Positions 1 to 64,000 are shown, counted from the first letter of the stretch. The stretch: DNA of 64,000 bases from Candidatus Peribacteria bacterium RIFCSPHIGHO2_01_FULL_51_35 (GCA_001787535.1 MFXP01000016.1:1-64000), one strand, 5' to 3'. Notes: generated by a model from the letters alone, not told the origin. Made by a program: numbers and translations.

Positions 1-437
1 CCAGGAATCCTCGCAGGAGTATTTTTACGCGCCCTGTCCTCGCGCTGATGCTCTCCGGAGGGATCTGGTCTGCACTCGTGAACATTGGCCTGTTCCTCTG
101 GGCGATGAACTCCGGCAGGAGCCTGATGGAAGCGATGACCATGACCTTCGTCTCACTTGTGCTGATCCAGTTCTTCAAAGCCTACAACTTTCGCTCCGAC
201 AGGAACTCGATTCTTCGTCGTCCCTTCGCAAACAAGTGGCTGAACATCGCAGTGCTCTGGGAACTCGTGCTGCTCTTCCTCATTATCTACGTTCCCTTTC
301 TGCAATTCCCGTTTGAGACGGTCGCCCTTTCGCTCCGCGAATGGCTGATCATTGGAGGACTGTCCATCACCGTGATTCCGGTACTGGAAAGTACGAAGTG
401 GCTGGTGAGACGAGGAGTGTTTGGGTCAATTGTGTAG
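1..437 (+). CDS. Cation-transporting P-type ATPase, C-terminal fragment
   Basis: The reading frame is open from base 3 and ends at 437, so only the last ~145 residues are present. They form four to five hydrophobic segments. Short loops include FKAYNFRSDR and a basic C-terminus ending in KWLVRRGVF. This matches the C-terminal membrane domain (Cation_ATPase_C) of Ca2+/Na+-type P-type ATPases, which helps form the ion pathway. The phosphorylation motif lies outside the window, so the ion cannot be named. It is the last chromosomal gene before the accessory island; the next gene converges on it 7 nt away. Confidence 0.8.
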   Translation, partial: RNPRRSIFTRPVLALMLSGGIWSALVNIGLFLWAMNSGRSLMEAMTMTFVSLVLIQFFKAYNFRSDRNSILRRPFANKWLNIAVLWELVLLFLIIYVPFLQFPFETVALSLREWLIIGGLSITVIPVLESTKWLVRRGVFGSIV

Positions 438-444
438 CAGAAAA

Positions 445-1251
445 TTATTTTCCCTTAATCTCCACCACTACTTCCTCAATGATTTTGAGGATTTTTTCAA
501 AAGTATTTTTTTCTCCGGACAAAAAATCCCACAGTTCACTCCCAATCATAAATTCTTCATTTGCATAGTAATTTTTGCCTCCTATGAGATAAGCCATAAA
601 ACGATCTTTATCATAGCCCGTAGGGGTCTCACTCGTTGGATCAAATGGATAACCAGTAATGTAGATAATTTTTTTCTTCGGGAAGGCATTCTGCAATGCA
701 GTCTTTGCCTCTAAAATTTTAGCCTTTTCTCCGCCTGATTCACCTTTGTTTGGCCTAACAGATTTCATTTCTACTGCGATAATTTCCTTTTCTCGCTCAA
801 TAAATACGTCAACTGTAAAATCAGATGCTTTTTGCATTTTAGAGGAGCGAGATTTCATAATTCTACTCATTTCTTTTTTTGGATTAGGATCAGCAGAACC
901 ACTCTTCAAATCATCCCAAATATTTTTTATAGTTTGCTTCTGCGAAGTGCTCACTTTAAGAGATGTTTTATTTTTATTCTTAAATGAACGTTTTTTCCCT
1001 CCAGAAAGTTTGTTTCCGACTGTCTCAAAAAATGATCCCATAGAGGTATTTAGACCATGAATCCAACTACTAATCCTCAGGGTTGATTCCACCGTTAAAC
1101 CAAGTCCTGCCAATCTAGACTCAAATGCATCAAGGATAGCTGCATGCATAGGAGCGTTTCGCATTTTCGCATCATCAATGAATTCATCCATACGTGTTTT
1201 AATTACGCTTCTTGCCTTATGTCGAATTGCTTCTTTTGTTGCCTCATCCAT
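445..1251 (-). CDS. Type II restriction endonuclease, TdeIII/MjaII-like
   Basis: 268 residues starting at ATG 1251. The centre has a PD-(D/E)XK arrangement: D148 in FTVDVF, then E161-M-K163 in AVEMKSVRPN. This layout and the basic stretch before it resemble the TdeIII/MjaII restriction endonuclease family (members I recall cut GGNCC; that is family knowledge, not seen here). The gene lies 11 nt downstream of a DNA methyltransferase on the same strand, the expected pairing for a type II restriction-modification system. Base composition is visibly richer in A+T than the flanking chromosomal genes, consistent with transfer. Family assignment is moderately sure; nuclease fold is likely. Confidence 0.65.
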   Translation of the reverse strand: MDEATKEAIRHKARSVIKTRMDEFIDDAKMRNAPMHAAILDAFESRLAGLGLTVESTLRISSWIHGLNTSMGSFFETVGNKLSGGKKRSFKNKNKTSLKVSTSQKQTIKNIWDDLKSGSADPNPKKEMSRIMKSRSSKMQKASDFTVDVFIEREKEIIAVEMKSVRPNKGESGGEKAKILEAKTALQNAFPKKKIIYITGYPFDPTSETPTGYDKDRFMAYLIGGKNYYANEEFMIGSELWDFLSGEKNTFEKILKIIEEVVVEIKGK

Positions 1252-1262
1252 AGACAGGCATC

Positions 1263-2837
1263 TTACCCCGCCTTCTTCATGTGGAAAATCGTTTCTGAAT
1301 ACGGATTCCTGTCTCGTTCTGTTCTATTGAGCACAGGACGCTTAAAGCGCTGTACGATCTGCATTCCTGCTTTCTCTGCAATCGTTGGGTAGAGATTCCA
1401 TTTGTCATTTGCGACCAAGAAAATATCATAGTTATCGGCTAAATATTTCTTGCAGTTATTCAGAACTGTAGCGATGCCTGCAACATACTCATCGCGAGCT
1501 GTCTGCCCCTGTCCTTTCCAGAGCGGCCCGATTTCTGCTTTGTCCTTGCGAGCAAATCCAAAAAGATCATACGCATAGGCATGCTGTTCATGATAATCGA
1601 TCTGCCCCACATACGGTGGCGATGAAAAGATGCCGTTAATTTTCTTTTTTTGAAGAAGAGCCGCAAGTAATGGATTTTTCTTTTCCATCTCTTTCACGAT
1701 ATCTACTGTGCGTGAATCCCCTGCAATGATGCCGGAAAACGCATCTGTTTTGAGTGTAGAAAAGCGTTCGATGCGCAGGAGTGTGTCATCTGCATAGCGA
1801 TCCAGCATTTTGCGTATCGAAAAAAGCGGCTTACAAATCTTTTTATGTTTATAGCAGTAGTAAGCCGTGAACTGCGGTTCTTTGAGAGTCGCAAGATCGC
1901 TGTGTGTAGTCGCACGGCAGGAGCGCGCCGTTCTGCTGAGGACAACTGCTAATAGTTGTTTTACACGCACATCTTTCTGCTTCTTCACGAACTGCACAAG
2001 TGCATCTATTTCACTACGAACACTCTCGACAAACCATTTATCAACGAATGAACCCGTGCTATTCGATTGCATCTGAATTTTGTATTTCCTACAAATAACA
2101 TCATATATTTTCTTGAATTCTTTTTCTTTTACCTGTGCATACACATCTTCATTTATTTTTTTTCGGAACACATCAACCTTAAACTGCGGACTCGGGAAAT
2201 GTTTGTTATTAAACAAAGAAAGCGCCGCTAACACCTCTTGATCGAATTGTTGAATCTTTTCATTTTCCAGTTCTTGCACAAACGCTTTCATGGATTGAAG
2301 AGCATCTCTTAGAATTTTCGTATCATAGTTTTGTAATTTGGTATTACTAATGACGCAGTTGAATGCAGAAACATCGATACCTATGCCATGCATTCCTAAT
2401 TCATTGGCTTGTATAAGCGTTGTTCCAGAACCAAGGAAAGGATCCAATACAACATCACCTTTCTTAAAATAAATTTTCTTTTTAAAGTCATCTGTATGAT
2501 TCCCCAAAAAATATTCTACGAGCTGCGGAATGAATTTCCCTTTATAGGGATGCAAACGGTGTACATGTTTCGTTGTGTCGATCTCACGTAAATGATCAAA
2601 TGAAAGTCCCCAATTAAGATCAGCACCAAGAATCTTTTTCCAATCCACTTCCCGTCGACTCTTGTAGCCCTGATAATATTTTTTTAAATCTTCCAACGAA
2701 ATTTTCGTTGAACCATTCTCTCCATATTTCTTCACCTTTCCGTACTGCACAAGATACGAAATGTTCGACAGAGAAACTTCTTGCGCCAAATGTTTTGCAG
2801 CCCACTGAGACGCTTCTTGTAATGTCACCAAAGTCAT
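1263..2837 (-). CDS. DNA methyltransferase of type II R-M system
   Basis: I take the start at ATG 2837 (524 residues); the frame stays open upstream to 2924 but that extension looks non-coding. The N-terminus has a small helix-turn-helix-like segment (NISYLVQYGKVKKYG). The SAM-binding motif I is DPFLGSGTT at about residues 132-140. The catalytic motif IV is SPPY at about 406, so motif I precedes motif IV as in alpha/gamma amino-methyltransferases. It modifies N6-adenine or N4-cytosine; which one cannot be told. It precedes the TdeIII-like nuclease on the same strand and should protect host sites from it. Confidence 0.85.
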   Translation of the reverse strand: MTLVTLQEASQWAAKHLAQEVSLSNISYLVQYGKVKKYGENGSTKISLEDLKKYYQGYKSRREVDWKKILGADLNWGLSFDHLREIDTTKHVHRLHPYKGKFIPQLVEYFLGNHTDDFKKKIYFKKGDVVLDPFLGSGTTLIQANELGMHGIGIDVSAFNCVISNTKLQNYDTKILRDALQSMKAFVQELENEKIQQFDQEVLAALSLFNNKHFPSPQFKVDVFRKKINEDVYAQVKEKEFKKIYDVICRKYKIQMQSNSTGSFVDKWFVESVRSEIDALVQFVKKQKDVRVKQLLAVVLSRTARSCRATTHSDLATLKEPQFTAYYCYKHKKICKPLFSIRKMLDRYADDTLLRIERFSTLKTDAFSGIIAGDSRTVDIVKEMEKKNPLLAALLQKKKINGIFSSPPYVGQIDYHEQHAYAYDLFGFARKDKAEIGPLWKGQGQTARDEYVAGIATVLNNCKKYLADNYDIFLVANDKWNLYPTIAEKAGMQIVQRFKRPVLNRTERDRNPYSETIFHMKKAG

Positions 2838-2932
2838 GGCCCGAACTTTAGCATGAGCTGAAGATCGGGCCAAGAACTTTCGAGTGCGTGATCGAAGAAA
2901 ATGTTGTGGTGTACCATTGTACACCCATCAAT

Positions 2933-3370
2933 TTACATTGTATAGAACAGCACTGCAGCGATCGCCAGGAGAGAAACCAAATAGAACCCAGCATCCAATG
3001 CCATGTGGCCGGGTTTCTTTCCTTCCCATGCATAACTGTTGACGATGACCATGCCCGTAAAAGGCAGCCAGAGAATAGTGGCGATGAGCAATGCATCTGC
3101 AACGCTGGAAAGCTGCAGGATCTGGAAGGTGCGTCCGAGCACTGCGGACTGCAAAACAGTGAGAACGAAGCTGGCGCTTAAACCCGGCAGCATCATGGAA
3201 AATTTCATGTCCTTCTTCTTCGACGGCGTCATCTTGTTATATGCCATCCACTGCTTTCCAAAGAGCGGTCCGTGCCAGGTGAAACCAATGGCGTACGTGA
3301 CAACGAGTGCCAAAAAAATGCTGAGCACGTGCGTCTGCACATACGCTGCAACTGCGAGGAGGTGATCCAT
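2933..3370 (-). CDS. DUF1761-like membrane protein
   Basis: 145 residues from ATG 3370, with four hydrophobic segments. GFTWHGPLFGKQWMAY follows the first, a pattern typical of the DUF1761 family of small integral membrane proteins. Their function is unknown. It sits between the R-M pair and the HNH gene and has no evident functional link to either. Its leader carries TTTCCCCCCTTA four bases before the start codon, a 12-mer also found at the same spacing before the GlsB-like gene at 39566. That motif supports this start over the TTG at 3406. Confidence 0.7.
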   Translation of the reverse strand: MDHLLAVAAYVQTHVLSIFLALVVTYAIGFTWHGPLFGKQWMAYNKMTPSKKKDMKFSMMLPGLSASFVLTVLQSAVLGRTFQILQLSSVADALLIATILWLPFTGMVIVNSYAWEGKKPGHMALDAGFYLVSLLAIAAVLFYTM

Positions 3371-3441
3371 GAAGTAAGGGGGGAAATTTGAGGGAATATA
3401 CACCAAATCAGGCGAACAGTGAAATGCATTACTAGAAATGA

Positions 3442-3470
3442 TTGTTGCTGCAGGGAAGTCCCCTTATTAT
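3442..3470 (+). promoter_or_regulatory. Candidate promoter of the HNH gene
   Basis: TTGTTG (3442-3447), a 17-nt spacer, then TATTAT (3465-3470). A GTG codon in frame with the HNH gene follows 7 nt later, so the transcript would be leaderless. Confidence 0.45.
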
Positions 3471-3477
3471 AAAACCT

Positions 3478-4164
3478 GTGCTTGATCAAATCTATTCATA
3501 TCGAGAAATGTGCAATATCGAAAATATTCAAACTCTGCAGAGAGGAATGAATTTCCGTATGAATCCTGCATATTCAGTTGTCCTTATGTCCCGTCGTTCG
3601 AATGCACCATATGCCGATAAGATTCTTGAGGACGGAATCACAATTCAATATCAAGGGCATGATGAACTAAAAACATCTAATGATATGAATCCAAAAAAAA
3701 TTGATCAGCCTCTTAGGACAAAAAATGGATCTTTGACCCAAAACGGTAAGTTTGCTGAAGCAATTGAAAAATTTAGATTAGGATCTGCAGTGGAATTAGT
3801 TAAGGTCTACGAAAAAATCATACCAGGTGTTTGGTCTCTTAAGGGGTTTTTCGATCTCATAGACTACAGCGTCCAGAATGATGGAAATAGAAATGTCTTT
3901 GTTTTTTCTCTGAGATTATCCGAAACACAAGAGATCGAAACAAGTACACATATCGATATTGCACATACCAGATTGATTCCTAGTTCTGTTAAAAAAGAGG
4001 TTTGGCAAAGGGACAATGGTCGATGCGTCATTTGCAATGATATAAAGAATTTGCATTTTGATCACGACTTACCTTTTTCTAAAGGTGGAACAAGCCTTAC
4101 TGAAAAAAACATTCGGCTTCTTTGTGCCAAGTGCAATTTATCAAAATCAAACAAAATTGAATGA
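3478..4164 (+). CDS. HNH endonuclease with N-terminal SRA/YDG-like domain
   Basis: About 228 residues if translation begins at GTG 3478, just after a -10 hexamer; ATG 3508 is the alternative. The C-terminal 60 residues form a classic HNH zinc module: CVIC, then FDHDLP, then CAKC. The N-terminal ~140 residues (SRRSNAPYADKILEDG, then YQGHDE) resemble the SRA/YDG-type modified-base-binding domains found in front of HNH in McrA-like modification-dependent nucleases. The HNH call is firm; the SRA-like call is by pattern only. Its place in a defence-rich island fits restriction of modified foreign DNA. Confidence 0.7.
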   Translation: MLDQIYSYREMCNIENIQTLQRGMNFRMNPAYSVVLMSRRSNAPYADKILEDGITIQYQGHDELKTSNDMNPKKIDQPLRTKNGSLTQNGKFAEAIEKFRLGSAVELVKVYEKIIPGVWSLKGFFDLIDYSVQNDGNRNVFVFSLRLSETQEIETSTHIDIAHTRLIPSSVKKEVWQRDNGRCVICNDIKNLHFDHDLPFSKGGTSLTEKNIRLLCAKCNLSKSNKIE

Positions 4165-4315
4165 TGGCTGGGCAGCTCGGTCTAGAACTTTATCTTTGAG
4201 TCCCAGACAACGTTCTTGAGGGTAGGGTTTTAGAGAACCGAGGGCAACACGGTCGGGGCTGAATGTTACAAATGTGACAATAGAACGGGGCTAGCTGAAG
4301 CGAAGATTGACGAAA

Positions 4316-5470
4316 TCACAGTTCTACATTATCCGGAAACATTGAGGAGTATTTGGAAGAATTCGACTTCGAGAGTTTTACGAGTTTTCCTTTCTTCTTC
4401 ATACGCGACTTTGTGAGCTGCTCAAGATCTTCTTTCGACTCATATCCACGTATGCGTCCGTCGAGCATCCCGAGCCGGTAGCTCACGCCCTCAGAGGCGA
4501 GCGCCCAGTTCTTGTCTTCCAAAATTCCTTCGATGGTTTTCTCAAGAGTTTTGCGGCTGTCGTAGTCCTCGCGCTTCTCCTCCATATCGCGCACCGTAAA
4601 GTTCAGGATGATCTGCTGGGCTGGCGGTGACATTGTGAAGTGCAAGTCGTCATAGCCCTTTTTCTTCAAAGCTGGCTTTAGTAATTTCTCCAAACCAGCG
4701 ATGTTGAGCTTCTTCACCTCCATGAGCTTGTCATAGAACTCGCCATTCGCTTCCTGCTCCTTTTTTGCGTCGTCTAAGTGCTTCATTTCCTCGTGCCACA
4801 CCCGATACCGCTGCCCTTGCTGATCCGTGAGGCAGAACCGCTTCTTATCATGTTCATAGCGATCAATTTCCTCCTGTGTCGGTTCTTTTTTCTTCTCATC
4901 GAGCGTACTTAGCGTTTCCTCAACATGCCCACAGTGCTTGCAGGTTTCGATGTAGTAGCGTTTGCCGTTCTTCTTTTTGAAATCAGTCTCGACTTCATGC
5001 TTACACTTCTCGCAGAGAATGGGCTTCCGAGGAACTTCACTTCCATTCTCATAAACATCTTTTCCCTGCTTACAGGCCTTGCAACAAAGAAAAAACTCCA
5101 GCCACTCCCTATCGCTGTCGATATCGGAGCGCACGTCCGTGTAAATGCATTCCATCGCCTTCCCACAGGAGGGACAGCGAACCATAGGCACGCGTGCCCG
5201 TTCCACCATCGCGTCTCGCCGTTTATCTTTCTCCATCCACTGCGTGATTGATTTTTCTCTTTGCAGATATCGATCTCCGGCGAGCTGAAAGATTGACCAG
5301 CCTGTCACCAAATCATGGCAACGTTGAATATCTGCTAGCGACATCTCCGCCGCCTCCAACTCCTCATCGGATACCGGGCGAGGCTCTTCATACCAACGGC
5401 ACCGCTCGACCGTGAAGCGGTCATACCTGTCTTCATAGTGGGATCGCTCTTTGAGATATTGGTAGTTCAT
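4316..5470 (-). CDS. Unknown protein with multiple CxxC zinc-binding motifs
   Basis: 384 residues from ATG 5470. I do not recognise a family. The middle holds at least three Cys pairs (CPSCGK, CCKACK, CEKCKHE, CKHCGH at about residues 99-185) that could fold as zinc ribbons. Charged, helix-prone stretches follow, and the C-terminus is rich in lysine and serine. It lies 16 nt downstream of another Cys-rich protein on the same strand, so the two are probably co-transcribed. Position before the phage-like methylase/terminase block suggests, but does not show, a phage or plasmid origin. Confidence 0.6.
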   Translation of the reverse strand: MNYQYLKERSHYEDRYDRFTVERCRWYEEPRPVSDEELEAAEMSLADIQRCHDLVTGWSIFQLAGDRYLQREKSITQWMEKDKRRDAMVERARVPMVRCPSCGKAMECIYTDVRSDIDSDREWLEFFLCCKACKQGKDVYENGSEVPRKPILCEKCKHEVETDFKKKNGKRYYIETCKHCGHVEETLSTLDEKKKEPTQEEIDRYEHDKKRFCLTDQQGQRYRVWHEEMKHLDDAKKEQEANGEFYDKLMEVKKLNIAGLEKLLKPALKKKGYDDLHFTMSPPAQQIILNFTVRDMEEKREDYDSRKTLEKTIEGILEDKNWALASEGVSYRLGMLDGRIRGYESKEDLEQLTKSRMKKKGKLVKLSKSNSSKYSSMFPDNVEL

Positions 5471-5486
5471 AAGGCAACAGGGAAAA

Positions 5487-6152
5487 TTATTTCTCCTTCT
5501 TCAATTCCAGACTTCCGTTCACAAATTGTAGGTGATCCATGATCTTGTACCCCTTGAGGTGAACATGGGGATCGACGTGTCTATACCAAGGCTCGATGTG
5601 TACGGTGAATCTTCCCTCGCCCGTCCCTTCGGTGTGGGAATAGTTCTCAACCATCTTCTTTGGAGGCAGGAAGTCTTTGTTTTCTTCAATCAGAAAGAGC
5701 AGCGCCGTTTCGTGACCATCACGCTTCACGGTGCGAGCCTTGAGGACACCCGTCCTCATCCAGCGCGTGATCGTAGGACCCTTCACGTTGAAATCGCTTT
5801 GCAGATCCCAACGGGAATACCACTTGTCTTTGTCTTCTGCGCAGTACGCAGGAACGTCTCCTCGATCAATTGACGCTTGGCACTCCATGCATTTAAGGCC
5901 GTATTGATCGTACCACGTCTCCTCATTTGAACACGTCCCGTGACAGATAGCACAGTTGTATCCCTTTCCTTCGAGATGGAAACCCTTCGGGAACTCTTTG
6001 AGTTTGCGTTGCCGTCGATCTTCCTCCTGCTGGAAGGGAAGCATCAGTTCGTGAATCCTGTGCATGTTCTCCATCATGTCCATGACATGATCCCAGTTGA
6101 ATTCACTGCTGCGCATCTTCATGGGCCGCTCCTGTTTTTGAACGGAGGCCAT
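5487..6152 (-). CDS. Unknown protein with zinc motif and HTH-like region
   Basis: 221 residues from ATG 6152. A four-cysteine site (CAICHGTC, then CMEC, at about residues 68-96) could bind zinc. The following segment WDLQSDFNVKGPTITRWM reads like a helix-turn-helix, so DNA binding is possible. No family is recognised. It is the first gene of a two-gene minus-strand unit with the 384-residue protein. A promoter (TTTACT, 16 nt, TATAAT) ends 8 nt before the ATG, which fixes this start and predicts a leaderless mRNA. Confidence 0.6.
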   Translation of the reverse strand: MASVQKQERPMKMRSSEFNWDHVMDMMENMHRIHELMLPFQQEEDRRQRKLKEFPKGFHLEGKGYNCAICHGTCSNEETWYDQYGLKCMECQASIDRGDVPAYCAEDKDKWYSRWDLQSDFNVKGPTITRWMRTGVLKARTVKRDGHETALLFLIEENKDFLPPKKMVENYSHTEGTGEGRFTVHIEPWYRHVDPHVHLKGYKIMDHLQFVNGSLELKKEK

Positions 6153-6520
6153 AACTGATAATTATACGAAAAGTCGTCTTTGAGTAAAGTTTAGAAAGTA
6201 TTGGGAAATAGAATGATGTTCTAGGCAACAATAATTGCCGCCGATTCCTTCGTTTTTAGTGATTTTTCAAACGTGGCTTACTTATGCGACCATCATCATT
6301 TCATTTGACAATCCTCTACCGTTTTTTTCTACAACTTTTGACAATACTCTACAACTTTCGCTAACAGAAGCCATAAAACGCTTGCCATGAATTTGGATTT
6401 TGATATGCTGATTCAGCCGGAGAGTAATACCCGGCCAAACTGAGCAAGCAATATTTACCACCTGACCGCCGTGCACGGCGCGAGGGATTACCTTCTTATT
6501 TCTTATGAAGCTCTCTTTCT
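6153..6520. other. Divergent intergenic region with direct repeats and a palindrome
   Basis: 368 nt between divergent genes. Besides the promoter at its left end it holds two near-identical 16-mers (TTTGACAATNCTCTAC at 6304-6319 and 6337-6352, 33 nt apart). TCTACAACTTT also occurs twice (from 6329 and 6348). There is a perfect 12-bp palindrome GCCGTGCACGGC (6468-6479). No gene is seen. The helically phased repeats look like protein-binding sites. Confidence 0.5.
6161..6188 (-). promoter_or_regulatory. Leaderless promoter for the 6152 gene
   Basis: On the minus strand: TTTACT (6188-6183), 16 nt, TATAAT (6166-6161), then 8 nt to ATG 6152. Transcription would start at or next to the start codon. 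Confidence 0.6.
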
Positions 6521-7825
6521 ATGAAACGCCAACGCTCTATTTCAACCGATGCACGGCAAGAGCCACGCATCATACTGAGCAATATTTCCGATCTTTCGCC
6601 TGCGGATTACAACCCAAGGACTTGGGATGACGCGGCACTCGAACGGCTGTGTGAAAGTATCCGCAAATTCGGGTTCCTTGATCCGGTCATCGCCAACGGA
6701 ACCAAGAAGCGTCACGGGATTGTCATCGGTGGTCATATGCGGCTCGCAGCTGCAAAACATCTCGGTCATAAGACCGTTCCTGTCGTGTACGTCGACATTC
6801 CCGATATCGAACGTGAGAAAGAACTGAATCTGCGTCTCAATCGTAACACAGGCGAGTGGGACTTCGACAAACTTAAAGCGTTCGAGATGGAACTGCTTCT
6901 CGATGTGGGCTTCGGTGACACAGACCTTTCCCATATTTGGGATGATGCACTGGAAACGGAAGACGACCAGTTCGACGAAGATGCCGAGCTGGAGAAAATC
7001 AAAACACCCAAGACGAAGCCAGGCGATCTGTACCAGCTTGGACCGCATTATCTTCTGTGTGGTGATGCGATGGATAGTGCTGCCGTGAAGCGGCTTGTCG
7101 GCAAGAACAAGATCGACATGATCTATACAGATGTTCCGTACAACATTGACCTCGACTACAACAAAGGGATTTCCAACGCCAAACAATACGGTGGCAAAAC
7201 GAATGATGCGAAGACCGATGTCGAGTACGAGACTTTCCTCTCAACGCTGATTCAGAATGCCATCGGTGTCGCAGCGCCGGATGCCCACTATTTCTTCTGG
7301 TGCGATCAGAAATACGTCGGCCTCCTTCAGAAGCTTTATGGTGATTTGGGCATCGGTTACCGCCGTACATGCCTCTGGGTGAAGAACAACGCGAACATGA
7401 CTCCGCAGACTGCCTTCTCGAAGGCATACGAACCTTGTGTCTACGGCGTACGCGGGTCGCCATATCTCTCCGAACGCGTACAGAACCTCAATGAAGTGAT
7501 GAACAAGGAAGTCGGCAGCGGCAATCGCACGATTGACGATATCGTGGATCTCCTCGATCTCTGGCTCTGCAAACGTCTCCATGGCAGCGAGTACGAGCAC
7601 CCGACACAGAAGCCCGTAACGCTCCATGAGAAGCCGTTGCGACGATGTACGAAGCCCGGCGACCGCGTACTGGATATGACCGCCGGAAGCGGCTCGACGC
7701 TCATTGCGTGCGACCAACTCAAACGAAAAGCCTTTCTCATGGAGATCGAACCTGTGTTCTGCGATTTGATCGTCCGGCGCTACGAAGCCGCGACAAGCAA
7801 TAAAGCTTCCCTCCTCAAATCATGA
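6521..7825 (+). CDS. ParB-domain DNA methyltransferase (motif IV altered to DVPY)
   Basis: 434 residues. The N-terminal ~105 form a ParB/Srx-like nuclease-fold domain (NPRTW, then GIVIGGHMRLAAAKHLG). The rest is a beta-class amino-methyltransferase, with motif IV near residue 204 and motif I (DMTAGSGST) near 385. The catalytic tetrapeptide, normally DPPY, reads D204-V-P-Y207. The ParB-methylase architecture is common in phages, usually beside the terminase as here. The gene overlaps the next methylase by 4 nt (ATGA). The substitution may lower activity or alter base choice; the second methylase keeps DPPY. Confidence 0.85.
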   Translation: MKRQRSISTDARQEPRIILSNISDLSPADYNPRTWDDAALERLCESIRKFGFLDPVIANGTKKRHGIVIGGHMRLAAAKHLGHKTVPVVYVDIPDIEREKELNLRLNRNTGEWDFDKLKAFEMELLLDVGFGDTDLSHIWDDALETEDDQFDEDAELEKIKTPKTKPGDLYQLGPHYLLCGDAMDSAAVKRLVGKNKIDMIYTDVPYNIDLDYNKGISNAKQYGGKTNDAKTDVEYETFLSTLIQNAIGVAAPDAHYFFWCDQKYVGLLQKLYGDLGIGYRRTCLWVKNNANMTPQTAFSKAYEPCVYGVRGSPYLSERVQNLNEVMNKEVGSGNRTIDDIVDLLDLWLCKRLHGSEYEHPTQKPVTLHEKPLRRCTKPGDRVLDMTAGSGSTLIACDQLKRKAFLMEIEPVFCDLIVRRYEAATSNKASLLKS

Positions 7826-8595
7826 GTAAAAATACGATCATCATAGGCGATATTTTCCAACTCGGAGAACACCGCCTTGCGTGCGGCGATTGCCGCGATA
7901 CTGAGCTGATCAAAAAGCTGCTCGGAAAAGACCGCATAGAACTTATTCTCACAGATCCGCCTTACGCGATTGCTTACGTCGAGGGTAAGCGTGGATTCTT
8001 GGGAGGACAACATCATGAAGTGATCGCCAACGATCACGAACAGAGCAACGAGGAGTATCACGCATTTACGAAGGACTGGCTTGCTGCCGCCCTGCCGAAC
8101 ATGGCGAAGAAAAACAGCATCTACATCTTCAACAGCGACAAAATGATTTTTCCGCTCCGATCTGGAATGGAGGCCGCAGGCTGCAAGTTCGCCCAGATGC
8201 TCATCTGGCTCAAGACCCACGCAGTCATGGGCCGACTGGATTACCTTCCACAGCACGAAATCCTCCTCTACGGATGGTACGGAACACACGCATTCCGGAA
8301 GTCCAAAGACAAAAGCATCCTGATTTATCCAAAGCCGAGTAAGAGTGTCCTGCATCCGACGATGAAGCCCGTGGGACTTCTGCGGAGACTCATTCTGAAT
8401 AGTTCCAAGATTGGTGAGCTTGTTTACGATCCCTTCGGAGGTTCAGGTTCGACCATGATCGCAGCACAGGACACCAAGCGCCGATGCGCGATGATTGAAA
8501 TGGATGCTAAGTACTGCCGCGTAATCATCGACCGCTTCGAGAAACATACGGGCGTGAAAGCCCTTCCTCTTTCCAAATCTACGCATGTCCGATGA
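7822..8595 (+). CDS. DNA methyltransferase, beta class
   Basis: 257 residues. Motif IV is DPPY at 45-48 and motif I is DPFGGSGST near residue 205, giving the beta-class order. It is paralogous to the methylase part of the preceding gene: the lead-in GDIFQLGEHRLACGD parallels GDLYQLGPHYLLCGD there. It lacks the ParB domain. Translation is coupled upstream (4-nt overlap), and it overlaps the TerS-like gene by 11 nt downstream. Expected product is N6-methyladenine or N4-methylcytosine in phage or plasmid DNA. Methylase confidence is high; site specificity unknown. Confidence 0.9.
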   Translation: MSKNTIIIGDIFQLGEHRLACGDCRDTELIKKLLGKDRIELILTDPPYAIAYVEGKRGFLGGQHHEVIANDHEQSNEEYHAFTKDWLAAALPNMAKKNSIYIFNSDKMIFPLRSGMEAAGCKFAQMLIWLKTHAVMGRLDYLPQHEILLYGWYGTHAFRKSKDKSILIYPKPSKSVLHPTMKPVGLLRRLILNSSKIGELVYDPFGGSGSTMIAAQDTKRRCAMIEMDAKYCRVIIDRFEKHTGVKALPLSKSTHVR

Positions 8596-9055
8596 CGCAC
8601 TGACAACAACGGCGGAGCGCACGAAGCGTGATAAAGCTGCGCTCGTTGAGCAGTTGAGGAAGACTCCAGTGATCCAGATCGCCTGTGAGAAAACGGGAGT
8701 CAGCCGCATGACCTATTACCGATGGCGTGAAGATGACGAATTCGCTACTGCTGCTGACAATGCGCTTGCGGACGGCAAGTCGCTTGTTAACGATCTCGCA
8801 GAGTCGCAGCTTCTCTCCGCGTTGCGTGAAGGCGAGGCATGGAGCGTCCAGTACTGGCTGCGCCATCATCATCTCGACTATTCCAACAAACTCGAAATAA
8901 CGGCCAAGGCCGCATCGGACAAGTTAACGCCTGAGCAGCAAGAGCAGCTCGACCGTGCACTTGCCCTCGCAGGAGTTTTGCCCGTTATCACGCCGGAAGA
9001 ACCCGGCACGAATCTTGTACCTCCTCCCCCCTCTGACAATGGAACATCACAATGA
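8585..9055 (+). CDS. Phage terminase small subunit-like protein
   Basis: 156 residues. The N-terminal half carries a helix-turn-helix (VIQIACEKTGVSRMTYYRWR, residues ~30-49) of the kind used by terminase small subunits to bind phage DNA. The C-terminus is acidic and proline-rich. It overlaps the preceding methylase by 11 nt and the large terminase subunit by 17 nt. Position immediately before TerL is the main support for the name; sequence alone only shows a small HTH protein. Confidence 0.65.
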   Translation: MSDDALTTTAERTKRDKAALVEQLRKTPVIQIACEKTGVSRMTYYRWREDDEFATAADNALADGKSLVNDLAESQLLSALREGEAWSVQYWLRHHHLDYSNKLEITAKAASDKLTPEQQEQLDRALALAGVLPVITPEEPGTNLVPPPPSDNGTSQ

Positions 9056-10514
9056 ACTTGCAGCGCTTTTTCGGGATGCGAAAACGCGCAGGCCGCTCGT
9101 CCGGGCATCTCATCAATATTTCTTTCTCGCGTACTTCGGCCACTACATGCAGTGTCCTGCAGCGCCGTTCCATCAGGAACTTTTCACGCTCACACAATCC
9201 CTGCCGCCGCTCTCGGTCATCCTCGCGTTCCGGGGATCGGCGAAGTCGACGATCATGACCCTTTCACTTCCGATCTGGTCAGTCGTCGGTGTCCCACAGA
9301 AGAAATTTATTCTGATCATCGCACGGACGCAGGAACAGGCACGGCAATTCATGCGGAACATTCGTGAAGAACTGGAGCGCAATGACCTTCTGCGAAGCGA
9401 CCTTGGGCCGTTCCGCATGGAAGAGGATGAATGGCGTAACCTTGTCCTCGTCATTCCCAAATACGGAGCCAAAATTATGGCGGTCTCGGTAGAGCAGAGC
9501 GTACGCGGACTCCGGCACGGACCGCACCGTCCCGACCTTATCGTGTGCGACGATATGGAAGACATGCAGTCGGTAAAAACAAAAGAAGGACGCGATTCGG
9601 TGTATGACTTTCTCAAACGCGATCTTCTGCCCGCAGGTAGTGCCATAACGCAGACCGTCATCGTAGGGAACATGCTCCATGATGACTGCGTGCTGATGCG
9701 TCTCGTCCGCGAAATTGACAGCGGCAAGCTGCAAGGCGTGTACCGGACGTATCCTCTGATCGACGATGCAGGAAATTGCTTGTGGCCTGGTAGATTCCCT
9801 ACAAAAGACCACATTGAGGCTGAGAAGCGTCGCATCGGGAATGAATTGGTCTGGTTTCAGGAATATTTGCTCAAGATCGTTTCTTCGGCCATTCGTGTTG
9901 TGCGAAAAGAATGGATACGCATGTATGACGAACTGCCGTCACAGGAACCCGTTGCTGTTGCGGTCGCAATTGATCTGGCCTTCTCCGAAAAGAGCAGTGC
10001 AGACTACACGGCCATGGTCATCGGCAAAGCCTACTGGATTAACGATCAATTACGCATCTACATCCTCCCACATCCGTTCCACGCTCGCGTGACACCATTG
10101 GAGGCGTTGCAAGCCGCAAGAACTGGTGCTCGTGCGAATAGGGCGGGTGGCGATGAGGCGACGTTGATCGTGGAGAACGTCCATCAAGAACTTTTCATCA
10201 GTCTGCTTCAGGAAAATGGTCTCTATGTGAAAGAATTTCGCCCGCTTCAAGACAAGCGGACACGACTGATGCAGGTAACGCCGTTCCTTGAGGCGGGGCA
10301 GGTATTCTTCCCGAGAACGGGCTGCGAGGATCTCATCAATGAACTTCTCAACTTTGGTATGGAGCGGCACGACGACTTGGCAGACGCATTCGCAATGCTC
10401 CTAACACACTTCATCGATGAATATGCGCATGAGCCGCAGAGCACATACTTAATTCGCGGTGGACCCACTACGGGCGACTACAGCAGGCGAAAATGGCTGT
10501 CTTTGTTTCACTGA
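9039..10514 (+). CDS. Phage terminase large subunit
   Basis: 491 residues from ATG 9039 (the frame opens upstream to 8955, inside terS). The ATPase half has Walker A FRGSAKST (residues 64-71) and Walker B DLIVCDDMED (166-175). The C-terminal half has an RNase H-like nuclease signature: AIDLAFS with D312, D322 in ADYTAMV, and the late HDDLADAF. The enzyme packages phage DNA by translocation and cutting. No portal, protease or capsid gene follows; a minus-strand nuclease gene comes next. The block is therefore a phage remnant or a borrowed module rather than a complete prophage. Confidence 0.88.
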   Translation: MEHHNELAALFRDAKTRRPLVRASHQYFFLAYFGHYMQCPAAPFHQELFTLTQSLPPLSVILAFRGSAKSTIMTLSLPIWSVVGVPQKKFILIIARTQEQARQFMRNIREELERNDLLRSDLGPFRMEEDEWRNLVLVIPKYGAKIMAVSVEQSVRGLRHGPHRPDLIVCDDMEDMQSVKTKEGRDSVYDFLKRDLLPAGSAITQTVIVGNMLHDDCVLMRLVREIDSGKLQGVYRTYPLIDDAGNCLWPGRFPTKDHIEAEKRRIGNELVWFQEYLLKIVSSAIRVVRKEWIRMYDELPSQEPVAVAVAIDLAFSEKSSADYTAMVIGKAYWINDQLRIYILPHPFHARVTPLEALQAARTGARANRAGGDEATLIVENVHQELFISLLQENGLYVKEFRPLQDKRTRLMQVTPFLEAGQVFFPRTGCEDLINELLNFGMERHDDLADAFAMLLTHFIDEYAHEPQSTYLIRGGPTTGDYSRRKWLSLFH

Positions 10515-10549
10515 AATTGATGGCCTAGCGGCTGGCATTTCGTCAGCCG

Positions 10550-12025
10550 TTAGGCTTTCGACAGGTTCATCAAATACCGAAAAATCTCCACCATAGCGAA
10601 CGTATCGAGTTCGCAGTATTCGATCAGATTGCCCCATGTTTCCTCGCGTTCTTTTACTGACTTTTCAGGACCAAACATTCGGTACCATGAGAGGGAGGCG
10701 GCCATGCCTTCATGGATCGTCAGATTCTTGTGCGACAGTGCTGGGATGAGGACGGGCAGGACTTTCTTGATGGAGCAGCTCCCGCAGAAATCGGGGTGAA
10801 CGTAATGTTGGTCACTAAAAATATCCATGAGGTCGTATGTCCGCTCGTTGAGTGATTCAAAGAACGATGTAAAAGCAGGTAAGAATGCTCCCATTTCTTT
10901 ATTTCGGGTCGTTTCAAAGGGTTTGTACCAGACGATCACCGTCCCCTTGGCGGGAAGGTTCGCCTGAAGAGAAGCTGCTATTTCAGGAATGGTGTTGCCA
11001 AGATTTTTCGCTAGAAACTCATGGTGCTCCAGTTCCGCGCCCGGCGAAGGAAGGACATGCAACGAATACTGGAACGGCATCGCCTGATGAGGACGGAGTC
11101 CATCAAACATCGGTACGGCGCAGGCGAAAGTCTCGTAGTCGAGAAACGACAATGGGTATTCAAGCTTACTCAGAGCTTCAGCAATCTTCTCCTTCTCGAT
11201 GATAGGTGTCCCAGAACGCGCCACCTGCACTTGGCAGGTCTGTGCCGTGGTGAGCTTATAATCTTCAGGCAAATCAAGAATCAGACGGACTCCCGATGCA
11301 TAGAGTTTCTGCGCCTTCGGACCGCTGATGCGCATTAGTTCAAAGATCGAATGATCCGGAAGACCGGGGTAGCAGTGTGCGATACACATGCATTCCTTCG
11401 GCACGCAGGTGCAGGCAATTTCTCCAGCTTTTGGAGTCGCATTATCAATGATGACGAGGGCCTTCGTGATGTCGGCCTCCACTATGTCTTCGACTTCATC
11501 AACGTCTTCTGTGATGTCTTTCGTGATGAGGAACGTCTGAGGATCGATAGCACCAGCGCGAAGATAATCTCCGTTCACACAAATCAGATGGACCCTGCCG
11601 ATGTCGAATCCCGCTTTTCTGAACGCTATTCGCTGGAAGCACACGTCATAGATATGTTCCTTCTTTTCTTCCGTGGAACTTTTCACTTCAAAGATGTCCC
11701 ACTTCTTCGTCTCAGGATTGAATCGAATGACGTCTGCGATTGCCATGATTCGATCAGCCACAGCAGCCGCCTGAAAGATCGTTGTGGCACCGGCTTTGAT
11801 CTGATCCTGTGTTTGTTTCTGAACATCGGCACCGTGACCGTGAATCATGACACCATCAGGGAATAATTCCCGAGCGATCACATCGACCATGTTTCCCTCT
11901 TCAAACCTCCAGAGAAGCGAAGGATTCTGTGAATGGTGGTGCATCTCCTCCTGTTTATGCTTCCAGACCCATAGGTGCATGGGGCATTCTAGATAGCGAT
12001 GCGTGTAATCGGATTTGGTGAGCAT
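10550..12025 (-). CDS. DUF2779 family RecB-like / 3'-5' exonuclease-like protein
   Basis: 491 residues. The opening LTKSDYTHRYLECPMHLW and the later FLDYETF...FQYSLH are hallmarks of DUF2779 proteins. The N-terminal half looks like a RecB/Cas4-type PD-(D/E)XK nuclease (D in ADVIRF, EVKSS) with a cysteine cluster (CTC, CMC, CYP) that might hold an iron-sulfur cluster. The C-terminal half has RNase H/DEDD exonuclease character (FLDYET, then WYKPFE, then ELDTFAMVEI). Biological role is not established. It converges with TerL and is followed upstream by another PD-(D/E)XK-type gene on the same strand. Confidence 0.7.
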   Translation of the reverse strand: MLTKSDYTHRYLECPMHLWVWKHKQEEMHHHSQNPSLLWRFEEGNMVDVIARELFPDGVMIHGHGADVQKQTQDQIKAGATTIFQAAAVADRIMAIADVIRFNPETKKWDIFEVKSSTEEKKEHIYDVCFQRIAFRKAGFDIGRVHLICVNGDYLRAGAIDPQTFLITKDITEDVDEVEDIVEADITKALVIIDNATPKAGEIACTCVPKECMCIAHCYPGLPDHSIFELMRISGPKAQKLYASGVRLILDLPEDYKLTTAQTCQVQVARSGTPIIEKEKIAEALSKLEYPLSFLDYETFACAVPMFDGLRPHQAMPFQYSLHVLPSPGAELEHHEFLAKNLGNTIPEIAASLQANLPAKGTVIVWYKPFETTRNKEMGAFLPAFTSFFESLNERTYDLMDIFSDQHYVHPDFCGSCSIKKVLPVLIPALSHKNLTIHEGMAASLSWYRMFGPEKSVKEREETWGNLIEYCELDTFAMVEIFRYLMNLSKA

Positions 12026-12045
12026 TTGTAAGGAAGATTATAGGA

Positions 12046-13134
12046 TTATGAAAACTGCGTCTCCTGTATTTCACTGACCATACGGTCAAATACAACCAAT
12101 AAGGCGGTAATGTCCTTCTGGGAGATTTGATCGAGACGGATCTCGTAGTAGGTCGCATCCATTCGATCCCTCTTGAGGGAAGGAACGGCTTGAGTGAGTT
12201 GATCTGCGTATTTCTTCCGGATTTCGGGATTATTCTTCCAGAATTCCGATACAAGGTTCCAGCGACCGTTCGTGTTTGCAAAGAAGACTGTTTTTCGGAT
12301 GCCATTTTTCGATTCTGTTTTTAACTTGAAGGAGTTCGTGCCGTATTCGACGGCATCGGGACTGTGCTTCGTAGCGAAGTCATAGATCAGACGCATCTTC
12401 TGACGAGTCTCTTCGTCGGTATCTTTTTGAAGTTCGGCAAAGAAGGATTCCTCGTCCCATACTCTCGCTTCGGTACGAGGTTTGGAAACGGAGACATCTT
12501 TCTTCACCTCGGCTCCGAATAGTTTTGGAATCATGATTTCATACGTCTCAAATTTGTAGTATTCGATCTCCGCGACGTAAATATTGAATTTACTGTACTG
12601 GTTGAGAAACAGAATGAGGTCTTTGAGTTGTGCATGGAGAGTGTCCATCAGAACGACGAACTTGAACGTCCCATTGTCGAGATTGCCACGGAAACTCTCG
12701 ATCTGCTTTTGCGTCTCCTCTTCAGACATTCCAAAGAAATCCTGCAATTTCTGCTGGAGGCTCATGTTCCATTTCTTTTGCGACTGCCGATCAAGTTCTC
12801 CAAGGAAGGCGGCGAAGTCGCTGTAGTGCCTCCAGAGCGATGCACCGTAGTCGAGGACTTGAGCAACGACGTGACGCTTATCTGCGTTGCGGTAGAGCTT
12901 TGTTTCGATGAGATAGAGTTCGCCTTCTTTGTCGATACCGACGGCATCAATGGGGCCGCTCTGCGTTGGGAATTCCCGAGCGACGATCAAGAGCCGAATA
13001 TCCTCCTTGATGTCATAGAGAGGGATGGATTCCGGATTTTCGTAGATGTATTGCTGCAATTCGTCCTCACTCGCGAAGACCGAGCGGTCGATGCGTTTTG
13101 CGTGTTTACCGTTCTTGGAAATGATGAGAGCCAT
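12046..13134 (-). CDS. Putative NucS/DUF91-like nuclease
   Basis: 362 residues. Residues ~55-85 contain GPIDAVGIDKEGELYLIETK, a PD-(D/E)XK signature close to that of NucS/EndoMS and DUF91-type nucleases. The rest is helical with a C-terminal region (FFANTNGRWNLVSEFW) that I do not recognise. It is 20 nt upstream of the DUF2779 gene on the same strand, so the two nuclease-like proteins are probably one operon. The function is likely DNA cleavage in repair or defence; the substrate is unknown. Confidence 0.6.
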   Translation of the reverse strand: MALIISKNGKHAKRIDRSVFASEDELQQYIYENPESIPLYDIKEDIRLLIVAREFPTQSGPIDAVGIDKEGELYLIETKLYRNADKRHVVAQVLDYGASLWRHYSDFAAFLGELDRQSQKKWNMSLQQKLQDFFGMSEEETQKQIESFRGNLDNGTFKFVVLMDTLHAQLKDLILFLNQYSKFNIYVAEIEYYKFETYEIMIPKLFGAEVKKDVSVSKPRTEARVWDEESFFAELQKDTDEETRQKMRLIYDFATKHSPDAVEYGTNSFKLKTESKNGIRKTVFFANTNGRWNLVSEFWKNNPEIRKKYADQLTQAVPSLKRDRMDATYYEIRLDQISQKDITALLVVFDRMVSEIQETQFS

Positions 13135-13286
13135 AAGGATTGGGGAAAGATGCGTACCCTCCTAACAGGCATTGGAGGTGCCGCGAAGTCCTTATGAGCT
13201 AGCCTTCAGGCCAACATGTGCCACAAGAGCTGTCAGAGGTTTTGCTCATAAATTGGTAATTTTGAAAGTGAGTCTAACTTTTGTAC

Positions 13287-13351
13287 TGCTATATAGCAAC
13301 TGCTATAAGCACACATCAACGATAGCGTAGAAAGTCAAGCCAACTACGCTA
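13287..13351 (+). promoter_or_regulatory. Palindromic operator-like sites before the HTH gene
   Basis: TGCTATATAGCA (13287-13298) is a perfect 12-bp palindrome, followed by the variant TGCTATAAGCA (13301-13311). TAGCGTAG (13323-13330) is repeated inverted as CTACGCTA (13344-13351), overlapping the first base of the HTH start codon. The set lies in a divergent intergenic region and suggests autoregulation by the HTH protein. Confidence 0.45.
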
Positions 13352-13563
13352 TGCAAGAAGTTCCAAAACTCATGGGCATGGGTGATGCGATGAAATATCT
13401 CAAAGTTTCCCGTCAGTACATTGATTATCTGGTCGATACGGGAAAATTGAGATGTCAGCGCATCTCTACGGGAAAAGTCTTTCTGGAAAGCGACATCGTT
13501 GCTTTCCAGAGGGAACGTCAGCGGAAAGCAGCACAGAAACCACGGAAGAGAAAAAGCCGCTAA
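13351..13563 (+). CDS. Small HTH (excisionase/MerR-like) DNA-binding protein
   Basis: 70 residues. MGMGDAMKYLKVSRQYIDYL followed by the wing-like RISTGKVFLESDIVAF matches the winged helix-turn-helix of excisionase/MerR-like 'HTH_17' proteins. The tail is very basic (RQRKAAQKPRKRKSR). It precedes the TGL-VWA / AAA+ / DGR cluster by 130 nt on the same strand. It could be an excisionase or directionality factor for the element, or its transcription factor. Inverted repeats overlap its start. Confidence 0.75.
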   Translation: MQEVPKLMGMGDAMKYLKVSRQYIDYLVDTGKLRCQRISTGKVFLESDIVAFQRERQRKAAQKPRKRKSR

Positions 13564-13668
13564 AAGACGAAAACTTTCCGCATGATATTGCTTCAGAAGC
13601 CAATCGCTCCTGATAGCTGCATAGTTGCGCTATTCAGCCTTTTCATTCATTTTTCTATAGTTTTATGG

Positions 13669-13674
13669 TATAAT
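13669..13674 (+). promoter_or_regulatory. Extended -10 promoter of TGL-VWA gene
   Basis: TATGGTATAAT has an extended -10 element with TATAAT at 13669-13674. The start codon at 13692 is 17 nt downstream, leaving a leader of about 10 nt. The -35 region is weak (TTCATT at 13646). Confidence 0.5.
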
Positions 13675-13691
13675 ATTTAGAGAAATTGTAA

Positions 13692-16592
13692 ATGCCTATG
13701 CCCAACCCACGAACAGGTCCCGGCGATGAACCAATCAAACAGGATTCCCATGAGAATCCACTTTCTAGGGGTCTAGAGCAAGAGGGGGAAGGCGCAGAAC
13801 TCATTGACTCTGCTCGGGGAAAACTTTCTGCCCGTGCAAAAGAAGCAATTGAATTACCTCCCAATCGCACTGTTCTCGATGTGCCCATTGAGTTTTGCTC
13901 GGACGGCAAGAAGATAGAAACACAAAACCGAGGGGGCACATATATCGTCCGAGTGAACGCCATGCGTTTCCGTAGCCGTGAAGAAGCTGAACGCGCTGGT
14001 GTAGTTCAAGCAGCATATTTGCGTTCGATGCGTGATCATTTGCAAGCTGAAACAGGAAAAGCATTTGAGGCTTTACAGTCTTTCAGTTCAGCCGCGCACA
14101 GCGCTTTGCGGTTGAAAGGAGTAAGGAGTCTCGGTGAGTGGGAAAAAGGAGAGGCAGCTGCACTTACAAGATCCTCTCAAACACCTCTCACGCTTGCGCA
14201 AATTTTTGATCGGAGTATTGAGCACTACATCCTGACAGGCGAAATGCCACCGGATATTCCAAACGAAGTACGAAACGCATTAGAGAAGATTCCGGGAAGA
14301 CAAGGAAAGAGTGCTATTGATTTCATCGCACAGGAAGGCCGATCGCTCAGGAGCAGCGCGAAGCTGTACGAGGAGAATGTCGCACCTTTACGGGATGATC
14401 TCAAAGAGGAAGATGGCGAGAAACGAATGACTGAACGCGATGATTATGTACCTCCCAATTTTGAAGGAGAACAAGAACCTCTTGATCCCGAGAGCGTGCG
14501 CTGGAGAGTCGAACCATTCGTAGGTGGTTACTATCGCCAGCAACTTTATCGTTACGATCCATCGGCCCAAAGAATTGTCGCAGAGCCGACGGAGAAAAAA
14601 GAATTCCGGCTCACGAATCCTCCCGAGAACATCGACGAGTTGCAACTCTATACTTTTCACGGAGTGTACGTACCCGGCGAAGAGAATCGTATTCCGTTTC
14701 CGGAAAAGGGATTGCCGCTTCCTGATTCCTTGAACTCGAAGGAAACATTCATGCTCATGAAAAGTTCTGCAGGAATTTTCTCCCTTGAAGAGAGGCGGCA
14801 GGGAGAAGTTGCAGAACCCATGCGCTATTCCTTCCAATTTGTGATCACTCGTACAAGCGATAATCATATTAATGACGAGCCAACAGAAGCAGACCTCGTA
14901 ACCATTGATGGTCCACTGGATGTCACTGCAGAGGAAATGCTATCGGGCTTGAAACAAAATACTTTTCTGAGCAAAGCAGACCGTGGACGTTCTGTTGTCT
15001 TCAGCACCCGAAAGCAATTCGTCTATCCGAAGGACGAGCAGATGGCAGAAATGAATGAGCGATATCGAGTAGCTGGACTGAAGCTACATCCCGAAATGGC
15101 TGACTTAAAGCTCGCAGATTGCCATTGGAGCAATATTCGAGCATCCGATCTCGGACGTAGACTCGATGTCCCGATGCGCACGCCGAGCGGATTCTTTGTC
15201 ACGCCACATCCCGATGTGGAGTTCGCTCCCATTGGTGGTATCGGACACGCATGGAGCGAGCGATGGGACGAAACTTCGCAGCAGTGGATTCGCATGGATG
15301 CGACTCCGCCAAAGCAAGATGATGATAAAGATGAGGACGAGGAGAAGAGTAATGAACCAGCATCTTCCATTGCAGGTGACAGGAAAATCGAAACGGGTGT
15401 CAATGATGCAGAGAATGAAGTTGAAGAGAGTGGTGCCTTTGATATGACCAAGGAGGAGGTCACAAAGATTTTAGAATTGATCGCTCAATCAACACCGTCA
15501 GAACAAGATGTCACTGAAGCTCTTTTCCGCGAACGCACAAATGTCTCTATGTCCGACTGGAAAAAAGTGGAAGCATTTGTAGATAAAACAAATGAGACGC
15601 CGGTTCCTCCCGAGTTGCAGATTCCGGAAACACCCGACATGCTGCGCTATTTCCGAGATCGTATTACTGCGCCCAAAGGAACCCTTGAACGAGAATGGCA
15701 GAAATTGTTTTGTCTCATCTGTACCCATCGCCAGATTAATCGCCGCAAATTCCCGGGTAATGTTCGCCAAAGCGAAAGTACGACGGGGCTTGAGAATCCT
15801 GTTGATGCCTACATCGACATTATGGCCGACGAACCTGATCCGATGGGATTTGGCATTGATACGAGGAGACCGGAGACCATTCTTGATGTGAAGGCGTTTG
15901 AGGAAGACTCGCTCGTCGATCTTACTTCTTCCATGAACGACACGGATAATTATGGGAACGTAATGCGTGTCGAGCAAAAGAAAGTTATCCTTTCACTGCT
16001 GTATCACCTCATGGAACTGAACGCAGAATTGAATGATTCTCGTGTTCGGTCAAACCTACGCACGCCGCTCAAAATCCGTTCCGCGATTTACTCCATTCAC
16101 GGACAGGGTAAGAAGAATCAGGGTCATTTCGCGCAACTCAAAGCTGCAGATGAAGATATCACGGAAGCTGTACTCGTGCATTTGGCGCGGGAATTGGATC
16201 AAACGACACCGGGTGCTGGCGATTTCCTCAGCGCCCTGCGTGCATACCGAGAAGGAATTGCTCCGGAAACTTTGGAAAGAATTCGTTCGGGTGATCTCGT
16301 GAAAATGCTTACAGTCTATTCTGATGGCAATCACTGGTGTGCAAACTGCGGCTCCGAATCTCACAATGCGATGCTTCACACAGAGCGCCTTCGCGCAGCA
16401 CAGGAAGAGATTCGCCACATCCGCGATCTTGGTATCATTGTGCAGGGAATCGGATTTACAGAAAAAGCCGAGGCAATCAAAGTTATGTGCCATGATCCGA
16501 AAGAACCCGATGGCGCTGTGGTCGTTAATAACGTCTCCCGAGCCATTTCAGCCCGCCATACAATGCTAACGAAACATTTACAAAAACTATGA
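13692..16592 (+). CDS. Transglutaminase-like plus VWA domain protein, MoxR partner
   Basis: 966 residues, no signal peptide or membrane segment, so cytosolic. Residues ~465-540 hold a complete transglutaminase-like triad: C477 (ADCHW), H519 (IGHAWSERW) and D536 (RMDATPP). An acidic linker of about 20 residues follows. The C-terminus is a VWA domain with a MIDAS-like D743-L-T-S-S747 and a second motif VYSDG (D878). The AAA+ MoxR-type gene begins 29 nt downstream. TGL, VWA and MoxR genes are classic operon partners, but TGL and VWA in one chain is less usual. I infer a chaperone-like or conflict-system module controlled by the ATPase. Residues 1-450 are unrecognised. Confidence 0.75.
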   Translation: MPMPNPRTGPGDEPIKQDSHENPLSRGLEQEGEGAELIDSARGKLSARAKEAIELPPNRTVLDVPIEFCSDGKKIETQNRGGTYIVRVNAMRFRSREEAERAGVVQAAYLRSMRDHLQAETGKAFEALQSFSSAAHSALRLKGVRSLGEWEKGEAAALTRSSQTPLTLAQIFDRSIEHYILTGEMPPDIPNEVRNALEKIPGRQGKSAIDFIAQEGRSLRSSAKLYEENVAPLRDDLKEEDGEKRMTERDDYVPPNFEGEQEPLDPESVRWRVEPFVGGYYRQQLYRYDPSAQRIVAEPTEKKEFRLTNPPENIDELQLYTFHGVYVPGEENRIPFPEKGLPLPDSLNSKETFMLMKSSAGIFSLEERRQGEVAEPMRYSFQFVITRTSDNHINDEPTEADLVTIDGPLDVTAEEMLSGLKQNTFLSKADRGRSVVFSTRKQFVYPKDEQMAEMNERYRVAGLKLHPEMADLKLADCHWSNIRASDLGRRLDVPMRTPSGFFVTPHPDVEFAPIGGIGHAWSERWDETSQQWIRMDATPPKQDDDKDEDEEKSNEPASSIAGDRKIETGVNDAENEVEESGAFDMTKEEVTKILELIAQSTPSEQDVTEALFRERTNVSMSDWKKVEAFVDKTNETPVPPELQIPETPDMLRYFRDRITAPKGTLEREWQKLFCLICTHRQINRRKFPGNVRQSESTTGLENPVDAYIDIMADEPDPMGFGIDTRRPETILDVKAFEEDSLVDLTSSMNDTDNYGNVMRVEQKKVILSLLYHLMELNAELNDSRVRSNLRTPLKIRSAIYSIHGQGKKNQGHFAQLKAADEDITEAVLVHLARELDQTTPGAGDFLSALRAYREGIAPETLERIRSGDLVKMLTVYSDGNHWCANCGSESHNAMLHTERLRAAQEEIRHIRDLGIIVQGIGFTEKAEAIKVMCHDPKEPDGAVVVNNVSRAISARHTMLTKHLQKL

Positions 16593-16605
16593 AATAATGT
16601 ATAAT
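16577..16605 (+). promoter_or_regulatory. Internal promoter of AAA+ target gene
   Basis: TTTACA (16577-16582), 17 nt, TATAAT (16600-16605), then 16 nt to ATG 16622. Near-consensus promoter overlapping the 3' end of the TGL-VWA gene, with a leader of about 10 nt. Confidence 0.65.
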
Positions 16606-16621
16606 TATAAGAAAGCCATAT

Positions 16622-19432
16622 ATGCCAGCTACTAAGCCCACCGGCCTCCCCCAAGATCCCTCCGAAAGAGGCGGCCTCTCTGAAGGGAAGAAAGATTGTA
16701 CTTCTCGTAACATCAATCTTGTGCGAGAAGCAATGCGTCTCGGATTCGACTTGTCTGCATTGCGTCTTGAGCAGTTTGCTCCGGAAGGGCAGGGACACGT
16801 TGAAGCCAATGGATCGCCCCTTAAGACAGAAGAAATTAGAGAACGCGCTTTGGAAACACTTCATCTTCTCGATGAATTTAATCGCGTGAAACTGGAGCCG
16901 AGCAAAGCTTCTCAAGGCGAAGCAAATGACGTTCTCGATGGTGTTGAGAGTCTCGACGATTTTATTTCAGCTCTCGATACCAACAAAGAGAAAGTTAAAT
17001 CCAAGCCAGAGGAGCCACAAGCGAAATTCAGGAGAGAAGAACTGGCTGGAAAAATTAAGGAACTTCTATCTGAACCACAGGTGTACCAGTTCCTGCAACA
17101 GTCACTCACGAAGGAAGCTGAACGTTTCACAGCCGTCCAGCCTCTTCTTTCAAGACTCCACAAGTTGCGCCAAGTACAGGCCATTGCCTTTGAGCGCATC
17201 CATACACTCTCACTTGGGAGTAAGCGCAAGCACGGCAAAATTGTAGGATCGGTGCAAACCACTATCGAAAAACTTTCGCGTCTAAATAAAGAAGCGGAAG
17301 AGGAGGAACAGCGTTTGGAGGAAGAGGCCAGTCCTCTTGAAAAGGGATGGATCGCCTCACAGCGTCTGCTCGAATACAAGCAGCAACTAAAAGAGGATCG
17401 CTTCGTGATGACACCGAGCCGCCGCGTGATCCTCGATGAGATGATTGCAAAGCTCGGCAGCAAGGGGCGTGTGCTTCTACTCGGTTCCAATGGAACGGGA
17501 AAGACGGAACTTGGAGCAAAGGCATTGAAACTCGTTTCAAATGGATACCACCTCGTTCCTTGGCAAGAAGGCACAACCGGACAGGATATCTTCGGACGCC
17601 AAGAGATCCGTCGTCAGAACGGTCATGTGGAGAGCGGCCTTCGTCCCGGCCCTATGACGCGCGCAATAGAAGCAAAGGAGGGGGAACCAGCTGGTGTGCT
17701 GCACGATGAATTGAACCTTGGAAGCCTCCGCACAATTTATCTCTTAAAGAAGCTTTGGAATAGTCGTCCCGGGCAAGAGGTGGATGTTCCGGTGCTCGAT
17801 GAGAAGCGCACATTGCCTCTGAACTATGCTGAAGTCTATACGGCAAACCCGAAGGACGAGCGCACGAGTAACCGTGAAGAATTCGATGCGGGCATTACCC
17901 GCGTGCTTGGTGGCATGAATGTGCCGTTCCTGAAGCAGGATGAACAAGAACAGATTATTCTCGCCAAGCTCATTGATGAGAATGGAGTCCTGCATCTTTC
18001 AAAAAGTGAAGCACAGACTCTCCGTGAACTGGTGGCAAGCGCCGTTATGACGCAGCAATGCTTCGACCGTGCATTCGCTGATTTGGGAGATGAAGCACTC
18101 AGTGAAATCAAAAGCATGACAGGTATTTCCGACTTACGGCTCACGAAGAAGTTTCTTGATCCGGGACGGCTCATGGAAATGTTCGATACTTTTGAGCAGA
18201 AGCGAGCAGAAGGCATGAGCGTTGCTGATTATCTTTCTGCTGAATTGAAAAAGTTTCTCGCGGAATTTGAGGTGGAAGAGGAACGAAATATCGCGCTAGC
18301 GATTTTGAAATTGAAGGGAGTCGTCGCGGTGGATAGCACAGCGACAGAACCGCATGTTCAGGTTGCGAGGAAACCCGGTGAAAAATCATTTATTCTCCCG
18401 TCGGAACTCGCATTTATCCTCTCTTGTGAGAACGAACTTGATGATTCTGATGTTGAATTTGATCAGGAAGAAGCCAGTGTTGAGAACGTTATTGCAACCG
18501 ATGGAGCTGAATTATTGGAATTACTTAATCAAGGATCACCGGATGCAATCAGAGCGAAGACCCGCAAGGGTGTTTCCGAAGCTCTCAGTCCATCGCAGAA
18601 AGCAATCGACCGTGCTCGCCAAATCATGCTTGAGAAGTGTGGCGAGGGACACTTCTACGGACTTGCTGAACTTGAAAAGACATTCCCGGGCATGAAGATT
18701 AACCTCAAAGAGGTTCCTGCCCTGCCTCCTGAAAGTGAAATAGAAAGGCATGCGGCTCTCGGCCACACGCTGCGACTTCGCATCAGCAAGGCGCCTGATA
18801 ATTCAAAGCTGACAATGCAGAAAATGCATCAGCTGCTCCAAGATGAATTCAATAAGAGCAAGGATGGCAAAGTGTTCTACAGCGTTGAAGATGAATGGAA
18901 GCTGAAGTCGACATTCTTCACGGACGAAGTCCCCGAAGTTGCTTGGGCGTTTACGTCTGATGAAGTTCTTCCGAACTCCACGGGGAAAAATCATCTGCAA
19001 CAGACACAGTTGCTTGCCGAGTACGCCAAAACGACACTCTTCAAGGGTGGCCAGTTACCGCAGGAATACCGCGAGGCTTTACAGGAATTGACTGCCCAGC
19101 AGGCTGAAATCCAGCAGCTTATGAGTAGCGATTGGAAAGCTGCCGCAGACCGATTGGCAAACTTGAAGATCAATAAGCTCATGCGAGCGAGTCCTGTTGA
19201 GACTCTCAGCGATCTTCTCGTCACGTTCCGCAATAGCGATCCGAAGAAGCGCAAGCGCCTACTCGAGAAGAAATTGACATGGACGGCTACGCAAAGCTCG
19301 GGCGGTAGCCTCGTCGACGTTGGCGTCTTCGGTCCGGACGGCGTGTACGTCGGCGGCTGGGGCCCGCGCGGCTCGAGTGGCGGTCTCGGGGTTGTCCTCG
19401 CTCGGAAGTTCCCTGGAACCTTGCGCACTTGA
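16622..19432 (+). CDS. MoxR-type AAA+ ATPase, DGR target protein 1
   Basis: 936 residues. N-terminal ~260 residues are charged helices. The AAA+ core has Walker A GSNGTGKT (288-295) and Walker B AGVLHDELN (D362), with VYTANPKDE as the sensor 1 region, in MoxR/dynein-like order. A ~240-residue C-terminal module is shared with the next gene (RLRISKAP, then KMHQLLQ, then LANLKINKL). It ends in a C-type-lectin-like variable segment at residues 892-930 (DGVYVGGW, LGVVLARKF) encoded by VR1. Six residues follow the VR. The ATPase likely partners the TGL-VWA protein, while the tail recognises a ligand that the DGR diversifies. Confidence 0.88.
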   Translation: MPATKPTGLPQDPSERGGLSEGKKDCTSRNINLVREAMRLGFDLSALRLEQFAPEGQGHVEANGSPLKTEEIRERALETLHLLDEFNRVKLEPSKASQGEANDVLDGVESLDDFISALDTNKEKVKSKPEEPQAKFRREELAGKIKELLSEPQVYQFLQQSLTKEAERFTAVQPLLSRLHKLRQVQAIAFERIHTLSLGSKRKHGKIVGSVQTTIEKLSRLNKEAEEEEQRLEEEASPLEKGWIASQRLLEYKQQLKEDRFVMTPSRRVILDEMIAKLGSKGRVLLLGSNGTGKTELGAKALKLVSNGYHLVPWQEGTTGQDIFGRQEIRRQNGHVESGLRPGPMTRAIEAKEGEPAGVLHDELNLGSLRTIYLLKKLWNSRPGQEVDVPVLDEKRTLPLNYAEVYTANPKDERTSNREEFDAGITRVLGGMNVPFLKQDEQEQIILAKLIDENGVLHLSKSEAQTLRELVASAVMTQQCFDRAFADLGDEALSEIKSMTGISDLRLTKKFLDPGRLMEMFDTFEQKRAEGMSVADYLSAELKKFLAEFEVEEERNIALAILKLKGVVAVDSTATEPHVQVARKPGEKSFILPSELAFILSCENELDDSDVEFDQEEASVENVIATDGAELLELLNQGSPDAIRAKTRKGVSEALSPSQKAIDRARQIMLEKCGEGHFYGLAELEKTFPGMKINLKEVPALPPESEIERHAALGHTLRLRISKAPDNSKLTMQKMHQLLQDEFNKSKDGKVFYSVEDEWKLKSTFFTDEVPEVAWAFTSDEVLPNSTGKNHLQQTQLLAEYAKTTLFKGGQLPQEYREALQELTAQQAEIQQLMSSDWKAAADRLANLKINKLMRASPVETLSDLLVTFRNSDPKKRKRLLEKKLTWTATQSSGGSLVDVGVFGPDGVYVGGWGPRGSSGGLGVVLARKFPGTLRT
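19295..19411 (+). repeat. DGR variable repeat 1 (VR1)
   Basis: 117 bp, same length and frame as the template repeat at 20914-21030. By my count 20 positions differ at template adenines (A to G, C or T). One differs at a non-adenine: G19408 where TR has C21027. The last 28 bp contain a 22-nt A-free tract (19384-19405), which serves as the unmutated initiation region. A short hairpin GTTCC-CT-GGAAC (19408-19419) spans the 3' boundary. Confidence 0.95.
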
Positions 19433-19513
19433 ATGCTTGAACTTCCTTGAATCCTTTTTCCTTGAAGCATCCGCTACTGACGAATTTTCACCTCCTGTTG
19501 TCTCTCACACTCA

Positions 19514-20536
19514 ATGCCACGCGAAGCACGCCATACGTTCATCCGGCAACTTCGAGAAACTACAGCCTACAAAGGCGACGTTACTGTACGTAGTGTTGTG
19601 GATGAGACAATCGGAAGAATCGCTGGGTTGCCTGAACAAGGCACAGGTGAGCTACTTCGACAGGAGATTTGCACTCTCCGAGATCTGGTCATGCCACTCT
19701 TGCAAGGAACGAAAGCACCTAAGCGAAGAGAGAGAAAAGGAGAAGCAATCAACCCGAAGGAAGCAGAGACGATTATTGGTGCCGATCATTTTTTCGGAGC
19801 AGAGGCAGTCCGCAAAGCTTTCCCCGGTGTCCCTCTTAAACCGGAACAGATTCCAGCGATACCATTCTCCCGAGAAGACCTGCAGCGTGCCAAGGAACTC
19901 GGTGACAGCTTGCGTCTGCGGGTGAATAAGGCACCCGGTAACGGTAAGCTGAATATGAAAAGGATGCAGGAACTGCTGCAGCCGACCTTCGATCAAAAGA
20001 ATGAAGGAAAGGTTCTTTACGATACTGACTGGTACGAGAGCGAAGATTTCTTTATGGAAGAGCCTGAACTCTGCTGGGTTCTGACATCGGATGGGATCAT
20101 CCCCGATTCCGAAGACAAAGATTACCTTCAGCAGACTGAGCATATTGCAGAGTATCTGCGCGACACGGTGTATCAGGGCAGGAAGATTCCGCAGCAATAC
20201 GCAGACGCAATCAAGGAAGTGAATTCCCAAAAAGATGAAATCCGTCGCCTTATCGACAATGGAGATTGGCAGGAAGCTGCAGAGAAGCTTGCGAATCTCA
20301 AACTCAATAAGATTACTCGCCGCATCCCTGTTGAAGTGCTCTATGACATGCTTGTGACCTTCCAGAACGGCGATAAGCGTCATTTGGAGGATTTCTATGA
20401 CTGGACACCTGTTCGTAGCTCGGACGGTGGCCTCGTCGACGTTGGCCGCTTCGCTCCGGACGGCGTGGGCGTCAACGACTGGCGCCCGAACGACTCGGAT
20501 GGCGCTCTCGGGGTTGTCCTCGCTCGGAAGTTCTGA
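19514..20536 (+). CDS. DGR target protein 2, paralogue lacking the ATPase
   Basis: 340 residues. After ~100 unique residues it carries the same C-terminal module as the AAA+ target (RLRVNKAPGNGKLNMKRMQ, then LANLKLNKI, then VLYDMLVTFQNGD). It ends exactly with the variable segment, residues 302-340 (DGVGVNDWRPN, LGVVLARKF), and the stop follows VR2 immediately. No AAA+ domain is present, so it may act as a free diversified receptor or a competitor subunit for the ATPase. It lies 81 nt after target 1 on the same strand. No Shine-Dalgarno site precedes ATG 19514. Confidence 0.85.
   Translation: MPREARHTFIRQLRETTAYKGDVTVRSVVDETIGRIAGLPEQGTGELLRQEICTLRDLVMPLLQGTKAPKRRERKGEAINPKEAETIIGADHFFGAEAVRKAFPGVPLKPEQIPAIPFSREDLQRAKELGDSLRLRVNKAPGNGKLNMKRMQELLQPTFDQKNEGKVLYDTDWYESEDFFMEEPELCWVLTSDGIIPDSEDKDYLQQTEHIAEYLRDTVYQGRKIPQQYADAIKEVNSQKDEIRRLIDNGDWQEAAEKLANLKLNKITRRIPVEVLYDMLVTFQNGDKRHLEDFYDWTPVRSSDGGLVDVGRFAPDGVGVNDWRPNDSDGALGVVLARKF
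20417..20533 (+). repeat. DGR variable repeat 2 (VR2)
   Basis: 117 bp aligned without gaps to TR and VR1. By my count 15 differences from TR at adenines, plus the same C-to-G change near the 3' end (G20530). A TGA stop follows directly after its last codon. Confidence 0.95.
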
Positions 20537-20913
20537 GCCTTGAGGCCTTGAAGCTTGATACTTTTGATTTCTTGAGCCTTCGGCTACAAATTTTTTGTAT
20601 TGGCAATATTGCTTTTAAGCAATGTAAAGTGTTTGTGGTGTCCGCTAATGCAGTCGGGATTACGGTTCCGGCTCGCTGTCACCCCAGATTCGTTACCACC
20701 GATGCTCTGCTAGGTGGAACTCGCCGGAATACCGTGTCTCTACGGAGCACGGTAGTGCGCGAGCGAAGACTGCGAAGGAACTTCTTGCTCATTCTCAGAC
20801 TCGGTATCGTCTCCCAAGACGGTTGCGGGCGAATCAAATTCAGGGGAGAGAGGCTATAGGCCGCAAGGCAGTAAACCTCGATCTCCAGTGTCTCGGACGG
20901 GAATGGGCAACAT
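20537..20913 (+). other. Structured leader upstream of the DGR template repeat
   Basis: 377 nt with no convincing gene. It contains several hairpins: TACAAA/TTTGTA (20585-20599), ATTGCTT-TT-AAGCAAT (20608-20623), TACCGTG/CACGGTA (20730-20754) and CGTCT-CCCA-AGACG just before 20830. By analogy with other DGRs the template RNA extends beyond TR, so this may be its 5' portion. That role is inferred from position and folding potential only. Confidence 0.45.
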
Positions 20914-21030
20914 AGCTCGGACGGTAACCTCGTCAACGTTGGCAACTTCGATCCGGACGGCGTGAACGTCAACAACTGGAACCCGAACAACTCGAATGAC
21001 GATCTCGGGGTTGTCCTCGCTCGGAACTTC
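20914..21030 (+). repeat. DGR template repeat (TR)
   Basis: 117 bp and adenine-rich at codon positions 1-2, mostly as AAC. Read in the VR frame it encodes DGVNVNNWNPNNSNDD with LGVVLARNF at the end. It differs from both VRs only at A residues, except C21027 where both VRs have G. That mismatch lies where the IMH*/IMH difference sits in characterised DGRs. It is intergenic, upstream of the reverse transcriptase on the same strand. Confidence 0.95.
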
Positions 21031-21041
21031 CTTCTCGGTGA

Positions 21042-21074
21042 TCCAAGGGATTCTTGTGTGAAGAGTCCCTTGGA
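21042..21074 (+). other. Hairpin between TR and avd
   Basis: TCCAAGGGA (21042-21050) and TCCCTTGGA (21066-21074) form a perfect 9-bp stem 11 nt after the TR and directly abutting the avd stop codon. No T-run follows on either strand, so it is more likely part of the template RNA than a terminator. Confidence 0.6.
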
Positions 21075-21425
21075 TTATCCCTCGCGTGTCGATTTGATCC
21101 ACCCGCCAAGCATTCGTCCGATTTCATCAATCATCTCCTCGAGAAAACCATATTTCTTGAGATCCATGATTTTGAGATCCTTCGCAAGGCGGATAAAGAC
21201 GCGCAGAACATTGAGTTTTACGCTCACCTGCTCCAGTGGCTGTAGCTTTTGAGGTTTGCGTAGCTGGCTTGCAAGCAGGATCCCTTCGAGGATCTCCAGC
21301 ACAAGATTCTCGCAGCGCTGCCAGAGCGCGTAACGATCGTGCTTGGGTACGGTTCCTCTCAGCTCGTAGAGCTTCTTGGTTAGTTCGTACGCCTTCTTGA
21401 ATATCGGAATATCTAATTCTTCCAT
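21075..21425 (-). CDS. avd: DGR accessory variability determinant (Avd-like four-helix bundle)
   Basis: 116 residues from ATG 21425 (MEELDIPIFKKAYELTKKLY); the longer frame to 21611 runs into the RT gene and is unlikely. Predicted all-helical with a positive surface, like Avd/bAvd and the related 23S-intervening-sequence four-helix proteins. Avd binds the template RNA and the reverse transcriptase. Unusually it is encoded opposite to TR, the targets and RT, between TR and RT; its start is only 13 nt from the RT start. The RNA downstream of TR is therefore antisense to avd. Confidence 0.85.
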   Translation of the reverse strand: MEELDIPIFKKAYELTKKLYELRGTVPKHDRYALWQRCENLVLEILEGILLASQLRKPQKLQPLEQVSVKLNVLRVFIRLAKDLKIMDLKKYGFLEEMIDEIGRMLGGWIKSTREG

Positions 21426-21438
21426 AACGACATAAAGG

Positions 21439-22488
21439 ATGAAAGTACACAAGAATATCTTCGAGCAGATCATTACGCCAGAGAATTTGTTCCAAGCTTG
21501 GGATGAATTCCGCAGAGGCAAGGGATCTCGCAAAGATGTGCAGGCATTTGAGTGGGGGCTTGAGCAAAATATCTTGTCTCTCTGTCGAGATCTTCGTAAT
21601 CGAACGTACAAACATGGAGAATATTCGGCATTTTCGATCTGTGATCCGAAGCAACGCCGGATTCATAAGGCAACAGTGCGTGACCGCATTCTTCACCATG
21701 CAATTTTTAAGGTATTGAATCCTATTTTCGAGCCGACATTCATCGCGCACTCTTTTTCATGCCGTGAAGGAAAGGGAACGCACAAGGCGGTCGATGCTCT
21801 GGAAGTTTGGCTTCGGAAAGTCAGTCGCAATAATCGAGCGCCTTGTTTTGCTCTTAAGTGCGACATTCAGCAGTTCTTTGCGTCGGTCGATCATGAAATT
21901 CTACTATCTATTCTGAGCAAGAAGATAAAAGACCCCGATGCTATGCAGCTGCTTATTGAAGTCGTCGAGAGCTTTTGCACTCCCGGGCAAGAAGATGAGC
22001 GTCCTAAGGGCATCCCCATCGGCAATCTGACTTCACAGCTATTTGCGAATGTGTACCTTAATGAATTTGATCAATTTATGAAGCACGGAATGCACGTCCG
22101 ACACTATGTTCGATACACGGATGATTTTATCATTGTAGATTCTGACAAATCAGCACTGGAGAAATTAATTCCAGTAATGCAGGAATTCCTCAGTGAATCC
22201 ATGAAGCTCAAACTCCATCCTCGCAAAATCACTCTTCGTAAATTCGGTCAGGGCATCGATTTTCTCGGATACGTCGTCTTGCCACACCATCGAATGCTTC
22301 GTACTCGGACGAAGCAACGTATGTTCCGGAAACTGAAGGTACGTGTAGTGAGTTTCAAGGCAGGATCGGGCAGCGAGTCATCCGTGGAATGCTCTCTGCA
22401 ATCATATCTCGGTGTCTTATCCCATGCGGATACCAATCGACTTAGTGAAGAATTGAAGAATCGTTGCTGGTTTTGGATGAGTGAATAG
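21439..22488 (+). CDS. Reverse transcriptase of the diversity-generating retroelement
   Basis: 349 residues, typical of DGR RTs. Catalytic aspartates are D142 (ALKCDIQQFF) and the YTDD box (226-229, RYTDDFIIV). Motif 4 is GIPIGNLTSQ, with the SQ that distinguishes DGR RTs from the SP of retroviral and group II RTs. No maturase or endonuclease domain follows. It copies the TR RNA with adenine-directed errors, and the cDNA replaces VR sequence. AAAGG abuts the start codon but is too close to be an ordinary Shine-Dalgarno site. Confidence 0.95.
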   Translation: MKVHKNIFEQIITPENLFQAWDEFRRGKGSRKDVQAFEWGLEQNILSLCRDLRNRTYKHGEYSAFSICDPKQRRIHKATVRDRILHHAIFKVLNPIFEPTFIAHSFSCREGKGTHKAVDALEVWLRKVSRNNRAPCFALKCDIQQFFASVDHEILLSILSKKIKDPDAMQLLIEVVESFCTPGQEDERPKGIPIGNLTSQLFANVYLNEFDQFMKHGMHVRHYVRYTDDFIIVDSDKSALEKLIPVMQEFLSESMKLKLHPRKITLRKFGQGIDFLGYVVLPHHRMLRTRTKQRMFRKLKVRVVSFKAGSGSESSVECSLQSYLGVLSHADTNRLSEELKNRCWFWMSE

Positions 22489-22647
22489 GAGCTGGACTTC
22501 ATCGGGGTTCCGGCGCAACAGGACTGGATAGGCAAGACGGTCGCAGGCATTGATTGAGGCATGCAATCAGCAACCCTCACAGCATCGGCAAGGAAAATCG
22601 GAAGAACGGCACCACCGGATAACGAACATCGGGTGGAGCCGACGATC

Positions 22648-23910
22648 ATGCCTATCCGCTACTGCCTTTACGCTCGGAAATCGTCCGAGGACGACGAGCG
22701 ACAGGCGATGTCTATCGACTCGCAGGTAAAAGAGATGCTCGCTCTCGCCAAGAGAGATGGAATGGAGATCGCGGAAATTCGACGTGAAAGCCACTCGGCA
22801 AAAGCGTCGGGACATCGCCCCGTCTACAACACGATCATTCAAGATGTAGGGAAAGGACTTTTTACAGGCATCCTCACATGGGCACCGGATCGTCTGAGCA
22901 GAAATGCAGGCGACTTAGGATCGCTTGTCGATCTTATGGATCAAGGACTGCTTCGTGAAATCCGTTGCCATTCACAAAAGTTCACGAATAACCCGAACGA
23001 GAAATTTTTGCTCATGATTCTTTGTTCGCAGGCAAAGCTCGAAAATGATAATCGAGGTATCAATGTGAAGCGCGGACAGAAAGCCAGAGCCGAACAGGGT
23101 TATCGCCCCTGCCTTCCATCGCTTGGATATCTCACAGAGCGGAGAGCTGGTGAAGTGCGTAGCCGAATTATCATTGATCCTGTGCGAGCGCCGTTCGTCC
23201 GACAAATGTTCGAGAAGGTCGCGCAAGATCGCATGAGCGGCCGCGACGTATATCGATGGGTGCAACAATCGGAGTTCCGGACACGAGCTGGCAAGAATCT
23301 GACTCTCAGCATGATCTATAAGGTTCTCCATAACCCTTTCTATACAGGAAGGTTCGAGTATCCGGTTGGCAGCGGGAAGTGGTATCGAGGGGATTACGAT
23401 CCAGTCATCAACCAGCAACTCTTCGATGACGTGCAGCGGCATCTCTCAGCTGGACAGGAGCGTGACTGGGGCACAAAGGAATTCGCGTTCACGCGGCTCA
23501 TGACGTGCGGCAATTGCGGGTCGGGCGTAACGGCCGATGAGAAGCGGAAACAAACCAAGAAAGGTCTACAGCGCTACGTATATTACCGATGCACTCACTC
23601 AAGGGATCTCCAATGCAAAGAGCCAGCCTTACGAGAGGAGGAGTTGATTGAACAGCTTATAGAACTTCTGGATCATCTAAATGTGAATGCCTCTGGTGTA
23701 AAAAGGAAAATTGATGATGAATTTGAACGATTTTCAAAATTCGCAACGGATGTTCTGGGTATTTCAGACAAACAGAAGGCTCAGAAGATCAACCAACGAA
23801 AGTATGTGGAATATTTGCTTAAGAATGGAACAGTCGTAGAAAAAAGAGAGTTGCTGGGATGCCTGAAGGATCGAATTGTGCTGAAGGCCGGCAAGATCGA
23901 ACTCGTCTAA
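22648..23910 (+). CDS. Large serine recombinase (site-specific integrase/resolvase)
   Basis: 420 residues from ATG 22648 (an in-frame ATG at 22561 is possible). N-terminal resolvase domain has YARKSSEDD carrying the catalytic serine, then TWAPDRLSRN. The recombinase domain follows (SLGYLTERRAGEVRSR), then a zinc ribbon (CGNCGSG, then YRCTHS, C) and a C-terminal coiled-coil region. This is the layout of large serine integrases of phages and mobile elements. It lies 160 nt downstream of the DGR reverse transcriptase and 40 nt upstream of the CBASS operon, so it may mobilise either or both. Attachment sites were not identified. Confidence 0.9.
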   Translation: MPIRYCLYARKSSEDDERQAMSIDSQVKEMLALAKRDGMEIAEIRRESHSAKASGHRPVYNTIIQDVGKGLFTGILTWAPDRLSRNAGDLGSLVDLMDQGLLREIRCHSQKFTNNPNEKFLLMILCSQAKLENDNRGINVKRGQKARAEQGYRPCLPSLGYLTERRAGEVRSRIIIDPVRAPFVRQMFEKVAQDRMSGRDVYRWVQQSEFRTRAGKNLTLSMIYKVLHNPFYTGRFEYPVGSGKWYRGDYDPVINQQLFDDVQRHLSAGQERDWGTKEFAFTRLMTCGNCGSGVTADEKRKQTKKGLQRYVYYRCTHSRDLQCKEPALREEELIEQLIELLDHLNVNASGVKRKIDDEFERFSKFATDVLGISDKQKAQKINQRKYVEYLLKNGTVVEKRELLGCLKDRIVLKAGKIELV

Positions 23911-23951
23911 GCCACTGACAGGAGATCAAAGAGTTGGTATTTTGGTCTCCT

Positions 23952-25064
23952 ATGGCGCGAAGATACAAAGAAGATGCGGTAAGAAGGCTCCAGATTCTCT
24001 CTGGTAATCAGTGTGCATTCCCTACGTGCAGGCAGCCCTTGTTGGAAGCCGACGACGCCGATACCTATGTCGGTCAAATCTGCCACATCAAAGCGGAAAG
24101 TCCAAAAGGGCCCAGATATGATCCGGAACAAACAGAAGAGGAGCGGAATGGTTTTGAAAATCTGCTCATCATGTGCGGGACGCACCACACTGTCATAGAT
24201 CGAAATGTTAAGAAATACACCGTCGAAGTCCTTGTTAAGATCAAGCACGATCATGAAGTGCAATTCCGAGTAGATGATGATGCCAATGAGGGTGTAGTAG
24301 AAAAATTGCTCGAGGCGGTACCCATTGGCATTCGCAGTTTTTCGCGTGGCACAGAGTATATGGATAGCCAGATGCAAGCGTTACTTGATTTGGGCCCGCA
24401 TTTCCACGGGCGCAACATCCGCGAGAGCAAGCTCTGGCACGAGGGTGTCCTGCCAGAGATTGAGAAATTCTTGCATGACGCTACTCAGGCAGACGTGCCT
24501 TATCGTCTCCATCTGGCCGCTCATACCTGTATCGGTTTTGCCGCTGGATATTTCCTTGATTCCAAGGCGGGCAAGAACGTGATACCTGTGCAAAGCACTA
24601 TCCGCGGCAAGCTCGTCTGGGAACCAGATCTGCAGAAGCGACTTCAGGGGCAGCTATGCAACCATATGGATCACACCATGACCACATCCGGAGAGGATGT
24701 TGCTCTCGTGCTCAGCATCACCCATGACATTCTGGCACAGGTACAAGAACATGTGAGCTCACATTTACCCTCCGTTGGACGCATTATGGAATGCAAAGCA
24801 CTGCCACTTCCCGGTCCCACTTGCGTTCCGGATGGCACCCATGCGTATCGTATTGCAGAAGAAGTCGCTGCTACTTTCCAAACCAGCCGCTCCGCACAAG
24901 AGCGTAAAGGGACCGTGCACATTTTTGCAGCGGCTCCCATCAGCTTCATCTTTTTCCTTGGACAGCTAGGGCGACGCTTCGGGAGGTGCACACTGTATGA
25001 GTATGATTTTGAGAACAATGGGCCATACTTGCCGTCATTGACTCTGCCCCCAAACAAAGGTTAA
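23952..25064 (+). CDS. cap5: CBASS effector Cap5: HNH endonuclease fused to SAVED domain
   Basis: 370 residues from ATG 23952. A TTG at 23934 has an AGGAG 9 nt upstream and is a real alternative, adding six residues. Residues 15-85 are an HNH module (C21AFPTC26, ICHIKAES with H45, N70, H78/H79). Residues ~155-365 are a SAVED sensor (VHIFAAAPISFIFFLGQ, then TLYEYDF). SAVED binds the cyclic oligonucleotide made by the CD-NTase and activates the nuclease to degrade DNA. First gene of the CBASS operon; the next gene begins within 40 nt. Confidence 0.9.
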   Translation: MARRYKEDAVRRLQILSGNQCAFPTCRQPLLEADDADTYVGQICHIKAESPKGPRYDPEQTEEERNGFENLLIMCGTHHTVIDRNVKKYTVEVLVKIKHDHEVQFRVDDDANEGVVEKLLEAVPIGIRSFSRGTEYMDSQMQALLDLGPHFHGRNIRESKLWHEGVLPEIEKFLHDATQADVPYRLHLAAHTCIGFAAGYFLDSKAGKNVIPVQSTIRGKLVWEPDLQKRLQGQLCNHMDHTMTTSGEDVALVLSITHDILAQVQEHVSSHLPSVGRIMECKALPLPGPTCVPDGTHAYRIAEEVAATFQTSRSAQERKGTVHIFAAAPISFIFFLGQLGRRFGRCTLYEYDFENNGPYLPSLTLPPNKG

Positions 25065-25103
25065 TTGCGAAAAACCGCCAATTCTGATAGAACAAGATTC
25101 CCT

Positions 25104-26165
25104 ATGGATCTGCCGACGTACTTCACCGATTTTCTGAAAAATATCCGGCCCGAGCCGGACGATTTGGATGAATTTCGTGCAGCACACAAAGAACTGCGAG
25201 AGAAGCTCGAAGCCGACCTCGGACTCTCCGACATCATCCTCTCCACTTTCCTGCAGGGCAGCTACCGTCGTGCAACGGCCATCCGCCCGAAGCCGGGGAA
25301 AAAGGGTGATGTGGATGTCGTGGTTGTGACCGATATCGACAAAGAACAGAAAACACCGCAGCAGGCCCTCGACACATTCAAGCCCTTTCTGGACAAGCAC
25401 TATAAGGGGAAGTACGTCATACAGGGGCGTTCCATCGGCATCAGTCTGACGAGAGTTGATCTCGATCTTGTGGCAACCTCTGCACCTTCCGAAGTGGAGA
25501 AGAGTGTGTGGAAGAGCATGAGCTTCACCGAGGATCGGACGCTGGAAGATGAGGAATTCGTGGAGAAAATGACGAGAGCGTCTGCTGAATGGAAATTGTC
25601 GCCATTGGAAATCCCGGATCGGGAGGCGAAGTTATGGGTTCCGACGCATCCCCTGAAGCAGATTCAAGCCACGCAGGAGAAGAATGCGCGGTGCAATAAG
25701 CACTTCGTGAATGTCGTGAAGGCGATCAAGTGGTGGAGACGAAAGTTCGTAACGCCAGAGTACCCCAGGAGCTACCCAGTAGAGCATCTGATATGGCACT
25801 GCTGCCCCGATCAAATCAAAACGGTGGCGCAGGGCGTCACGGAAACGCTAGAGACGATCGTACGGGATCATAAGCTCAAACCCTTTCTCCCCGATCACGG
25901 CGTCCCCCAGCACGATGTCTTCAAGCGCATCATCCAAAAAGATTACGATGAGTTCTACAAGCAAGTCGCCGAAGCCGCTGTCCTCGCTCGGAAAGCCCTT
26001 GATGAGCAGGACACGGAAAAAAGCGCGAAGCTCTGGCGAGAGCTGTTCGGTAATGATTTCCCTCCGTATGGAGGCGGAACCGGGGGTGGAAGCAATGGCG
26101 GATCGAAGGGCGGCTACACGCCACGAGATCGTCCGTCGAACGTCGGAGGAGCACGCTTTGGATAG
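25104..26165 (+). CDS. CBASS CD-NTase (cGAS-like cyclic oligonucleotide synthase)
   Basis: 353 residues from ATG 25104; a TTG at 25065, directly after the cap5 stop, is an alternative start. The nucleotidyltransferase signature is complete: LQGSYRRAT (G52-S53), D69-V-D71-VVV, and third aspartate D121 (RVDLDLV). The C-terminus is a flexible glycine-rich tail ending GGARFG. A C-terminal glycine is what Cap2 conjugates in type II CBASS. Sequence resembles clade D CD-NTases, though the clade needs alignment. On phage sensing it would make the cyclic messenger read by the HNH-SAVED protein. Confidence 0.9.
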   Translation: MDLPTYFTDFLKNIRPEPDDLDEFRAAHKELREKLEADLGLSDIILSTFLQGSYRRATAIRPKPGKKGDVDVVVVTDIDKEQKTPQQALDTFKPFLDKHYKGKYVIQGRSIGISLTRVDLDLVATSAPSEVEKSVWKSMSFTEDRTLEDEEFVEKMTRASAEWKLSPLEIPDREAKLWVPTHPLKQIQATQEKNARCNKHFVNVVKAIKWWRRKFVTPEYPRSYPVEHLIWHCCPDQIKTVAQGVTETLETIVRDHKLKPFLPDHGVPQHDVFKRIIQKDYDEFYKQVAEAAVLARKALDEQDTEKSAKLWRELFGNDFPPYGGGTGGGSNGGSKGGYTPRDRPSNVGGARFG

Positions 26166-27974
26166 ATGTCTGAACCACATGAACCTTCAGAGGCATTATT
26201 GGCGGGAAGACGCGCACTGGAGGGCATCAAGGGCGTGACGCTTCTCGAAGATTTCCAATGGATCGAGAAATGCAAGCGATGGTGCCTACGCTGTCGCCTC
26301 AGGATCGATGGCAATGGAACCGCATTCGCCCCGAAGGAGACTGATTGGCATGTCCTGATCGAACCCAGCTACCCGTGGGGATATCTCCGACTCCATCCCT
26401 CAAAGGAAAGAGGACTCACGCACACGTTCCCTCATCAATGGCACAATGCCGAGGGGAAAGAGAACGTACCGTGGCGTGAAGGCTTCCTCTGCCTCGACAC
26501 AGCAGTGTATGCCATCGGACGACACGGCTTCGACGATCAGCCCTACGAACCCGAGACGAGGCTGCTCTGGCACATGCAACGTGCGCTGGAATGGTTGGAA
26601 GCCGCATCGACAGATCAATTGTTGCCTCCCGGAGAGCCATTCGAACTGCCCCAATTTCACTCAGGTGCGTCGGTTGTGATCGGTTTCAACGAGAATGCTG
26701 CATCATTCGAGCAATGGAGGTCGATCCAGAATCAGTGCGGCATTGCGACTCTGAGGCGATGGCAGAAGAACGTCTTCATCGCTCGGTCGTTCCAGAGTAT
26801 CGATGGCACGGAACTTCTCTCGATGCCATGGGGTGAAGAATTCAGCAAGACGGAGGATGAAAAAACCGCTCTATGGATTCGTACCAAATCCGTACCTGTC
26901 TTGCCTCCGTGGCAGGCACCGACAACATGGGGGGAGTTGCAGGAAGCATGCAGGACGCAAGGCATCGATATGTACCAGCTCTTGGAAGCTGCCGCACCAC
27001 ACATAAGAGACGGTAAGGAGCACTTCGCTCTAATCGGCTTTCCCATTCCCGTCACAATGGGCGAAAAGCCCTGTCGCATGTTCTGGCAGGGATTGCTCCT
27101 TCCAGTTCTCACCACATCGAAAACGGCGAATGGCTTCAGACAAATCGAAACATCCTATCGGATCCGCGATCGTGCGCAGACATGGAGAGAATCTGAGAGA
27201 ATACAGTGGTGTGACGCCCACAACTGGAATATGGAAGAAATCAGCACCAGAGGCAGACTGCAGGATGCATTGACCACAAAGCAAGTTCTCCTCATCGGGG
27301 CCGGCGCACTCGGCTCCACGCTCGCAGATATGCTCGTGAGGGGAGGGGTGACGAGGATGACAGTCGTCGATCCCGATCACCTTGAAATGGGGAATCTCGT
27401 GCGTCATACGCTTCATACAAGTGACCTGCGACAGCGGAAGGCTTCGGCTCTCGCGGAAGCCCTAAACCATACATCTCCACATGCATCGGTGACGCCGCTG
27501 GTTATGGAATTTCCACCCGGGACGGACGACGCTATTGCCGCTGTGCAACAGACGGATATCGTGATCGACACGACGGGCAACGATGGTGTCCTGCACCATC
27601 TCGAAGCGTTCCCGTGGGGAAGCCCCAAGCTCTTCGTCTCCATCGCTCTCGGTCTGAAAGGTCAGCGGCTCTACTGCTACGCTGCACATGATGACACATT
27701 CCCAGTAGATGATTTCCGTACACGCATCAACCCGCTGCTGGGCGCGGATATTGAGAAGATGAAACAGGCCGGGGAAAGCCTACCGAGGGAAGGCATCGGG
27801 TGCTGGCATCCTGTATTTCCCGTCAGAGTGGACGATGTGCGCCTGCTGGCAGCAGCAGCGATCAAATTCCTTGAGCCACTTGCGAGTGTCTCTCCGGAGC
27901 AACCGCTCCTCTCGGTATTCGAGCAGACAGTGAAAGACGGACAGTTCACTGGTATTCAACGAATCGCGGCATAG
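26166..27974 (+). CDS. cap2: CBASS Cap2, E2-E1 fusion conjugating enzyme
   Basis: 602 residues; ATG is adjacent to the CD-NTase stop. The N-terminal ~160 residues resemble an E2 fold with catalytic C109 (REGFLCLDT). The C-terminal half is a ThiF/E1 adenylation domain with nucleotide loop G378-A-G-A-L-G383, VVDPDHLEMGN, and the E1 cysteine C546 (GIGCWHP). In type II CBASS, Cap2 attaches the CD-NTase C-terminus to a target, priming the synthase. All catalytic residues I would expect are visible, so the enzyme looks intact. Confidence 0.92.
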   Translation: MSEPHEPSEALLAGRRALEGIKGVTLLEDFQWIEKCKRWCLRCRLRIDGNGTAFAPKETDWHVLIEPSYPWGYLRLHPSKERGLTHTFPHQWHNAEGKENVPWREGFLCLDTAVYAIGRHGFDDQPYEPETRLLWHMQRALEWLEAASTDQLLPPGEPFELPQFHSGASVVIGFNENAASFEQWRSIQNQCGIATLRRWQKNVFIARSFQSIDGTELLSMPWGEEFSKTEDEKTALWIRTKSVPVLPPWQAPTTWGELQEACRTQGIDMYQLLEAAAPHIRDGKEHFALIGFPIPVTMGEKPCRMFWQGLLLPVLTTSKTANGFRQIETSYRIRDRAQTWRESERIQWCDAHNWNMEEISTRGRLQDALTTKQVLLIGAGALGSTLADMLVRGGVTRMTVVDPDHLEMGNLVRHTLHTSDLRQRKASALAEALNHTSPHASVTPLVMEFPPGTDDAIAAVQQTDIVIDTTGNDGVLHHLEAFPWGSPKLFVSIALGLKGQRLYCYAAHDDTFPVDDFRTRINPLLGADIEKMKQAGESLPREGIGCWHPVFPVRVDDVRLLAAAAIKFLEPLASVSPEQPLLSVFEQTVKDGQFTGIQRIAA

Positions 27975-27989
27975 GCGTAGAATGCCAGA

Positions 27990-28481
27990 ATGGAATTCTG
28001 GTCATCGGATAGGCGTTTCGGTTTGCATCTGCCCCCAGAGGAACTGCAGAAAATCCTGCAGGAATGTAGGAGCAGTGCGGACCATGAGACAGGCGGCATC
28101 CTCGTCGGTTATTACACCGAAGCACACGACTCCGCTCGGGTCACGGTGGTAACCACCGCTCCAGCCGATTCACAGAAGGGACGTACCTGGCTTCTTCGTG
28201 GGACCAGAGGGCTGACATCCGTATTGAAGGAATTGTGGCTCAAAAAGCGCGAGTACTATCTTGGGGAGTGGCACTTTCATCCATACGCAGCTCCGACTCC
28301 AAGTGGTACTGATATCGGACAGATGCATGAGATTGCAACCTCGTCCCCTTACGCCTGTCCGGAGCCGACTATGCTCATCATCGGTGGTGATCCTTGTGGT
28401 AATTGGAATGCACGTGCATTCGTATTCCCAAAAGCAGAGATGATTGAGTTACAGGAAGAGAGAGAATCTACAGATTCTTGA
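27990..28481 (+). CDS. cap3: CBASS Cap3, JAB/JAMM isopeptidase
   Basis: 163 residues. The JAMM zinc site is complete: E33 (DHETGG), H95-F-H97, S105 and D108 (WHFHPYAAPTPSGTD). Cap3 reverses Cap2-made CD-NTase conjugates and so restrains the system. It starts 15 nt after cap2 and closes the operon; the convergent type III restriction gene ends 41 nt away. Presence of both Cap2 and Cap3 defines this as a type II CBASS. Confidence 0.92.
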   Translation: MEFWSSDRRFGLHLPPEELQKILQECRSSADHETGGILVGYYTEAHDSARVTVVTTAPADSQKGRTWLLRGTRGLTSVLKELWLKKREYYLGEWHFHPYAAPTPSGTDIGQMHEIATSSPYACPEPTMLIIGGDPCGNWNARAFVFPKAEMIELQEERESTDS

Positions 28482-28522
28482 TTAATTGCTCCATCCAACC
28501 CTTTCCCAATTTTTTTGTAATT

Positions 28523-31198
28523 TTAGGAGAGAGAAGCGTTAAGGCTAAGTAGTGCGCCAAAACTCATGTTTACCTTAATGGCTGTATGAGGGATTAATAC
28601 ATACTTCCATTCCTTCCCTTTATGGCTGCTATTGTAATCGGACGCAGCTTTGCAAAATTCTTTTGCTGCCTCTGCTTTTTCAAGCACATCTTTCTCTTCA
28701 ATATCTTTTTCTGCTTTGACTTCAATCATATAAATACAACCAGCCGTTTCCACAATAAAATCCGGTTCGTATCGTTTTGAATTGTGATTCCAGTAGATTC
28801 GAAATTGTGAATGTGCAGGTCTTAGCCATTTTAATACATCCGTATCTGCCTCTAGTGTTGCAGCTAAATCCTTTTCCGCTTTTGAATCAAATTTATACAG
28901 GTTGTGACATGCTTTTTTAAAGCCGCCGAATACTTTGGACGGGATTGAATTCGTTGGCTGAATTGTTTCTGAGTAATGGTGGACTTTGTCTTTTGTGTAT
29001 ATCGACAAATTGTGCGGCTCAATTTTTGTAAATGCGTGAATTACCGGCTCCTCAAAGCCAGATTGTTCCAAATAAAAATTCTTCTTAAGCTGAACATAGA
29101 TAAATTTTGCTATTTCACGCTTGTGGTACAGCACGATATTGCGCAATTCATCGTCAGCACGGTCTGCGCCAAGCTTATTGACCGCTTGCGTGGCAAGTTT
29201 GTATAAAAGGTCATTTACTTGGTCATAATCAACATCCGGGTAATTGATAAGTTCATTCACCAAAATATTTACCGGAATGTCTCGCACCATGCCTCCACCT
29301 TCGTTTTGCAGAATATCAAACTCATTTGTTCGGAGCGTGGTTCGTAGAATTTCTTCTGAAACAGGTTGATAATTCAGGTTTGAGACATCCAGATCAAAAT
29401 TATGAAAGCCTGCGGCAACCTCATGACTTTGCTGAATGAGAATACGAGGAATAGGAATGATCTTTTGGATCACTTCCTGCACCACATCCTCATATTCCTT
29501 TTTGGCAGCTTCAATGATCTCGCTTTTAAATAAGTTTTGCTGAGGAGCACGTTCAACCCGTTCAACAAGTTTTTCGAATACCACCTTCTTCACCTCAGCT
29601 GAATTGAGGTCATTGATATTGGTAATTGAATCTCCAAGATTCGAAACAGTATCAAACAGTGCTTGCTTGGCTTGCACATTGATATTCGCCTCCTGTTTCT
29701 CATCTGCATCCTGCAACGCATCTACTGCAGCCCGCTCCTCTCGCAAAACCTCATCATACGTTGAATTTGAGGTTATAATAGATTGTGCTTCAGGCAGGAA
29801 ATCGGGGTCTATTTCAATAATATTTTCCTTTCTAATAATGGAATTGGGGTTATTCGCTGCCTCCACTATGGATTGAAAACGGTCATGGGCAATAATAGTC
29901 AGAGTATCTGTTTTCTTCTCTCCGGTGCGTTTCCCAAATGGTAAGCGGAGGCCGCGCCCAAGCGTCTGCTCTGTAAGAATCTGCGAATTTGCTGCTCGTA
30001 GAGGGATAATTGTATACAGATTTGTGACATCCCAACCCTCTTTCAGCATGTTTACATGGATGACAATCTCGATTGTATTCTCTGGCTTCTCTAGCTGCAT
30101 AAGCTTCTGCACATTCTCTTCCTTTTCACTTCCTCGTTGATTGGAATGAATTTCCGTGACTTTCCCTTTGTATCTTCCATCAAAAAAACGATCTGATTCA
30201 ATCATGTCTTTGATTTCCTGCGCATGTGTGGTGTCTTTGGCGACGACAAGCACGAACGGCTTCACCAACTTATTCCCTGTATCCCGGGCGTAAATATCAA
30301 GAGCGACTTTTGTGTCTTCATGAATACGAATTCCGTCTTCCAGTTTAATGAGATCCAGTTCTTTTGGATCATTCTTATATTGATCCGGATTAAAGTTACG
30401 GCGAGTTGCGACTGCAGGTTCCTTTAAGAAGCCATCGCGCAATCCGTGTGCAAGCGAGTATTCGTATACGACATTCTTGAACTTGGCTCCGCGATTATCA
30501 ATCGGCGTCGCAGTGAGCTCCAAGCCTAATACTGCTTTTAGTTCATTGATGGCTTTCATACCCGCATCTGCGCGGTAGTGATGTGACTCGTCCATGAGAA
30601 CAACTAAATCATCCAGTGAAGAGAGATAGCTGAAATATGACTCACCAAGATATTCGGACAGCCTTTTAATACGCGGCTCTTTGCCTCCGCGCATTTCGGA
30701 GCTGATACGCTGAATGTTAAAGACGTTGATTTTCACCGATTCAGTAAAAAGAGTCGCCTGTCTTGCTTCCAAATAGTTATCGCTGGTGATGATACGAGGA
30801 GGATTCTGTGCAAATTCACTAATTCCATTAAAAACGTATTTTGGGTTATTGGGATCCGAAAAATCCTCCACAAGCTTATTGTAGATAGTTGTACCGGGGG
30901 CTAGTACAAAGAAGTTCCGGATGCCTTTTTCTATGTACAGATAGGCAATAAATGCACCCATGAGGCGCGTTTTTCCAACACCTGTGGCGAGTGCAAAGGT
31001 AAGCGAAGGAAAATCACGCTCAAAATCCGAACAGGTTGGATACAGTGCATGCACCTTTTTAAGAGCCTCTATCAAATCAACCCCATTCTGTAGCTCAAGC
31101 TCATCTGCAAGCTTAGCGAGTGTTTCTAGGCTCGCTTTCTGAGGTGGGCGCAGGCTTAGACGATTGGTAATTGTTTGAGCAGTTTTATTCATTGTCAT
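28523..31198 (-). CDS. res: Type III restriction enzyme, Res subunit
   Basis: About 891 residues from ATG 31198 (ATG 31210 and 31192 are alternatives). SF2 helicase motifs: Walker A ATGVGKT, DESHH box, motif III LTATP, and motif VI TEQTLGRGLRLPFG. The C-terminus has a PD-(D/E)XK nuclease: YEPDFIVE, then IYMIEVKAEKD. Res translocates on DNA and cleaves unmodified sites together with Mod. The start overlaps the end of mod, so translation is coupled. Composition is more A+T-rich than the chromosome part of the window, as for the two upstream genes. Confidence 0.9.
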   Translation of the reverse strand: MTMNKTAQTITNRLSLRPPQKASLETLAKLADELELQNGVDLIEALKKVHALYPTCSDFERDFPSLTFALATGVGKTRLMGAFIAYLYIEKGIRNFFVLAPGTTIYNKLVEDFSDPNNPKYVFNGISEFAQNPPRIITSDNYLEARQATLFTESVKINVFNIQRISSEMRGGKEPRIKRLSEYLGESYFSYLSSLDDLVVLMDESHHYRADAGMKAINELKAVLGLELTATPIDNRGAKFKNVVYEYSLAHGLRDGFLKEPAVATRRNFNPDQYKNDPKELDLIKLEDGIRIHEDTKVALDIYARDTGNKLVKPFVLVVAKDTTHAQEIKDMIESDRFFDGRYKGKVTEIHSNQRGSEKEENVQKLMQLEKPENTIEIVIHVNMLKEGWDVTNLYTIIPLRAANSQILTEQTLGRGLRLPFGKRTGEKKTDTLTIIAHDRFQSIVEAANNPNSIIRKENIIEIDPDFLPEAQSIITSNSTYDEVLREERAAVDALQDADEKQEANINVQAKQALFDTVSNLGDSITNINDLNSAEVKKVVFEKLVERVERAPQQNLFKSEIIEAAKKEYEDVVQEVIQKIIPIPRILIQQSHEVAAGFHNFDLDVSNLNYQPVSEEILRTTLRTNEFDILQNEGGGMVRDIPVNILVNELINYPDVDYDQVNDLLYKLATQAVNKLGADRADDELRNIVLYHKREIAKFIYVQLKKNFYLEQSGFEEPVIHAFTKIEPHNLSIYTKDKVHHYSETIQPTNSIPSKVFGGFKKACHNLYKFDSKAEKDLAATLEADTDVLKWLRPAHSQFRIYWNHNSKRYEPDFIVETAGCIYMIEVKAEKDIEEKDVLEKAEAAKEFCKAASDYNSSHKGKEWKYVLIPHTAIKVNMSFGALLSLNASLS

Positions 31199-32957
31199 TG
31201 GAGGTAGCATCTTGGCTTTCGGCGATCTTTTCCGTGGACTCAATAATATTTAAGTCGTAGTTGTCCTGCCCATATTCACACTTCCCTAAAATCATTTGTG
31301 GAATCTTTTTTACAGTAATATTGGGGAAACGGTCATCACATTCCGGAGCAAATGATTTAGTACAAATCAGCAGACTTTCTTCGTTACCCATTTCTTCATG
31401 AATCTTGTCGAGTTGTTCAACTGTGACAAAGGCCGTGGTGACGAAAATATAATCTGTTTCCGTAGATTTACCCTGTTTCCAATATATTTCCTCATGTGGT
31501 GAAAATCTGAATCCCTCATGTTTGCACATGGCAGCAGCAAGCATATTTGCATTGTAGTTTTCATCAATAATCCAATTATCAAACTTATCTTTCTTTAAAA
31601 GACTAGGAGCTAATTCACAGAACTTGAAGCCTCCTCCTCCATTCCACTGCAAGGCTTCTGTTATACCATAAGGATCCTTGGCTTCAATAACATTTTTCAT
31701 TCGCGGAACTATGTGGGTAAAGCATTGGTCACCCAGCTCTATTACTATCCATCGGCGGTTCATCTTGTGTGCAACCGCTCCAGTCGTCCCAGATCCGCCA
31801 AATGAATCTAGAACAATATCATTTTTATCACTTGAAATCATTTGAATTACCCTCCGTAACAATGTCTCCGGTTTTTTCCCAGCAGGAAAATCGACTCCGC
31901 CCTCTTTCTTTAGGTTATTTGTAGGTATATCAAGCCAAATATTTGAAACTGGTTGAGTGACATACTTTCCTCCATCAATTTCTTTAACTCCCTTTCCAAG
32001 GAAATAAATTTGCCTTCCTTTATAAAGATAAAGATTATCCATACCATCTCGATTTAATGAAATTGGATGATCAATCTGCAAAGATCGCTGTATATGCTCG
32101 TGTAGCCACTTAGATGGTTTCTGCAATGTCTTTGTTTCAAAAACACGCTGACAATTTTCCAAAGCAAATTCCATTGCATGCTGACGGACTTCGCTTTTTG
32201 CATTCTCTGCCCCCAAAGCCTTTTTTGCAGCTGACCATTTTGCATTGGGAGTATCTCCACTGAAACCCATTTTTGTTAAGATGTGATCGTTTATACTTTC
32301 AAATTTCCAATTTTCCGCAGGCTCATCTGGATTAATAATAAAACGAGAAAAGTGTTGCAAATCGATTTCATAAACAGGGATGTATTGATTGATATAATCA
32401 AATTTACTTTTATCTTTTGCAAAGAATAAAAGATATTGTGCTGTTTGAGTTGGACCCATGTTTACAGTCTTGAAGCTAGACGTTGTTGCACCCTCAACAA
32501 TTATCGTTGTGATATAATTATTTCTACCAAATATTTCATCTAGCATTACTTTGCAATAAGCACATTCTGTATCATCTAAATTCACAACAATTGCACCAGA
32601 TTTCGACAACAATTTATGAAGGATGACTAAGCGTTCATACATCATCGACAACCAAATTGAATGCTCTAAATTATCATCGTAGTGCTCAAATGCACTCCCT
32701 GTATTAAATGGAGGATCAATGTAAATACATTTCACTTTTCCAGCGTAATCTTGCTCAAGTGCCTTCAAGGCCAAAAGATTGTCACCATGAATGAGCATGT
32801 TTTCTGAATTGGGATCTCCATAGGATTTTTTAGGATCTTCAATCAGAATTCTTGGTTCAAGCTTCAACTCCTCATCTTTACCAATCCATGTCAGTTCAAG
32901 GCGCTGTTTTGGGGTTCTGCTTTTGCCGGTGCTGGTTTGATTGCTTGTATCGGACAT
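31185..32957 (-). CDS. mod: Type III DNA methyltransferase, Mod subunit
   Basis: 590 residues from ATG 32957 (MSDTSNQTS); the frame extends to 33011, inside the helicase gene. Motif IV DPPFNTG lies near residue 80 and motif I DSFGGSGTT near 380, the beta-class order of type III Mod proteins (EcoP1I/EcoP15I type). The insert between them is the expected location of the target recognition domain. Mod methylates N6-adenine in an asymmetric site and guides Res. It begins 7 nt after the SNF2 helicase gene. Confidence 0.9.
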   Translation of the reverse strand: MSDTSNQTSTGKSRTPKQRLELTWIGKDEELKLEPRILIEDPKKSYGDPNSENMLIHGDNLLALKALEQDYAGKVKCIYIDPPFNTGSAFEHYDDNLEHSIWLSMMYERLVILHKLLSKSGAIVVNLDDTECAYCKVMLDEIFGRNNYITTIIVEGATTSSFKTVNMGPTQTAQYLLFFAKDKSKFDYINQYIPVYEIDLQHFSRFIINPDEPAENWKFESINDHILTKMGFSGDTPNAKWSAAKKALGAENAKSEVRQHAMEFALENCQRVFETKTLQKPSKWLHEHIQRSLQIDHPISLNRDGMDNLYLYKGRQIYFLGKGVKEIDGGKYVTQPVSNIWLDIPTNNLKKEGGVDFPAGKKPETLLRRVIQMISSDKNDIVLDSFGGSGTTGAVAHKMNRRWIVIELGDQCFTHIVPRMKNVIEAKDPYGITEALQWNGGGGFKFCELAPSLLKKDKFDNWIIDENYNANMLAAAMCKHEGFRFSPHEEIYWKQGKSTETDYIFVTTAFVTVEQLDKIHEEMGNEESLLICTKSFAPECDDRFPNITVKKIPQMILGKCEYGQDNYDLNIIESTEKIAESQDATSNDNE

Positions 32958-32964
32958 AGATTCA

Positions 32965-35907
32965 TTAGATGACGCGCCAGCGAATAGTAAAAAGTGGCTC
33001 CAGTGTAGCATTTTGCTTGAGTTGTGCCTCTACCCTTTCAATCAGGCCTTCTTTCTTCTCTTCTACTTCATCTTGGGATTCAAAGAGCTTTTTTCTCATA
33101 TCATTCCTCTTCTTTTCCATATCCTTAATGGACTTCTGTACCTGTAACTTTTCATCAAGATTAAGAATCTTCTTTGAAGCTGTTTTTGCAGTCTTGATAT
33201 CAATGTCGAGCTTCTTCAGATCAAGCTCAAGTGCCTTCTTTACATCTTCTGCCCACTTATCCAGCTTCTCCACCTCCACATCAAAGAAGTCGCTATTGCG
33301 CTCAGCGATTTGACCGGAAATAAGAGTAACTGTTTGATCTTCTGCCTTCCGTAGCCTTTCAAGATCCTCAGCAGACGGGCTTTCACATTTCTTCCCACTT
33401 CCCGATAGTGAAAAGATTTTTTTAGACACTTCGGGGTCGAGCACCTCACCATCTTCATCAATAGCTATGGTTATAATATGGTCTTCACTTTCAAAAGCTT
33501 GGACCGTGTAACAGACAACACGGATAACACCGCTTTTCCCTATATACGGTTCTAATACGGATATTTTGACAGGGTTACCAGAGTATTCAAACGTCACCTC
33601 AGCTTCTGGCAATTCAGTGGCCTTAACACTCTCGAGAATCCGCTCCGCCAAAGGATGCCCGGGGCGATATATATGAGAGTCTTCGACGTTCTTCCCGATT
33701 TTATACGGCCCCGGTGGAATGGACTCCCCTTTGAAAGGATTTTTGTTGAGAACAAAGGAGTATTCGTTGTCACTGTACTCCGCGTTATTTCCGAGGAAAT
33801 ATTTGGTTGTATCCCATAGCCAACGGTCATATTTATCCAGATACTGCTTACTCTCGTGAAGGTTAAACTTCAGCTTTTCATGCACTTCAGCATCAAAATT
33901 CTCAAGCAATTTTTGTTTCGCATCTCCCATGTTTTCCTGAATACTTTCGTCCATTTCTCGCTGGAGAGTGTCAAACGCAGTATTAATTTCCTCTTCTGAT
34001 CGACATGACTGATAAATGGAAGCAATACGTTTTTCAAAATCCACTCCGGATTCAATACTGCCCAGTACTTCATCACTTGCACCAAACACTCCTTTGAAGA
34101 GATTGAATTTTTGGTCGAGCAATTCATAAACACGCTGATCTGCGGCATTTTTCCTATTCACAAAGTTAATAACAACAACATCGTACTTTTGACCGTATCG
34201 GTGGCAGCGTCCGATTCTTTGCTCAATGCGCTGCGGGTTCCATGGGAGATCGTAGTTAATCACGAGTGAGCAAAATTGAAGATTGATGCCCTCGGCTCCA
34301 GCTTCTGTCGCAATCATGATCTCAGCCTCGTTCTTAAAATGATCAACTATCGCAGCGCGCATATCTGCGGTTTTTGATCCGGTAACCTTGTCCGTATCTT
34401 TATGATTCCTCAGCCATTCGGCATAAATTTCTTTAGATTTAGGATCGTTGTTGGACCCATTAAAGAATACGACTTTATCTTCGTATCCGTTTTCTGACAA
34501 AAGATCCAACAAATAATTTTGCGTGATTCTCGATTCTGTAAAAATGATCGCTTTCTTCTGTGCACCAAGTTCTTCTGTCATTTGGAACCCCTTCTTAAGA
34601 CCTATAAGCAGAGCGTCACCTTTTGAGTTTTTCCAAATTCTTTTAGCAATATCACGATACCTCTGTAGGTCTACTCTTTCCTTCTTCATCGCTACAATAT
34701 CTTCTTCTGTAAATACTTTGATTTCATTTTCCTTATCTTCACCATCGTCTTCTTCCTCATCAATCCATTCGTCAGCAAGTTCTTCATATGTATCAAAATT
34801 CTCCTCAATATTCGGTATACCTAATTCTTTTTGCACATTCTTCTTTTTTGCATCCTCAATAAGTATTTTAATTTTTGTCGCTAGTCCATCTAGTGTGCTG
34901 GCAATAGCAAACGAGGATGATGCTAGTAACTTACGCAGAATCAGAGACATAAGGTGTCTCTGGCTAGCTGGCAAAGCATAAAGTTTTGGACGTTGCAGAT
35001 ATTCTGTCATTTCGTTATACAATTCGATCTCTTCCTCGGATGGAATGTAATCCTGCGTTAAAGGTATGCGCTTGGTATATTTGATGTATTCAAGAACCTG
35101 ACGGCGTAAGGTACGAATGCACACTGTTTTGAGACGATTTCTAAGGTCGACAAACATCTCCTGTTTGGGTTCGATAAGACCCAATTCGTTTTCATTGATG
35201 TCCTGCACTTGAGATACTTTTGCATAATTGGATTTAAAGCTCTTTAAATCACCAAAAACGTGATCGTCTATAATACTTACAAGTCCGTAGAGTTCTAAAA
35301 GTGAATTTTGCAAGGGCGTGGCAGTAAGGAGAATTTTTGGAACACCGTCTAGTGACTCCTTGATTTCCTTAGCAATTTTATTGCTTGGCTTATAGACATT
35401 TCGTAGTCGATGAGCCTCGTCGATGACGACAAGATCCCACGGCGTTTGTTTTACATATGGAGACTTATTCCGAGCAAAATGATAGGAACAGATAACAACG
35501 GTATCCTCTTGATTAAGCGGATTCAGATTGCCTTCCTTAATAAGCTGATTGAAAGATTTTGCTTCTAGAATTGAAGAGGGAATGAAAAATTTTTCCTGTA
35601 ACTCAGCATTCCACTGCTTTCGCAAGTTAGATGGCACAATAAGCAGAATCTTCCTCTTACGCTCTGCCCACTTTTGGGAAATCACCAATCCGGCCTCAAT
35701 CGTTTTACCCAATCCCACTTCGTCAGCTAAAATCGCTCCTTTGGATAAAGGCGAACGGAACGCAAATAGAGCCGCCTCAATTTGATGCGGATTCAGATCT
35801 ACTTGGGCGTTGGAGAGCGTCGCTGTTAATTTCTCAAGACTATCGGATGAACTCCTCTTTGTGAGCTCATAGGCGAAATACTTTGCGTGATAATCAGTGA
35901 GTTTCAT
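32965..35907 (-). CDS. SNF2-family helicase associated with type III R-M
   Basis: 980 residues. Helicase motifs are complete: DEVGLGKTIEAG (I), VIDEAHRLRN (II, DEAH), LLTATPLQN (III), and the C-terminal lobe with EGINLQFCSLVINYDLPWNP and QRIGRCHRYGQ (V/VI). An acidic linker of about 25 residues sits between the two lobes. The C-terminal 200 residues are helical coiled coil. Such SNF2 proteins occur beside DNA methylase and nuclease genes in defence loci. Here it is the first gene of a three-gene operon with mod and res. Its exact role is not known. Confidence 0.85.
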   Translation of the reverse strand: MKLTDYHAKYFAYELTKRSSSDSLEKLTATLSNAQVDLNPHQIEAALFAFRSPLSKGAILADEVGLGKTIEAGLVISQKWAERKRKILLIVPSNLRKQWNAELQEKFFIPSSILEAKSFNQLIKEGNLNPLNQEDTVVICSYHFARNKSPYVKQTPWDLVVIDEAHRLRNVYKPSNKIAKEIKESLDGVPKILLTATPLQNSLLELYGLVSIIDDHVFGDLKSFKSNYAKVSQVQDINENELGLIEPKQEMFVDLRNRLKTVCIRTLRRQVLEYIKYTKRIPLTQDYIPSEEEIELYNEMTEYLQRPKLYALPASQRHLMSLILRKLLASSSFAIASTLDGLATKIKILIEDAKKKNVQKELGIPNIEENFDTYEELADEWIDEEEDDGEDKENEIKVFTEEDIVAMKKERVDLQRYRDIAKRIWKNSKGDALLIGLKKGFQMTEELGAQKKAIIFTESRITQNYLLDLLSENGYEDKVVFFNGSNNDPKSKEIYAEWLRNHKDTDKVTGSKTADMRAAIVDHFKNEAEIMIATEAGAEGINLQFCSLVINYDLPWNPQRIEQRIGRCHRYGQKYDVVVINFVNRKNAADQRVYELLDQKFNLFKGVFGASDEVLGSIESGVDFEKRIASIYQSCRSEEEINTAFDTLQREMDESIQENMGDAKQKLLENFDAEVHEKLKFNLHESKQYLDKYDRWLWDTTKYFLGNNAEYSDNEYSFVLNKNPFKGESIPPGPYKIGKNVEDSHIYRPGHPLAERILESVKATELPEAEVTFEYSGNPVKISVLEPYIGKSGVIRVVCYTVQAFESEDHIITIAIDEDGEVLDPEVSKKIFSLSGSGKKCESPSAEDLERLRKAEDQTVTLISGQIAERNSDFFDVEVEKLDKWAEDVKKALELDLKKLDIDIKTAKTASKKILNLDEKLQVQKSIKDMEKKRNDMRKKLFESQDEVEEKKEGLIERVEAQLKQNATLEPLFTIRWRVI

Positions 35908-36055
35908 TTAAAACTAAAGTAAGATGCACAACAAGAGAATAACAGGCTTTACCCTTATCTCTAAGCCAAAATTGGTATCTAGGTGCTTTGGAGGCACAGC
36001 AGACCGATATCTGGACTCATTGTTTTTCTGTGCTCTGAAGGCAACGATTGAGTGT
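35908..36055. other. Intergenic, nothing recognised
   Basis: 148 nt between the helicase start and the stop of the small PD-(D/E)XK gene. No ORF, repeat or RNA gene was recognised. TACTTT lies 8 nt before the helicase ATG and could be its -10. Confidence 0.4.
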
Positions 36056-36508
36056 CTATTTAGAGAGCGAGATTGTGGGCTTTTTTGATTGAGCGAGCTT
36101 CATATCTTGCCATCTGAATTGTTTCACTTTGCCTTTTGCATCTACCGAGAAAACGTAGAGCAAAAGTTTCTTTGCGACTTGCCACGGAATGCGACGTACA
36201 GCGATTGATGCACTCGATGCAGGAAGACCCAAACCGTAATAGTAGCGTGCTTTACCAACATTCATGCGCGTGATGATCTGGCCGAGTGAATAGACAAATG
36301 CAGTCTCCCGTTGAGACTTTGCTGAAGCGGAAGAGGATTCACCCTTCGTTTCGATGAGAAAATAACGAGAGTATCGATTGTGACACACCTGCATATCCAC
36401 GCCCTGTTCACGGGTCTCTTTTTCAATGCAATTACGGCCCCAGCCATTGCGGAAAAGCCACTGACGAATCGCACGTCGAACTTCGCGTTCGCTTAATACC
36501 TTTTGCAT
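36056..36508 (-). CDS. Small PD-(D/E)XK nuclease-like protein
   Basis: 150 residues. GVDMQVCHNRYSRYFLIETKGES (positions ~35-58) has the D...(E)xK spacing of a restriction-like nuclease fold. The rest (YSLGQIITRM, YYYGLGLP) resembles other short archaeal and bacterial restriction-like proteins. No partner methylase is adjacent; the gene lies alone at the island edge, 131 nt from tRNA-Gln. Possibly a Holliday-junction or defence nuclease. Family uncertain. Confidence 0.5.
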   Translation of the reverse strand: MQKVLSEREVRRAIRQWLFRNGWGRNCIEKETREQGVDMQVCHNRYSRYFLIETKGESSSASAKSQRETAFVYSLGQIITRMNVGKARYYYGLGLPASSASIAVRRIPWQVAKKLLLYVFSVDAKGKVKQFRWQDMKLAQSKKPTISLSK

Positions 36509-36639
36509 GTATTTATGCTATCACTCAGCGTTTAGCGCGACCATGGCGAATAGGATGTCCATCAATAGCTATCGGTTTATGGAGCCTGGCCTTTGGACAA
36601 ATACATGCTGAAAAGGCACCACGGTCGGGTGCCCATGTT

Positions 36640-36714
36640 GGCTGGGGAGAAGGGATTCGAACCCCTGAATGCCTGCTCCAGAGGCAGGTGCCTTACCACT
36701 TGGCTACTCCCCAA
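36640..36714 (-). tRNA. tRNA-Gln (anticodon CTG)
   Basis: 75 nt including encoded CCA. Acceptor TGGGGAG/CTCCCCA, anticodon stem CCTGC/GCAGG around loop CTCTGGA (anticodon CTG), T-arm with TTCGAAT. All stems pair. It marks the right end of the accessory island and could be an integration site, although no duplicated tRNA end was found. Confidence 0.97.
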
Positions 36715-36759
36715 CAGAAGAACAATGAACTGAACGTAACGAGGATCATTATATTAGAC

Positions 36760-36785
36760 TTGCCCTGAGCTAGTCGAAGGGCTCC
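36760..36785. repeat. Interspersed GCCCTGAGC/TCGAAGGGC repeat
   Basis: TTGCCCTGAGCTAGTCGAAGG, an imperfect palindrome also present at 39263-39286 inside a terminator loop. It belongs to a dispersed repeat type seen in many bacterial genomes (REP-like). Confidence 0.55.
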
Positions 36786-36860
36786 CCAACGTGCGGGGGA
36801 TTTTAACAGCTCCAAAGCACCGCGTACATGCTGAAATCAAAGCCAAGAATCCAGTGTTTC

Positions 36861-36950
36861 CTATTGATACGTCAGCACCATCGCTCCTTCGTGTGTGATG
36901 CCTGCTCCCCTGCCCATGAAATTGATCGGCACGGCCTCCATGATGCTCAT
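36861..36950 (-). CDS. Possible 29-residue small protein
   Basis: ATG 36950 overlaps the stop of the upstream membrane protein gene as ATGA. The frame runs 29 codons (begins MSIMEAVPINF, ends GAMVLTYQ) to a TAG at 36861. The 4-nt overlap suggests translational coupling. No family is recognised and its length makes chance possible. Confidence 0.35.
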   Translation of the reverse strand: MSIMEAVPINFMGRGAGITHEGAMVLTYQ

Positions 36951-37333
36951 GCAAAGAAACCGGCAAACGTCATGTATCCACCCCAAGCAAGTATAACGAC
37001 ACCGCCCACTGTAAGCAGCTGCACGGAGATGAATTTATCGATCGCAGCCTTTGTCATATCCGGTGCAAGCAAACGAACGGTTCCTTTCAGGAGCCCTCCC
37101 CAACCAATGGCAGTCACCGCGATCTCCGGCAGAGTGCCCCAGCGATTGTGAGCAAGAACAATGACAAGCCCCGTGCAGAAGGCCAGGAGCGCGGCAAGGT
37201 AATAGGAGAGCGTGAATTCCCGCAATGTTCGCACCATCTTCTCATACCGCGGCCGGTAAAGCAGGAGCGAACAACCGATCACGAGGAAGACGGGACCGAA
37301 GAACCGCAGAAGAAAGAGTGTGGAAGAATCCAT
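36947..37333 (-). CDS. Unknown small membrane protein
   Basis: 128 residues from ATG 37333 (MDSSTLFLLRFFGPVFLVIG); the upstream extension to 37411 looks non-coding. Four hydrophobic segments with short loops (YRPRYEKMVR, LAPDMTKAAID) predict a four-helix inner-membrane protein. No family recognised. It is divergent from the DoxX gene, with 170 nt between them. Confidence 0.6.
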   Translation of the reverse strand: MDSSTLFLLRFFGPVFLVIGCSLLLYRPRYEKMVRTLREFTLSYYLAALLAFCTGLVIVLAHNRWGTLPEIAVTAIGWGGLLKGTVRLLAPDMTKAAIDKFISVQLLTVGGVVILAWGGYMTFAGFFA

Positions 37334-37503
37334 ACACGGCAGGGGGAGGAATAACGAGAATGCTACGCCGCAGCCGGGAATTCGTCCACATGCATGCCGC
37401 AACGACAGCACTGCGAATCAATTTTTTGCTTTGCACAAGTTTTGCACGCGGACAGCTCTCTGCTACGCTCTGCTCACTCTCTCTTCTTCCTCTCCACTCT
37501 TTT

Positions 37504-37893
37504 ATGCAGACCACATGGAAACTTTCCAAGTACAAGGATGTTGCGCATCTTGTTCTGCGGTTGGCCGTCGCAGCCGCCTTTTTGTATCACGGAACCATGA
37601 AATTTGGATTTCTGCAGGGGTCTGCGCCGGAGGGCATGTCGGACACGCTTGTGATGATCTTTAAGTTTCTCGCAATCGCGGAGCCATTGGCAGGCATTGC
37701 CCTGCTCATAGGTTTGCTGACGCAAGTGGCGGCCGCAGGAGTCGCCCTGGTGATGGTGTGCGCCATCTACTTCAAGGCTTCCGGAGGATTTGATTTCGGC
37801 AAAGTCGAACTGGAGATCATTCTCCTTGCCGCAAGCGTGGCTCTTGTGATTGAAGGCGCAGGTGCGTATTCACTGGACGCGAAGATGCGATAA
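37504..37893 (+). CDS. DoxX family membrane protein
   Basis: 129 residues from ATG 37504. Four transmembrane segments with FLYHGTMKFGFLQG after the first, the pattern of DoxX/DoxD-like proteins (RLAVAAAFLYHG, then AEPLAGIALLIG). Family members act in redox or quinone-linked membrane complexes, but most are uncharacterised, so the role here is not known. A pyrimidine-rich stretch rather than a Shine-Dalgarno site precedes the start. Confidence 0.8.
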   Translation: MQTTWKLSKYKDVAHLVLRLAVAAAFLYHGTMKFGFLQGSAPEGMSDTLVMIFKFLAIAEPLAGIALLIGLLTQVAAAGVALVMVCAIYFKASGGFDFGKVELEIILLAASVALVIEGAGAYSLDAKMR

Positions 37894-37996
37894 GTGAGTG
37901 GTTTCTTCGCAGGGTCTTTCTACACTATTCTTTTGAGGAATTTGATTGGTACTTTTTGTCGTGGAGGGGCGGCGCGCCACGGGGGGTGAAGGGGAA

Positions 37997-38200
37997 GACC
38001 CAGCTTCACGCCGCAGCGTGGACGACGAGTCGGCTCCGAAGCCTTGGAGGAGCCGACGAGGAGGCGCTGGGTCGGGTGGAGGAGACATTGGCGCGCCGGC
38101 GTTTTGGCTCCACCTTTGTCGCCGGACAAAGGTGGAAAAGAATTCCAATACAAAACCGCGGGTCGAAGACCCGCTCTCGTTCGTCCCGCAATAGCGGGAC
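37997..38200. repeat. Cluster of strong inverted repeats in an intergenic region
   Basis: The 412-nt gap between doxX and the DUF5667 gene has no credible gene but at least five perfect stems. They are GACCCAGC/GCTGGGTC (37997-38073) enclosing GTCGGCTCC/GGAGCCGAC (38029-38057); CCACCTTTGTC/GACAAAGGTGG (38110-38135); GCGGGTC/GACCCGC (38158-38174); and GTCCCGC/GCGGGAC (38183-38200). They look like nested mobile palindromic units rather than one terminator. Confidence 0.75.
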
Positions 38201-38305
38201 TCGCTCGGATATGCAGAATTGACAAATAGATCCAAAATTGTAAAATTATGTAAGAAAAAGCTCACCCAACAGTCATAGATACTGCTATTTTCTCCCCCTT
38301 TTACT

Positions 38306-39241
38306 ATGCCAGCACTTACAAGTTCTACCGCCATCGGCATCACTGCCGCAGTCATTATCGCAGCGACCGGCGGCACGTCACTCCTTGCGGAAACCGCGGT
38401 CCCGGGAGATGCGCTCTACACCGTAAAAACAAATGTGAATGAAAGCGTTCGCGGAAGCCTGGCGTTCTCCACGTCCGCAGAAGCGGAATTCAATGCCGAT
38501 CTTGCATTGCGCCGTCTGGATGAAATCAATGCGCTCGCAGAGGAGGACAGACTGACTTCCACCGTCCGCGCAGAACTCCAACAAGAATTTGAAGAACATG
38601 CGGAAGCCTCCGTGGCTCTTGCAGAGAAAGCAGGTGAAGAAGGAGACAATAAAGATGCAGCTGAAGTAATGGCTTCCTTTGTTCTGGAATTGGGCGCACA
38701 GGAAGAAGTAATGGTGGAAACGGGCAAAGCAAAAGACACGGTGAAAGCGCAACTGGATGTGATTGTTGCGGTCATCCACGCCACGCGCCGCGAGGCGGCA
38801 CGCACCGAAAAAGAGTTGCGTGTTGCTGCGGAAGCAGAAGTGGAATCAGAGAGTGATGTGACCGTGGAAGCGGAAGAGAATATTGATGCCGCACAAACCT
38901 TGATCACGGAGATCCGCATGCTCACAGCCCAGTCCATAAAGACATCTGCGGAAGTGAAGGCGGACATCACTGCCAAACTTTCGGACGCGACGGTGAAACT
39001 GAATGACGCGCGCACGGAATTTTCCACAAAGGCCTACGCCGAGGCAAAAGCACTGGCGGAGCAAGCGGCAAAGATAGGCGCGGAAGCGGAACTCATGCTC
39101 AAGAACACCTTCAACGCACGCAGTGATGATGATGCTTCCGTAGAATCCGAGTCCTCTGTGGGCACGGAAAGCAATGTGAAGATCGAAGTGGAATCGAATG
39201 TGGATGTGCAGTCTGAAAATAACGTGGGTGTGGATTTGTAA
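38306..39241 (+). CDS. DUF5667-like exported coiled-coil protein
   Basis: 311 residues. An N-terminal hydrophobic segment (IGITAAVIIAATGGTSLLA) acts as signal or anchor. Directly after it VPGDALYTVKTNVNESVR matches the start of DUF5667 domains. The rest is alanine/glutamate-rich helix, then an acidic Ser/Val/Asn tail with repeated ESNV-type units. DUF5667 proteins are often neighbours of ECF sigma factors, and one lies 0.8 kb away here. Likely located outside the membrane; function unknown. Confidence 0.7.
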   Translation: MPALTSSTAIGITAAVIIAATGGTSLLAETAVPGDALYTVKTNVNESVRGSLAFSTSAEAEFNADLALRRLDEINALAEEDRLTSTVRAELQQEFEEHAEASVALAEKAGEEGDNKDAAEVMASFVLELGAQEEVMVETGKAKDTVKAQLDVIVAVIHATRREAARTEKELRVAAEAEVESESDVTVEAEENIDAAQTLITEIRMLTAQSIKTSAEVKADITAKLSDATVKLNDARTEFSTKAYAEAKALAEQAAKIGAEAELMLKNTFNARSDDDASVESESSVGTESNVKIEVESNVDVQSENNVGVDL

Positions 39242-39249
39242 CATCTCCG

Positions 39250-39302
39250 AAGCGGAAGATCGTTTGCCCTGAGCAGCATCGAAGGGCGATCTTCCGCTTT
39301 TT
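39250..39302 (+). terminator. Rho-independent terminator of the DUF5667 gene
   Basis: AAGCGGAAGATCG (39250-39262) pairs with CGATCTTCCGCTT (39287-39299), followed by Ts. The loop is a copy of the GCCCTGAGC/TCGAAGGG interspersed repeat. Confidence 0.8.
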
Positions 39303-39323
39303 AAAGCCAAAAAATCCCCTTCC

Positions 39324-39566
39324 TTACGCCCTCTTGACCAAGCTGATGAGGAAGAGCAGGACAACGGCGCCGATCACCGCCATGACGAGCGAACCCAAGA
39401 ATCCATAAGCTGTGATGCCGAGGGCACTGAAGAGAAACCCTCCGATGAACGCACCGATGACACCGACGACAATGTCACCGATCATGCCGAAGCCGTGTCC
39501 TTTCATCACTTCGCCTGCAATCCACCCTGCAAGAAGGCCAATAAAGAGAAAAACAAGAATTTCCAT
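39324..39566 (-). CDS. GlsB/YeaQ/YmgE family stress-response membrane protein
   Basis: 80 residues with three hydrophobic glycine-rich segments (FLFIGLLAGWIAGEVM, then GVIGAFIGGFLF). This is the compact pattern of transglycosylase-associated GlsB/YeaQ proteins, small membrane proteins linked to envelope stress. Full length for the family. The leader has TTTCCCCCCTTA four bases before ATG, the same motif and spacing as before the DUF1761 gene. Confidence 0.85.
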   Translation of the reverse strand: MEILVFLFIGLLAGWIAGEVMKGHGFGMIGDIVVGVIGAFIGGFLFSALGITAYGFLGSLVMAVIGAVVLLFLISLVKRA

Positions 39567-39582
39567 GGAATAAGGGGGGAAA

Positions 39583-39594
39583 CCTGCCGGCAGG
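39583..39594. repeat. CCTGCCGGCAGG palindrome
   Basis: Perfect 12-bp palindrome continuing as CAGG; a partial relative (CTGCCTGCCGGCA) occurs near 43485 inside the SLH gene. Probably a dispersed repeat. Confidence 0.4.
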
Positions 39595-39614
39595 CAGGGA
39601 AATAAAGTGCGGAA

Positions 39615-39998
39615 CTATCGATAACGATTATTGAAGGGGGATGTCGTCCAGAATGCCCATGCATCTTCCAACGCTTCCCATGCAAACTCCATGGTGATCT
39701 TGGCATCTTCCCAGGTCTGGTCGCCCGCACCGACGAGTTCTTCGTACACTTCTTCCGCGCCGCGGATCGTGCGGATGAACGAGCGTTGCATCTCGCGATA
39801 CGCAGCCACACCGTCGAAGTTGCCTCTGCGGGCAGTGAGCTTCATTTCCGCGAGTTTGTCGCGCCATTCATCTAATTTTTCCTTGGCGCGATCCTCGTAC
39901 ATGACCATCTCCATCCGGCCGATGGGTGTACGGAACGATGCTTTGGGGAAGGATGTCATCACTTCTGTAGACGGGTTGGAGTCCGCATCCTTACCCAC
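39615..39998 (-). CDS. Unknown helical protein
   Basis: 127 residues if GTG 39998 is used; ATG 39959 and ATG 39914 are in-frame alternatives giving 114 or 99 residues. The core (EDRAKEKLDEWRDKLAEMK, then WEDAKITMEFAWEALEDAW) is predicted long amphipathic helix, likely a helical bundle. No membrane segment. It lies between the ECF sigma gene and the GlsB-like gene on the same strand and may belong to their stress regulon. Confidence 0.6.
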   Translation of the reverse strand: MGKDADSNPSTEVMTSFPKASFRTPIGRMEMVMYEDRAKEKLDEWRDKLAEMKLTARRGNFDGVAAYREMQRSFIRTIRGAEEVYEELVGAGDQTWEDAKITMEFAWEALEDAWAFWTTSPFNNRYR

Positions 39999-40058
39999 TT
40001 CGGCTTGACCGCCCCCTATGCGGGGATGTCCTGGGAAGAAAGGGGCGGAGTTTCTTCA

Positions 40059-40595
40059 TCAGTGACTTCCTGCCCGGGAAACGCACCCCTGTCGAGAAGC
40101 AATTTGTTTGATACTCCGATGCAGACGAACGGAAACGGCGTTGGGAGAAAGTCCCATTTTCGTCGCGATATCCGCGGGCATCATGCCATGGATGTACCGC
40201 ATAACCAGCAGCTCCGACTGCTCTTTTTTTACCGCTCGGACGTTTCCAAGAATCATCTGCACCTCCAAATTTTTTTGAATTTGGTCTGTTTTGTCCTGCA
40301 CATCCGGCTCAAAACCCTCTTCCATCAATGCTTCCAACGAAACATCTTTCTTCTGACCGCGCATACGATCAATAATCAAATTATTGGCCACTCGATAGAG
40401 AAAACCCTTGAGATTATCGATGGTGTTGCCATTGTTCAAATATTGCCATGCACGCATGAATGTTTCCTGCGTCACTTCTTCTGCATCCTGTTTATTAAAG
40501 AGGCGGAAGGAACAATGGCGACAGATGGCCTTGGCATATTGATCGTATGCGTCGGACAATTCTTGCATTGCGTCGTCCATGTTGAGCTGGGGCAT
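40059..40595 (-). CDS. ECF-family RNA polymerase sigma factor
   Basis: 178 residues. Sigma region 2 (FNKQDAEEVTQETFMRAWQYL, then FLYRVANNLIIDRMR) and region 4 helix-turn-helix (LLVMRYIHGMMPADIATKMG, then SVRLHRSIKQI) are both present with the usual linker. It directs RNA polymerase to a stress or envelope regulon. The downstream same-strand helical protein and GlsB-like protein, and the nearby DUF5667 protein, are plausible targets or modulators. No classical anti-sigma gene is adjacent. Confidence 0.88.
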   Translation of the reverse strand: MPQLNMDDAMQELSDAYDQYAKAICRHCSFRLFNKQDAEEVTQETFMRAWQYLNNGNTIDNLKGFLYRVANNLIIDRMRGQKKDVSLEALMEEGFEPDVQDKTDQIQKNLEVQMILGNVRAVKKEQSELLVMRYIHGMMPADIATKMGLSPNAVSVRLHRSIKQIASRQGCVSRAGSH

Positions 40596-40709
40596 GGGAG
40601 AGGGAGAAAATGGGCGAGTAAGACAGAGTTCGGCAAAACGTTCATTTTAATGAACGAAGTGTTGTCGTGCCACTCTTTTCTCCGGAAAATTCTTTTAGGT
40701 TTACCTTGC

Positions 40710-40743
40710 GACCCCTCCACCGGAGGAGGGGTTGGGGGGGAGA
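40710..40743 (+). repeat. CCCCTCC-type palindromic repeat, copy A
   Basis: CCCCTCCACCGGAGGAGGGG (40712-40731) followed by TTGGGGGGG. The same unit, palindrome plus G-rich arm, flanks the DUF559 insert in ribE (52299-52341 inverted, 52704-52750 direct). Confidence 0.7.
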
Positions 40744-41502
40744 TTACTCCAACAACGTCAGCGCAAACATAAATCCGATGCCGAGCAGCACTCCGATGAT
40801 CTGAAGAACGGAATGAGAAACTTTTGTTTGCTTGTGTAATTCAGGAAGAAGATCGGACACGGCGATGTAGAGAAAATTTCCGGCGACCAATGGCAGCAGA
40901 TAACGTTCCAGATCCAAGATCGTATTGCTCAAGAGGAGAACCGCCACGGCACCCAGAAGAGCGGTGAGCGCAGTGAGCAAGTTGAACAAAAGGGCGCGAC
41001 TTTTGGAGTAGCCGCTATGGATAAGAATCGCATAATCACCGATCTCCTGCGGAATTTCGTGCAACACGACGGCAATCGTCGTCGCGATGCCGGTGGGAAT
41101 ATCCACCAAATAACTGCCCGCGATGAGCAGACCGTCGAGAATGTTATGTGCGGCGTCTCCCACGAGAGCAATGAGTCCCATGGGTCTTGGTTGATGGTGA
41201 TGATGATCATGATCCAGCGTATGGCAGTGGTGCCAGTGGAGAATTTTTTCGAGAATGAAAGACAGGATAATACCAAGGGCAACGATCAACGAAGCTGTCG
41301 GAAAAAACGCAGCGCCGCTTTCTGCCATTTCCGGCAAAATGTGAATGAAGACGTCTCCAATGAGCGTACCAATGGCGATGCTGATTAATACGAATATGCT
41401 TTGATTCATCAATCGTTTGTTCAGTCCCAGAAGCAATATGCCCGTAAGAGAGACAAAACTGACAATGAGGACACTTGCGATGGTGTAGAAAGAGGAAGAC
41501 AT
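40744..41502 (-). CDS. ZIP-family metal transporter
   Basis: 252 residues from ATG 41502. Eight hydrophobic segments, with a cytoplasmic His-rich loop (HWHHCHTLDHDHHHHQ) between the third and fourth. The ZIP signature follows: GDAAHNILDGLLIAG, then AVVLHEIPQEIGDYA, with the H-N-D and HE metal-binding residues. ZIP proteins move Zn2+ (or Fe2+/Mn2+) into the cytosol. It begins 13 nt after a Fur-family regulator gene on the same strand, so uptake is probably controlled by that regulator. Confidence 0.92.
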   Translation of the reverse strand: MSSSFYTIASVLIVSFVSLTGILLLGLNKRLMNQSIFVLISIAIGTLIGDVFIHILPEMAESGAAFFPTASLIVALGIILSFILEKILHWHHCHTLDHDHHHHQPRPMGLIALVGDAAHNILDGLLIAGSYLVDIPTGIATTIAVVLHEIPQEIGDYAILIHSGYSKSRALLFNLLTALTALLGAVAVLLLSNTILDLERYLLPLVAGNFLYIAVSDLLPELHKQTKVSHSVLQIIGVLLGIGFMFALTLLE

Positions 41503-41515
41503 AGAAAGAAGGGAA

Positions 41516-41932
41516 CTAAAAACAACGGGAACAAATGCCGGTGAGTTCACTGACATGTCGAAGGGAATGAAAGCCCAGGCGTTTGGCAATTTTATCCTCG
41601 CGCCTGCAGAGTTCTGCATCCTGCGCTTCGCGCACGCTGCCGCAGGAATGGCAGTGCACAAGGACATGATGACCCTCGGCATCGGGCATGGAGCACACGG
41701 AAAACGTCCCTTCGATTGGATGCTCGTGCACCAAGCCTGCTTTCACAAAAGCGCGCATGACGCGATACACCGTCACGATGCCGATGGACGAAGCGCCGGC
41801 TTCCAACCGATCATGCACCTGTTGGATGGAAAGAGGCTTTCGAGCAATTTCGAGCGCATGCAACACCGCACGGCGCGGCATGGTGTCCTTGAGACCGAAA
41901 TGTTTCCAAAAAGAAGGCAGCGAAGAAGACAT
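41516..41932 (-). CDS. Fur-family metalloregulator (Fur/Zur/PerR type)
   Basis: 138 residues from ATG 41932. The N-terminal winged helix includes MPRRAVLHALEIARKPLS and VTVYRVMRAFVKAGLV. The dimer domain has HHVLVHCHSCG and a final CSRC, giving two CxxC pairs for structural zinc. Co-transcription with a ZIP transporter favours a Zur role, though Fur cannot be excluded. A TACTAT -10 lies 6 nt before the ATG, and a Fur/Zur-like palindrome covers the -35 region, pointing to autoregulation. Confidence 0.88.
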   Translation of the reverse strand: MSSSLPSFWKHFGLKDTMPRRAVLHALEIARKPLSIQQVHDRLEAGASSIGIVTVYRVMRAFVKAGLVHEHPIEGTFSVCSMPDAEGHHVLVHCHSCGSVREAQDAELCRREDKIAKRLGFHSLRHVSELTGICSRCF

Positions 41933-41938
41933 ACACGC

Positions 41939-41944
41939 ATAGTA
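41939..41944 (-). promoter_or_regulatory. -10 element of the Fur-ZIP operon
   Basis: TACTAT on the minus strand, 6 nt before ATG 41932, giving a leaderless transcript. Confidence 0.5.
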
Positions 41945-41959
41945 ATGCATTCTTTTTGC

Positions 41960-41980
41960 AAATGCAAATTATTTTCATTT
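41960..41980 (-). promoter_or_regulatory. Fur/Zur-box-like operator
   Basis: Minus-strand AAATG-a-AAAT-a-ATTT-g-CATTT: a 21-bp palindrome with nine paired positions per arm matched except the spacer bases. It is close in form to Fur/Zur boxes and sits over the expected -35 of the Fur-ZIP operon. Confidence 0.65.
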
Positions 41981-42022
41981 AGAAAGAAGCAGAAAAATCC
42001 ATGAGAATGTATGATCTCAGCA

Positions 42023-44305
42023 CTAGGGATTTCTATACAACGTCGACTTCACCTGCGTCACATCCAAGTCCACCCAATCAAACGGGAACACGTCGTCTTC
42101 CCACTCGATGGTTCCCGGGTTTCCCCTGTCTCCCAACTGGTTCAAGCTGGCTTGCAGAGATTGAGAACCGGCTCCGCTGCTGAGTGTGACGGATGCTTCC
42201 AGCGCGAGATCGATGAATGCGCCTTGTTCGATGACAGTGCTCACGGCACTGTCTTCCAGATTGCTGCACGTGACAGTGATGGATCCCGTCGTGCCGTTTC
42301 CGGTGCAACTGAGTTTCACGGAAGGCTCGAGCTTGTTGTAGATTTTGAAATCGGAGAGGGTGACATTCACAGCGCTCACGGAGAAGACGAGGTCGGTGAG
42401 GGTGACGTCGTTCAAACCGTTCTTGGAATTCTGGTTCGCCATTGCGCGGAAACGGAATTGGCCAAACGCCTGCGTGCCTCCCGAAATAGAAGTGTTGTCG
42501 GGATCGGCATTCGCATTGGAGATGCTCTCGATTTTTGCGCCGACGACTTGGTTCGTCTCGCCGACAATGGCGATGTTCGCACCTGCGGTGTCCCTGCCGA
42601 GAATGATCTCTCCGTCTTCGATCGCATCATTATCATTCTGCGGGAGATCCCGGCTGGAGCCGAGTCCGCGCGCCTCGAACGCGATGTCTGTCGTTGTATT
42701 CGCGCTGATGGTGAGCGCAACCGTTTCCCCGCTCACGCCGCCTTCCGTGTCCCCTTTGAGCAGTGCGCGCAACAAGAATTTCTTCTCGCTTCCGCGCGGA
42801 ATCGTCACGATGCCGCCGGCTGACCGTGCGCAAAATTTCCCCGCTGCTTCCACGACGCATGAAAGCGGTGTCAACTCCGCAAGAACCACCGAACTCCCCT
42901 CCTCAAAGAGCCTGAGTATCCGGATACTCCCCGCTCCGCCGCCGACATTCACGGCCGTAAGCGCGATGTCTTCTTTTTCGGCGCGGACTTCAAAACCCAG
43001 GAGCGGAACCGATTCTTTGCCGAGGAGAAGCAGCCGGCTCTTCATCGGCGTGTTGCTCTCGGTGATATAGAGCGTCCCCTCTCCTTCTATGTCCACGGTG
43101 GAACCGGCAGTGGTCGTCACGGAAATCCAGCAGATGGAAGGCCCGGTGCATCCTCCTGCGTTCGTCTCGATGCCGCCGAGATCTCTGCCATCTTCTACGC
43201 CCACTGCTTCCACGTAGCGCGAATGATCGGTGGCAAAACCGATGCGAAGCGTTCCTGTGGCGCTCACGCCCACATCTGCAACAATCTCGAAGAGAACGAG
43301 ATGGCCATCGGGAATCTCCACATTCAGTGCGGAGAATGTAAGAAGCGATCCGTCGATGGTGCCGTTGCCGGCAAGCTTCTCCGGCACCTCGTCGCCATTC
43401 GCATCGTAGAGCAGACGATACCGTGTGCCACGGAGCAGGTTCCCCTGCAGAGCCGTAAAGAGCACGCCGCTCAAGCGCACATCCTGCCTGCCGGCAACGG
43501 CCGCAAACCGAAGCAGGGGAATGTTTTTCCCGCCTTCGGTGAAACTGCCGGAACCGGATGACTGTTGTTCGATCTTGAGAGCGCCGTGACGAACGGGTTC
43601 GGGAACGGAAATGCAAATCTTGCTGCAGCCGTCACCGTCCCGCAGATTGCCATCATCACATTGTTCATCCCCTTCCACTATTTCATTACCGCACACGCCG
43701 GGACCTGCGGGTTCGGTGCTCTCGATGGTTTGGAGCGGAACATTCATCTCCACCAGAAGAACCGCCGCCTCCGCGCGCGTGAGGATATGTCCGTAATACT
43801 GCGGCAAGAATGCAAACAGTCCGCGCTCGGCCGCCACAATCACGTACGGTTCGTACCAATGGTCGGGCGCGCGAATGTACACGGGCAGGGGAAGTTGCCA
43901 CGCACGCGCGGTCATCGCGATGGCCTCCACCAAATTCACCTTCGTCTCGCCGCGAAAGGTGCCATCTGGGTAGCCGGTGAGTATGCCTTTCTCTTTCGCT
44001 GCACATGCCGTCACCCAGTACCACTGTTCGGGACCGACGAAATCTGCAAAGCAACGGACATTGTCGGTTTCCAGAGCCGCATCGCCGAACGCGGCGAGCG
44101 TGAGAATCTTCAAAAATTCCGCCCGATTGATCTGTCGATCGGGACCGAACACGGAACTGCTGTAGCCCCTGACAAGTCCTTTCACGCGAAGCGTTTCCAC
44201 CTGCGATGCAAACGGATGTCCCTGCGTATCCGAAAAAGCGGCATGTGCGGACACAGCTAAAAGGATGGAGACAATACCGAGAGAAACGAGGAGTGAGCGA
44301 TGCAC
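42023..44305 (-). CDS. Secreted SLH-domain surface protein
   Basis: 760 residues from GTG 44305. Signal peptide 1-22 ends AHA. Three SLH repeats occupy ~23-190 (FGPDRQINRAEFLKILT, GYPDGTFRGETKVNLVEA, ILTRAEAAVLLVEM). They are followed by a DUF4215-type cysteine motif (CGNEIVEGDEQCDDGN, ~208-235). The remaining 520 residues are beta-rich repeats rich in G, S, T and V. SLH domains anchor proteins to the cell wall or S-layer; the rest likely projects outward. The -10 TATACT is 6 nt before the GTG. Confidence 0.85.
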   Translation of the reverse strand: MHRSLLVSLGIVSILLAVSAHAAFSDTQGHPFASQVETLRVKGLVRGYSSSVFGPDRQINRAEFLKILTLAAFGDAALETDNVRCFADFVGPEQWYWVTACAAKEKGILTGYPDGTFRGETKVNLVEAIAMTARAWQLPLPVYIRAPDHWYEPYVIVAAERGLFAFLPQYYGHILTRAEAAVLLVEMNVPLQTIESTEPAGPGVCGNEIVEGDEQCDDGNLRDGDGCSKICISVPEPVRHGALKIEQQSSGSGSFTEGGKNIPLLRFAAVAGRQDVRLSGVLFTALQGNLLRGTRYRLLYDANGDEVPEKLAGNGTIDGSLLTFSALNVEIPDGHLVLFEIVADVGVSATGTLRIGFATDHSRYVEAVGVEDGRDLGGIETNAGGCTGPSICWISVTTTAGSTVDIEGEGTLYITESNTPMKSRLLLLGKESVPLLGFEVRAEKEDIALTAVNVGGGAGSIRILRLFEEGSSVVLAELTPLSCVVEAAGKFCARSAGGIVTIPRGSEKKFLLRALLKGDTEGGVSGETVALTISANTTTDIAFEARGLGSSRDLPQNDNDAIEDGEIILGRDTAGANIAIVGETNQVVGAKIESISNANADPDNTSISGGTQAFGQFRFRAMANQNSKNGLNDVTLTDLVFSVSAVNVTLSDFKIYNKLEPSVKLSCTGNGTTGSITVTCSNLEDSAVSTVIEQGAFIDLALEASVTLSSGAGSQSLQASLNQLGDRGNPGTIEWEDDVFPFDWVDLDVTQVKSTLYRNP

Positions 44306-44311
44306 GAAGCA

Positions 44312-44317
44312 AGTATA
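44312..44317 (-). promoter_or_regulatory. Leaderless promoter of the SLH gene
   Basis: TGGTATACT (extended -10, TATACT at 44317-44312 on the minus strand), 6 nt before GTG 44305. Confidence 0.5.
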
Positions 44318-44348
44318 CCAAGAAGAAAGGGCTCACTGAAAAATTATC

Positions 44349-44684
44349 TCAGCCATTTTGATCCGCTTGCTCCTCGATGGCCGCCTGCTCCATGGCAGCC
44401 TGCTGCCGCTCCGCTTCTTTCATGAGCGCATCCAGATTATTTTCCTGCTGTGCGGATTCAATTTCCTTTTTTGATTCCTGATCGCGCGTCTTCGTCCCGA
44501 ATGATTCCCTTTTTTTCTCATCCTTGGAAATCTGCTGCTTCAAGACATTCAATTTCAATTGATGCCGCTCTTTCTTTTCCTTCTGCTTTTCGACTTTCTT
44601 CTTCAGTTCCTCCTTTTCATTGGGCTTGAAATAATCCGGAGAGGAAGGAGAAACGTGCAGATCTTTTTCGTCGTCGCGGTACAT
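44349..44684 (-). CDS. Unknown charged coiled-coil protein
   Basis: 111 residues, extremely rich in K, E and Q. KEELKKKVEKQKEKKERHQ and the following region predict one long coiled coil, then a glutamine/alanine tail. No family recognised. It lies upstream of the SLH gene on the same strand, 43 nt away. Its start is 39 nt from a pair of long palindromes. Confidence 0.55.
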   Translation of the reverse strand: MYRDDEKDLHVSPSSPDYFKPNEKEELKKKVEKQKEKKERHQLKLNVLKQQISKDEKKRESFGTKTRDQESKKEIESAQQENNLDALMKEAERQQAAMEQAAIEEQADQNG

Positions 44685-44723
44685 AAGAGAATTTTAGCAT
44701 GAATCCATTGAAAGAGTCGTTTG

Positions 44724-44802
44724 TAGAGACGTCCCGCCGGGACGTCTCTAACAACGAAATGTTGACCATCGTCGTAGAGACGCGCGATTCGCGCGTCTCT
44801 AC
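44724..44802. repeat. Two long near-perfect palindromes of the TAGAGACG type
   Basis: TAGAGACGTCCCG-C-CGGGACGTCTCTA (44724-44750, 13-bp arms) and GTAGAGACGCGCGA-T-TCGCGCGTCTCTAC (44774-44802, 14-bp arms). They share outer arms TAGAGACG but have different centres, as expected for members of one dispersed repeat family. Confidence 0.85.
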
Positions 44803-44867
44803 GGAGAAAACGAAAAATGGGATAAAGCGCCTGCACGATTTAACGTGTATCATCTTTCCATTGATCT

Positions 44868-44944
44868 GCCCTCGTAGCTCAGCTGGATAGAGCGTCTGGC
44901 TTCGAACCAGAAGGTCGTGGGTTCAAATCCTGCCGGGGGCACCA
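44868..44944 (+). tRNA. tRNA-Arg (anticodon TCG)
   Basis: 77 nt with encoded CCA. Acceptor GCCCTCG/CGGGGGC, D-stem GCTC/GAGC, anticodon stem TCTGG/CCAGA with loop CTTCGAA (anticodon TCG), and T-loop TTCAAAT. Confidence 0.97.
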
Positions 44945-45055
44945 CGTAAAGGCGCGCAAGCGACTTTACGTGCCACGTAGCGGCGCAGCCGCTTTACGTG
45001 GCTTTGATGGCGCGCCCACGTGGCGCAGCCATTAAATTTTTGCAAGCTTTACGTG
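44943..45055. repeat. Palindromic array with CTTTACGTG units after tRNA-Arg
   Basis: CACGTAAAG (44943) and CTTTACGTG (44964) form a stem that begins inside the tRNA CCA end. GCCACGTA/TACGTGGC encloses GCGGC/GCCGC (44972-45002). CTTTACGTG recurs at 44992 and 45047. Confidence 0.7.
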
Positions 45056-45078
45056 AATCCTTGAAGAACACACTTTGC

Positions 45079-45084
45079 TATAAT
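45079..45084 (+). promoter_or_regulatory. Leaderless promoter of the GIY-YIG gene
   Basis: TGCTATAAT (extended -10, TATAAT 45079-45084), 8 nt before ATG 45093. Confidence 0.6.
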
Positions 45085-45092
45085 CTTTTGCT

Positions 45093-45368
45093 ATGTATCA
45101 CGTCTACATCATCGAAGAGGAAATCAAAGGAAGTTGGTATATCGGCTATACCACGGACTTGAAACGCAGACTCGTCGAACACAACAATCACAAGAACATT
45201 TCGACTGCTAAAGGACATCAATGGAAGCTCATTTATTGCGAGACGTATGTAAATAAAATGGATGCTTTAGGAAGAGAGAAATTTCTCAAAAGTGGATCTG
45301 GATGGAGATTTATAAAAAAGCAGGTTTCTCATTATCTCGCTGAAAATTACTCTAGAAAGCATTCATAG
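45093..45368 (+). CDS. GIY-YIG nuclease-domain protein (UPF0213-like)
   Basis: 91 residues, one GIY-YIG domain: YHVYIIEEE and SWYIGYTTDLKRRLVEHN with the conserved R and H, E/N downstream, and a C-terminal KFLKSGSGWRFIKKQ. This is the single-domain UPF0213/YhbQ-like type found in many bacteria. Nuclease activity on branched or damaged DNA is known for some relatives. It is monocistronic with its own leaderless promoter. Lower G+C than neighbours suggests later acquisition. Confidence 0.88.
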   Translation: MYHVYIIEEEIKGSWYIGYTTDLKRRLVEHNNHKNISTAKGHQWKLIYCETYVNKMDALGREKFLKSGSGWRFIKKQVSHYLAENYSRKHS

Positions 45369-45434
45369 CCGATGACATGGGTGGGTTCTTGGGCACCATT
45401 CATGGATTCAGCTCTGACATAAGCCAGAAACAGG

Positions 45435-45465
45435 CATTGAAGGACATGCATTGACTCCTTCAATG
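45435..45465 (+). other. Inverted repeat CATTGAAGGA/TCCTTCAATG
   Basis: Perfect 10-bp arms (45435-45444 and 45456-45465) with an 11-nt loop, between the GIY-YIG gene and the next. No T-run, so terminator function is uncertain; it may be an operator for the downstream gene. Confidence 0.5.
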
Positions 45466-45485
45466 ATCAGAGTAGAACATATCTA

Positions 45486-45932
45486 ATGCAAACAGAATTG
45501 CCCATACCATTGGAGTCTCTTAAGAGCCATTGGAAAGCATCGGATGACTCTTCCAAAGGTGTTCAAGAAATGTATAAACATCGCTGCCAGGAATTGCTAC
45601 TGCGAAACCAAGCACTTTTGCCATCTTTTCTGGAATGGGTGTACCAGGAAGACGGGGGCAGAAAAGGTGAAGCTGTAAAAATGCTGAAAGGATTGGGGAG
45701 GTCGGACAACTCTTTCTTTCCGGAAACACTAGATGCATTGGCAGCGCTGGGAAAAAGATCCCCGGAATTGCGTGAGGATGTTCTCCGTATCGTAGCGGGA
45801 CGAAAAATGATCCTTGAACATAGAGCGCTATTTATCGATCTGCTGCGTTCGTCCACTGAACAGAACCAAACGGCAAATAGTGTTCCTCATGACTCCGCAA
45901 AATTAAGTGGAGTGGAAACGCATGCCGCTTAA
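45486..45932 (+). CDS. Unknown helical protein
   Basis: 148 residues, predicted mostly helical. HEAT-like spacing is visible (LPSFLEWVYQEDGGRKGEAV, then PETLDALAALGKRSPELRED). No signal peptide, membrane segment or catalytic motif. No family recognised. The gene stands alone between intergenic stretches on both sides; a 10-bp inverted repeat lies just upstream. Confidence 0.55.
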   Translation: MQTELPIPLESLKSHWKASDDSSKGVQEMYKHRCQELLLRNQALLPSFLEWVYQEDGGRKGEAVKMLKGLGRSDNSFFPETLDALAALGKRSPELREDVLRIVAGRKMILEHRALFIDLLRSSTEQNQTANSVPHDSAKLSGVETHAA

Positions 45933-46254
45933 GCTGCACCTTAAGATTTTTGCAGAAGACGAAACACAAGTTTCCTGACTACACCGAGGTTATTGCCAAG
46001 CTCTACGGATGGATCTTCGCCCGGCGTCAGTTTCATTTTTCTTTCACTGCTGGGAGATGTAGGCTCCACGAGCCCTTCGTAGATAGAAAAGTTCCTCATA
46101 GATTTCTCATGCGGAACGGTGCAGACATCGAAATCACGCGATGAACGAGCATATCGCGGATGAATCTGTTATTGCAAAATCATCAGTTTTATGCTATAAT
46201 TAAACATTAACTGATAATGAGCAAAACGACGTTTCTATAACGTATTTGAGGATT
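45933..46254. other. Intergenic region ending in a promoter
   Basis: 322 nt without a convincing gene; a 64-codon frame at 45950 has no family resemblance. The only clear element is the promoter at 46172-46200. Confidence 0.5.
46172..46200 (+). promoter_or_regulatory. Promoter of the metallophosphatase gene
   Basis: TTGCAA (46172-46177), 17 nt, TATAAT (46195-46200), within AGTTTTATGCTATAAT. The AGTTTTATG-N-TATAAT stretch is nearly identical to the promoter at 13660-13674. Confidence 0.7.
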
Positions 46255-47583
46255 ATGCCCGTAAACAAACACTCGGATCCTGGCAAGCAAGAGAGTCATC
46301 ATGATCGAGAGAGAAAAGATCATGGGGACGAATCATTTCATCCCTATGTCGGAGCAGATGCCCCTCGCAGGAACGTGGAAGATTTGTTACTGCGTCGCAA
46401 TCATCCGACTTTTCACAGTGACCACTCCGAAGAAGAATTAATTGAGTTGGAAGATGCAGAACCTCTCATCGAACTGGAAGCTGTGCCTGAATCGGAGCAT
46501 CCTGCTGAGAGTCGAGATATTCTCACACGAGAGAAAGAAGTCGTGTGTATTCCGGATATTCACGGAGACGTATACGCATTCGAAAAATCCTTGCAAGAAG
46601 CCGGTTATGCGGATGCAGACGGAATCTTGACAGCAGAAGGAAAAAAGAATCACATTCTTCTGATAGGAGATCTCATCGATCGCGGAACCACCAATCTTGC
46701 CGTGCTCGCAAAAATTCAAAATTTAGAAGAGCAAGGGGCAACGATAACCGTTCTTGCGGGCAATCATGATCTGCTGATGTTGGATACGTTGCAGACGGGA
46801 AATCCGGATGCTCTGGGCACATGGTTTGGCGTCTTCAAAGACAATGGTGGCATGTCCGTGATTCGAGAAATTCTGCGCCATCGGGAACAGCTCAAAACCG
46901 ATCTACAGCGAAAGGGCATTCCCGTGGATGCACAATGCACATGGATGCCTCCCGTCGGACAGCAAACCATCGATTTCATGTCTGAAAAGTATCATTTTGC
47001 TCGAGAAGATCTGCGCGAAGCGCTCGGCATTGCCAAAGCTCTTTTTACCGGAAATGGACCCCATGCTTCGGTGTTCCGGAACATGAAAATCATGGAGCGT
47101 GTGGATGATGTTCTGTATGTGCATGCGGGTGTCGACGAAACATGGGCGAACATCTTTGCACACGAAGGAGCGGAAGGCGCCAATCGAACATTTTCCGCAA
47201 TGATGCAAACCAAGCAGTTGGGAAAATTGATGGAGGGGAAAGAGTTGGGAGGGATTGTATGGATGCGGCCCACAGGGCGTCTGAATACGGTTTTCCTTAC
47301 GCTGGAGACGGCAAGAATTCTCCGAAGTCGAGGCATCCGCGCCGTGGTGCACGGGCATACGCATTTGAAAGACGGCCAGGCTCAAACAGTGCTGTATGAA
47401 GATGATCCGGAACGCGAGATCATTGTCATCAATGGCGATGTGGGAATGAGCGCCAGATACAACGGTGGCCATGGATATGTGCGTGTGGACAGAAAAGGTG
47501 AAGTGACTGCGGATGGAAGGACAGGCAAAAAGATGTTCGGCACATTACCAACGCGAAAGGATCAGAATCCTACAAATCTCTGA
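46255..47583 (+). CDS. Calcineurin-like metallophosphoesterase
   Basis: 442 residues from ATG 46255. The first ~85 residues are a charged, low-complexity extension. The catalytic domain has the full motif set: IPDIHGDVYAFE (GDxHG-like), LIGDLIDRGTTN, LAGNHDLLM, VHAGVDETW and VVHGHTHLKDG. These ligate two metal ions in the PPP/ApaH-like group. Substrate unknown; serine/threonine or dinucleoside polyphosphates are typical. The 3' end overlaps the convergent M20 peptidase gene by 14 nt. Confidence 0.88.
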   Translation: MPVNKHSDPGKQESHHDRERKDHGDESFHPYVGADAPRRNVEDLLLRRNHPTFHSDHSEEELIELEDAEPLIELEAVPESEHPAESRDILTREKEVVCIPDIHGDVYAFEKSLQEAGYADADGILTAEGKKNHILLIGDLIDRGTTNLAVLAKIQNLEEQGATITVLAGNHDLLMLDTLQTGNPDALGTWFGVFKDNGGMSVIREILRHREQLKTDLQRKGIPVDAQCTWMPPVGQQTIDFMSEKYHFAREDLREALGIAKALFTGNGPHASVFRNMKIMERVDDVLYVHAGVDETWANIFAHEGAEGANRTFSAMMQTKQLGKLMEGKELGGIVWMRPTGRLNTVFLTLETARILRSRGIRAVVHGHTHLKDGQAQTVLYEDDPEREIIVINGDVGMSARYNGGHGYVRVDRKGEVTADGRTGKKMFGTLPTRKDQNPTNL

Positions 47584-48658
47584 GCGTTTTCATCCATTGT
47601 GTGCTGATTTCATACTGATGCAGCATGGATCGAATGGAAACCCATTCATCTTTGTGATGCAGATTGCCTCCTTCCGGGCCAAAGAGAAATGCGGGAATGC
47701 CGTGCGCCTCGAAAAATCGCGCATCGGAAGCTCCATGTTCTCGCCCGATAGCGATGGATGTGCCAAGGACATCCTCCGCAATCTTTTTGTAGAGCTGAAC
47801 CATGGGGTGCTTCGGATCCGTATTCAGAGGAAGTGCACTTACGAACGAAGCTACCGTGCAACCTTGCGGAAGAACATCTGCCACGCGCTGCAACGCCTCT
47901 TTTTCGGTTGCGCAGATGGTGGGTGGGAACCGGATATCCAACGTGCACGACGCGTGGTCGGCGATTTTATTCTTCGCATCGCTCCCGGCAACTTCCGTGG
48001 GCGAAACCGTCATGTGCCACTCGTCGGGACCGCCCGCCGGGAACGCCTCTGCAATTCGTTTCAGCCCTTCTGCAAGCAATAAAACCGGGTTCTCCCCTTC
48101 CCACGGCCATGCGCCGTGAGAGCCTTTGCCTTTGGCTTCCAGCTTCGCCCACACCGCACCTTTGTGCTCCACAACAATGGTGGGATTGGCACCCGTGTCG
48201 GGCGTAAAGGCAACGGGGCCATGCAGTACCTTCTGCTCCAGCAATGCCGGGATGGAACGGCCTCCTACTTCTTCGTCACTCGTAAGCAGAACTGTCACAG
48301 GTGTGTCGATGCCTTGTGCACACAGATCGCGGTACGCCAGGAGAAACGGAAGCGCAGCGCCTTTCATGTCCTTGACGCCGCGTCCATACGCTTTGTTGCC
48401 TTCGATACGAAGAGAAAAGAGTGCATCGTCCGCCGGCACCACATCGCAATGTGCAAACCAAATGAGCTTCGGCTTCGGATGTTGAATCACCACATAGGGA
48501 GCACCGTTGATGTCTCCGCGTCGAAGCGGATGAGGCGTTTTCTGCAAAAAAGATCCTATCGCCCAATCCAAACATTCGTGTTTGGCTGCTTCGTTGCCCG
48601 CAATGGTTCGGAACGAAATGAATTCGCGTAGATACCGTAGAAGTTCTGCTTGTTGCAT
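47570..48658 (-). CDS. M20-family metallopeptidase (ArgE/DapE/CPG2-like)
   Basis: 362 residues from ATG 48658. Zinc ligand motifs: IWFAHCDVVPADD (H, D), GRGVKDMKGA (D), LLTSDEEVGG (catalytic E and ligand E), TPDTG (D) and a late GGNLHHKDEW (H). A dimerisation lid insert separates the halves. The enzyme hydrolyses an N-acyl or peptide bond; ArgE, DapE and carboxypeptidase G2 are all in this clan. GGAG lies very close before the start. Between the start and the ribBA stop is a purine-rich CAAGATACAAG repeat tract. Confidence 0.88.
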   Translation of the reverse strand: MQQAELLRYLREFISFRTIAGNEAAKHECLDWAIGSFLQKTPHPLRRGDINGAPYVVIQHPKPKLIWFAHCDVVPADDALFSLRIEGNKAYGRGVKDMKGAALPFLLAYRDLCAQGIDTPVTVLLTSDEEVGGRSIPALLEQKVLHGPVAFTPDTGANPTIVVEHKGAVWAKLEAKGKGSHGAWPWEGENPVLLLAEGLKRIAEAFPAGGPDEWHMTVSPTEVAGSDAKNKIADHASCTLDIRFPPTICATEKEALQRVADVLPQGCTVASFVSALPLNTDPKHPMVQLYKKIAEDVLGTSIAIGREHGASDARFFEAHGIPAFLFGPEGGNLHHKDEWVSIRSMLHQYEISTQWMKTLRDL

Positions 48659-48663
48659 GACTC

Positions 48664-48740
48664 CTAAGATACAAGAGACAAGATACAAGAAACAACAAGT
48701 TGGAATTCAATATCCGGTTTGTTTCTTGTTTCTTGGTTTT
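48664..48740. repeat. Imperfect AAGATACAAGAGACAAG tandem and inverted tract
   Basis: AAGATACAAGAGACAAGATACAAG followed after a few bases by GTTTCTTGTTTCTTGG: short direct repeats with an inverted partner in an intergenic region. Related wording (ACAAGAGAAACAAGGGACAC) occurs in the uvrA insert. Confidence 0.5.
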
Positions 48741-48742
48741 TT

Positions 48743-49951
48743 CTAAACGTGCTTCAAAATATGACCGAGTTTCTTCTTCTTCGCGCTCAAATACGATCGC
48801 TGACGATCGGAATCCGGTTCCAATTCCAACGGCACCTGTTCCACCAAATGCAGACTGTAGCCCTCCAATCCCACCATCTTTTTTGGATTATTGGTAAGCA
48901 AGCGCAGTTGTCCCACGCCGATGTCTTTTAAAATCTGCGCACCGATGCCGTACTCGCGGAGATCCGTGGGAAAGCCCAGTTTTTCGTTTGCTTCTGCGGT
49001 ATCCAAGCCTTCTTTCTGCTGCAGCGCGTATGCTTTGATCTTATTCGCAAGCCCGATGCCACGCCCTTCTTGGCGCATGTAAAGGAGCACGCCATTCCCT
49101 TCTTGCTCAATGCGGTGCATTGCGAGCGCCAACTGATCGCCGCAATCGCAATGTTTGGAACCAAAAGCATCGCCGGTGAGGCATTCGGAGTGCACACGCA
49201 CGAGCGTGGGCTTGAGCGGATCGATCTCTCCTTTGACGAGAGCCACGTGTTCTGCTCGATGCAGCGCATCGTAATACACTTTGATCTTCCAGTGGCCCGT
49301 CTCCGTTTCCAGATCGCTCTCCGCCTCCAAGCGGATGAATGTTTCATGCTGCCTGCGCCATGCAATCAAGTCACCAACGCTGATGAGAAGAATCCCATGC
49401 TCCGCCGCAAATTGTTCCAGCGCCGGCAAACGCATCATGGTGCCATCCTCGTGTATGAGTTCGCTGAGCGCAGCGCCCGTGCGAAGACCACTCAATCTAC
49501 AAAGATCGACGGATGCTTCCGTATGTCCCGCACGCCACAGCACGCCACCATCTTGCGCACGAAGCGGAAACACATGACCCGGTCGCGTGAGGTCTTCCGG
49601 TCGTGCCACGGGATTGATGGCAGCTTTGACGGTCTGCACTCTGTCTTTGGCGGAGATGCCTGTCTCTACACCGACAGCCGCTTCGATACTGACCGTGAAT
49701 GGCGTTTTTCTCTTGGACGTATTCTGCGCAACCATTGGGGGAAGGTTGAGTTGATCTGCAATGTCATTGCTGAGTGCGAGGCACACCACGCCGCCCGTAT
49801 GGCGGATCATGAATGCCATTTTCTCCGTGGTGACATGCTCAGCGGAGAGGATGAGATCTCCTTCATTTTCACGCTCAGCATCATCCACAACGATGATGAA
49901 TTGCCCTGCACGGAGCGCGTCGAGAGCCTGTGGAATGGAAGAGAATGGCAT
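48743..49951 (-). CDS. ribBA: Bifunctional DHBP synthase / GTP cyclohydrolase II
   Basis: 402 residues. RibB half (1-~200): VVDDAERENEGDLI, then GRPGH-equivalent TRPGHVFPLRA and HTEASVDL. RibA half: RVHSECLTGDAFGSKHCDCG with the zinc cysteines, then YMRQEGRGIGL and DLREYGIGAQIL. It makes the two riboflavin precursors from ribulose 5-phosphate and GTP. It is separated from ribH-ribE by an SLH gene, and ribD is not in the window. A TACACT -10 lies 8 nt before the ATG. Confidence 0.97.
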   Translation of the reverse strand: MPFSSIPQALDALRAGQFIIVVDDAERENEGDLILSAEHVTTEKMAFMIRHTGGVVCLALSNDIADQLNLPPMVAQNTSKRKTPFTVSIEAAVGVETGISAKDRVQTVKAAINPVARPEDLTRPGHVFPLRAQDGGVLWRAGHTEASVDLCRLSGLRTGAALSELIHEDGTMMRLPALEQFAAEHGILLISVGDLIAWRRQHETFIRLEAESDLETETGHWKIKVYYDALHRAEHVALVKGEIDPLKPTLVRVHSECLTGDAFGSKHCDCGDQLALAMHRIEQEGNGVLLYMRQEGRGIGLANKIKAYALQQKEGLDTAEANEKLGFPTDLREYGIGAQILKDIGVGQLRLLTNNPKKMVGLEGYSLHLVEQVPLELEPDSDRQRSYLSAKKKKLGHILKHV

Positions 49952-49959
49952 GGAGTGTT

Positions 49960-49965
49960 AGTGTA
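49960..49965 (-). promoter_or_regulatory. Candidate leaderless promoter of ribBA
   Basis: TACACT on the minus strand (49965-49960), 8 nt before ATG 49951. There is no sign of an FMN riboswitch in the 200 nt upstream. Confidence 0.4.
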
Positions 49966-50148
49966 CCTGAAAAGATGCTTATTTTGGAAAAAGAATCGAA
50001 TCACCAAACATCAATGAAATGCTCAAAGAACCAAATCCTAGGGATTTTTATCCTTAGAACGTTGGTTCTTTCATTGGCGTTTGGTGCTACTTTGATTCTT
50101 TGAAAGCAATTGTCTTGAAGAAAAGAAATGACTGAGCAACCACAATCC

Positions 50149-51516
50149 TCATTTAAGTTGGATCGTGTACGTCTGCTTCGCAGCTTTGGGTTCCGCATGA
50201 CCGATTCCCACGATGTACGTTCCGACAGGATACAAATACATTGCACCGCACACGGGACCCGCGAAGCCGAAGAGATCGATCTTGCTGGCCGGGTAGATGA
50301 GACAGCGTAGTTTGGTGCTGCTGACGATGCTCAGAACCATTTCCGCCTCGCGTGTCACGGTGAAGCTGAACCAATCTTCGTAATCTCCACCGGAGAGGAC
50401 TTCCGTGCGCAGGTTGCCTCGCATAATGCCGCGAGCCTGGGAGAATCCGTCATTGCCGTCTCCCGCACCTGCTTTTGTCACGATCGTGAACTCCGTGTTC
50501 GGTGTCGTGGGTTCCAGTTGAAGTTGATAGTTGCCCGCCGTGAGAGTCGTGAGCAGATAACAGGATTGTTCTTCCTGATAGCCCAAATAGTACTCTTCGG
50601 AGAAACCATTCTCGGCCAACTTATACAGTCGACAGCTGATTTTGCCCGCTTGCCCTTGTTTCAAAGATACCGTCGCATCCAGCACCGTGGAACTCGTCAG
50701 AGTGAACCGGTAGGCAACGGAAGCTTTGTCCTCGAATTTTTGCGCATCGGTGAAGGGGAATGTCGTGTTGAGTTCGCGAGCCAGCGCGCGAGAAGATTGC
50801 TGCGACGAAGTTGTCCCTTCGGGTTGGTGGATTGCGGCGGCGCTGGATGCCTGCCCTTCTTGCATCTGCTCTTCCACATCTTCCCGATCTTCCACAAGTT
50901 TCAGATTCAACCCGTTGTAAATGTACGCAGCTGCTTCCCCGCGTAAGAGCGGCCAATCCGGATAGAAGCGCGCACCGGATTGCCCGACAATGGGCAGCAC
51001 GCCTTTCGTGAAAGCAGCCGAAAGGTATTTGGTGTACCACGCGGCGGTGGAGATATCCACGAATTTCAGCACGTCACGATTGATGCTCGTCATTTCCGGC
51101 ACTTCGATGTCCAGAATGAGCATCGTTAATTTGATCGCTTCTGCGCGCGTCACATTGTTCTGCGGTCGGAACGTGCCGTCGCTGTACCCTTGCACGAAGC
51201 GATTGGCTTCTGCGTCGCACACATAGGATTCAAACCAGGCACCCTTTGGTACGTCTGGGAAACAATCCACGTTGGAGAGATCGGGAATGCGGCCACTGGC
51301 TTTGTAGAGCATCTTCAGCATGGCAGCCCGGTTCACGGGCTCATCCGGTTGAAACGTTCCATTGGGATTACCGTTGATCACTTGCACGCCTGCAAGATTT
51401 TCAATCTCCGTGCGATAGATGTGACTATCCGGAACATCCGGAAACATCGACGCACTCGCAAGGAGCGGAACTGTAAGGAGAGAGGTAAGGAGTACTGACC
51501 AAGAAGCAAATCGCAT
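50149..51516 (-). CDS. Secreted SLH-domain protein with PPC-like domain
   Basis: 455 residues. Signal peptide ~1-22 (ASA). Three SLH repeats span ~24-205 (GNPNGTFQPDEPVNRAAMLK, GYSDGTFRPQNNVTRAEAIK, FYPDWPLLRGEAAAYIYNGL). A Ser/Gln linker follows, then two beta-sandwich segments; the last (DYEDWFSFTV, then LRCLIYP) resembles pre-peptidase C-terminal domains. Likely a wall- or S-layer-attached surface protein. It lies inside the riboflavin gene group, apparently without a functional link. Confidence 0.85.
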   Translation of the reverse strand: MRFASWSVLLTSLLTVPLLASASMFPDVPDSHIYRTEIENLAGVQVINGNPNGTFQPDEPVNRAAMLKMLYKASGRIPDLSNVDCFPDVPKGAWFESYVCDAEANRFVQGYSDGTFRPQNNVTRAEAIKLTMLILDIEVPEMTSINRDVLKFVDISTAAWYTKYLSAAFTKGVLPIVGQSGARFYPDWPLLRGEAAAYIYNGLNLKLVEDREDVEEQMQEGQASSAAAIHQPEGTTSSQQSSRALARELNTTFPFTDAQKFEDKASVAYRFTLTSSTVLDATVSLKQGQAGKISCRLYKLAENGFSEEYYLGYQEEQSCYLLTTLTAGNYQLQLEPTTPNTEFTIVTKAGAGDGNDGFSQARGIMRGNLRTEVLSGGDYEDWFSFTVTREAEMVLSIVSSTKLRCLIYPASKIDLFGFAGPVCGAMYLYPVGTYIVGIGHAEPKAAKQTYTIQLK

Positions 51517-51573
51517 AAGAGTACGGGAATCTTGGTCGCGATCGTACCTTGAACACTTGGTTTGTACAGCAAA

Positions 51574-52050
51574 TCAAGACCGAATACGGTGGAGCTCTGC
51601 CAAAGAATGTAGTGCGGCATACGCTGCCTCGGCGCCCTTACCGATTTTTACCCGAGCCCGCTCGCGCGCCTGCTCGATATTTTTTACGTACAAAACCTCA
51701 AACGCAAAAGGAATTCCATGGTTCAGCTGCACATCCATGATTCCCCTGGCCACCTCTTTTGCCAGAAGTTCCGCATGATGCGTTTCCCCTTCCACGATGA
51801 TGCCAAACCCGATGAGAGCGTCCACTTTCTTTTCCGTTGCAAGCGTTTTGCCGATGAGAGGAATTTCGAAAGAACCCGACGCTGGATGCACAAGAATATT
51901 CGATGCAGAGATCCCCGCAGCAAGAAGTGTGGATCGTGCCCCTTCTACAAGACCTTTGATTTCCTCGGCATGCCACTCGGCATGCACAATGCCGATGCGC
52001 CACGAGGGATCGATCTTCGCCGGTAATTTTTGAAGATGATTGGTCTGCAT
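51574..52050 (-). CDS. ribH: 6,7-dimethyl-8-ribityllumazine synthase
   Basis: 158 residues, full length for RibH. Substrate-site motifs: HAEWHAEEIKGLVEGA, then HPASGSFEIPL, GFGIIVEGETHHAE (catalytic His pair) and LNHGIPFAFEVL. It condenses the RibBA/RibD products to the lumazine used by riboflavin synthase. Start and ribE stop overlap as TGATG (1 nt), so translation is coupled. Confidence 0.96.
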   Translation of the reverse strand: MQTNHLQKLPAKIDPSWRIGIVHAEWHAEEIKGLVEGARSTLLAAGISASNILVHPASGSFEIPLIGKTLATEKKVDALIGFGIIVEGETHHAELLAKEVARGIMDVQLNHGIPFAFEVLYVKNIEQARERARVKIGKGAEAAYAALHSLAELHRIRS

Positions 52051-53078
52051 CAGAAAGAAGGGATTGTAGCATGCGCGCTGCGAACGAGAACATCCGTTTC
52101 AATGTTCACGCGATCTCCTTTCTTGAGTGATCCGAGCGTTGTCTGTTCCAACGTAAGAGGAATGAGTGCGATCGTGATGCGATTTCCTTCGATGTGTGCG
52201 ATGGTGAGGGAAACACCGTCAATGGTGATGGAACCTTTGGGGATGATGTTGGAGAGGAGATGCTGTGGAAGTTCGATGACGAGCTGTTTTGTTTGCTGTT
52301 TCTCCTCCACCCCTAACCCCTCCTCCGAAGGAGGAGGGGAACTGTTTTGTATGCTGTTTTTGATTTTCTCGAGAACACGAGGAAGATCCTGATAAATTTC
52401 ATTATTTGTGAAACGGACCGTGCGCACACGATGGTCTAATGCAAGAAAGGCATCGCGCTCACGATCTTTTTCCTTTTGAGCACTTTCTAAATGGATTTCT
52501 CCATCTACTTCCACACAGAGAAATAATCGAGGACAGAAAAAATCAAGAATGCGCCCGCCAATAAAATATTGCCTTCGAAAACGCACGCCTAATTGATCGT
52601 ATCGAATCGCTTCCCACAAAATTTTCTCCGCGCGCGTTGGCTTCTTTCGCATCATTCGTGCAAAAGATCGTAACAACTTCGGAATGCGGTGTTTCCTGTC
52701 AAACCCCCCTTCCTCCTCCGGAGGAAGGGGTCGGGGGATGGAGGAGGAAACACAAACATCAAACAAAACTTCTCCCACCCCCTCCACATGCCCCTGCACC
52801 ACATGCCCTTCCAAGCGCGCATCTGCCCGCATCGCGCGTTCCAGGTTTACACGATCACTGGAGCGGAGTGACCCGATCTTCGTCACACGCAGTGTTTCGG
52901 ATGTGACATCGAAGGTCATGGTGCGATGATCGAATGCTGTGATACTCAGACACACGCCGGACACTGCGATACTGGATCCAATTTTGATGTCATCAAAAGA
53001 GACAGGCCGTTCCAATACGAGCACGCCGTCACTGTACGAAATGACTTTTGCCGTTGTTTCAATGATGCCCGTAAACAT
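52050..53078 (-). CDS. ribE: Riboflavin synthase alpha with in-frame DUF559 nuclease insert
   Basis: 342 residues against about 200 for the family. Residues 1-90 are lumazine-binding repeat 1 (MFTGIIETTA, then SGVCLSI). Repeat 2 starts at EGHVVQGHVEGVGEV, breaks at ~107, and resumes at ~261 (QLVIELPQHLLSN, DGVSLTI, LEQTTLG). The interruption (~154 residues) is a DUF559/Vsr-like endonuclease: RAEKILWEAIR, FRRQYFIGGRILDF (D179), CVEVDGEIH (E190, D192), and VRFTNNEIYQDLPRVLEKI. It joins a loop between strands and keeps frame at both ends. Palindromic repeats encode its edges. Confidence 0.93.
   Translation of the reverse strand: MFTGIIETTAKVISYSDGVLVLERPVSFDDIKIGSSIAVSGVCLSITAFDHRTMTFDVTSETLRVTKIGSLRSSDRVNLERAMRADARLEGHVVQGHVEGVGEVLFDVCVSSSIPRPLPPEEEGGFDRKHRIPKLLRSFARMMRKKPTRAEKILWEAIRYDQLGVRFRRQYFIGGRILDFFCPRLFLCVEVDGEIHLESAQKEKDRERDAFLALDHRVRTVRFTNNEIYQDLPRVLEKIKNSIQNSSPPPSEEGLGVEEKQQTKQLVIELPQHLLSNIIPKGSITIDGVSLTIAHIEGNRITIALIPLTLEQTTLGSLKKGDRVNIETDVLVRSAHATIPSF
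52299..52760 (-). mobile_element. DUF559 insertion element bounded by inverted palindromic repeats
   Basis: The foreign part of ribE. Left edge: CCCCTCCTCC-GAA-GGAGGAGGGG (52317-52339) with a G/C-rich arm. Right edge: CCCCTTCCTCC-TCC-GGAGGAAGGGG (52706-52730), arm in the opposite direction. The left palindrome is itself flanked by a near-identical 18-bp direct repeat (CTGTTTTGTNTGCTGTTT, 52283-52300 and 52342-52359). GTGTTTCCT/AGGAAACAC (52689-52753) brackets the right one. A third copy of the palindrome unit without DUF559 is at 40710. Confidence 0.75.
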
Positions 53079-53114
53079 GGAAAAAGAAGTTTATCTCTTT
53101 CAAAGGGCATATGC

Positions 53115-53120
53115 TACTAT
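53115..53120 (+). promoter_or_regulatory. Leaderless promoter of the 53128 gene
   Basis: TGCTACTAT (extended -10, TACTAT 53115-53120), 7 nt before ATG 53128. Confidence 0.5.
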
Positions 53121-53127
53121 CTCCCCT

Positions 53128-53493
53128 ATGCCAAAAAGAAAGATGCCCCGGTGGATGATCACGTATTTCTGCCCCCGGTGTTCGATGGACTCCGGCCGCA
53201 CAGAATTGGATGGTCCCTACTGCTTCTTCTGCCAGAGAACGGATGGCCTCACGGAGCTCAAGCGCGAACCCATGTCTCCGGAAGCGGTCTTTGAGCGGAT
53301 AAAAAGATCTGCAGACCGTATGGTGGACAACCTCCGCAAAGCGCACGGAATTGCGGAAGAAGATTGGCCAAAAAACGAAAAAGAAGAAATGATGCTTCTG
53401 GAAGCACTGGCCAAAGGACAAGATTTGCAGAAATCTTTGGAAAAAATCGCAGCAAAAGCCGATCCCAAAAGGGCAAAGAAACGCCAGTTGTAG
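53128..53493 (+). CDS. Unknown small zinc-ribbon protein
   Basis: 121 residues from ATG 53128; the longer frame back to 52939 is antisense to ribE. Two Cys pairs near the start (YFCPRC, then YCFFCQR) likely bind one zinc. The remainder is charged helix ending in a lysine-rich tail. No family recognised. It is divergent from ribE with only 49 nt between starts and lies 91 nt before uvrA, possibly co-transcribed with it. Confidence 0.6.
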   Translation: MPKRKMPRWMITYFCPRCSMDSGRTELDGPYCFFCQRTDGLTELKREPMSPEAVFERIKRSADRMVDNLRKAHGIAEEDWPKNEKEEMMLLEALAKGQDLQKSLEKIAAKADPKRAKKRQL

Positions 53494-53596
53494 AGACTCT
53501 CCACGCTAGACACCACTCCCTTTTTTTGATACGCTCCTGGCTCGCGAGAGCTCGCATGCGCGGGCTGTTTGCCGTTCTCTTTTTTTGATCCCCCTC

Positions 53597-56557
53597 ATGG
53601 ACAATATCGTCGTCAAAGGCGCAAAGATGCACAATCTCAAAAATATTGACGTGTCGATCCCAAGAAACAAACTCACGGTGATCACCGGACTTTCGGGTTC
53701 GGGAAAATCTTCACTGGCATTTGATACGATCTTTGCGGAGGGCCAGCGCCGTTATGTGGAAAGCTTGTCCGCGTATGCACGGCAGTTCATCGCGCAGATG
53801 GAAAAGCCGGAAGTGGAGAGTATCGAAGGATTGAGTCCGGCGATTTCGATCGATCAGAAAACATCGCAGAGGAATCCCCGCTCCACCGTGGGAACGGTGA
53901 CGGAGATTTACGATTACATGCGTTTGCTGTGGGCAAAAGTCGGCCAAGTACACTGCAGCATCTGCGGACGAAAACTCACGCAACAAAGCAGCAGCCAAAT
54001 CGTGGAGACGATCGCACATATGACCGAAGGCAAGAAAATTTTCCTGCTCGCGCCTGTCGTCCAAGGACGCAAAGGCGAACACGTGAAAATCATCGATTCC
54101 ATCCGTCGCGAAGGATTCGTCCGCATGCGCATCGACAAGCAAGTGATGACCGTGGATGAAGAGATTGTTTTGGATCCGAAGAAAGTGCATACGATTGAGA
54201 TCGTCGTTGACCGTTTAATTGTCCGCGATTTGGAATCGAAGGAAGGCGTGGTGAATCCGAACAGATCGCGCCTGGCGGACTCTGTGGAACTCTGCTTGAA
54301 GAAAGGCGAAGGATCGCTGGTGATTTTGGATTCCGAAACAAATGAGGAAACACGCTTCTCGGAATCCTTCGTTTGTCCGGATCATCCGGATGAAGACGTG
54401 CCGGAGATCGAACCCAGAAGTTTTTCGTTCAACTCTCCGCACGGCGCATGTGAAACCTGCCATGGCTTGGGATCGATCCTCCAAGTCGACCAGAGCACGA
54501 TTATTCCCAATGAGAAATTGTCCCTCGCGGAAGGGGCAATCCACCCCTGGGCAACCTCCGCCAGCCGCATGGGTTTCATGTCACACGTCTTGGAAGCGCT
54601 CGCGGACAAAGTGGGCTTTAACATGGAAACCCCGTGGAACAAACTGACGCCGGAACATCAGAACATCATTCTGCACGGGTACGACAAACAGCTGAGTGTG
54701 CGGATGGAGACTGCAACGTTCGGTGGCAATTACAATACGACGTACGAAGGCGTTATTCCGAACTTGCAACGCAGGCATCACGAGACGGATTCCAGTTACA
54801 TCCGCACGCAGATCGAGGAATACATGTTGGAACTCCCCTGCCCTTCGTGTGCGGGCTTGCGCCTCAAGAAAGAAATCCTCGGCGTCACCGTGGGTGAAAA
54901 GAATATAGTGCAGGCGACGGACTTGAGCATCGACGAAGCGATGGTGTTCTTCCGGAGCTTGGTGCCGCAAGAAAAGACACAAGAGAAACAAGGGACACAA
55001 AAGAAACAGAAGAATGAAAATTCCTCTGAGTCCTCTGTTTCTTCTGGATCCTCTCAGTCCTCTTCAAAAGGACTATCAAAATATGACTACACGATCGTAA
55101 AAAAAGTTCTCCTGGAAATCATCGCGCGCCTGTCGTTCCTGGAGAACGTCGGCCTCACGTATTTGACGCTTTCGCGATCAGCAGCGACCCTCTCCGGCGG
55201 AGAGGCGCAGCGCATTCGCTTGGCCACACAGATCGGCTCCGCGCTGCAAGGCGTTCTGTATGTTCTCGATGAACCAAGCATTGGACTACACCAACGCGAC
55301 AACGCACGGCTGATCAAGACGCTCCTGCAACTCCGCGACCTCGGCAACACGGTGATCGTCGTGGAACATGATGAAGAAACCATCGCCACTGCGGACTATC
55401 TCTTGGAGATAGGACCCGGCGCCGGAAAATACGGCGGGGAAGTGATGGCGCAAGGATCGCCTGCGGACTTGATCAAAAATCCCAAGTCCGTGACCGGGCA
55501 ATACTTGAGCGGCAAAAAATTCATCGAGATCCCGGAAAAGCGCCGCAAAGGCAGCGGCAAGAGCATCGTGATTAAGGATGCGCACCACCACAACTTGCAA
55601 CACGTGGATATCACGTTCCCGCTCGGCACATTGATTGGCGTGTCCGGCGTCTCGGGCTCGGGCAAATCCAGTTTGATTCACGGGATTCTTGCACCCGAGT
55701 TGCAACGCGTGCTGAACAAAGCGCATGCGAAACCGCAAGACGTGGGGTCGATCGAAGGATTGCAAGAATTGGATAAAGCGATCGTGATCGACCAATCCCC
55801 CATCGGCCGCACGCCCCGCAGCAACCCTGCGACGTACACCGGCGTCTTCACCGACATGCGCGACATTTACGCGACGACGCCGGAAGCGAAACTCCGCGGC
55901 TACAAAGCGGGACGGTTCAGCTTCAACGTAAAGGGCGGCCGCTGCGAAGAATGTGAAGGCGACGGACTGAAGAGGATTGAAATGCACTTCCTGCCCGATG
56001 TGTTCGTGACGTGCGAAAACTGCCACGGCAAGCGCTACAACCGGGAGACGTTGGAGATCACGTATAAAGGAAAGAATGTCGCCGAAGCGTTGGACATGAC
56101 CATCACCGAGGCACTGGGTTTCTTTTCCGCGATTCCGCCCATCAAGAAAAAACTCCAGACACTCGAGGATGTGGGTCTCGGCTACATTCACTTGGGTCAG
56201 AGCGCGACGACACTCTCCGGTGGCGAAGCGCAACGCGTGAAACTGGCAACGGAACTTACAAAAAGAGCGACTGGACGGACATTCTACATTCTCGATGAGC
56301 CGACCACCGGTCTGCACTTCGATGACATCAATCGTCTGCTCGGGGTGCTGCAGCGGTTAGTAGAACTCGGCAACACCGTGCTTGTGATTGAACACAACTT
56401 GGATGTTCTTAAATCCGTCGATTACGTCTTGGATATGGGCCCCGATGGCGGCGCAGGCGGCGGCAAAGTAATCGCAACGGGAACGCCGGAAGATGTTGCG
56501 AAAGTGAAAGAGAGCTACACGGGACAGTATCTGGTGAATGCTCTGAAGAAAAAATGA
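53597..56557 (+). CDS. uvrA: Excinuclease ABC subunit A
   Basis: 986 residues from ATG 53597. Two ABC halves: Walker [10 protein letters not shown] near 35 and GVSGSGKSS near 690, and signature LSGGEAQR in each half. Zinc sites include CEECEGDG...[10 protein letters not shown]. UvrA scans DNA for lesions and loads UvrB in nucleotide excision repair. Residues ~459-494 are an insert of Q, K, E then S ([26 protein letters not shown]) between [11 protein letters not shown] and [13 protein letters not shown]. The usual linker there is much shorter. Confidence 0.97.
54971..55080 (+). repeat. Low-complexity inverted-repeat insert within uvrA
   Basis: Purine-rich half (GACACAAGAGAAACAAGG) followed by pyrimidine-rich half (TCCTCTGAGTCCTCTG). 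AAGAAACAG (55001-55009) pairs with CTGTTTCTT (55035-55043). In frame with uvrA. Resembles the repeat tract at 48664-48740. Confidence 0.6.
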
Positions 56558-56640
56558 CCAATGACACAGTGACCAACTTTGAAATTCTTTTGGTCATTGG
56601 TCGTTGTGTCATTGGTCATTCCCGCAGGGAGTCATTGGTC
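56552..56640. repeat. ATGACCAATGACAC inverted repeat spanning the uvrA stop
   Basis: AATGACCAATGACAC begins in the last uvrA codon, so the TGA stop is part of it. It is repeated inverted as GTGTCATTGGTCATT about 40 nt later, with TTGGTCATTGG units between. It could form a long hairpin terminator and looks like a dispersed repeat. Confidence 0.65.
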
Positions 56641-56654
56641 ATTTATATGGATTA

Positions 56655-57206
56655 TTACTTCCATTTAATTGAGCAGCCTATGGCATTAGCTTCGTGGACG
56701 GGCGGCTCTTCGCCTTTGATGAGCGCTTGGATCGCATCACGGAGATTATGCTCCGTGACTTTTTCCGGCTCTTTCCAATTATCATCCACGCGTCCTTTGT
56801 ATTTCAGCACGCGGTTGCGGTCGAAGACGAAGCAGTGCGGCGTGCAGAGCGCTCCGTAGGCTTTTGCTACTTCTTGGCTTTCATCGTAGCAATACGGGAA
56901 CGGATAATTCTTCGCGTCGTGGCGTTCCTTCATCGCTTCGAACGAATCATCGGGATACTTTGCTACATCGTTACTATTGATAAGGACGAATTGCACGCCT
57001 TCTTCATCAAAATGTTTCTGCAGTTCGATCAATCTGTTTTCCACCGCCTGCGCGTACGGACAGTGGTTGCACGTGAAAACAATCACGACGACAGGATCTT
57101 TGATGAGTATTGCCTCAACGGTGAGACCATCCGTCGCAGGGAGAGAGAAATCGGGCATCGCATCACCGATCTTGAGAACTTTGGAGTTGGCTTGGACGAG
57201 AACCAT
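56655..57206 (-). CDS. Thioredoxin-fold redoxin (AhpC/TSA or ResA-like)
   Basis: 183 residues, no signal peptide. MPDFSLPATDG opens the fold. The active site is VIVFTCNHCPYA (CxxC), and the cis-proline region is GALCTPHCFVFD, which adds a further CTPHC pair. This matches the 'thioredoxin family protein' group related to AhpC/TSA peroxiredoxins. It likely reduces disulfides or peroxides in the cytosol. It converges with uvrA and is monocistronic. Confidence 0.88.
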   Translation of the reverse strand: MVLVQANSKVLKIGDAMPDFSLPATDGLTVEAILIKDPVVVIVFTCNHCPYAQAVENRLIELQKHFDEEGVQFVLINSNDVAKYPDDSFEAMKERHDAKNYPFPYCYDESQEVAKAYGALCTPHCFVFDRNRVLKYKGRVDDNWKEPEKVTEHNLRDAIQALIKGEEPPVHEANAIGCSIKWK

Positions 57207-57309
57207 ACGAGAGGAGGAGAATGTCTAAAAAGCATACCACAGGACTATACTCTTTGCACTTCACCTATCGTCTTCATTCTCTTATTCTTCTCATTCCTCT
57301 TTATCGTTG

Positions 57310-57846
57310 ATGGATCGTCACTTCACCGCCACCGCCTTCATTGTCGATTCAAAGCATCGCACGTTGCTGTTGTGGCACAAGCGTTTGAAACGTTGGATGC
57401 CGCCGGGTGGGCATGTGCATGAGAATGAGACACCGGAGGAAACCGCGCGCCGTGAGTGCAAGGAAGAGACGGGACTGGATGCGGAAATCATCGGCGATCC
57501 CACTTCGTCCGTCTCCGGCGGACTACGAGGGACAGGTGCACAAGAAAATTTATTCGATCGGAATCCAGAAGAAGGAAAGATGCTGAAGAAACCGATCGCA
57601 CTGCTGCTGGAAAATATTCCCGCGTCCGCAGAACGCAATGAGCATGCTCATCAACACATGGATTTTCTGTATCTCGCACGACCGGTGGATGAGAATCAGA
57701 TGTTGGTTTTGGAAGAAGCTGAAGGGCGAGAATTGAAGTGGTTCACGAAAAAAGAGATTGAAGCCCTCAATGAAACGACTGAAATTTTTTCGAATGTGAA
57801 GCGTTATTTAGTTTCAGTACTCTCTTCTAAATCAGAAACTTTTTGA
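57310..57846 (+). CDS. Nudix hydrolase
   Basis: 178 residues from ATG 57310. The Nudix box is complete: GGHVHENETPEETARRECKE followed by ETGL, matching Gx5Ex7REUxEExGU. N-terminal FTATAFIVDSKHRTLLLWH and WMPPGGH are usual for the fold. A loop of about 40 residues after the box is longer than in small Nudix enzymes. Substrate is a nucleoside diphosphate derivative of unknown type. Its 3' end overlaps the convergent gene by 43 nt. Confidence 0.9.
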   Translation: MDRHFTATAFIVDSKHRTLLLWHKRLKRWMPPGGHVHENETPEETARRECKEETGLDAEIIGDPTSSVSGGLRGTGAQENLFDRNPEEGKMLKKPIALLLENIPASAERNEHAHQHMDFLYLARPVDENQMLVLEEAEGRELKWFTKKEIEALNETTEIFSNVKRYLVSVLSSKSETF

Positions 57847-58907
57847 GCTATCAAAGCTGAAGTATAGTGTCCATGCGGAGGGTTCTCACCAGAATCATCC
57901 TGCATCCAGGATTGGCCATTTTCCATAAGCATTATTTGATGGCTCAAGAGGCCACTTCTAACACCGAAGGGCCCTTCCAAATCCCAACGAGGATGTTTCC
58001 CAAATTTTTGGGAATACTCTGTATTTTCATCCGTTACAATCGAAATTGTTGCGTGTGGATTGTGATCCATAACACCCGAAATCAGATTGACGGCAATTTC
58101 CGTATTGATAATAGAAATTACACGGTGCCAGGAACGCAGATAGCCTCTTACAGTTTCATCACTGATCACTTCGTCCCCCTGACCCTGACGGAAAGTTATA
58201 AGCTTTTCTCGAAATGCTGCTTCTGTTGTTGCAAGCATTCCTGCAAGAAGAAGATTGCAGATCACATAACGAACTTCAGCTTTAGAACGAGCGACGGACT
58301 TGAAATCGTAATAACGAGCTAAATGGTTAGTATGTTCGTGAACGACAGTTGCATCTCCAACTGATTCAGATTCTTCGAGATTTTGCTCCTTAACTTTTGC
58401 AATTATTTCTGTTGGAGTGAGAGCATCTAATTCGCGCATAAAAACATCCAAAGCATCCACTGTGCAAATAGTATCGATTTTGTTAGCTATGAAGATATCA
58501 AAACGAGTACTCATCCCTCCTGAAAATTCTCTTTGCGCACGGAAAATTTTTGGCTCAACTTCCTTGCTGGCAGATGAAAGTGATCTTCGTGCATCTTTTA
58601 AAACTTCTCGAGAGAAATCTGCAACAACAATTGCAGGGCATTCATTAAGCATTGCATCAACAATCACCGGATCGAGGTCGCGGTATTCTGCAATATTAAA
58701 ACCAGGACCCAAAATTACAGCTACGCTGTCTTTAGGTTTTACCCCTTTTTCAAAAAGATCCACCAAATAACGTACTGTCGCCTTTCTTGACATTTCATAA
58801 TGAAATTGATTTGGCACATGATCCCTCCATGATGCAGCATATTTGTCGGCAAATAGGTCATATTTGCTGCTTTGAGGATCCCCGCTGAAGTTGTCTTCAA
58901 AAGACAT
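57804..58907 (-). CDS. Unknown protein, possible Rossmann/methyltransferase-like fold
   Basis: 367 residues. AVILGPGFNIAEYRDLDPVI followed by IVVADFSREVLKDARRSL recalls the first two strands of a SAM-dependent methyltransferase, with D as the acidic residue after strand 2. No catalytic motif is evident. The middle is helical, and the C-terminus reads ENPPHGHYTSALIAQ. No family recognised. It lies 23 nt downstream of the RelA/SpoT gene on the same strand, so co-transcription is likely. Confidence 0.6.
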   Translation of the reverse strand: MSFEDNFSGDPQSSKYDLFADKYAASWRDHVPNQFHYEMSRKATVRYLVDLFEKGVKPKDSVAVILGPGFNIAEYRDLDPVIVDAMLNECPAIVVADFSREVLKDARRSLSSASKEVEPKIFRAQREFSGGMSTRFDIFIANKIDTICTVDALDVFMRELDALTPTEIIAKVKEQNLEESESVGDATVVHEHTNHLARYYDFKSVARSKAEVRYVICNLLLAGMLATTEAAFREKLITFRQGQGDEVISDETVRGYLRSWHRVISIINTEIAVNLISGVMDHNPHATISIVTDENTEYSQKFGKHPRWDLEGPFGVRSGLLSHQIMLMENGQSWMQDDSGENPPHGHYTSALIAQKVSDLEESTETK

Positions 58908-58930
58908 AAGTGGAAAATTAAAACATAAAA

Positions 58931-60889
58931 CTACTTCTTACGCAATACCTGCTTTACATTGGGAATTTGCACCAAAGCGTCGTACAAATCGCTAAAGGTG
59001 TCAAAATTCTTCACTTCTAGCCTGATCTTATACAGAGCATCCTTGGGAGGTACAGCAAAAATTTCGAATTTTGCGATGTTGATGTCCCGTTCCGCAAAAC
59101 AGCCTGTTACATCATGAATGAGCCCTTTTCGATCTTCGGCATAGACTTCTATGTCCATCACTTTCGCTTCCTTGTCCAAAACACGGGAACGTGGCAACAA
59201 ATGAAAGAAATGAAGAATTCGCGTCGTCCAAATGGATGGAATTTGAAGCATAAGGATGTACTCATCGATGACCTTTGATGCTGACAGAAGACCTGTGCCC
59301 ACATCGGAAAGCAGATCATCAAAGGAAGCTTTTCCCATCTTCTGCGCCAATTGGGACTGGATTTTATTCAAGTGAAAAAGCCACCATCGCGGCAATCTTC
59401 GCTTCTGTAATTCCTGGTTTAAAATTTCTGAACCCGCGATCACTTGGTCTTCGAAAGGAGATTGTCCCAATGATTGCCGAAGTTTCTCCCGGGCATCCAC
59501 GGACTTTACTTTATCCACCCAAATAGTCGGAATCGTGCCGTTGGTTCCCGCACCGTTCTTTGCAAGAACCAATTCCACTACATCTCCCTCTTGCAAAATA
59601 TGTGTCGCTTCGCGGAGATTCCCATTGACGCGGATCGCCTGCAAATAAGAGATGTGATCCGGATTCACACGAAAGGCAAAATCCACTCCCGTCGCATGCT
59701 GAGGAAGCGTGATGACATCACCCGAACTCGTGAACACATTCATACGTTCCTTTAAAATTGTCTCTCTCAGATCTTTTAAATACTGTTGCTCTTCAAAGGG
59801 TGCTTTGCGCAACGAACCCAATGCGCGATAAATATCCGTCACTTCATCCGGAACCCATGTGGAAAACTTTCGTTTGGCGACGTATTCGTACATTTGATTT
59901 GTTTGTATCCGCAAGCGAAGACGGTGTTCTTTTCCAAGAAAAATCGTCGTATGGAGTGCGCGGTATCCATTGGGTTGCGGTGCATTGATGTAATCCCGGA
60001 AGGAAAGCGAGCTTGTGGGGTAGAGGGCATGGATTTCGCCCAGCACGCGATAGCATTCCATAGGCTGTATTGTTCCGAGCAGCAGGATCAATGCAGTATC
60101 AACATTTTGGACGTCTTTCAGGCGATGCAAATTGCCTTGCAGCTTGCTGTAAATTTCATAATCGGTCATGTATTGGATTTCTCCATGAACATCTTCCTTC
60201 GTTGCCATGTTCACCCTGGCAATAAAAGCCTGCCGTTCGGGGGCAACAGCCTCACGCACTTGTGCAATCTTTTCATGCCACAACGCATACTCATTCGGCA
60301 TTGCGATCGGGAAACACACTTCTTCAAACCGAGATTTCATGTCCCATAATCCCGCAAGCCGTGCGAAAGGAACGTAGATGTCCAATGTTTCCAGTGCAAC
60401 GCGATCGCGCTTGTCTGCCCTCAATCCTTGGATGGTTTCGATGTTGTGCCAACGATCAGCAAGCTTAATGAGGATGACGCGCAGATCCCCGTGTGCAGTG
60501 AGAAGTAACTTACGGAGTGAGGCGACTTGGCGCTGTTCCCGTTTTCCTTCATACCGAAGATGGGACAATTTCGTCACACCGTCCACCAAGTGAGCAACCT
60601 CTTTCCCGAATTCACGCTCGACTTCCTCCAAAGTGGTGTGGCTGTCTTCGACGACATCATGGAGCAGTGCTGCCTTCAACGTTGTTGCACTTGCTTCTAA
60701 ACGAGCAAGGTATTCTGCCACTGCAAGAGGATGTGTAATGTATGGTTCTCCGGAATCACGCTGCTGACCTTCATGAAATTTCTCCGCACGCTTCAAAGCC
60801 AGTAACACTTGTTCCTGCTGAGGCTGTGGTAGATAGCCGATTGCCGCAAGTAGATATGATGCTTCCACAAGAAACCGATGATACCACAT
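58931..60889 (-). CDS. RelA/SpoT family (p)ppGpp synthetase/hydrolase
   Basis: 652 residues, somewhat short for Rel. The HD hydrolase domain has ITHPLAVAEYL, LLHDVVEDS and KLADRWHNIET. The synthetase domain has FRDYINAPQPNGYRALHT, but the start of the domain is divergent (YMTDYEIYSKLQGNLHRL). TGS (DVITLPQHATGVDFAF) and a C-terminal ACT domain (IEVYAEDRKGLIHDVTG) follow. It sets alarmone levels in the stringent response. Whether both activities survive needs comparison; both motif sets are present. Confidence 0.92.
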   Translation of the reverse strand: MWYHRFLVEASYLLAAIGYLPQPQQEQVLLALKRAEKFHEGQQRDSGEPYITHPLAVAEYLARLEASATTLKAALLHDVVEDSHTTLEEVEREFGKEVAHLVDGVTKLSHLRYEGKREQRQVASLRKLLLTAHGDLRVILIKLADRWHNIETIQGLRADKRDRVALETLDIYVPFARLAGLWDMKSRFEEVCFPIAMPNEYALWHEKIAQVREAVAPERQAFIARVNMATKEDVHGEIQYMTDYEIYSKLQGNLHRLKDVQNVDTALILLLGTIQPMECYRVLGEIHALYPTSSLSFRDYINAPQPNGYRALHTTIFLGKEHRLRLRIQTNQMYEYVAKRKFSTWVPDEVTDIYRALGSLRKAPFEEQQYLKDLRETILKERMNVFTSSGDVITLPQHATGVDFAFRVNPDHISYLQAIRVNGNLREATHILQEGDVVELVLAKNGAGTNGTIPTIWVDKVKSVDAREKLRQSLGQSPFEDQVIAGSEILNQELQKRRLPRWWLFHLNKIQSQLAQKMGKASFDDLLSDVGTGLLSASKVIDEYILMLQIPSIWTTRILHFFHLLPRSRVLDKEAKVMDIEVYAEDRKGLIHDVTGCFAERDINIAKFEIFAVPPKDALYKIRLEVKNFDTFSDLYDALVQIPNVKQVLRKK

Positions 60890-60925
60890 TCAAGGAATAT
60901 CACCGACTTCAACTAATATTCAACT

Positions 60926-61321
60926 TTATTTCAAGGGTGCCTTTTTCACTCCCCGCCGGGCAACCAACAACTGAATGATTGCATCTCGGATTTCCCTATA
61001 AGATGGAAGTGTCTCAGGTGATGGAGATAATCTACTATCAATTTCCCTCACTGCTGCGGAAACATCTCCTAAAACCGAGACCGTGCTGACATTCATGGAA
61101 CGCGCAAATTTTGTTAAACCATCCGAAATGGTGGAAAGCCTAGGACTCTTTTGAATACCCGAATCATCAGGAGATCCTGCTGCCATCCTATTGATGCCTA
61201 TTCCCGGTTGTTCGGGAGAAATGCGAACTTCCAGAACATGGTCCTCAGCGCGGGGTGCCGTCCGGGGCACCTCTGGGAGAATGTCAGCCAAGTCAGCCGA
61301 TGAATCAGAACTTGAGATCAT
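60926..61321 (-). CDS. Unknown small protein
   Basis: 131 residues. The first 60 are Pro/Ser/Glu-rich and likely disordered; the rest is helical (LTKFARSMNVSTVSVLGDVS, then YREIRDAIIQLLVARRG). No family recognised. It lies 36 nt upstream of the relA/spoT gene on the same strand and is divergent from ileS. Confidence 0.5.
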   Translation of the reverse strand: MISSSDSSADLADILPEVPRTAPRAEDHVLEVRISPEQPGIGINRMAAGSPDDSGIQKSPRLSTISDGLTKFARSMNVSTVSVLGDVSAAVREIDSRLSPSPETLPSYREIRDAIIQLLVARRGVKKAPLK

Positions 61322-61427
61322 AAAAAAGGCAGTTTTATCCTAAGAAAGAAACAGACAACTGTCAACAAAATACCGAATAAGATTTATGGAGTAAAAATAG
61401 GACAGTGCATGAAAAAAAGCCCTCCTG

Positions 61428-61433
61428 TATGCT
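61428..61433 (+). promoter_or_regulatory. Candidate leaderless promoter of ileS
   Basis: TATGCT (61428-61433) preceded by TG, 8 nt before ATG 61442. The -35 is poor. Confidence 0.35.
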
Positions 61434-61441
61434 ATTTTGCG

Positions 61442-64000
61442 ATGTTCGACCCCGCAGACCCCCGGCAACGCTTTCCCGACCTTGAGCGGGGAATCTTGAA
61501 ATATTGGCAAGAGGAAGACACATTCAAGCGCAGTATCCGTCACCGTTCAGTAAAACGAATGGATGCCCTGGACGGAACCGAAGGAGGACCCAAGGAAGAA
61601 CGATTCAGTTTTTACGATGGTCCGCCCTTCGCGACGGGACTCCCCCACTACGGTCACCTGCTTGCAGGAACTATAAAAGATGTGATTCCGCGCTACCAGA
61701 CCATGCGTGGAAAAAGGGTGGAACGCAGGTTCGGGTGGGACTGCCACGGTCTCCCGATAGAAAATTTGATAGAGAAGGAACATAACATCGGGAGCAAGAA
61801 GGAAATCGAAGCAATGGGCGTGAAAGCATTCAACGCACTCTGTCGTTCCGCCGTGCAGCGCTACACCAAAGAGTGGCGCACGGTCGTTCTGCGCATGGGG
61901 CGCTGGGTGGATATGGATTGGGATTACCGAACGATGGATCCGGATTTTATGGAGTCCATTTGGTGGGTGTTCAAAAGCCTTGCGGATAAAAAATTGATTT
62001 ACGAAGGACATAAATCCATGCACGTGTGCCCACGCTGCGAAACACCGCTGAGTAATTTTGAAGTGACACAGGGATATAAAGATATTGATGATTTTTCCAT
62101 CACCGCAAAGTTTGAGTTGGTTGATGAGCCAAATACTTTTGTCTTGGCGTGGACAACAACGGGTTGGACGCTGCCGGGGAACCTTTTCCTCGCTGTCGGC
62201 AAGAATGTTCCTTACGTGAAAGTGCGGTACGAAGATCGATCGTATGTCGTCGCAAAGGAAAGAGTGGCAACGGTCTTCAAAGACAAAGAGCATGTGATCG
62301 AAAAAGAATTCAAAGGATCTGCGTTGCTGAAGAAAAAGTACAAACCGCTCTTCCCCTACTTCGTGCATGATTATGAAAAGAAAACGTTCCGCGTAGTCGA
62401 CGGATCTTCTTTTGTAACAACCGAAGACGGCACGGGCATCGTGCACATTGCTCCGGGCTACGGCGAGGATGACTACAATCTTGGATTGAAAGAAGGCGTG
62501 CAGCCGCTGCAGCACGTGGGAATGAACGGGAAATTTGTGGCAGCTGTCACTGACTTTGCCGGAAAAGATGCGAAACCGCGCGATGACCACATGAGCGGAG
62601 ATAAAATGATTGCCGATGCACTGAAGAAGAGTGGAAAACTTTTTAAAGCTGAAACGTTCCGCCACTCGTATCCGCACTGCTGGCGCTGCGATTCGCCGCT
62701 CATCAATTACGCGACGAGTTCTTGGTTTGTCGCCGTGGAGAAGATCAAGAAAGACATGCTCAGCGCCAACGCGAAAACAGAGTGGGTGCCGGGGCATCTG
62801 CGAGACGGACGCTTCGGCAGGTGGCTGGAAGGAGCGCGCGACTGGGCAATTTCCCGCAATCGTTACTGGGGAACGCCGCTACCTATTTGGAGATCGGAAA
62901 AGACGGGCGACATGGAAGTGATCGGCAGTCGCGATGATTTGATGGCGAAGAATCGCATTCGATTCACGAAAGTGACTGTCCTCCGCCACGCCGAGAGCGA
63001 AGGCAACGTCATCCCGAAATACCAAGGCGTGTTGCCGGGCACCAGCTTAACGGCGCGCGGGAAAGCCCAAGCGAAACTCGCGGCATCGGTTCTTTCCAAA
63101 GAGGATGTTGCGCGGATTTACGCTTCGCCGCTCGCGCGCACCAAAGAAACTGCGGAAGCGATTGCCAAGGGAAGCGAAGGCGATGTGGTGATTGATGACC
63201 GCCTGCGAGAAGTGGAATTCGGCGAGTACGAAGGAAAGACCGTGGACTTTTCGGATCTCACATTCGTCAAAGCCCGCCGCGCACACAAGTTGGAGAATAA
63301 TAAAGTGGAGAGCATCTATCACTTCCCCGGCATGGAAACGTGGAGCCAGGTGGCGGTGCGCACGGGAGAATTTTTGAAGGAAACACTCCCGAAACATCGC
63401 GGTGAACACATCGTGGTTGTCACGCATGCGGATCCTGTGCTCAGCATCAAACATTTCTTCAATAAGGAAGATCCGGCCAAGCTCACCCACCAGCCGTACC
63501 CCGGCTTCGCCGATCCCGTCACGTTTTTCTATGACCATGACACGGGCGCGGAGATGGACCTGCACAAAGAAACGGTGGATACCATCGCGTGGGCGGGAAC
63601 GAAACATGCATCGAGCGTGGAAGTGACACTCGTACGGCATGGTGAAACGGATTGGAATGTGCAAAAGCTGTGTCAGGGGCAAGAAGGCGACCGCCCATTG
63701 ACTGAATTCGGAAAAAAACAGGCTTTGGATGCTGCACAGAAATTAAAGAAGAAAAAGTTTGATGCCATCGTTGCATCTGATCTCATACGCACACGAGAAA
63801 CGGCGGATATCATCGCACGCGAGATTGGGATGCCTGTTACGGAATTCTCGACACTTTTCCGGGAGCGGAAATTCGGCTCCTGGGTGGGAAAAACACTGGA
63901 TCAAATCAAGAAAGATCATCCTCTCCTTATTCCAACGGGCGAATTTGGCCTTCATCACGAAAGTCCGCTCGGAGGAGAAAATCCATCTCAATTTTTGAAT
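61442..64000 (+). CDS. ileS: Isoleucyl-tRNA synthetase (5' part) with two histidine-phosphatase inserts
   Basis: 853 residues visible; the frame is open to the window end. Class I signature HYGH (69-72) within PPFATGLPHYGHLLAGT, then RFGWDCHGLPIE, CP1 editing domain (LAWTTTGWTLPGN, then GTGIVHIAPGYGEDDY) and WAISRNRYWGTPLPIW. After VIGSRDDL (~500) a histidine-phosphatase domain begins: R515-H516-A-E, E590/E592, H662. A short synthetase stretch DLHKETVDTI (706-715) follows, then a second such domain (R732-H733-G-E, GSWVGKTLDQ). KMSKS would lie beyond the window. Confidence 0.93.
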   Translation, partial: MFDPADPRQRFPDLERGILKYWQEEDTFKRSIRHRSVKRMDALDGTEGGPKEERFSFYDGPPFATGLPHYGHLLAGTIKDVIPRYQTMRGKRVERRFGWDCHGLPIENLIEKEHNIGSKKEIEAMGVKAFNALCRSAVQRYTKEWRTVVLRMGRWVDMDWDYRTMDPDFMESIWWVFKSLADKKLIYEGHKSMHVCPRCETPLSNFEVTQGYKDIDDFSITAKFELVDEPNTFVLAWTTTGWTLPGNLFLAVGKNVPYVKVRYEDRSYVVAKERVATVFKDKEHVIEKEFKGSALLKKKYKPLFPYFVHDYEKKTFRVVDGSSFVTTEDGTGIVHIAPGYGEDDYNLGLKEGVQPLQHVGMNGKFVAAVTDFAGKDAKPRDDHMSGDKMIADALKKSGKLFKAETFRHSYPHCWRCDSPLINYATSSWFVAVEKIKKDMLSANAKTEWVPGHLRDGRFGRWLEGARDWAISRNRYWGTPLPIWRSEKTGDMEVIGSRDDLMAKNRIRFTKVTVLRHAESEGNVIPKYQGVLPGTSLTARGKAQAKLAASVLSKEDVARIYASPLARTKETAEAIAKGSEGDVVIDDRLREVEFGEYEGKTVDFSDLTFVKARRAHKLENNKVESIYHFPGMETWSQVAVRTGEFLKETLPKHRGEHIVVVTHADPVLSIKHFFNKEDPAKLTHQPYPGFADPVTFFYDHDTGAEMDLHKETVDTIAWAGTKHASSVEVTLVRHGETDWNVQKLCQGQEGDRPLTEFGKKQALDAAQKLKKKKFDAIVASDLIRTRETADIIAREIGMPVTEFSTLFRERKFGSWVGKTLDQIKKDHPLLIPTGEFGLHHESPLGGENPSQFLN

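Follow-up and report, generated by a model that had tools for sequence, protein, structure and literature searches.

The window, a 64,000-nt stretch of DNA from Candidatus Peribacteria bacterium RIFCSPHIGHO2_01_FULL_51_35, carries a DGR with two variable repeats. One lies at the end of an AAA_5 ATPase gene and the other closes the gene of a stand-alone sensor protein, and next to the ATPase a protein is encoded that combines a transglutaminase-like (TGL) domain with a VWA domain. This combination of genes is found again in ten or more bacterial families, and its recurrence suggests that it acts as an adaptive sensor inside the cell, probably in defence. The source genome (1.20 Mb, 99% complete) lacks uL30, which is present in 13 of 14 control genomes, and the missing uL30 together with the genome size points to a Patescibacteria-like organism.

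The DGR and its two target genes

The locus and its neighbours comprise the following features (window coordinates):

13692..16592, + strand: TGL-VWA fusion protein, 966 aa, with TGL triad C477/H519/D536 and VWA MIDAS D743-x-T-x-S747 ... D878
16622..19432, + strand: AAA_5 ATPase, 936 aa (Pfam AAA_5, 6.6e-9), with a C-terminal sensor domain that contains VR1; DGR target 1
19295..19411, + strand: VR1, variable repeat in the last part of the ATPase gene, residue 892 onwards
19514..20536, + strand: stand-alone sensor protein, 340 aa, a homologue of the C-terminal part of the ATPase; DGR target 2
20417..20533, + strand: VR2, variable repeat closing the stand-alone sensor gene, ending at the stop codon
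20914..21030, + strand: TR, template repeat
21037..21079, + strand: predicted 19-bp hairpin just 3' of TR, extending over the avd stop codon
21075..21425, - strand: avd, DGR accessory protein, 116 aa (NCBIfam NF033474, DivGenRetAVD; Pfam bAvd)
21439..22488, + strand: DGR reverse transcriptase (RT), 349 aa (Pfam RVT_1, 1.4e-22; motifs IGNLTSQ and YTDD)
22561..23910, + strand: serine recombinase (Pfam Resolvase/Recombinase), adjoining the DGR; context
23934..28481, + strand: type II CBASS with HNH-SAVED effector, CD-NTase, E1-E2 (Cap2) and JAB (Cap3) (Pfam and PADLOC); context
28523..35907, - strand: type III restriction-modification (R-M) genes and a DrmD-like SNF2 helicase (PADLOC); context

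The DGR is real and complete: RT, Avd, TR/VR mismatches confined to adenines and the IMH versus IMH* difference are all found at the locus. Avd scores 94.6 bits against NF033474 (cut-off 80) and 2.9e-20 against Pfam bAvd, and its gene is divergent from that of the RT, with the start codons 13 bp apart. The RT gene is the only one in the genome, and the best solved relative of its product is PDB 8ub7 (2.5e-48), which we take to be the BPP-1 DGR RT.

Three direct repeats belong to one 132-nt family (19280-19411, 20402-20533 and 20899-21030), and good copies of this repeat elsewhere in the genome are lacking, leaving TR, VR1 and VR2. Mismatches were counted over a TR core of 115 nt (20914-21028) that has 28 adenines and 87 other positions. 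VR1 departs from it at 20 of the adenines and one other position (P=5e-15), VR2 at 15 adenines and likewise one other position (P=2e-10). In both VRs this sole non-adenine mismatch is the identical C>G near the 3' end, which is seen in every orthologous locus compared and is the IMH/IMH* signature expected of a DGR. Because the mismatches are biased towards adenines, a chance repeat is excluded; plain duplication of VR1 and VR2 is ruled out since both depart from TR, itself a separate copy, at adenines and the IMH base and nowhere else. Translated in the VR frame, TR reads SSDGNLVNVGNFDPDGVNVNNWNPNNSNDDLGVVLARN, and AAC accounts for 9 of its 16 adenine-bearing codons. Stems comparable to the predicted hairpin, with other sequence, occur at the equivalent position in four relatives.

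The ATPase, which we aligned with 10 relatives, has an intact Walker A motif (GSNGTGKT, at 288), Walker B motif (HDE, at about 361-363) and sensor-1 residue (N409). The stand-alone sensor is approximately a duplicate of its C-terminal region (~300 residues, about 42% identity). Pfam and PDB sequence searches with the sensor returned nothing credible, including no CLec match, and the AlphaFold model of the stand-alone protein (mean pLDDT 51, VR part below 35) is too poor for fold assignment. Since none of the locus proteins contains a hydrophobic segment of membrane-span length, the sensor is probably cytosolic. As a separate observation, the tails of three relatives (L137, L140 and L142) show a GG...GG...VRLV pattern that is reminiscent of CLec.

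These results agree with the original prediction, which had placed two 117-bp VRs, one 117-bp TR, Avd and a DGR-type RT where they are found, without giving the minus strand for avd, and its variable region at the ATPase C-terminus is borne out by the TR/VR comparison. Its description of the ATPase as MoxR-type holds only in the broad sense of an AAA_5 protein of the helix-2-insert clade: MoxR-specific models do not match the window ATPase, and bpMoxR matches weakly in one relative, L134.

Orthologous loci provide information on the use of the repeats. Genome G043 carries the window gene order twice (TGL-VWA identity 81% and 79%) and genome G029 once, interrupted by a contig end. Between orthologous loci, VRs of the same TR type show differences in 11-17 of the 28 adenine columns but in only 0-4 of the remaining 87, and the 300 nt upstream of these VRs are 76-84% identical. 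The two VRs of G043 locus C35 correspond to the TR of locus C43 with the IMH as the only non-A mismatch, as opposed to 10-11 non-A mismatches with their own TR. VR2 of C43, in turn, matches the TR of C35 and not its own. In the simplest reading, the TRs of the two loci probably act in trans, an activity reported for other DGRs (PMC10907252). Some of the cross-matching could stem from gene conversion or an assembly error, but the single contig C43 holds VRs of both types. The match of VRs to the TR of the other locus suggests that both TRs have been used. Together, the orthologue comparison and the apparent trans templating suggest recent DGR use.

The TGL-VWA partner and its linkage to DGRs

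The protein encoded beside the ATPase contains, in its family context, the Cys-His-Asp triad of the transglutaminase-like superfamily as well as a vWA MIDAS. Triad and MIDAS are kept in alignments of 5 and 13 divergent proteins, the triad being invariant, as anticipated by the original claim of a complete triad and MIDAS. The window protein itself has no significant Pfam match, whether to Transglut_core, VWA or another family; the Transglut_core cut-off is passed by its relatives L119, L121, L123, L125, L127 and L143. The VWA assignment of the window protein rests on the conserved motif and on a profile alignment, in which its VWA region pairs with the Pfam-recognised VWA of L045 (E=0.001), MIDAS on MIDAS. 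The AlphaFold model of TGL-VWA (mean pLDDT 32) is unusable.

Of the 353 genomes from the class, 15 contain a match to a profile of the sensor. The TGL-VWA profile finds members in 20 of 380 genomes sampled across the phylum and in 6-13% of genomes of further classes, where some matches are partial and the last two samples consist almost entirely of shared genomes. We read 33 TGL-VWA loci from Patescibacteria-like genomes of about 1 Mb in context; they were collected from the samples by sequence similarity and hence represent counts, not frequencies. At 12 of the 33 loci, from 11 genomes and 10 families, a TR matches the VR of the adjacent ATPase by the adenine rule (the window, G043 twice, L119-L123, L134, L135, L137 and L147), with C35 of G043 counted via the TR of the other G043 locus. 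DGR parts are present at four further loci (L127, L131, L140 and L142). Nine are DGR-free in open context (L094, L041, L125, L130, L141 and L143-L146), and eight either run into a contig end or are ambiguous (L124, L126, L129, L132, L133, L136, L138 and L139). Conserved linkage of the AAA+/TGL-VWA pair with a DGR, which the original prediction had named as its own test, is thus found, and the nine DGR-free loci indicate that some genomes have the pair but do not diversify it. Relatives L136, L142 and L054 appear decayed or split.

Two loci illustrate variation of this arrangement. L094 encodes TGL-VWA and an ATPase bearing the same sensor domain with a tip that has no template, and no RT was found in its genome; this locus sits amid housekeeping genes, not in a defence island. 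L045 has a DGR with an AAA-VR ATPase, and its partner is a CobT-like VWA protein, matching CobT_C, in which a HEGGH zincin-like motif replaces TGL. Because this motif and a VWA domain take the place of TGL-VWA, the peptidase-like module seems to be exchangeable.

The window locus is followed by CBASS and type III R-M genes, and these defence-island neighbours fit the conflict-system setting originally proposed. Both G043 loci adjoin type III R-M genes, and serine recombinases similar to that of the window lie upstream of both. ParB-like methyltransferases, a terminase-like ATPase and serine recombinases flank the window locus and the two G043 loci. At the sensitivity used, viral contigs and phage records contained no relative.

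Proposed function and competing explanations

The best explanation, which we regard as probable on balance, is that the DGR diversifies the ligand-binding tip of the AAA_5 ATPase and of a free sensor copy, with defence exerted via TGL-VWA. TR RNA would be reverse-transcribed by RT-Avd and written into VR1 and VR2, so that as many as some 10^15 different tips could arise. When one of them binds a ligand inside the cell, in all likelihood the product of a phage or mobile element, the ATPase ring would change, and the ring in turn might remodel TGL-VWA via the VWA MIDAS. Remodelling would then release or activate the fused transglutaminase-like thiol hydrolase, and infection would be limited by cleavage or cross-linking of proteins. 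The stand-alone sensor might act as a co-receptor or decoy, or might add a second specificity. We infer intracellular sensing, transduction by the ATPase, the TGL effector and the defence role; for published analogues, ATPase transduction from a DGR-diversified sensor has been proposed (PMC10907252). In favour of this explanation are the adenine-specific TR/VR differences, the recurrent linkage to TGL-VWA, the triad and MIDAS kept among divergent proteins, the L045 partner that again pairs a peptidase-like module with VWA, and the defence genes near the window and both G043 loci. The DGR-free pairs, the lack of VMAP matches and the housekeeping surroundings of L094 weigh against it. A wider proposal, hitherto unrecognised adaptive intracellular immunity throughout the Patescibacteria phylum with a hypermutable AAA+ receptor, free copies of the receptor domain, a single-chain TGL/VWA effector and templates shared in trans among the loci of a genome, is possible but tentative.

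Alternatively, the diversified proteins might serve interaction with a host cell or surface, such as attachment or symbiosis, and not defence. A role in host-cell interaction has been proposed for CPR DGRs (PMC10907252), and cellular DGR targets elsewhere are mostly membrane proteins (PMC8144416). However, the ATPase, the stand-alone sensor and TGL-VWA show no evident signal peptide or membrane segment, an AAA ring requires cytosolic ATP, and the neighbours of the window locus are CBASS and R-M genes, so that we consider this role unlikely. We place equally little weight on the locus being carried by a mobile element or a prophage remnant for that element's own benefit, in inter-element competition or superinfection exclusion. 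The ParB-like methyltransferases, terminase-like ATPase and serine recombinases common to the window and both G043 loci would be in line with such cargo, yet the viral contigs and phage records searched hold no relatives, and capsid or tail genes were not recognised adjoining the locus.

AAA_5-VWA pairs of the CobS-CobT and NorQ-NorD kind are remodelling or metal-insertion chaperones. The pair might accordingly act on a cellular client, with the DGR tuning client choice and no immunity involved, as could be argued from the CobT_C match of the L045 partner and from the occurrence of pairs without a DGR. About 10^15 tip variants make little sense for one fixed client, though, and the fusion of VWA to a TGL or zincin-like domain and the defence-island surroundings likewise speak against a chaperone, which appears quite improbable. 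Least credible of all is a relic whose TR/VR pattern stems from past activity of a now dead DGR: some relatives look decayed or split, as noted above, but every reading frame in the window is intact, and the core TR and VRs are identical at all non-adenines except the IMH base, an agreement that would soon fade without recent homing.

Comparison with known systems

DGR-diversified MoxR-vWA conflict systems have been published (Kaur et al., 2020, PMC7159879; Dore et al., 2024, PMC10907252). Like the VMAP/MoxR-vWA ternary systems, the locus brings together an AAA+ ATPase, a VWA domain, a peptidase-like domain and a DGR-diversified sensor, and antigen sensing is proposed for both. In those systems, however, a vWA-CLec protein or another target next to the ATPase carries the VR, the peptidase belongs to the VMAP protein and most hosts are multicellular, whereas here the ATPase itself carries the VR, TGL is fused to VWA and the genome measures 1.2 Mb. 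TGL peptidases are rare VMAP N-termini (PMC7159879). Because VMAP models do not match any of the locus proteins, we do not file the locus as a VMAP system, although it may work like one. The two-target loci of Clade 5A (Dore et al., 2024, PMC10907252) similarly have a long target and a short stand-alone sensor beside an ATPase; they differ in that here the ATPase itself is the long target.

With the BPP-1 DGR, the window shares RT, Avd, TR/VR, the IMH/IMH* difference and an inverted repeat near a repeat. The hairpin described for BPP-1 follows VR (PMC3240598), whereas here it follows TR; moreover, avd is divergent from the RT gene and no phage tail protein is targeted.

AAA ATPase-CLec fusions are the commonest CPR DGR target (Paul et al., 2017, as summarised in PMC10907252). 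They resemble the present case in their CPR-like genome, but the summary in PMC10907252 mentions neither a TGL-VWA partner nor a conflict-system context; in the loci described here, several families have kept the partner. The novelty originally claimed is therefore reduced by these AAA-CLec targets and by DGR-diversified MoxR-vWA, both already published as far as PMC10907252 and PMC7159879 report them, and it persists for the partner, which had been singled out as the least familiar part. In the literature compared, with Paul et al. (2017) represented by the account in PMC10907252, the conserved single-chain TGL-VWA partner is what is new.

CPR DGR targets are mostly without recognisable domains and their use is obscure (PMC8144416). 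The conserved enzyme-like partner and the defence-island setting at the most closely examined loci make the purpose of the commonest CPR DGR target testable, in terms of an ATPase, a triad and a sensor tip. If the sensor reading is true, somatic-style receptor diversification would occur in reduced, small-genome bacteria, beyond the multicellular bacteria that have been argued to evolve it.

Neighbouring defence and methyltransferase genes

The DGR of the window shares its surroundings with the following genes:

445-2924, minus strand: TdeIII-type restriction endonuclease (Pfam, 7e-53), N6/N4 methylase adjoining
6521-10514, plus strand: ParB-like methyltransferase, second methyltransferase, terminase-like gene
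23934-28481, plus strand: complete type II CBASS operon (HNH-SAVED, CD-NTase, E1-E2, JAB)
28523-35907, minus strand: type III restriction-modification genes, DrmD-like SNF2 helicase

The CBASS operon lies directly 3' of the DGR and its adjoining serine recombinase, and the TdeIII-type endonuclease and methylase probably constitute a further restriction-modification system. The methyltransferase/terminase-like set recurs beside both complete DGR loci of one relative genome, G043 (L037/L038 and L039), and no capsid genes were recognised with it at these loci or in the window. In G043, VRs of each locus match the TR of the other.

Relatives with an altered partner, DGR or ATPase

In L045 (12754-17350), a DGR with an AAA-VR ATPase adjoins a CobT-like VWA protein bearing a HEGGH zincin-like motif in place of the transglutaminase-like domain (TGL). 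L094 (5538-11078) encodes TGL-VWA and a sensor-bearing ATPase among housekeeping genes, with no DGR at the locus. L136 (7382-13689), where the ATPase gene is broken, the tails are VR-like and neither RT nor TR was detected, is probably a decaying locus.

Orientation of avd and the hairpin after TR

21037-21079: strong predicted hairpin (16-19 bp across the loci that carry one), a few bases 3' of TR
21075-21425, minus strand: avd, opposite to RT

Among the DGRs of this lineage examined, avd is antiparallel to RT in nearly all (L043-L045, L047-L052, L055, L119-L123, L127, L134, L137, L142), and any TR-RT transcript would be antisense to it. A corresponding hairpin was not found in L045; L038, L039, L043 and L044 carry one at the equivalent place, its pairing kept while the stem sequence differs. 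The hairpin may serve as TR RNA structure or as a bidirectional terminator.
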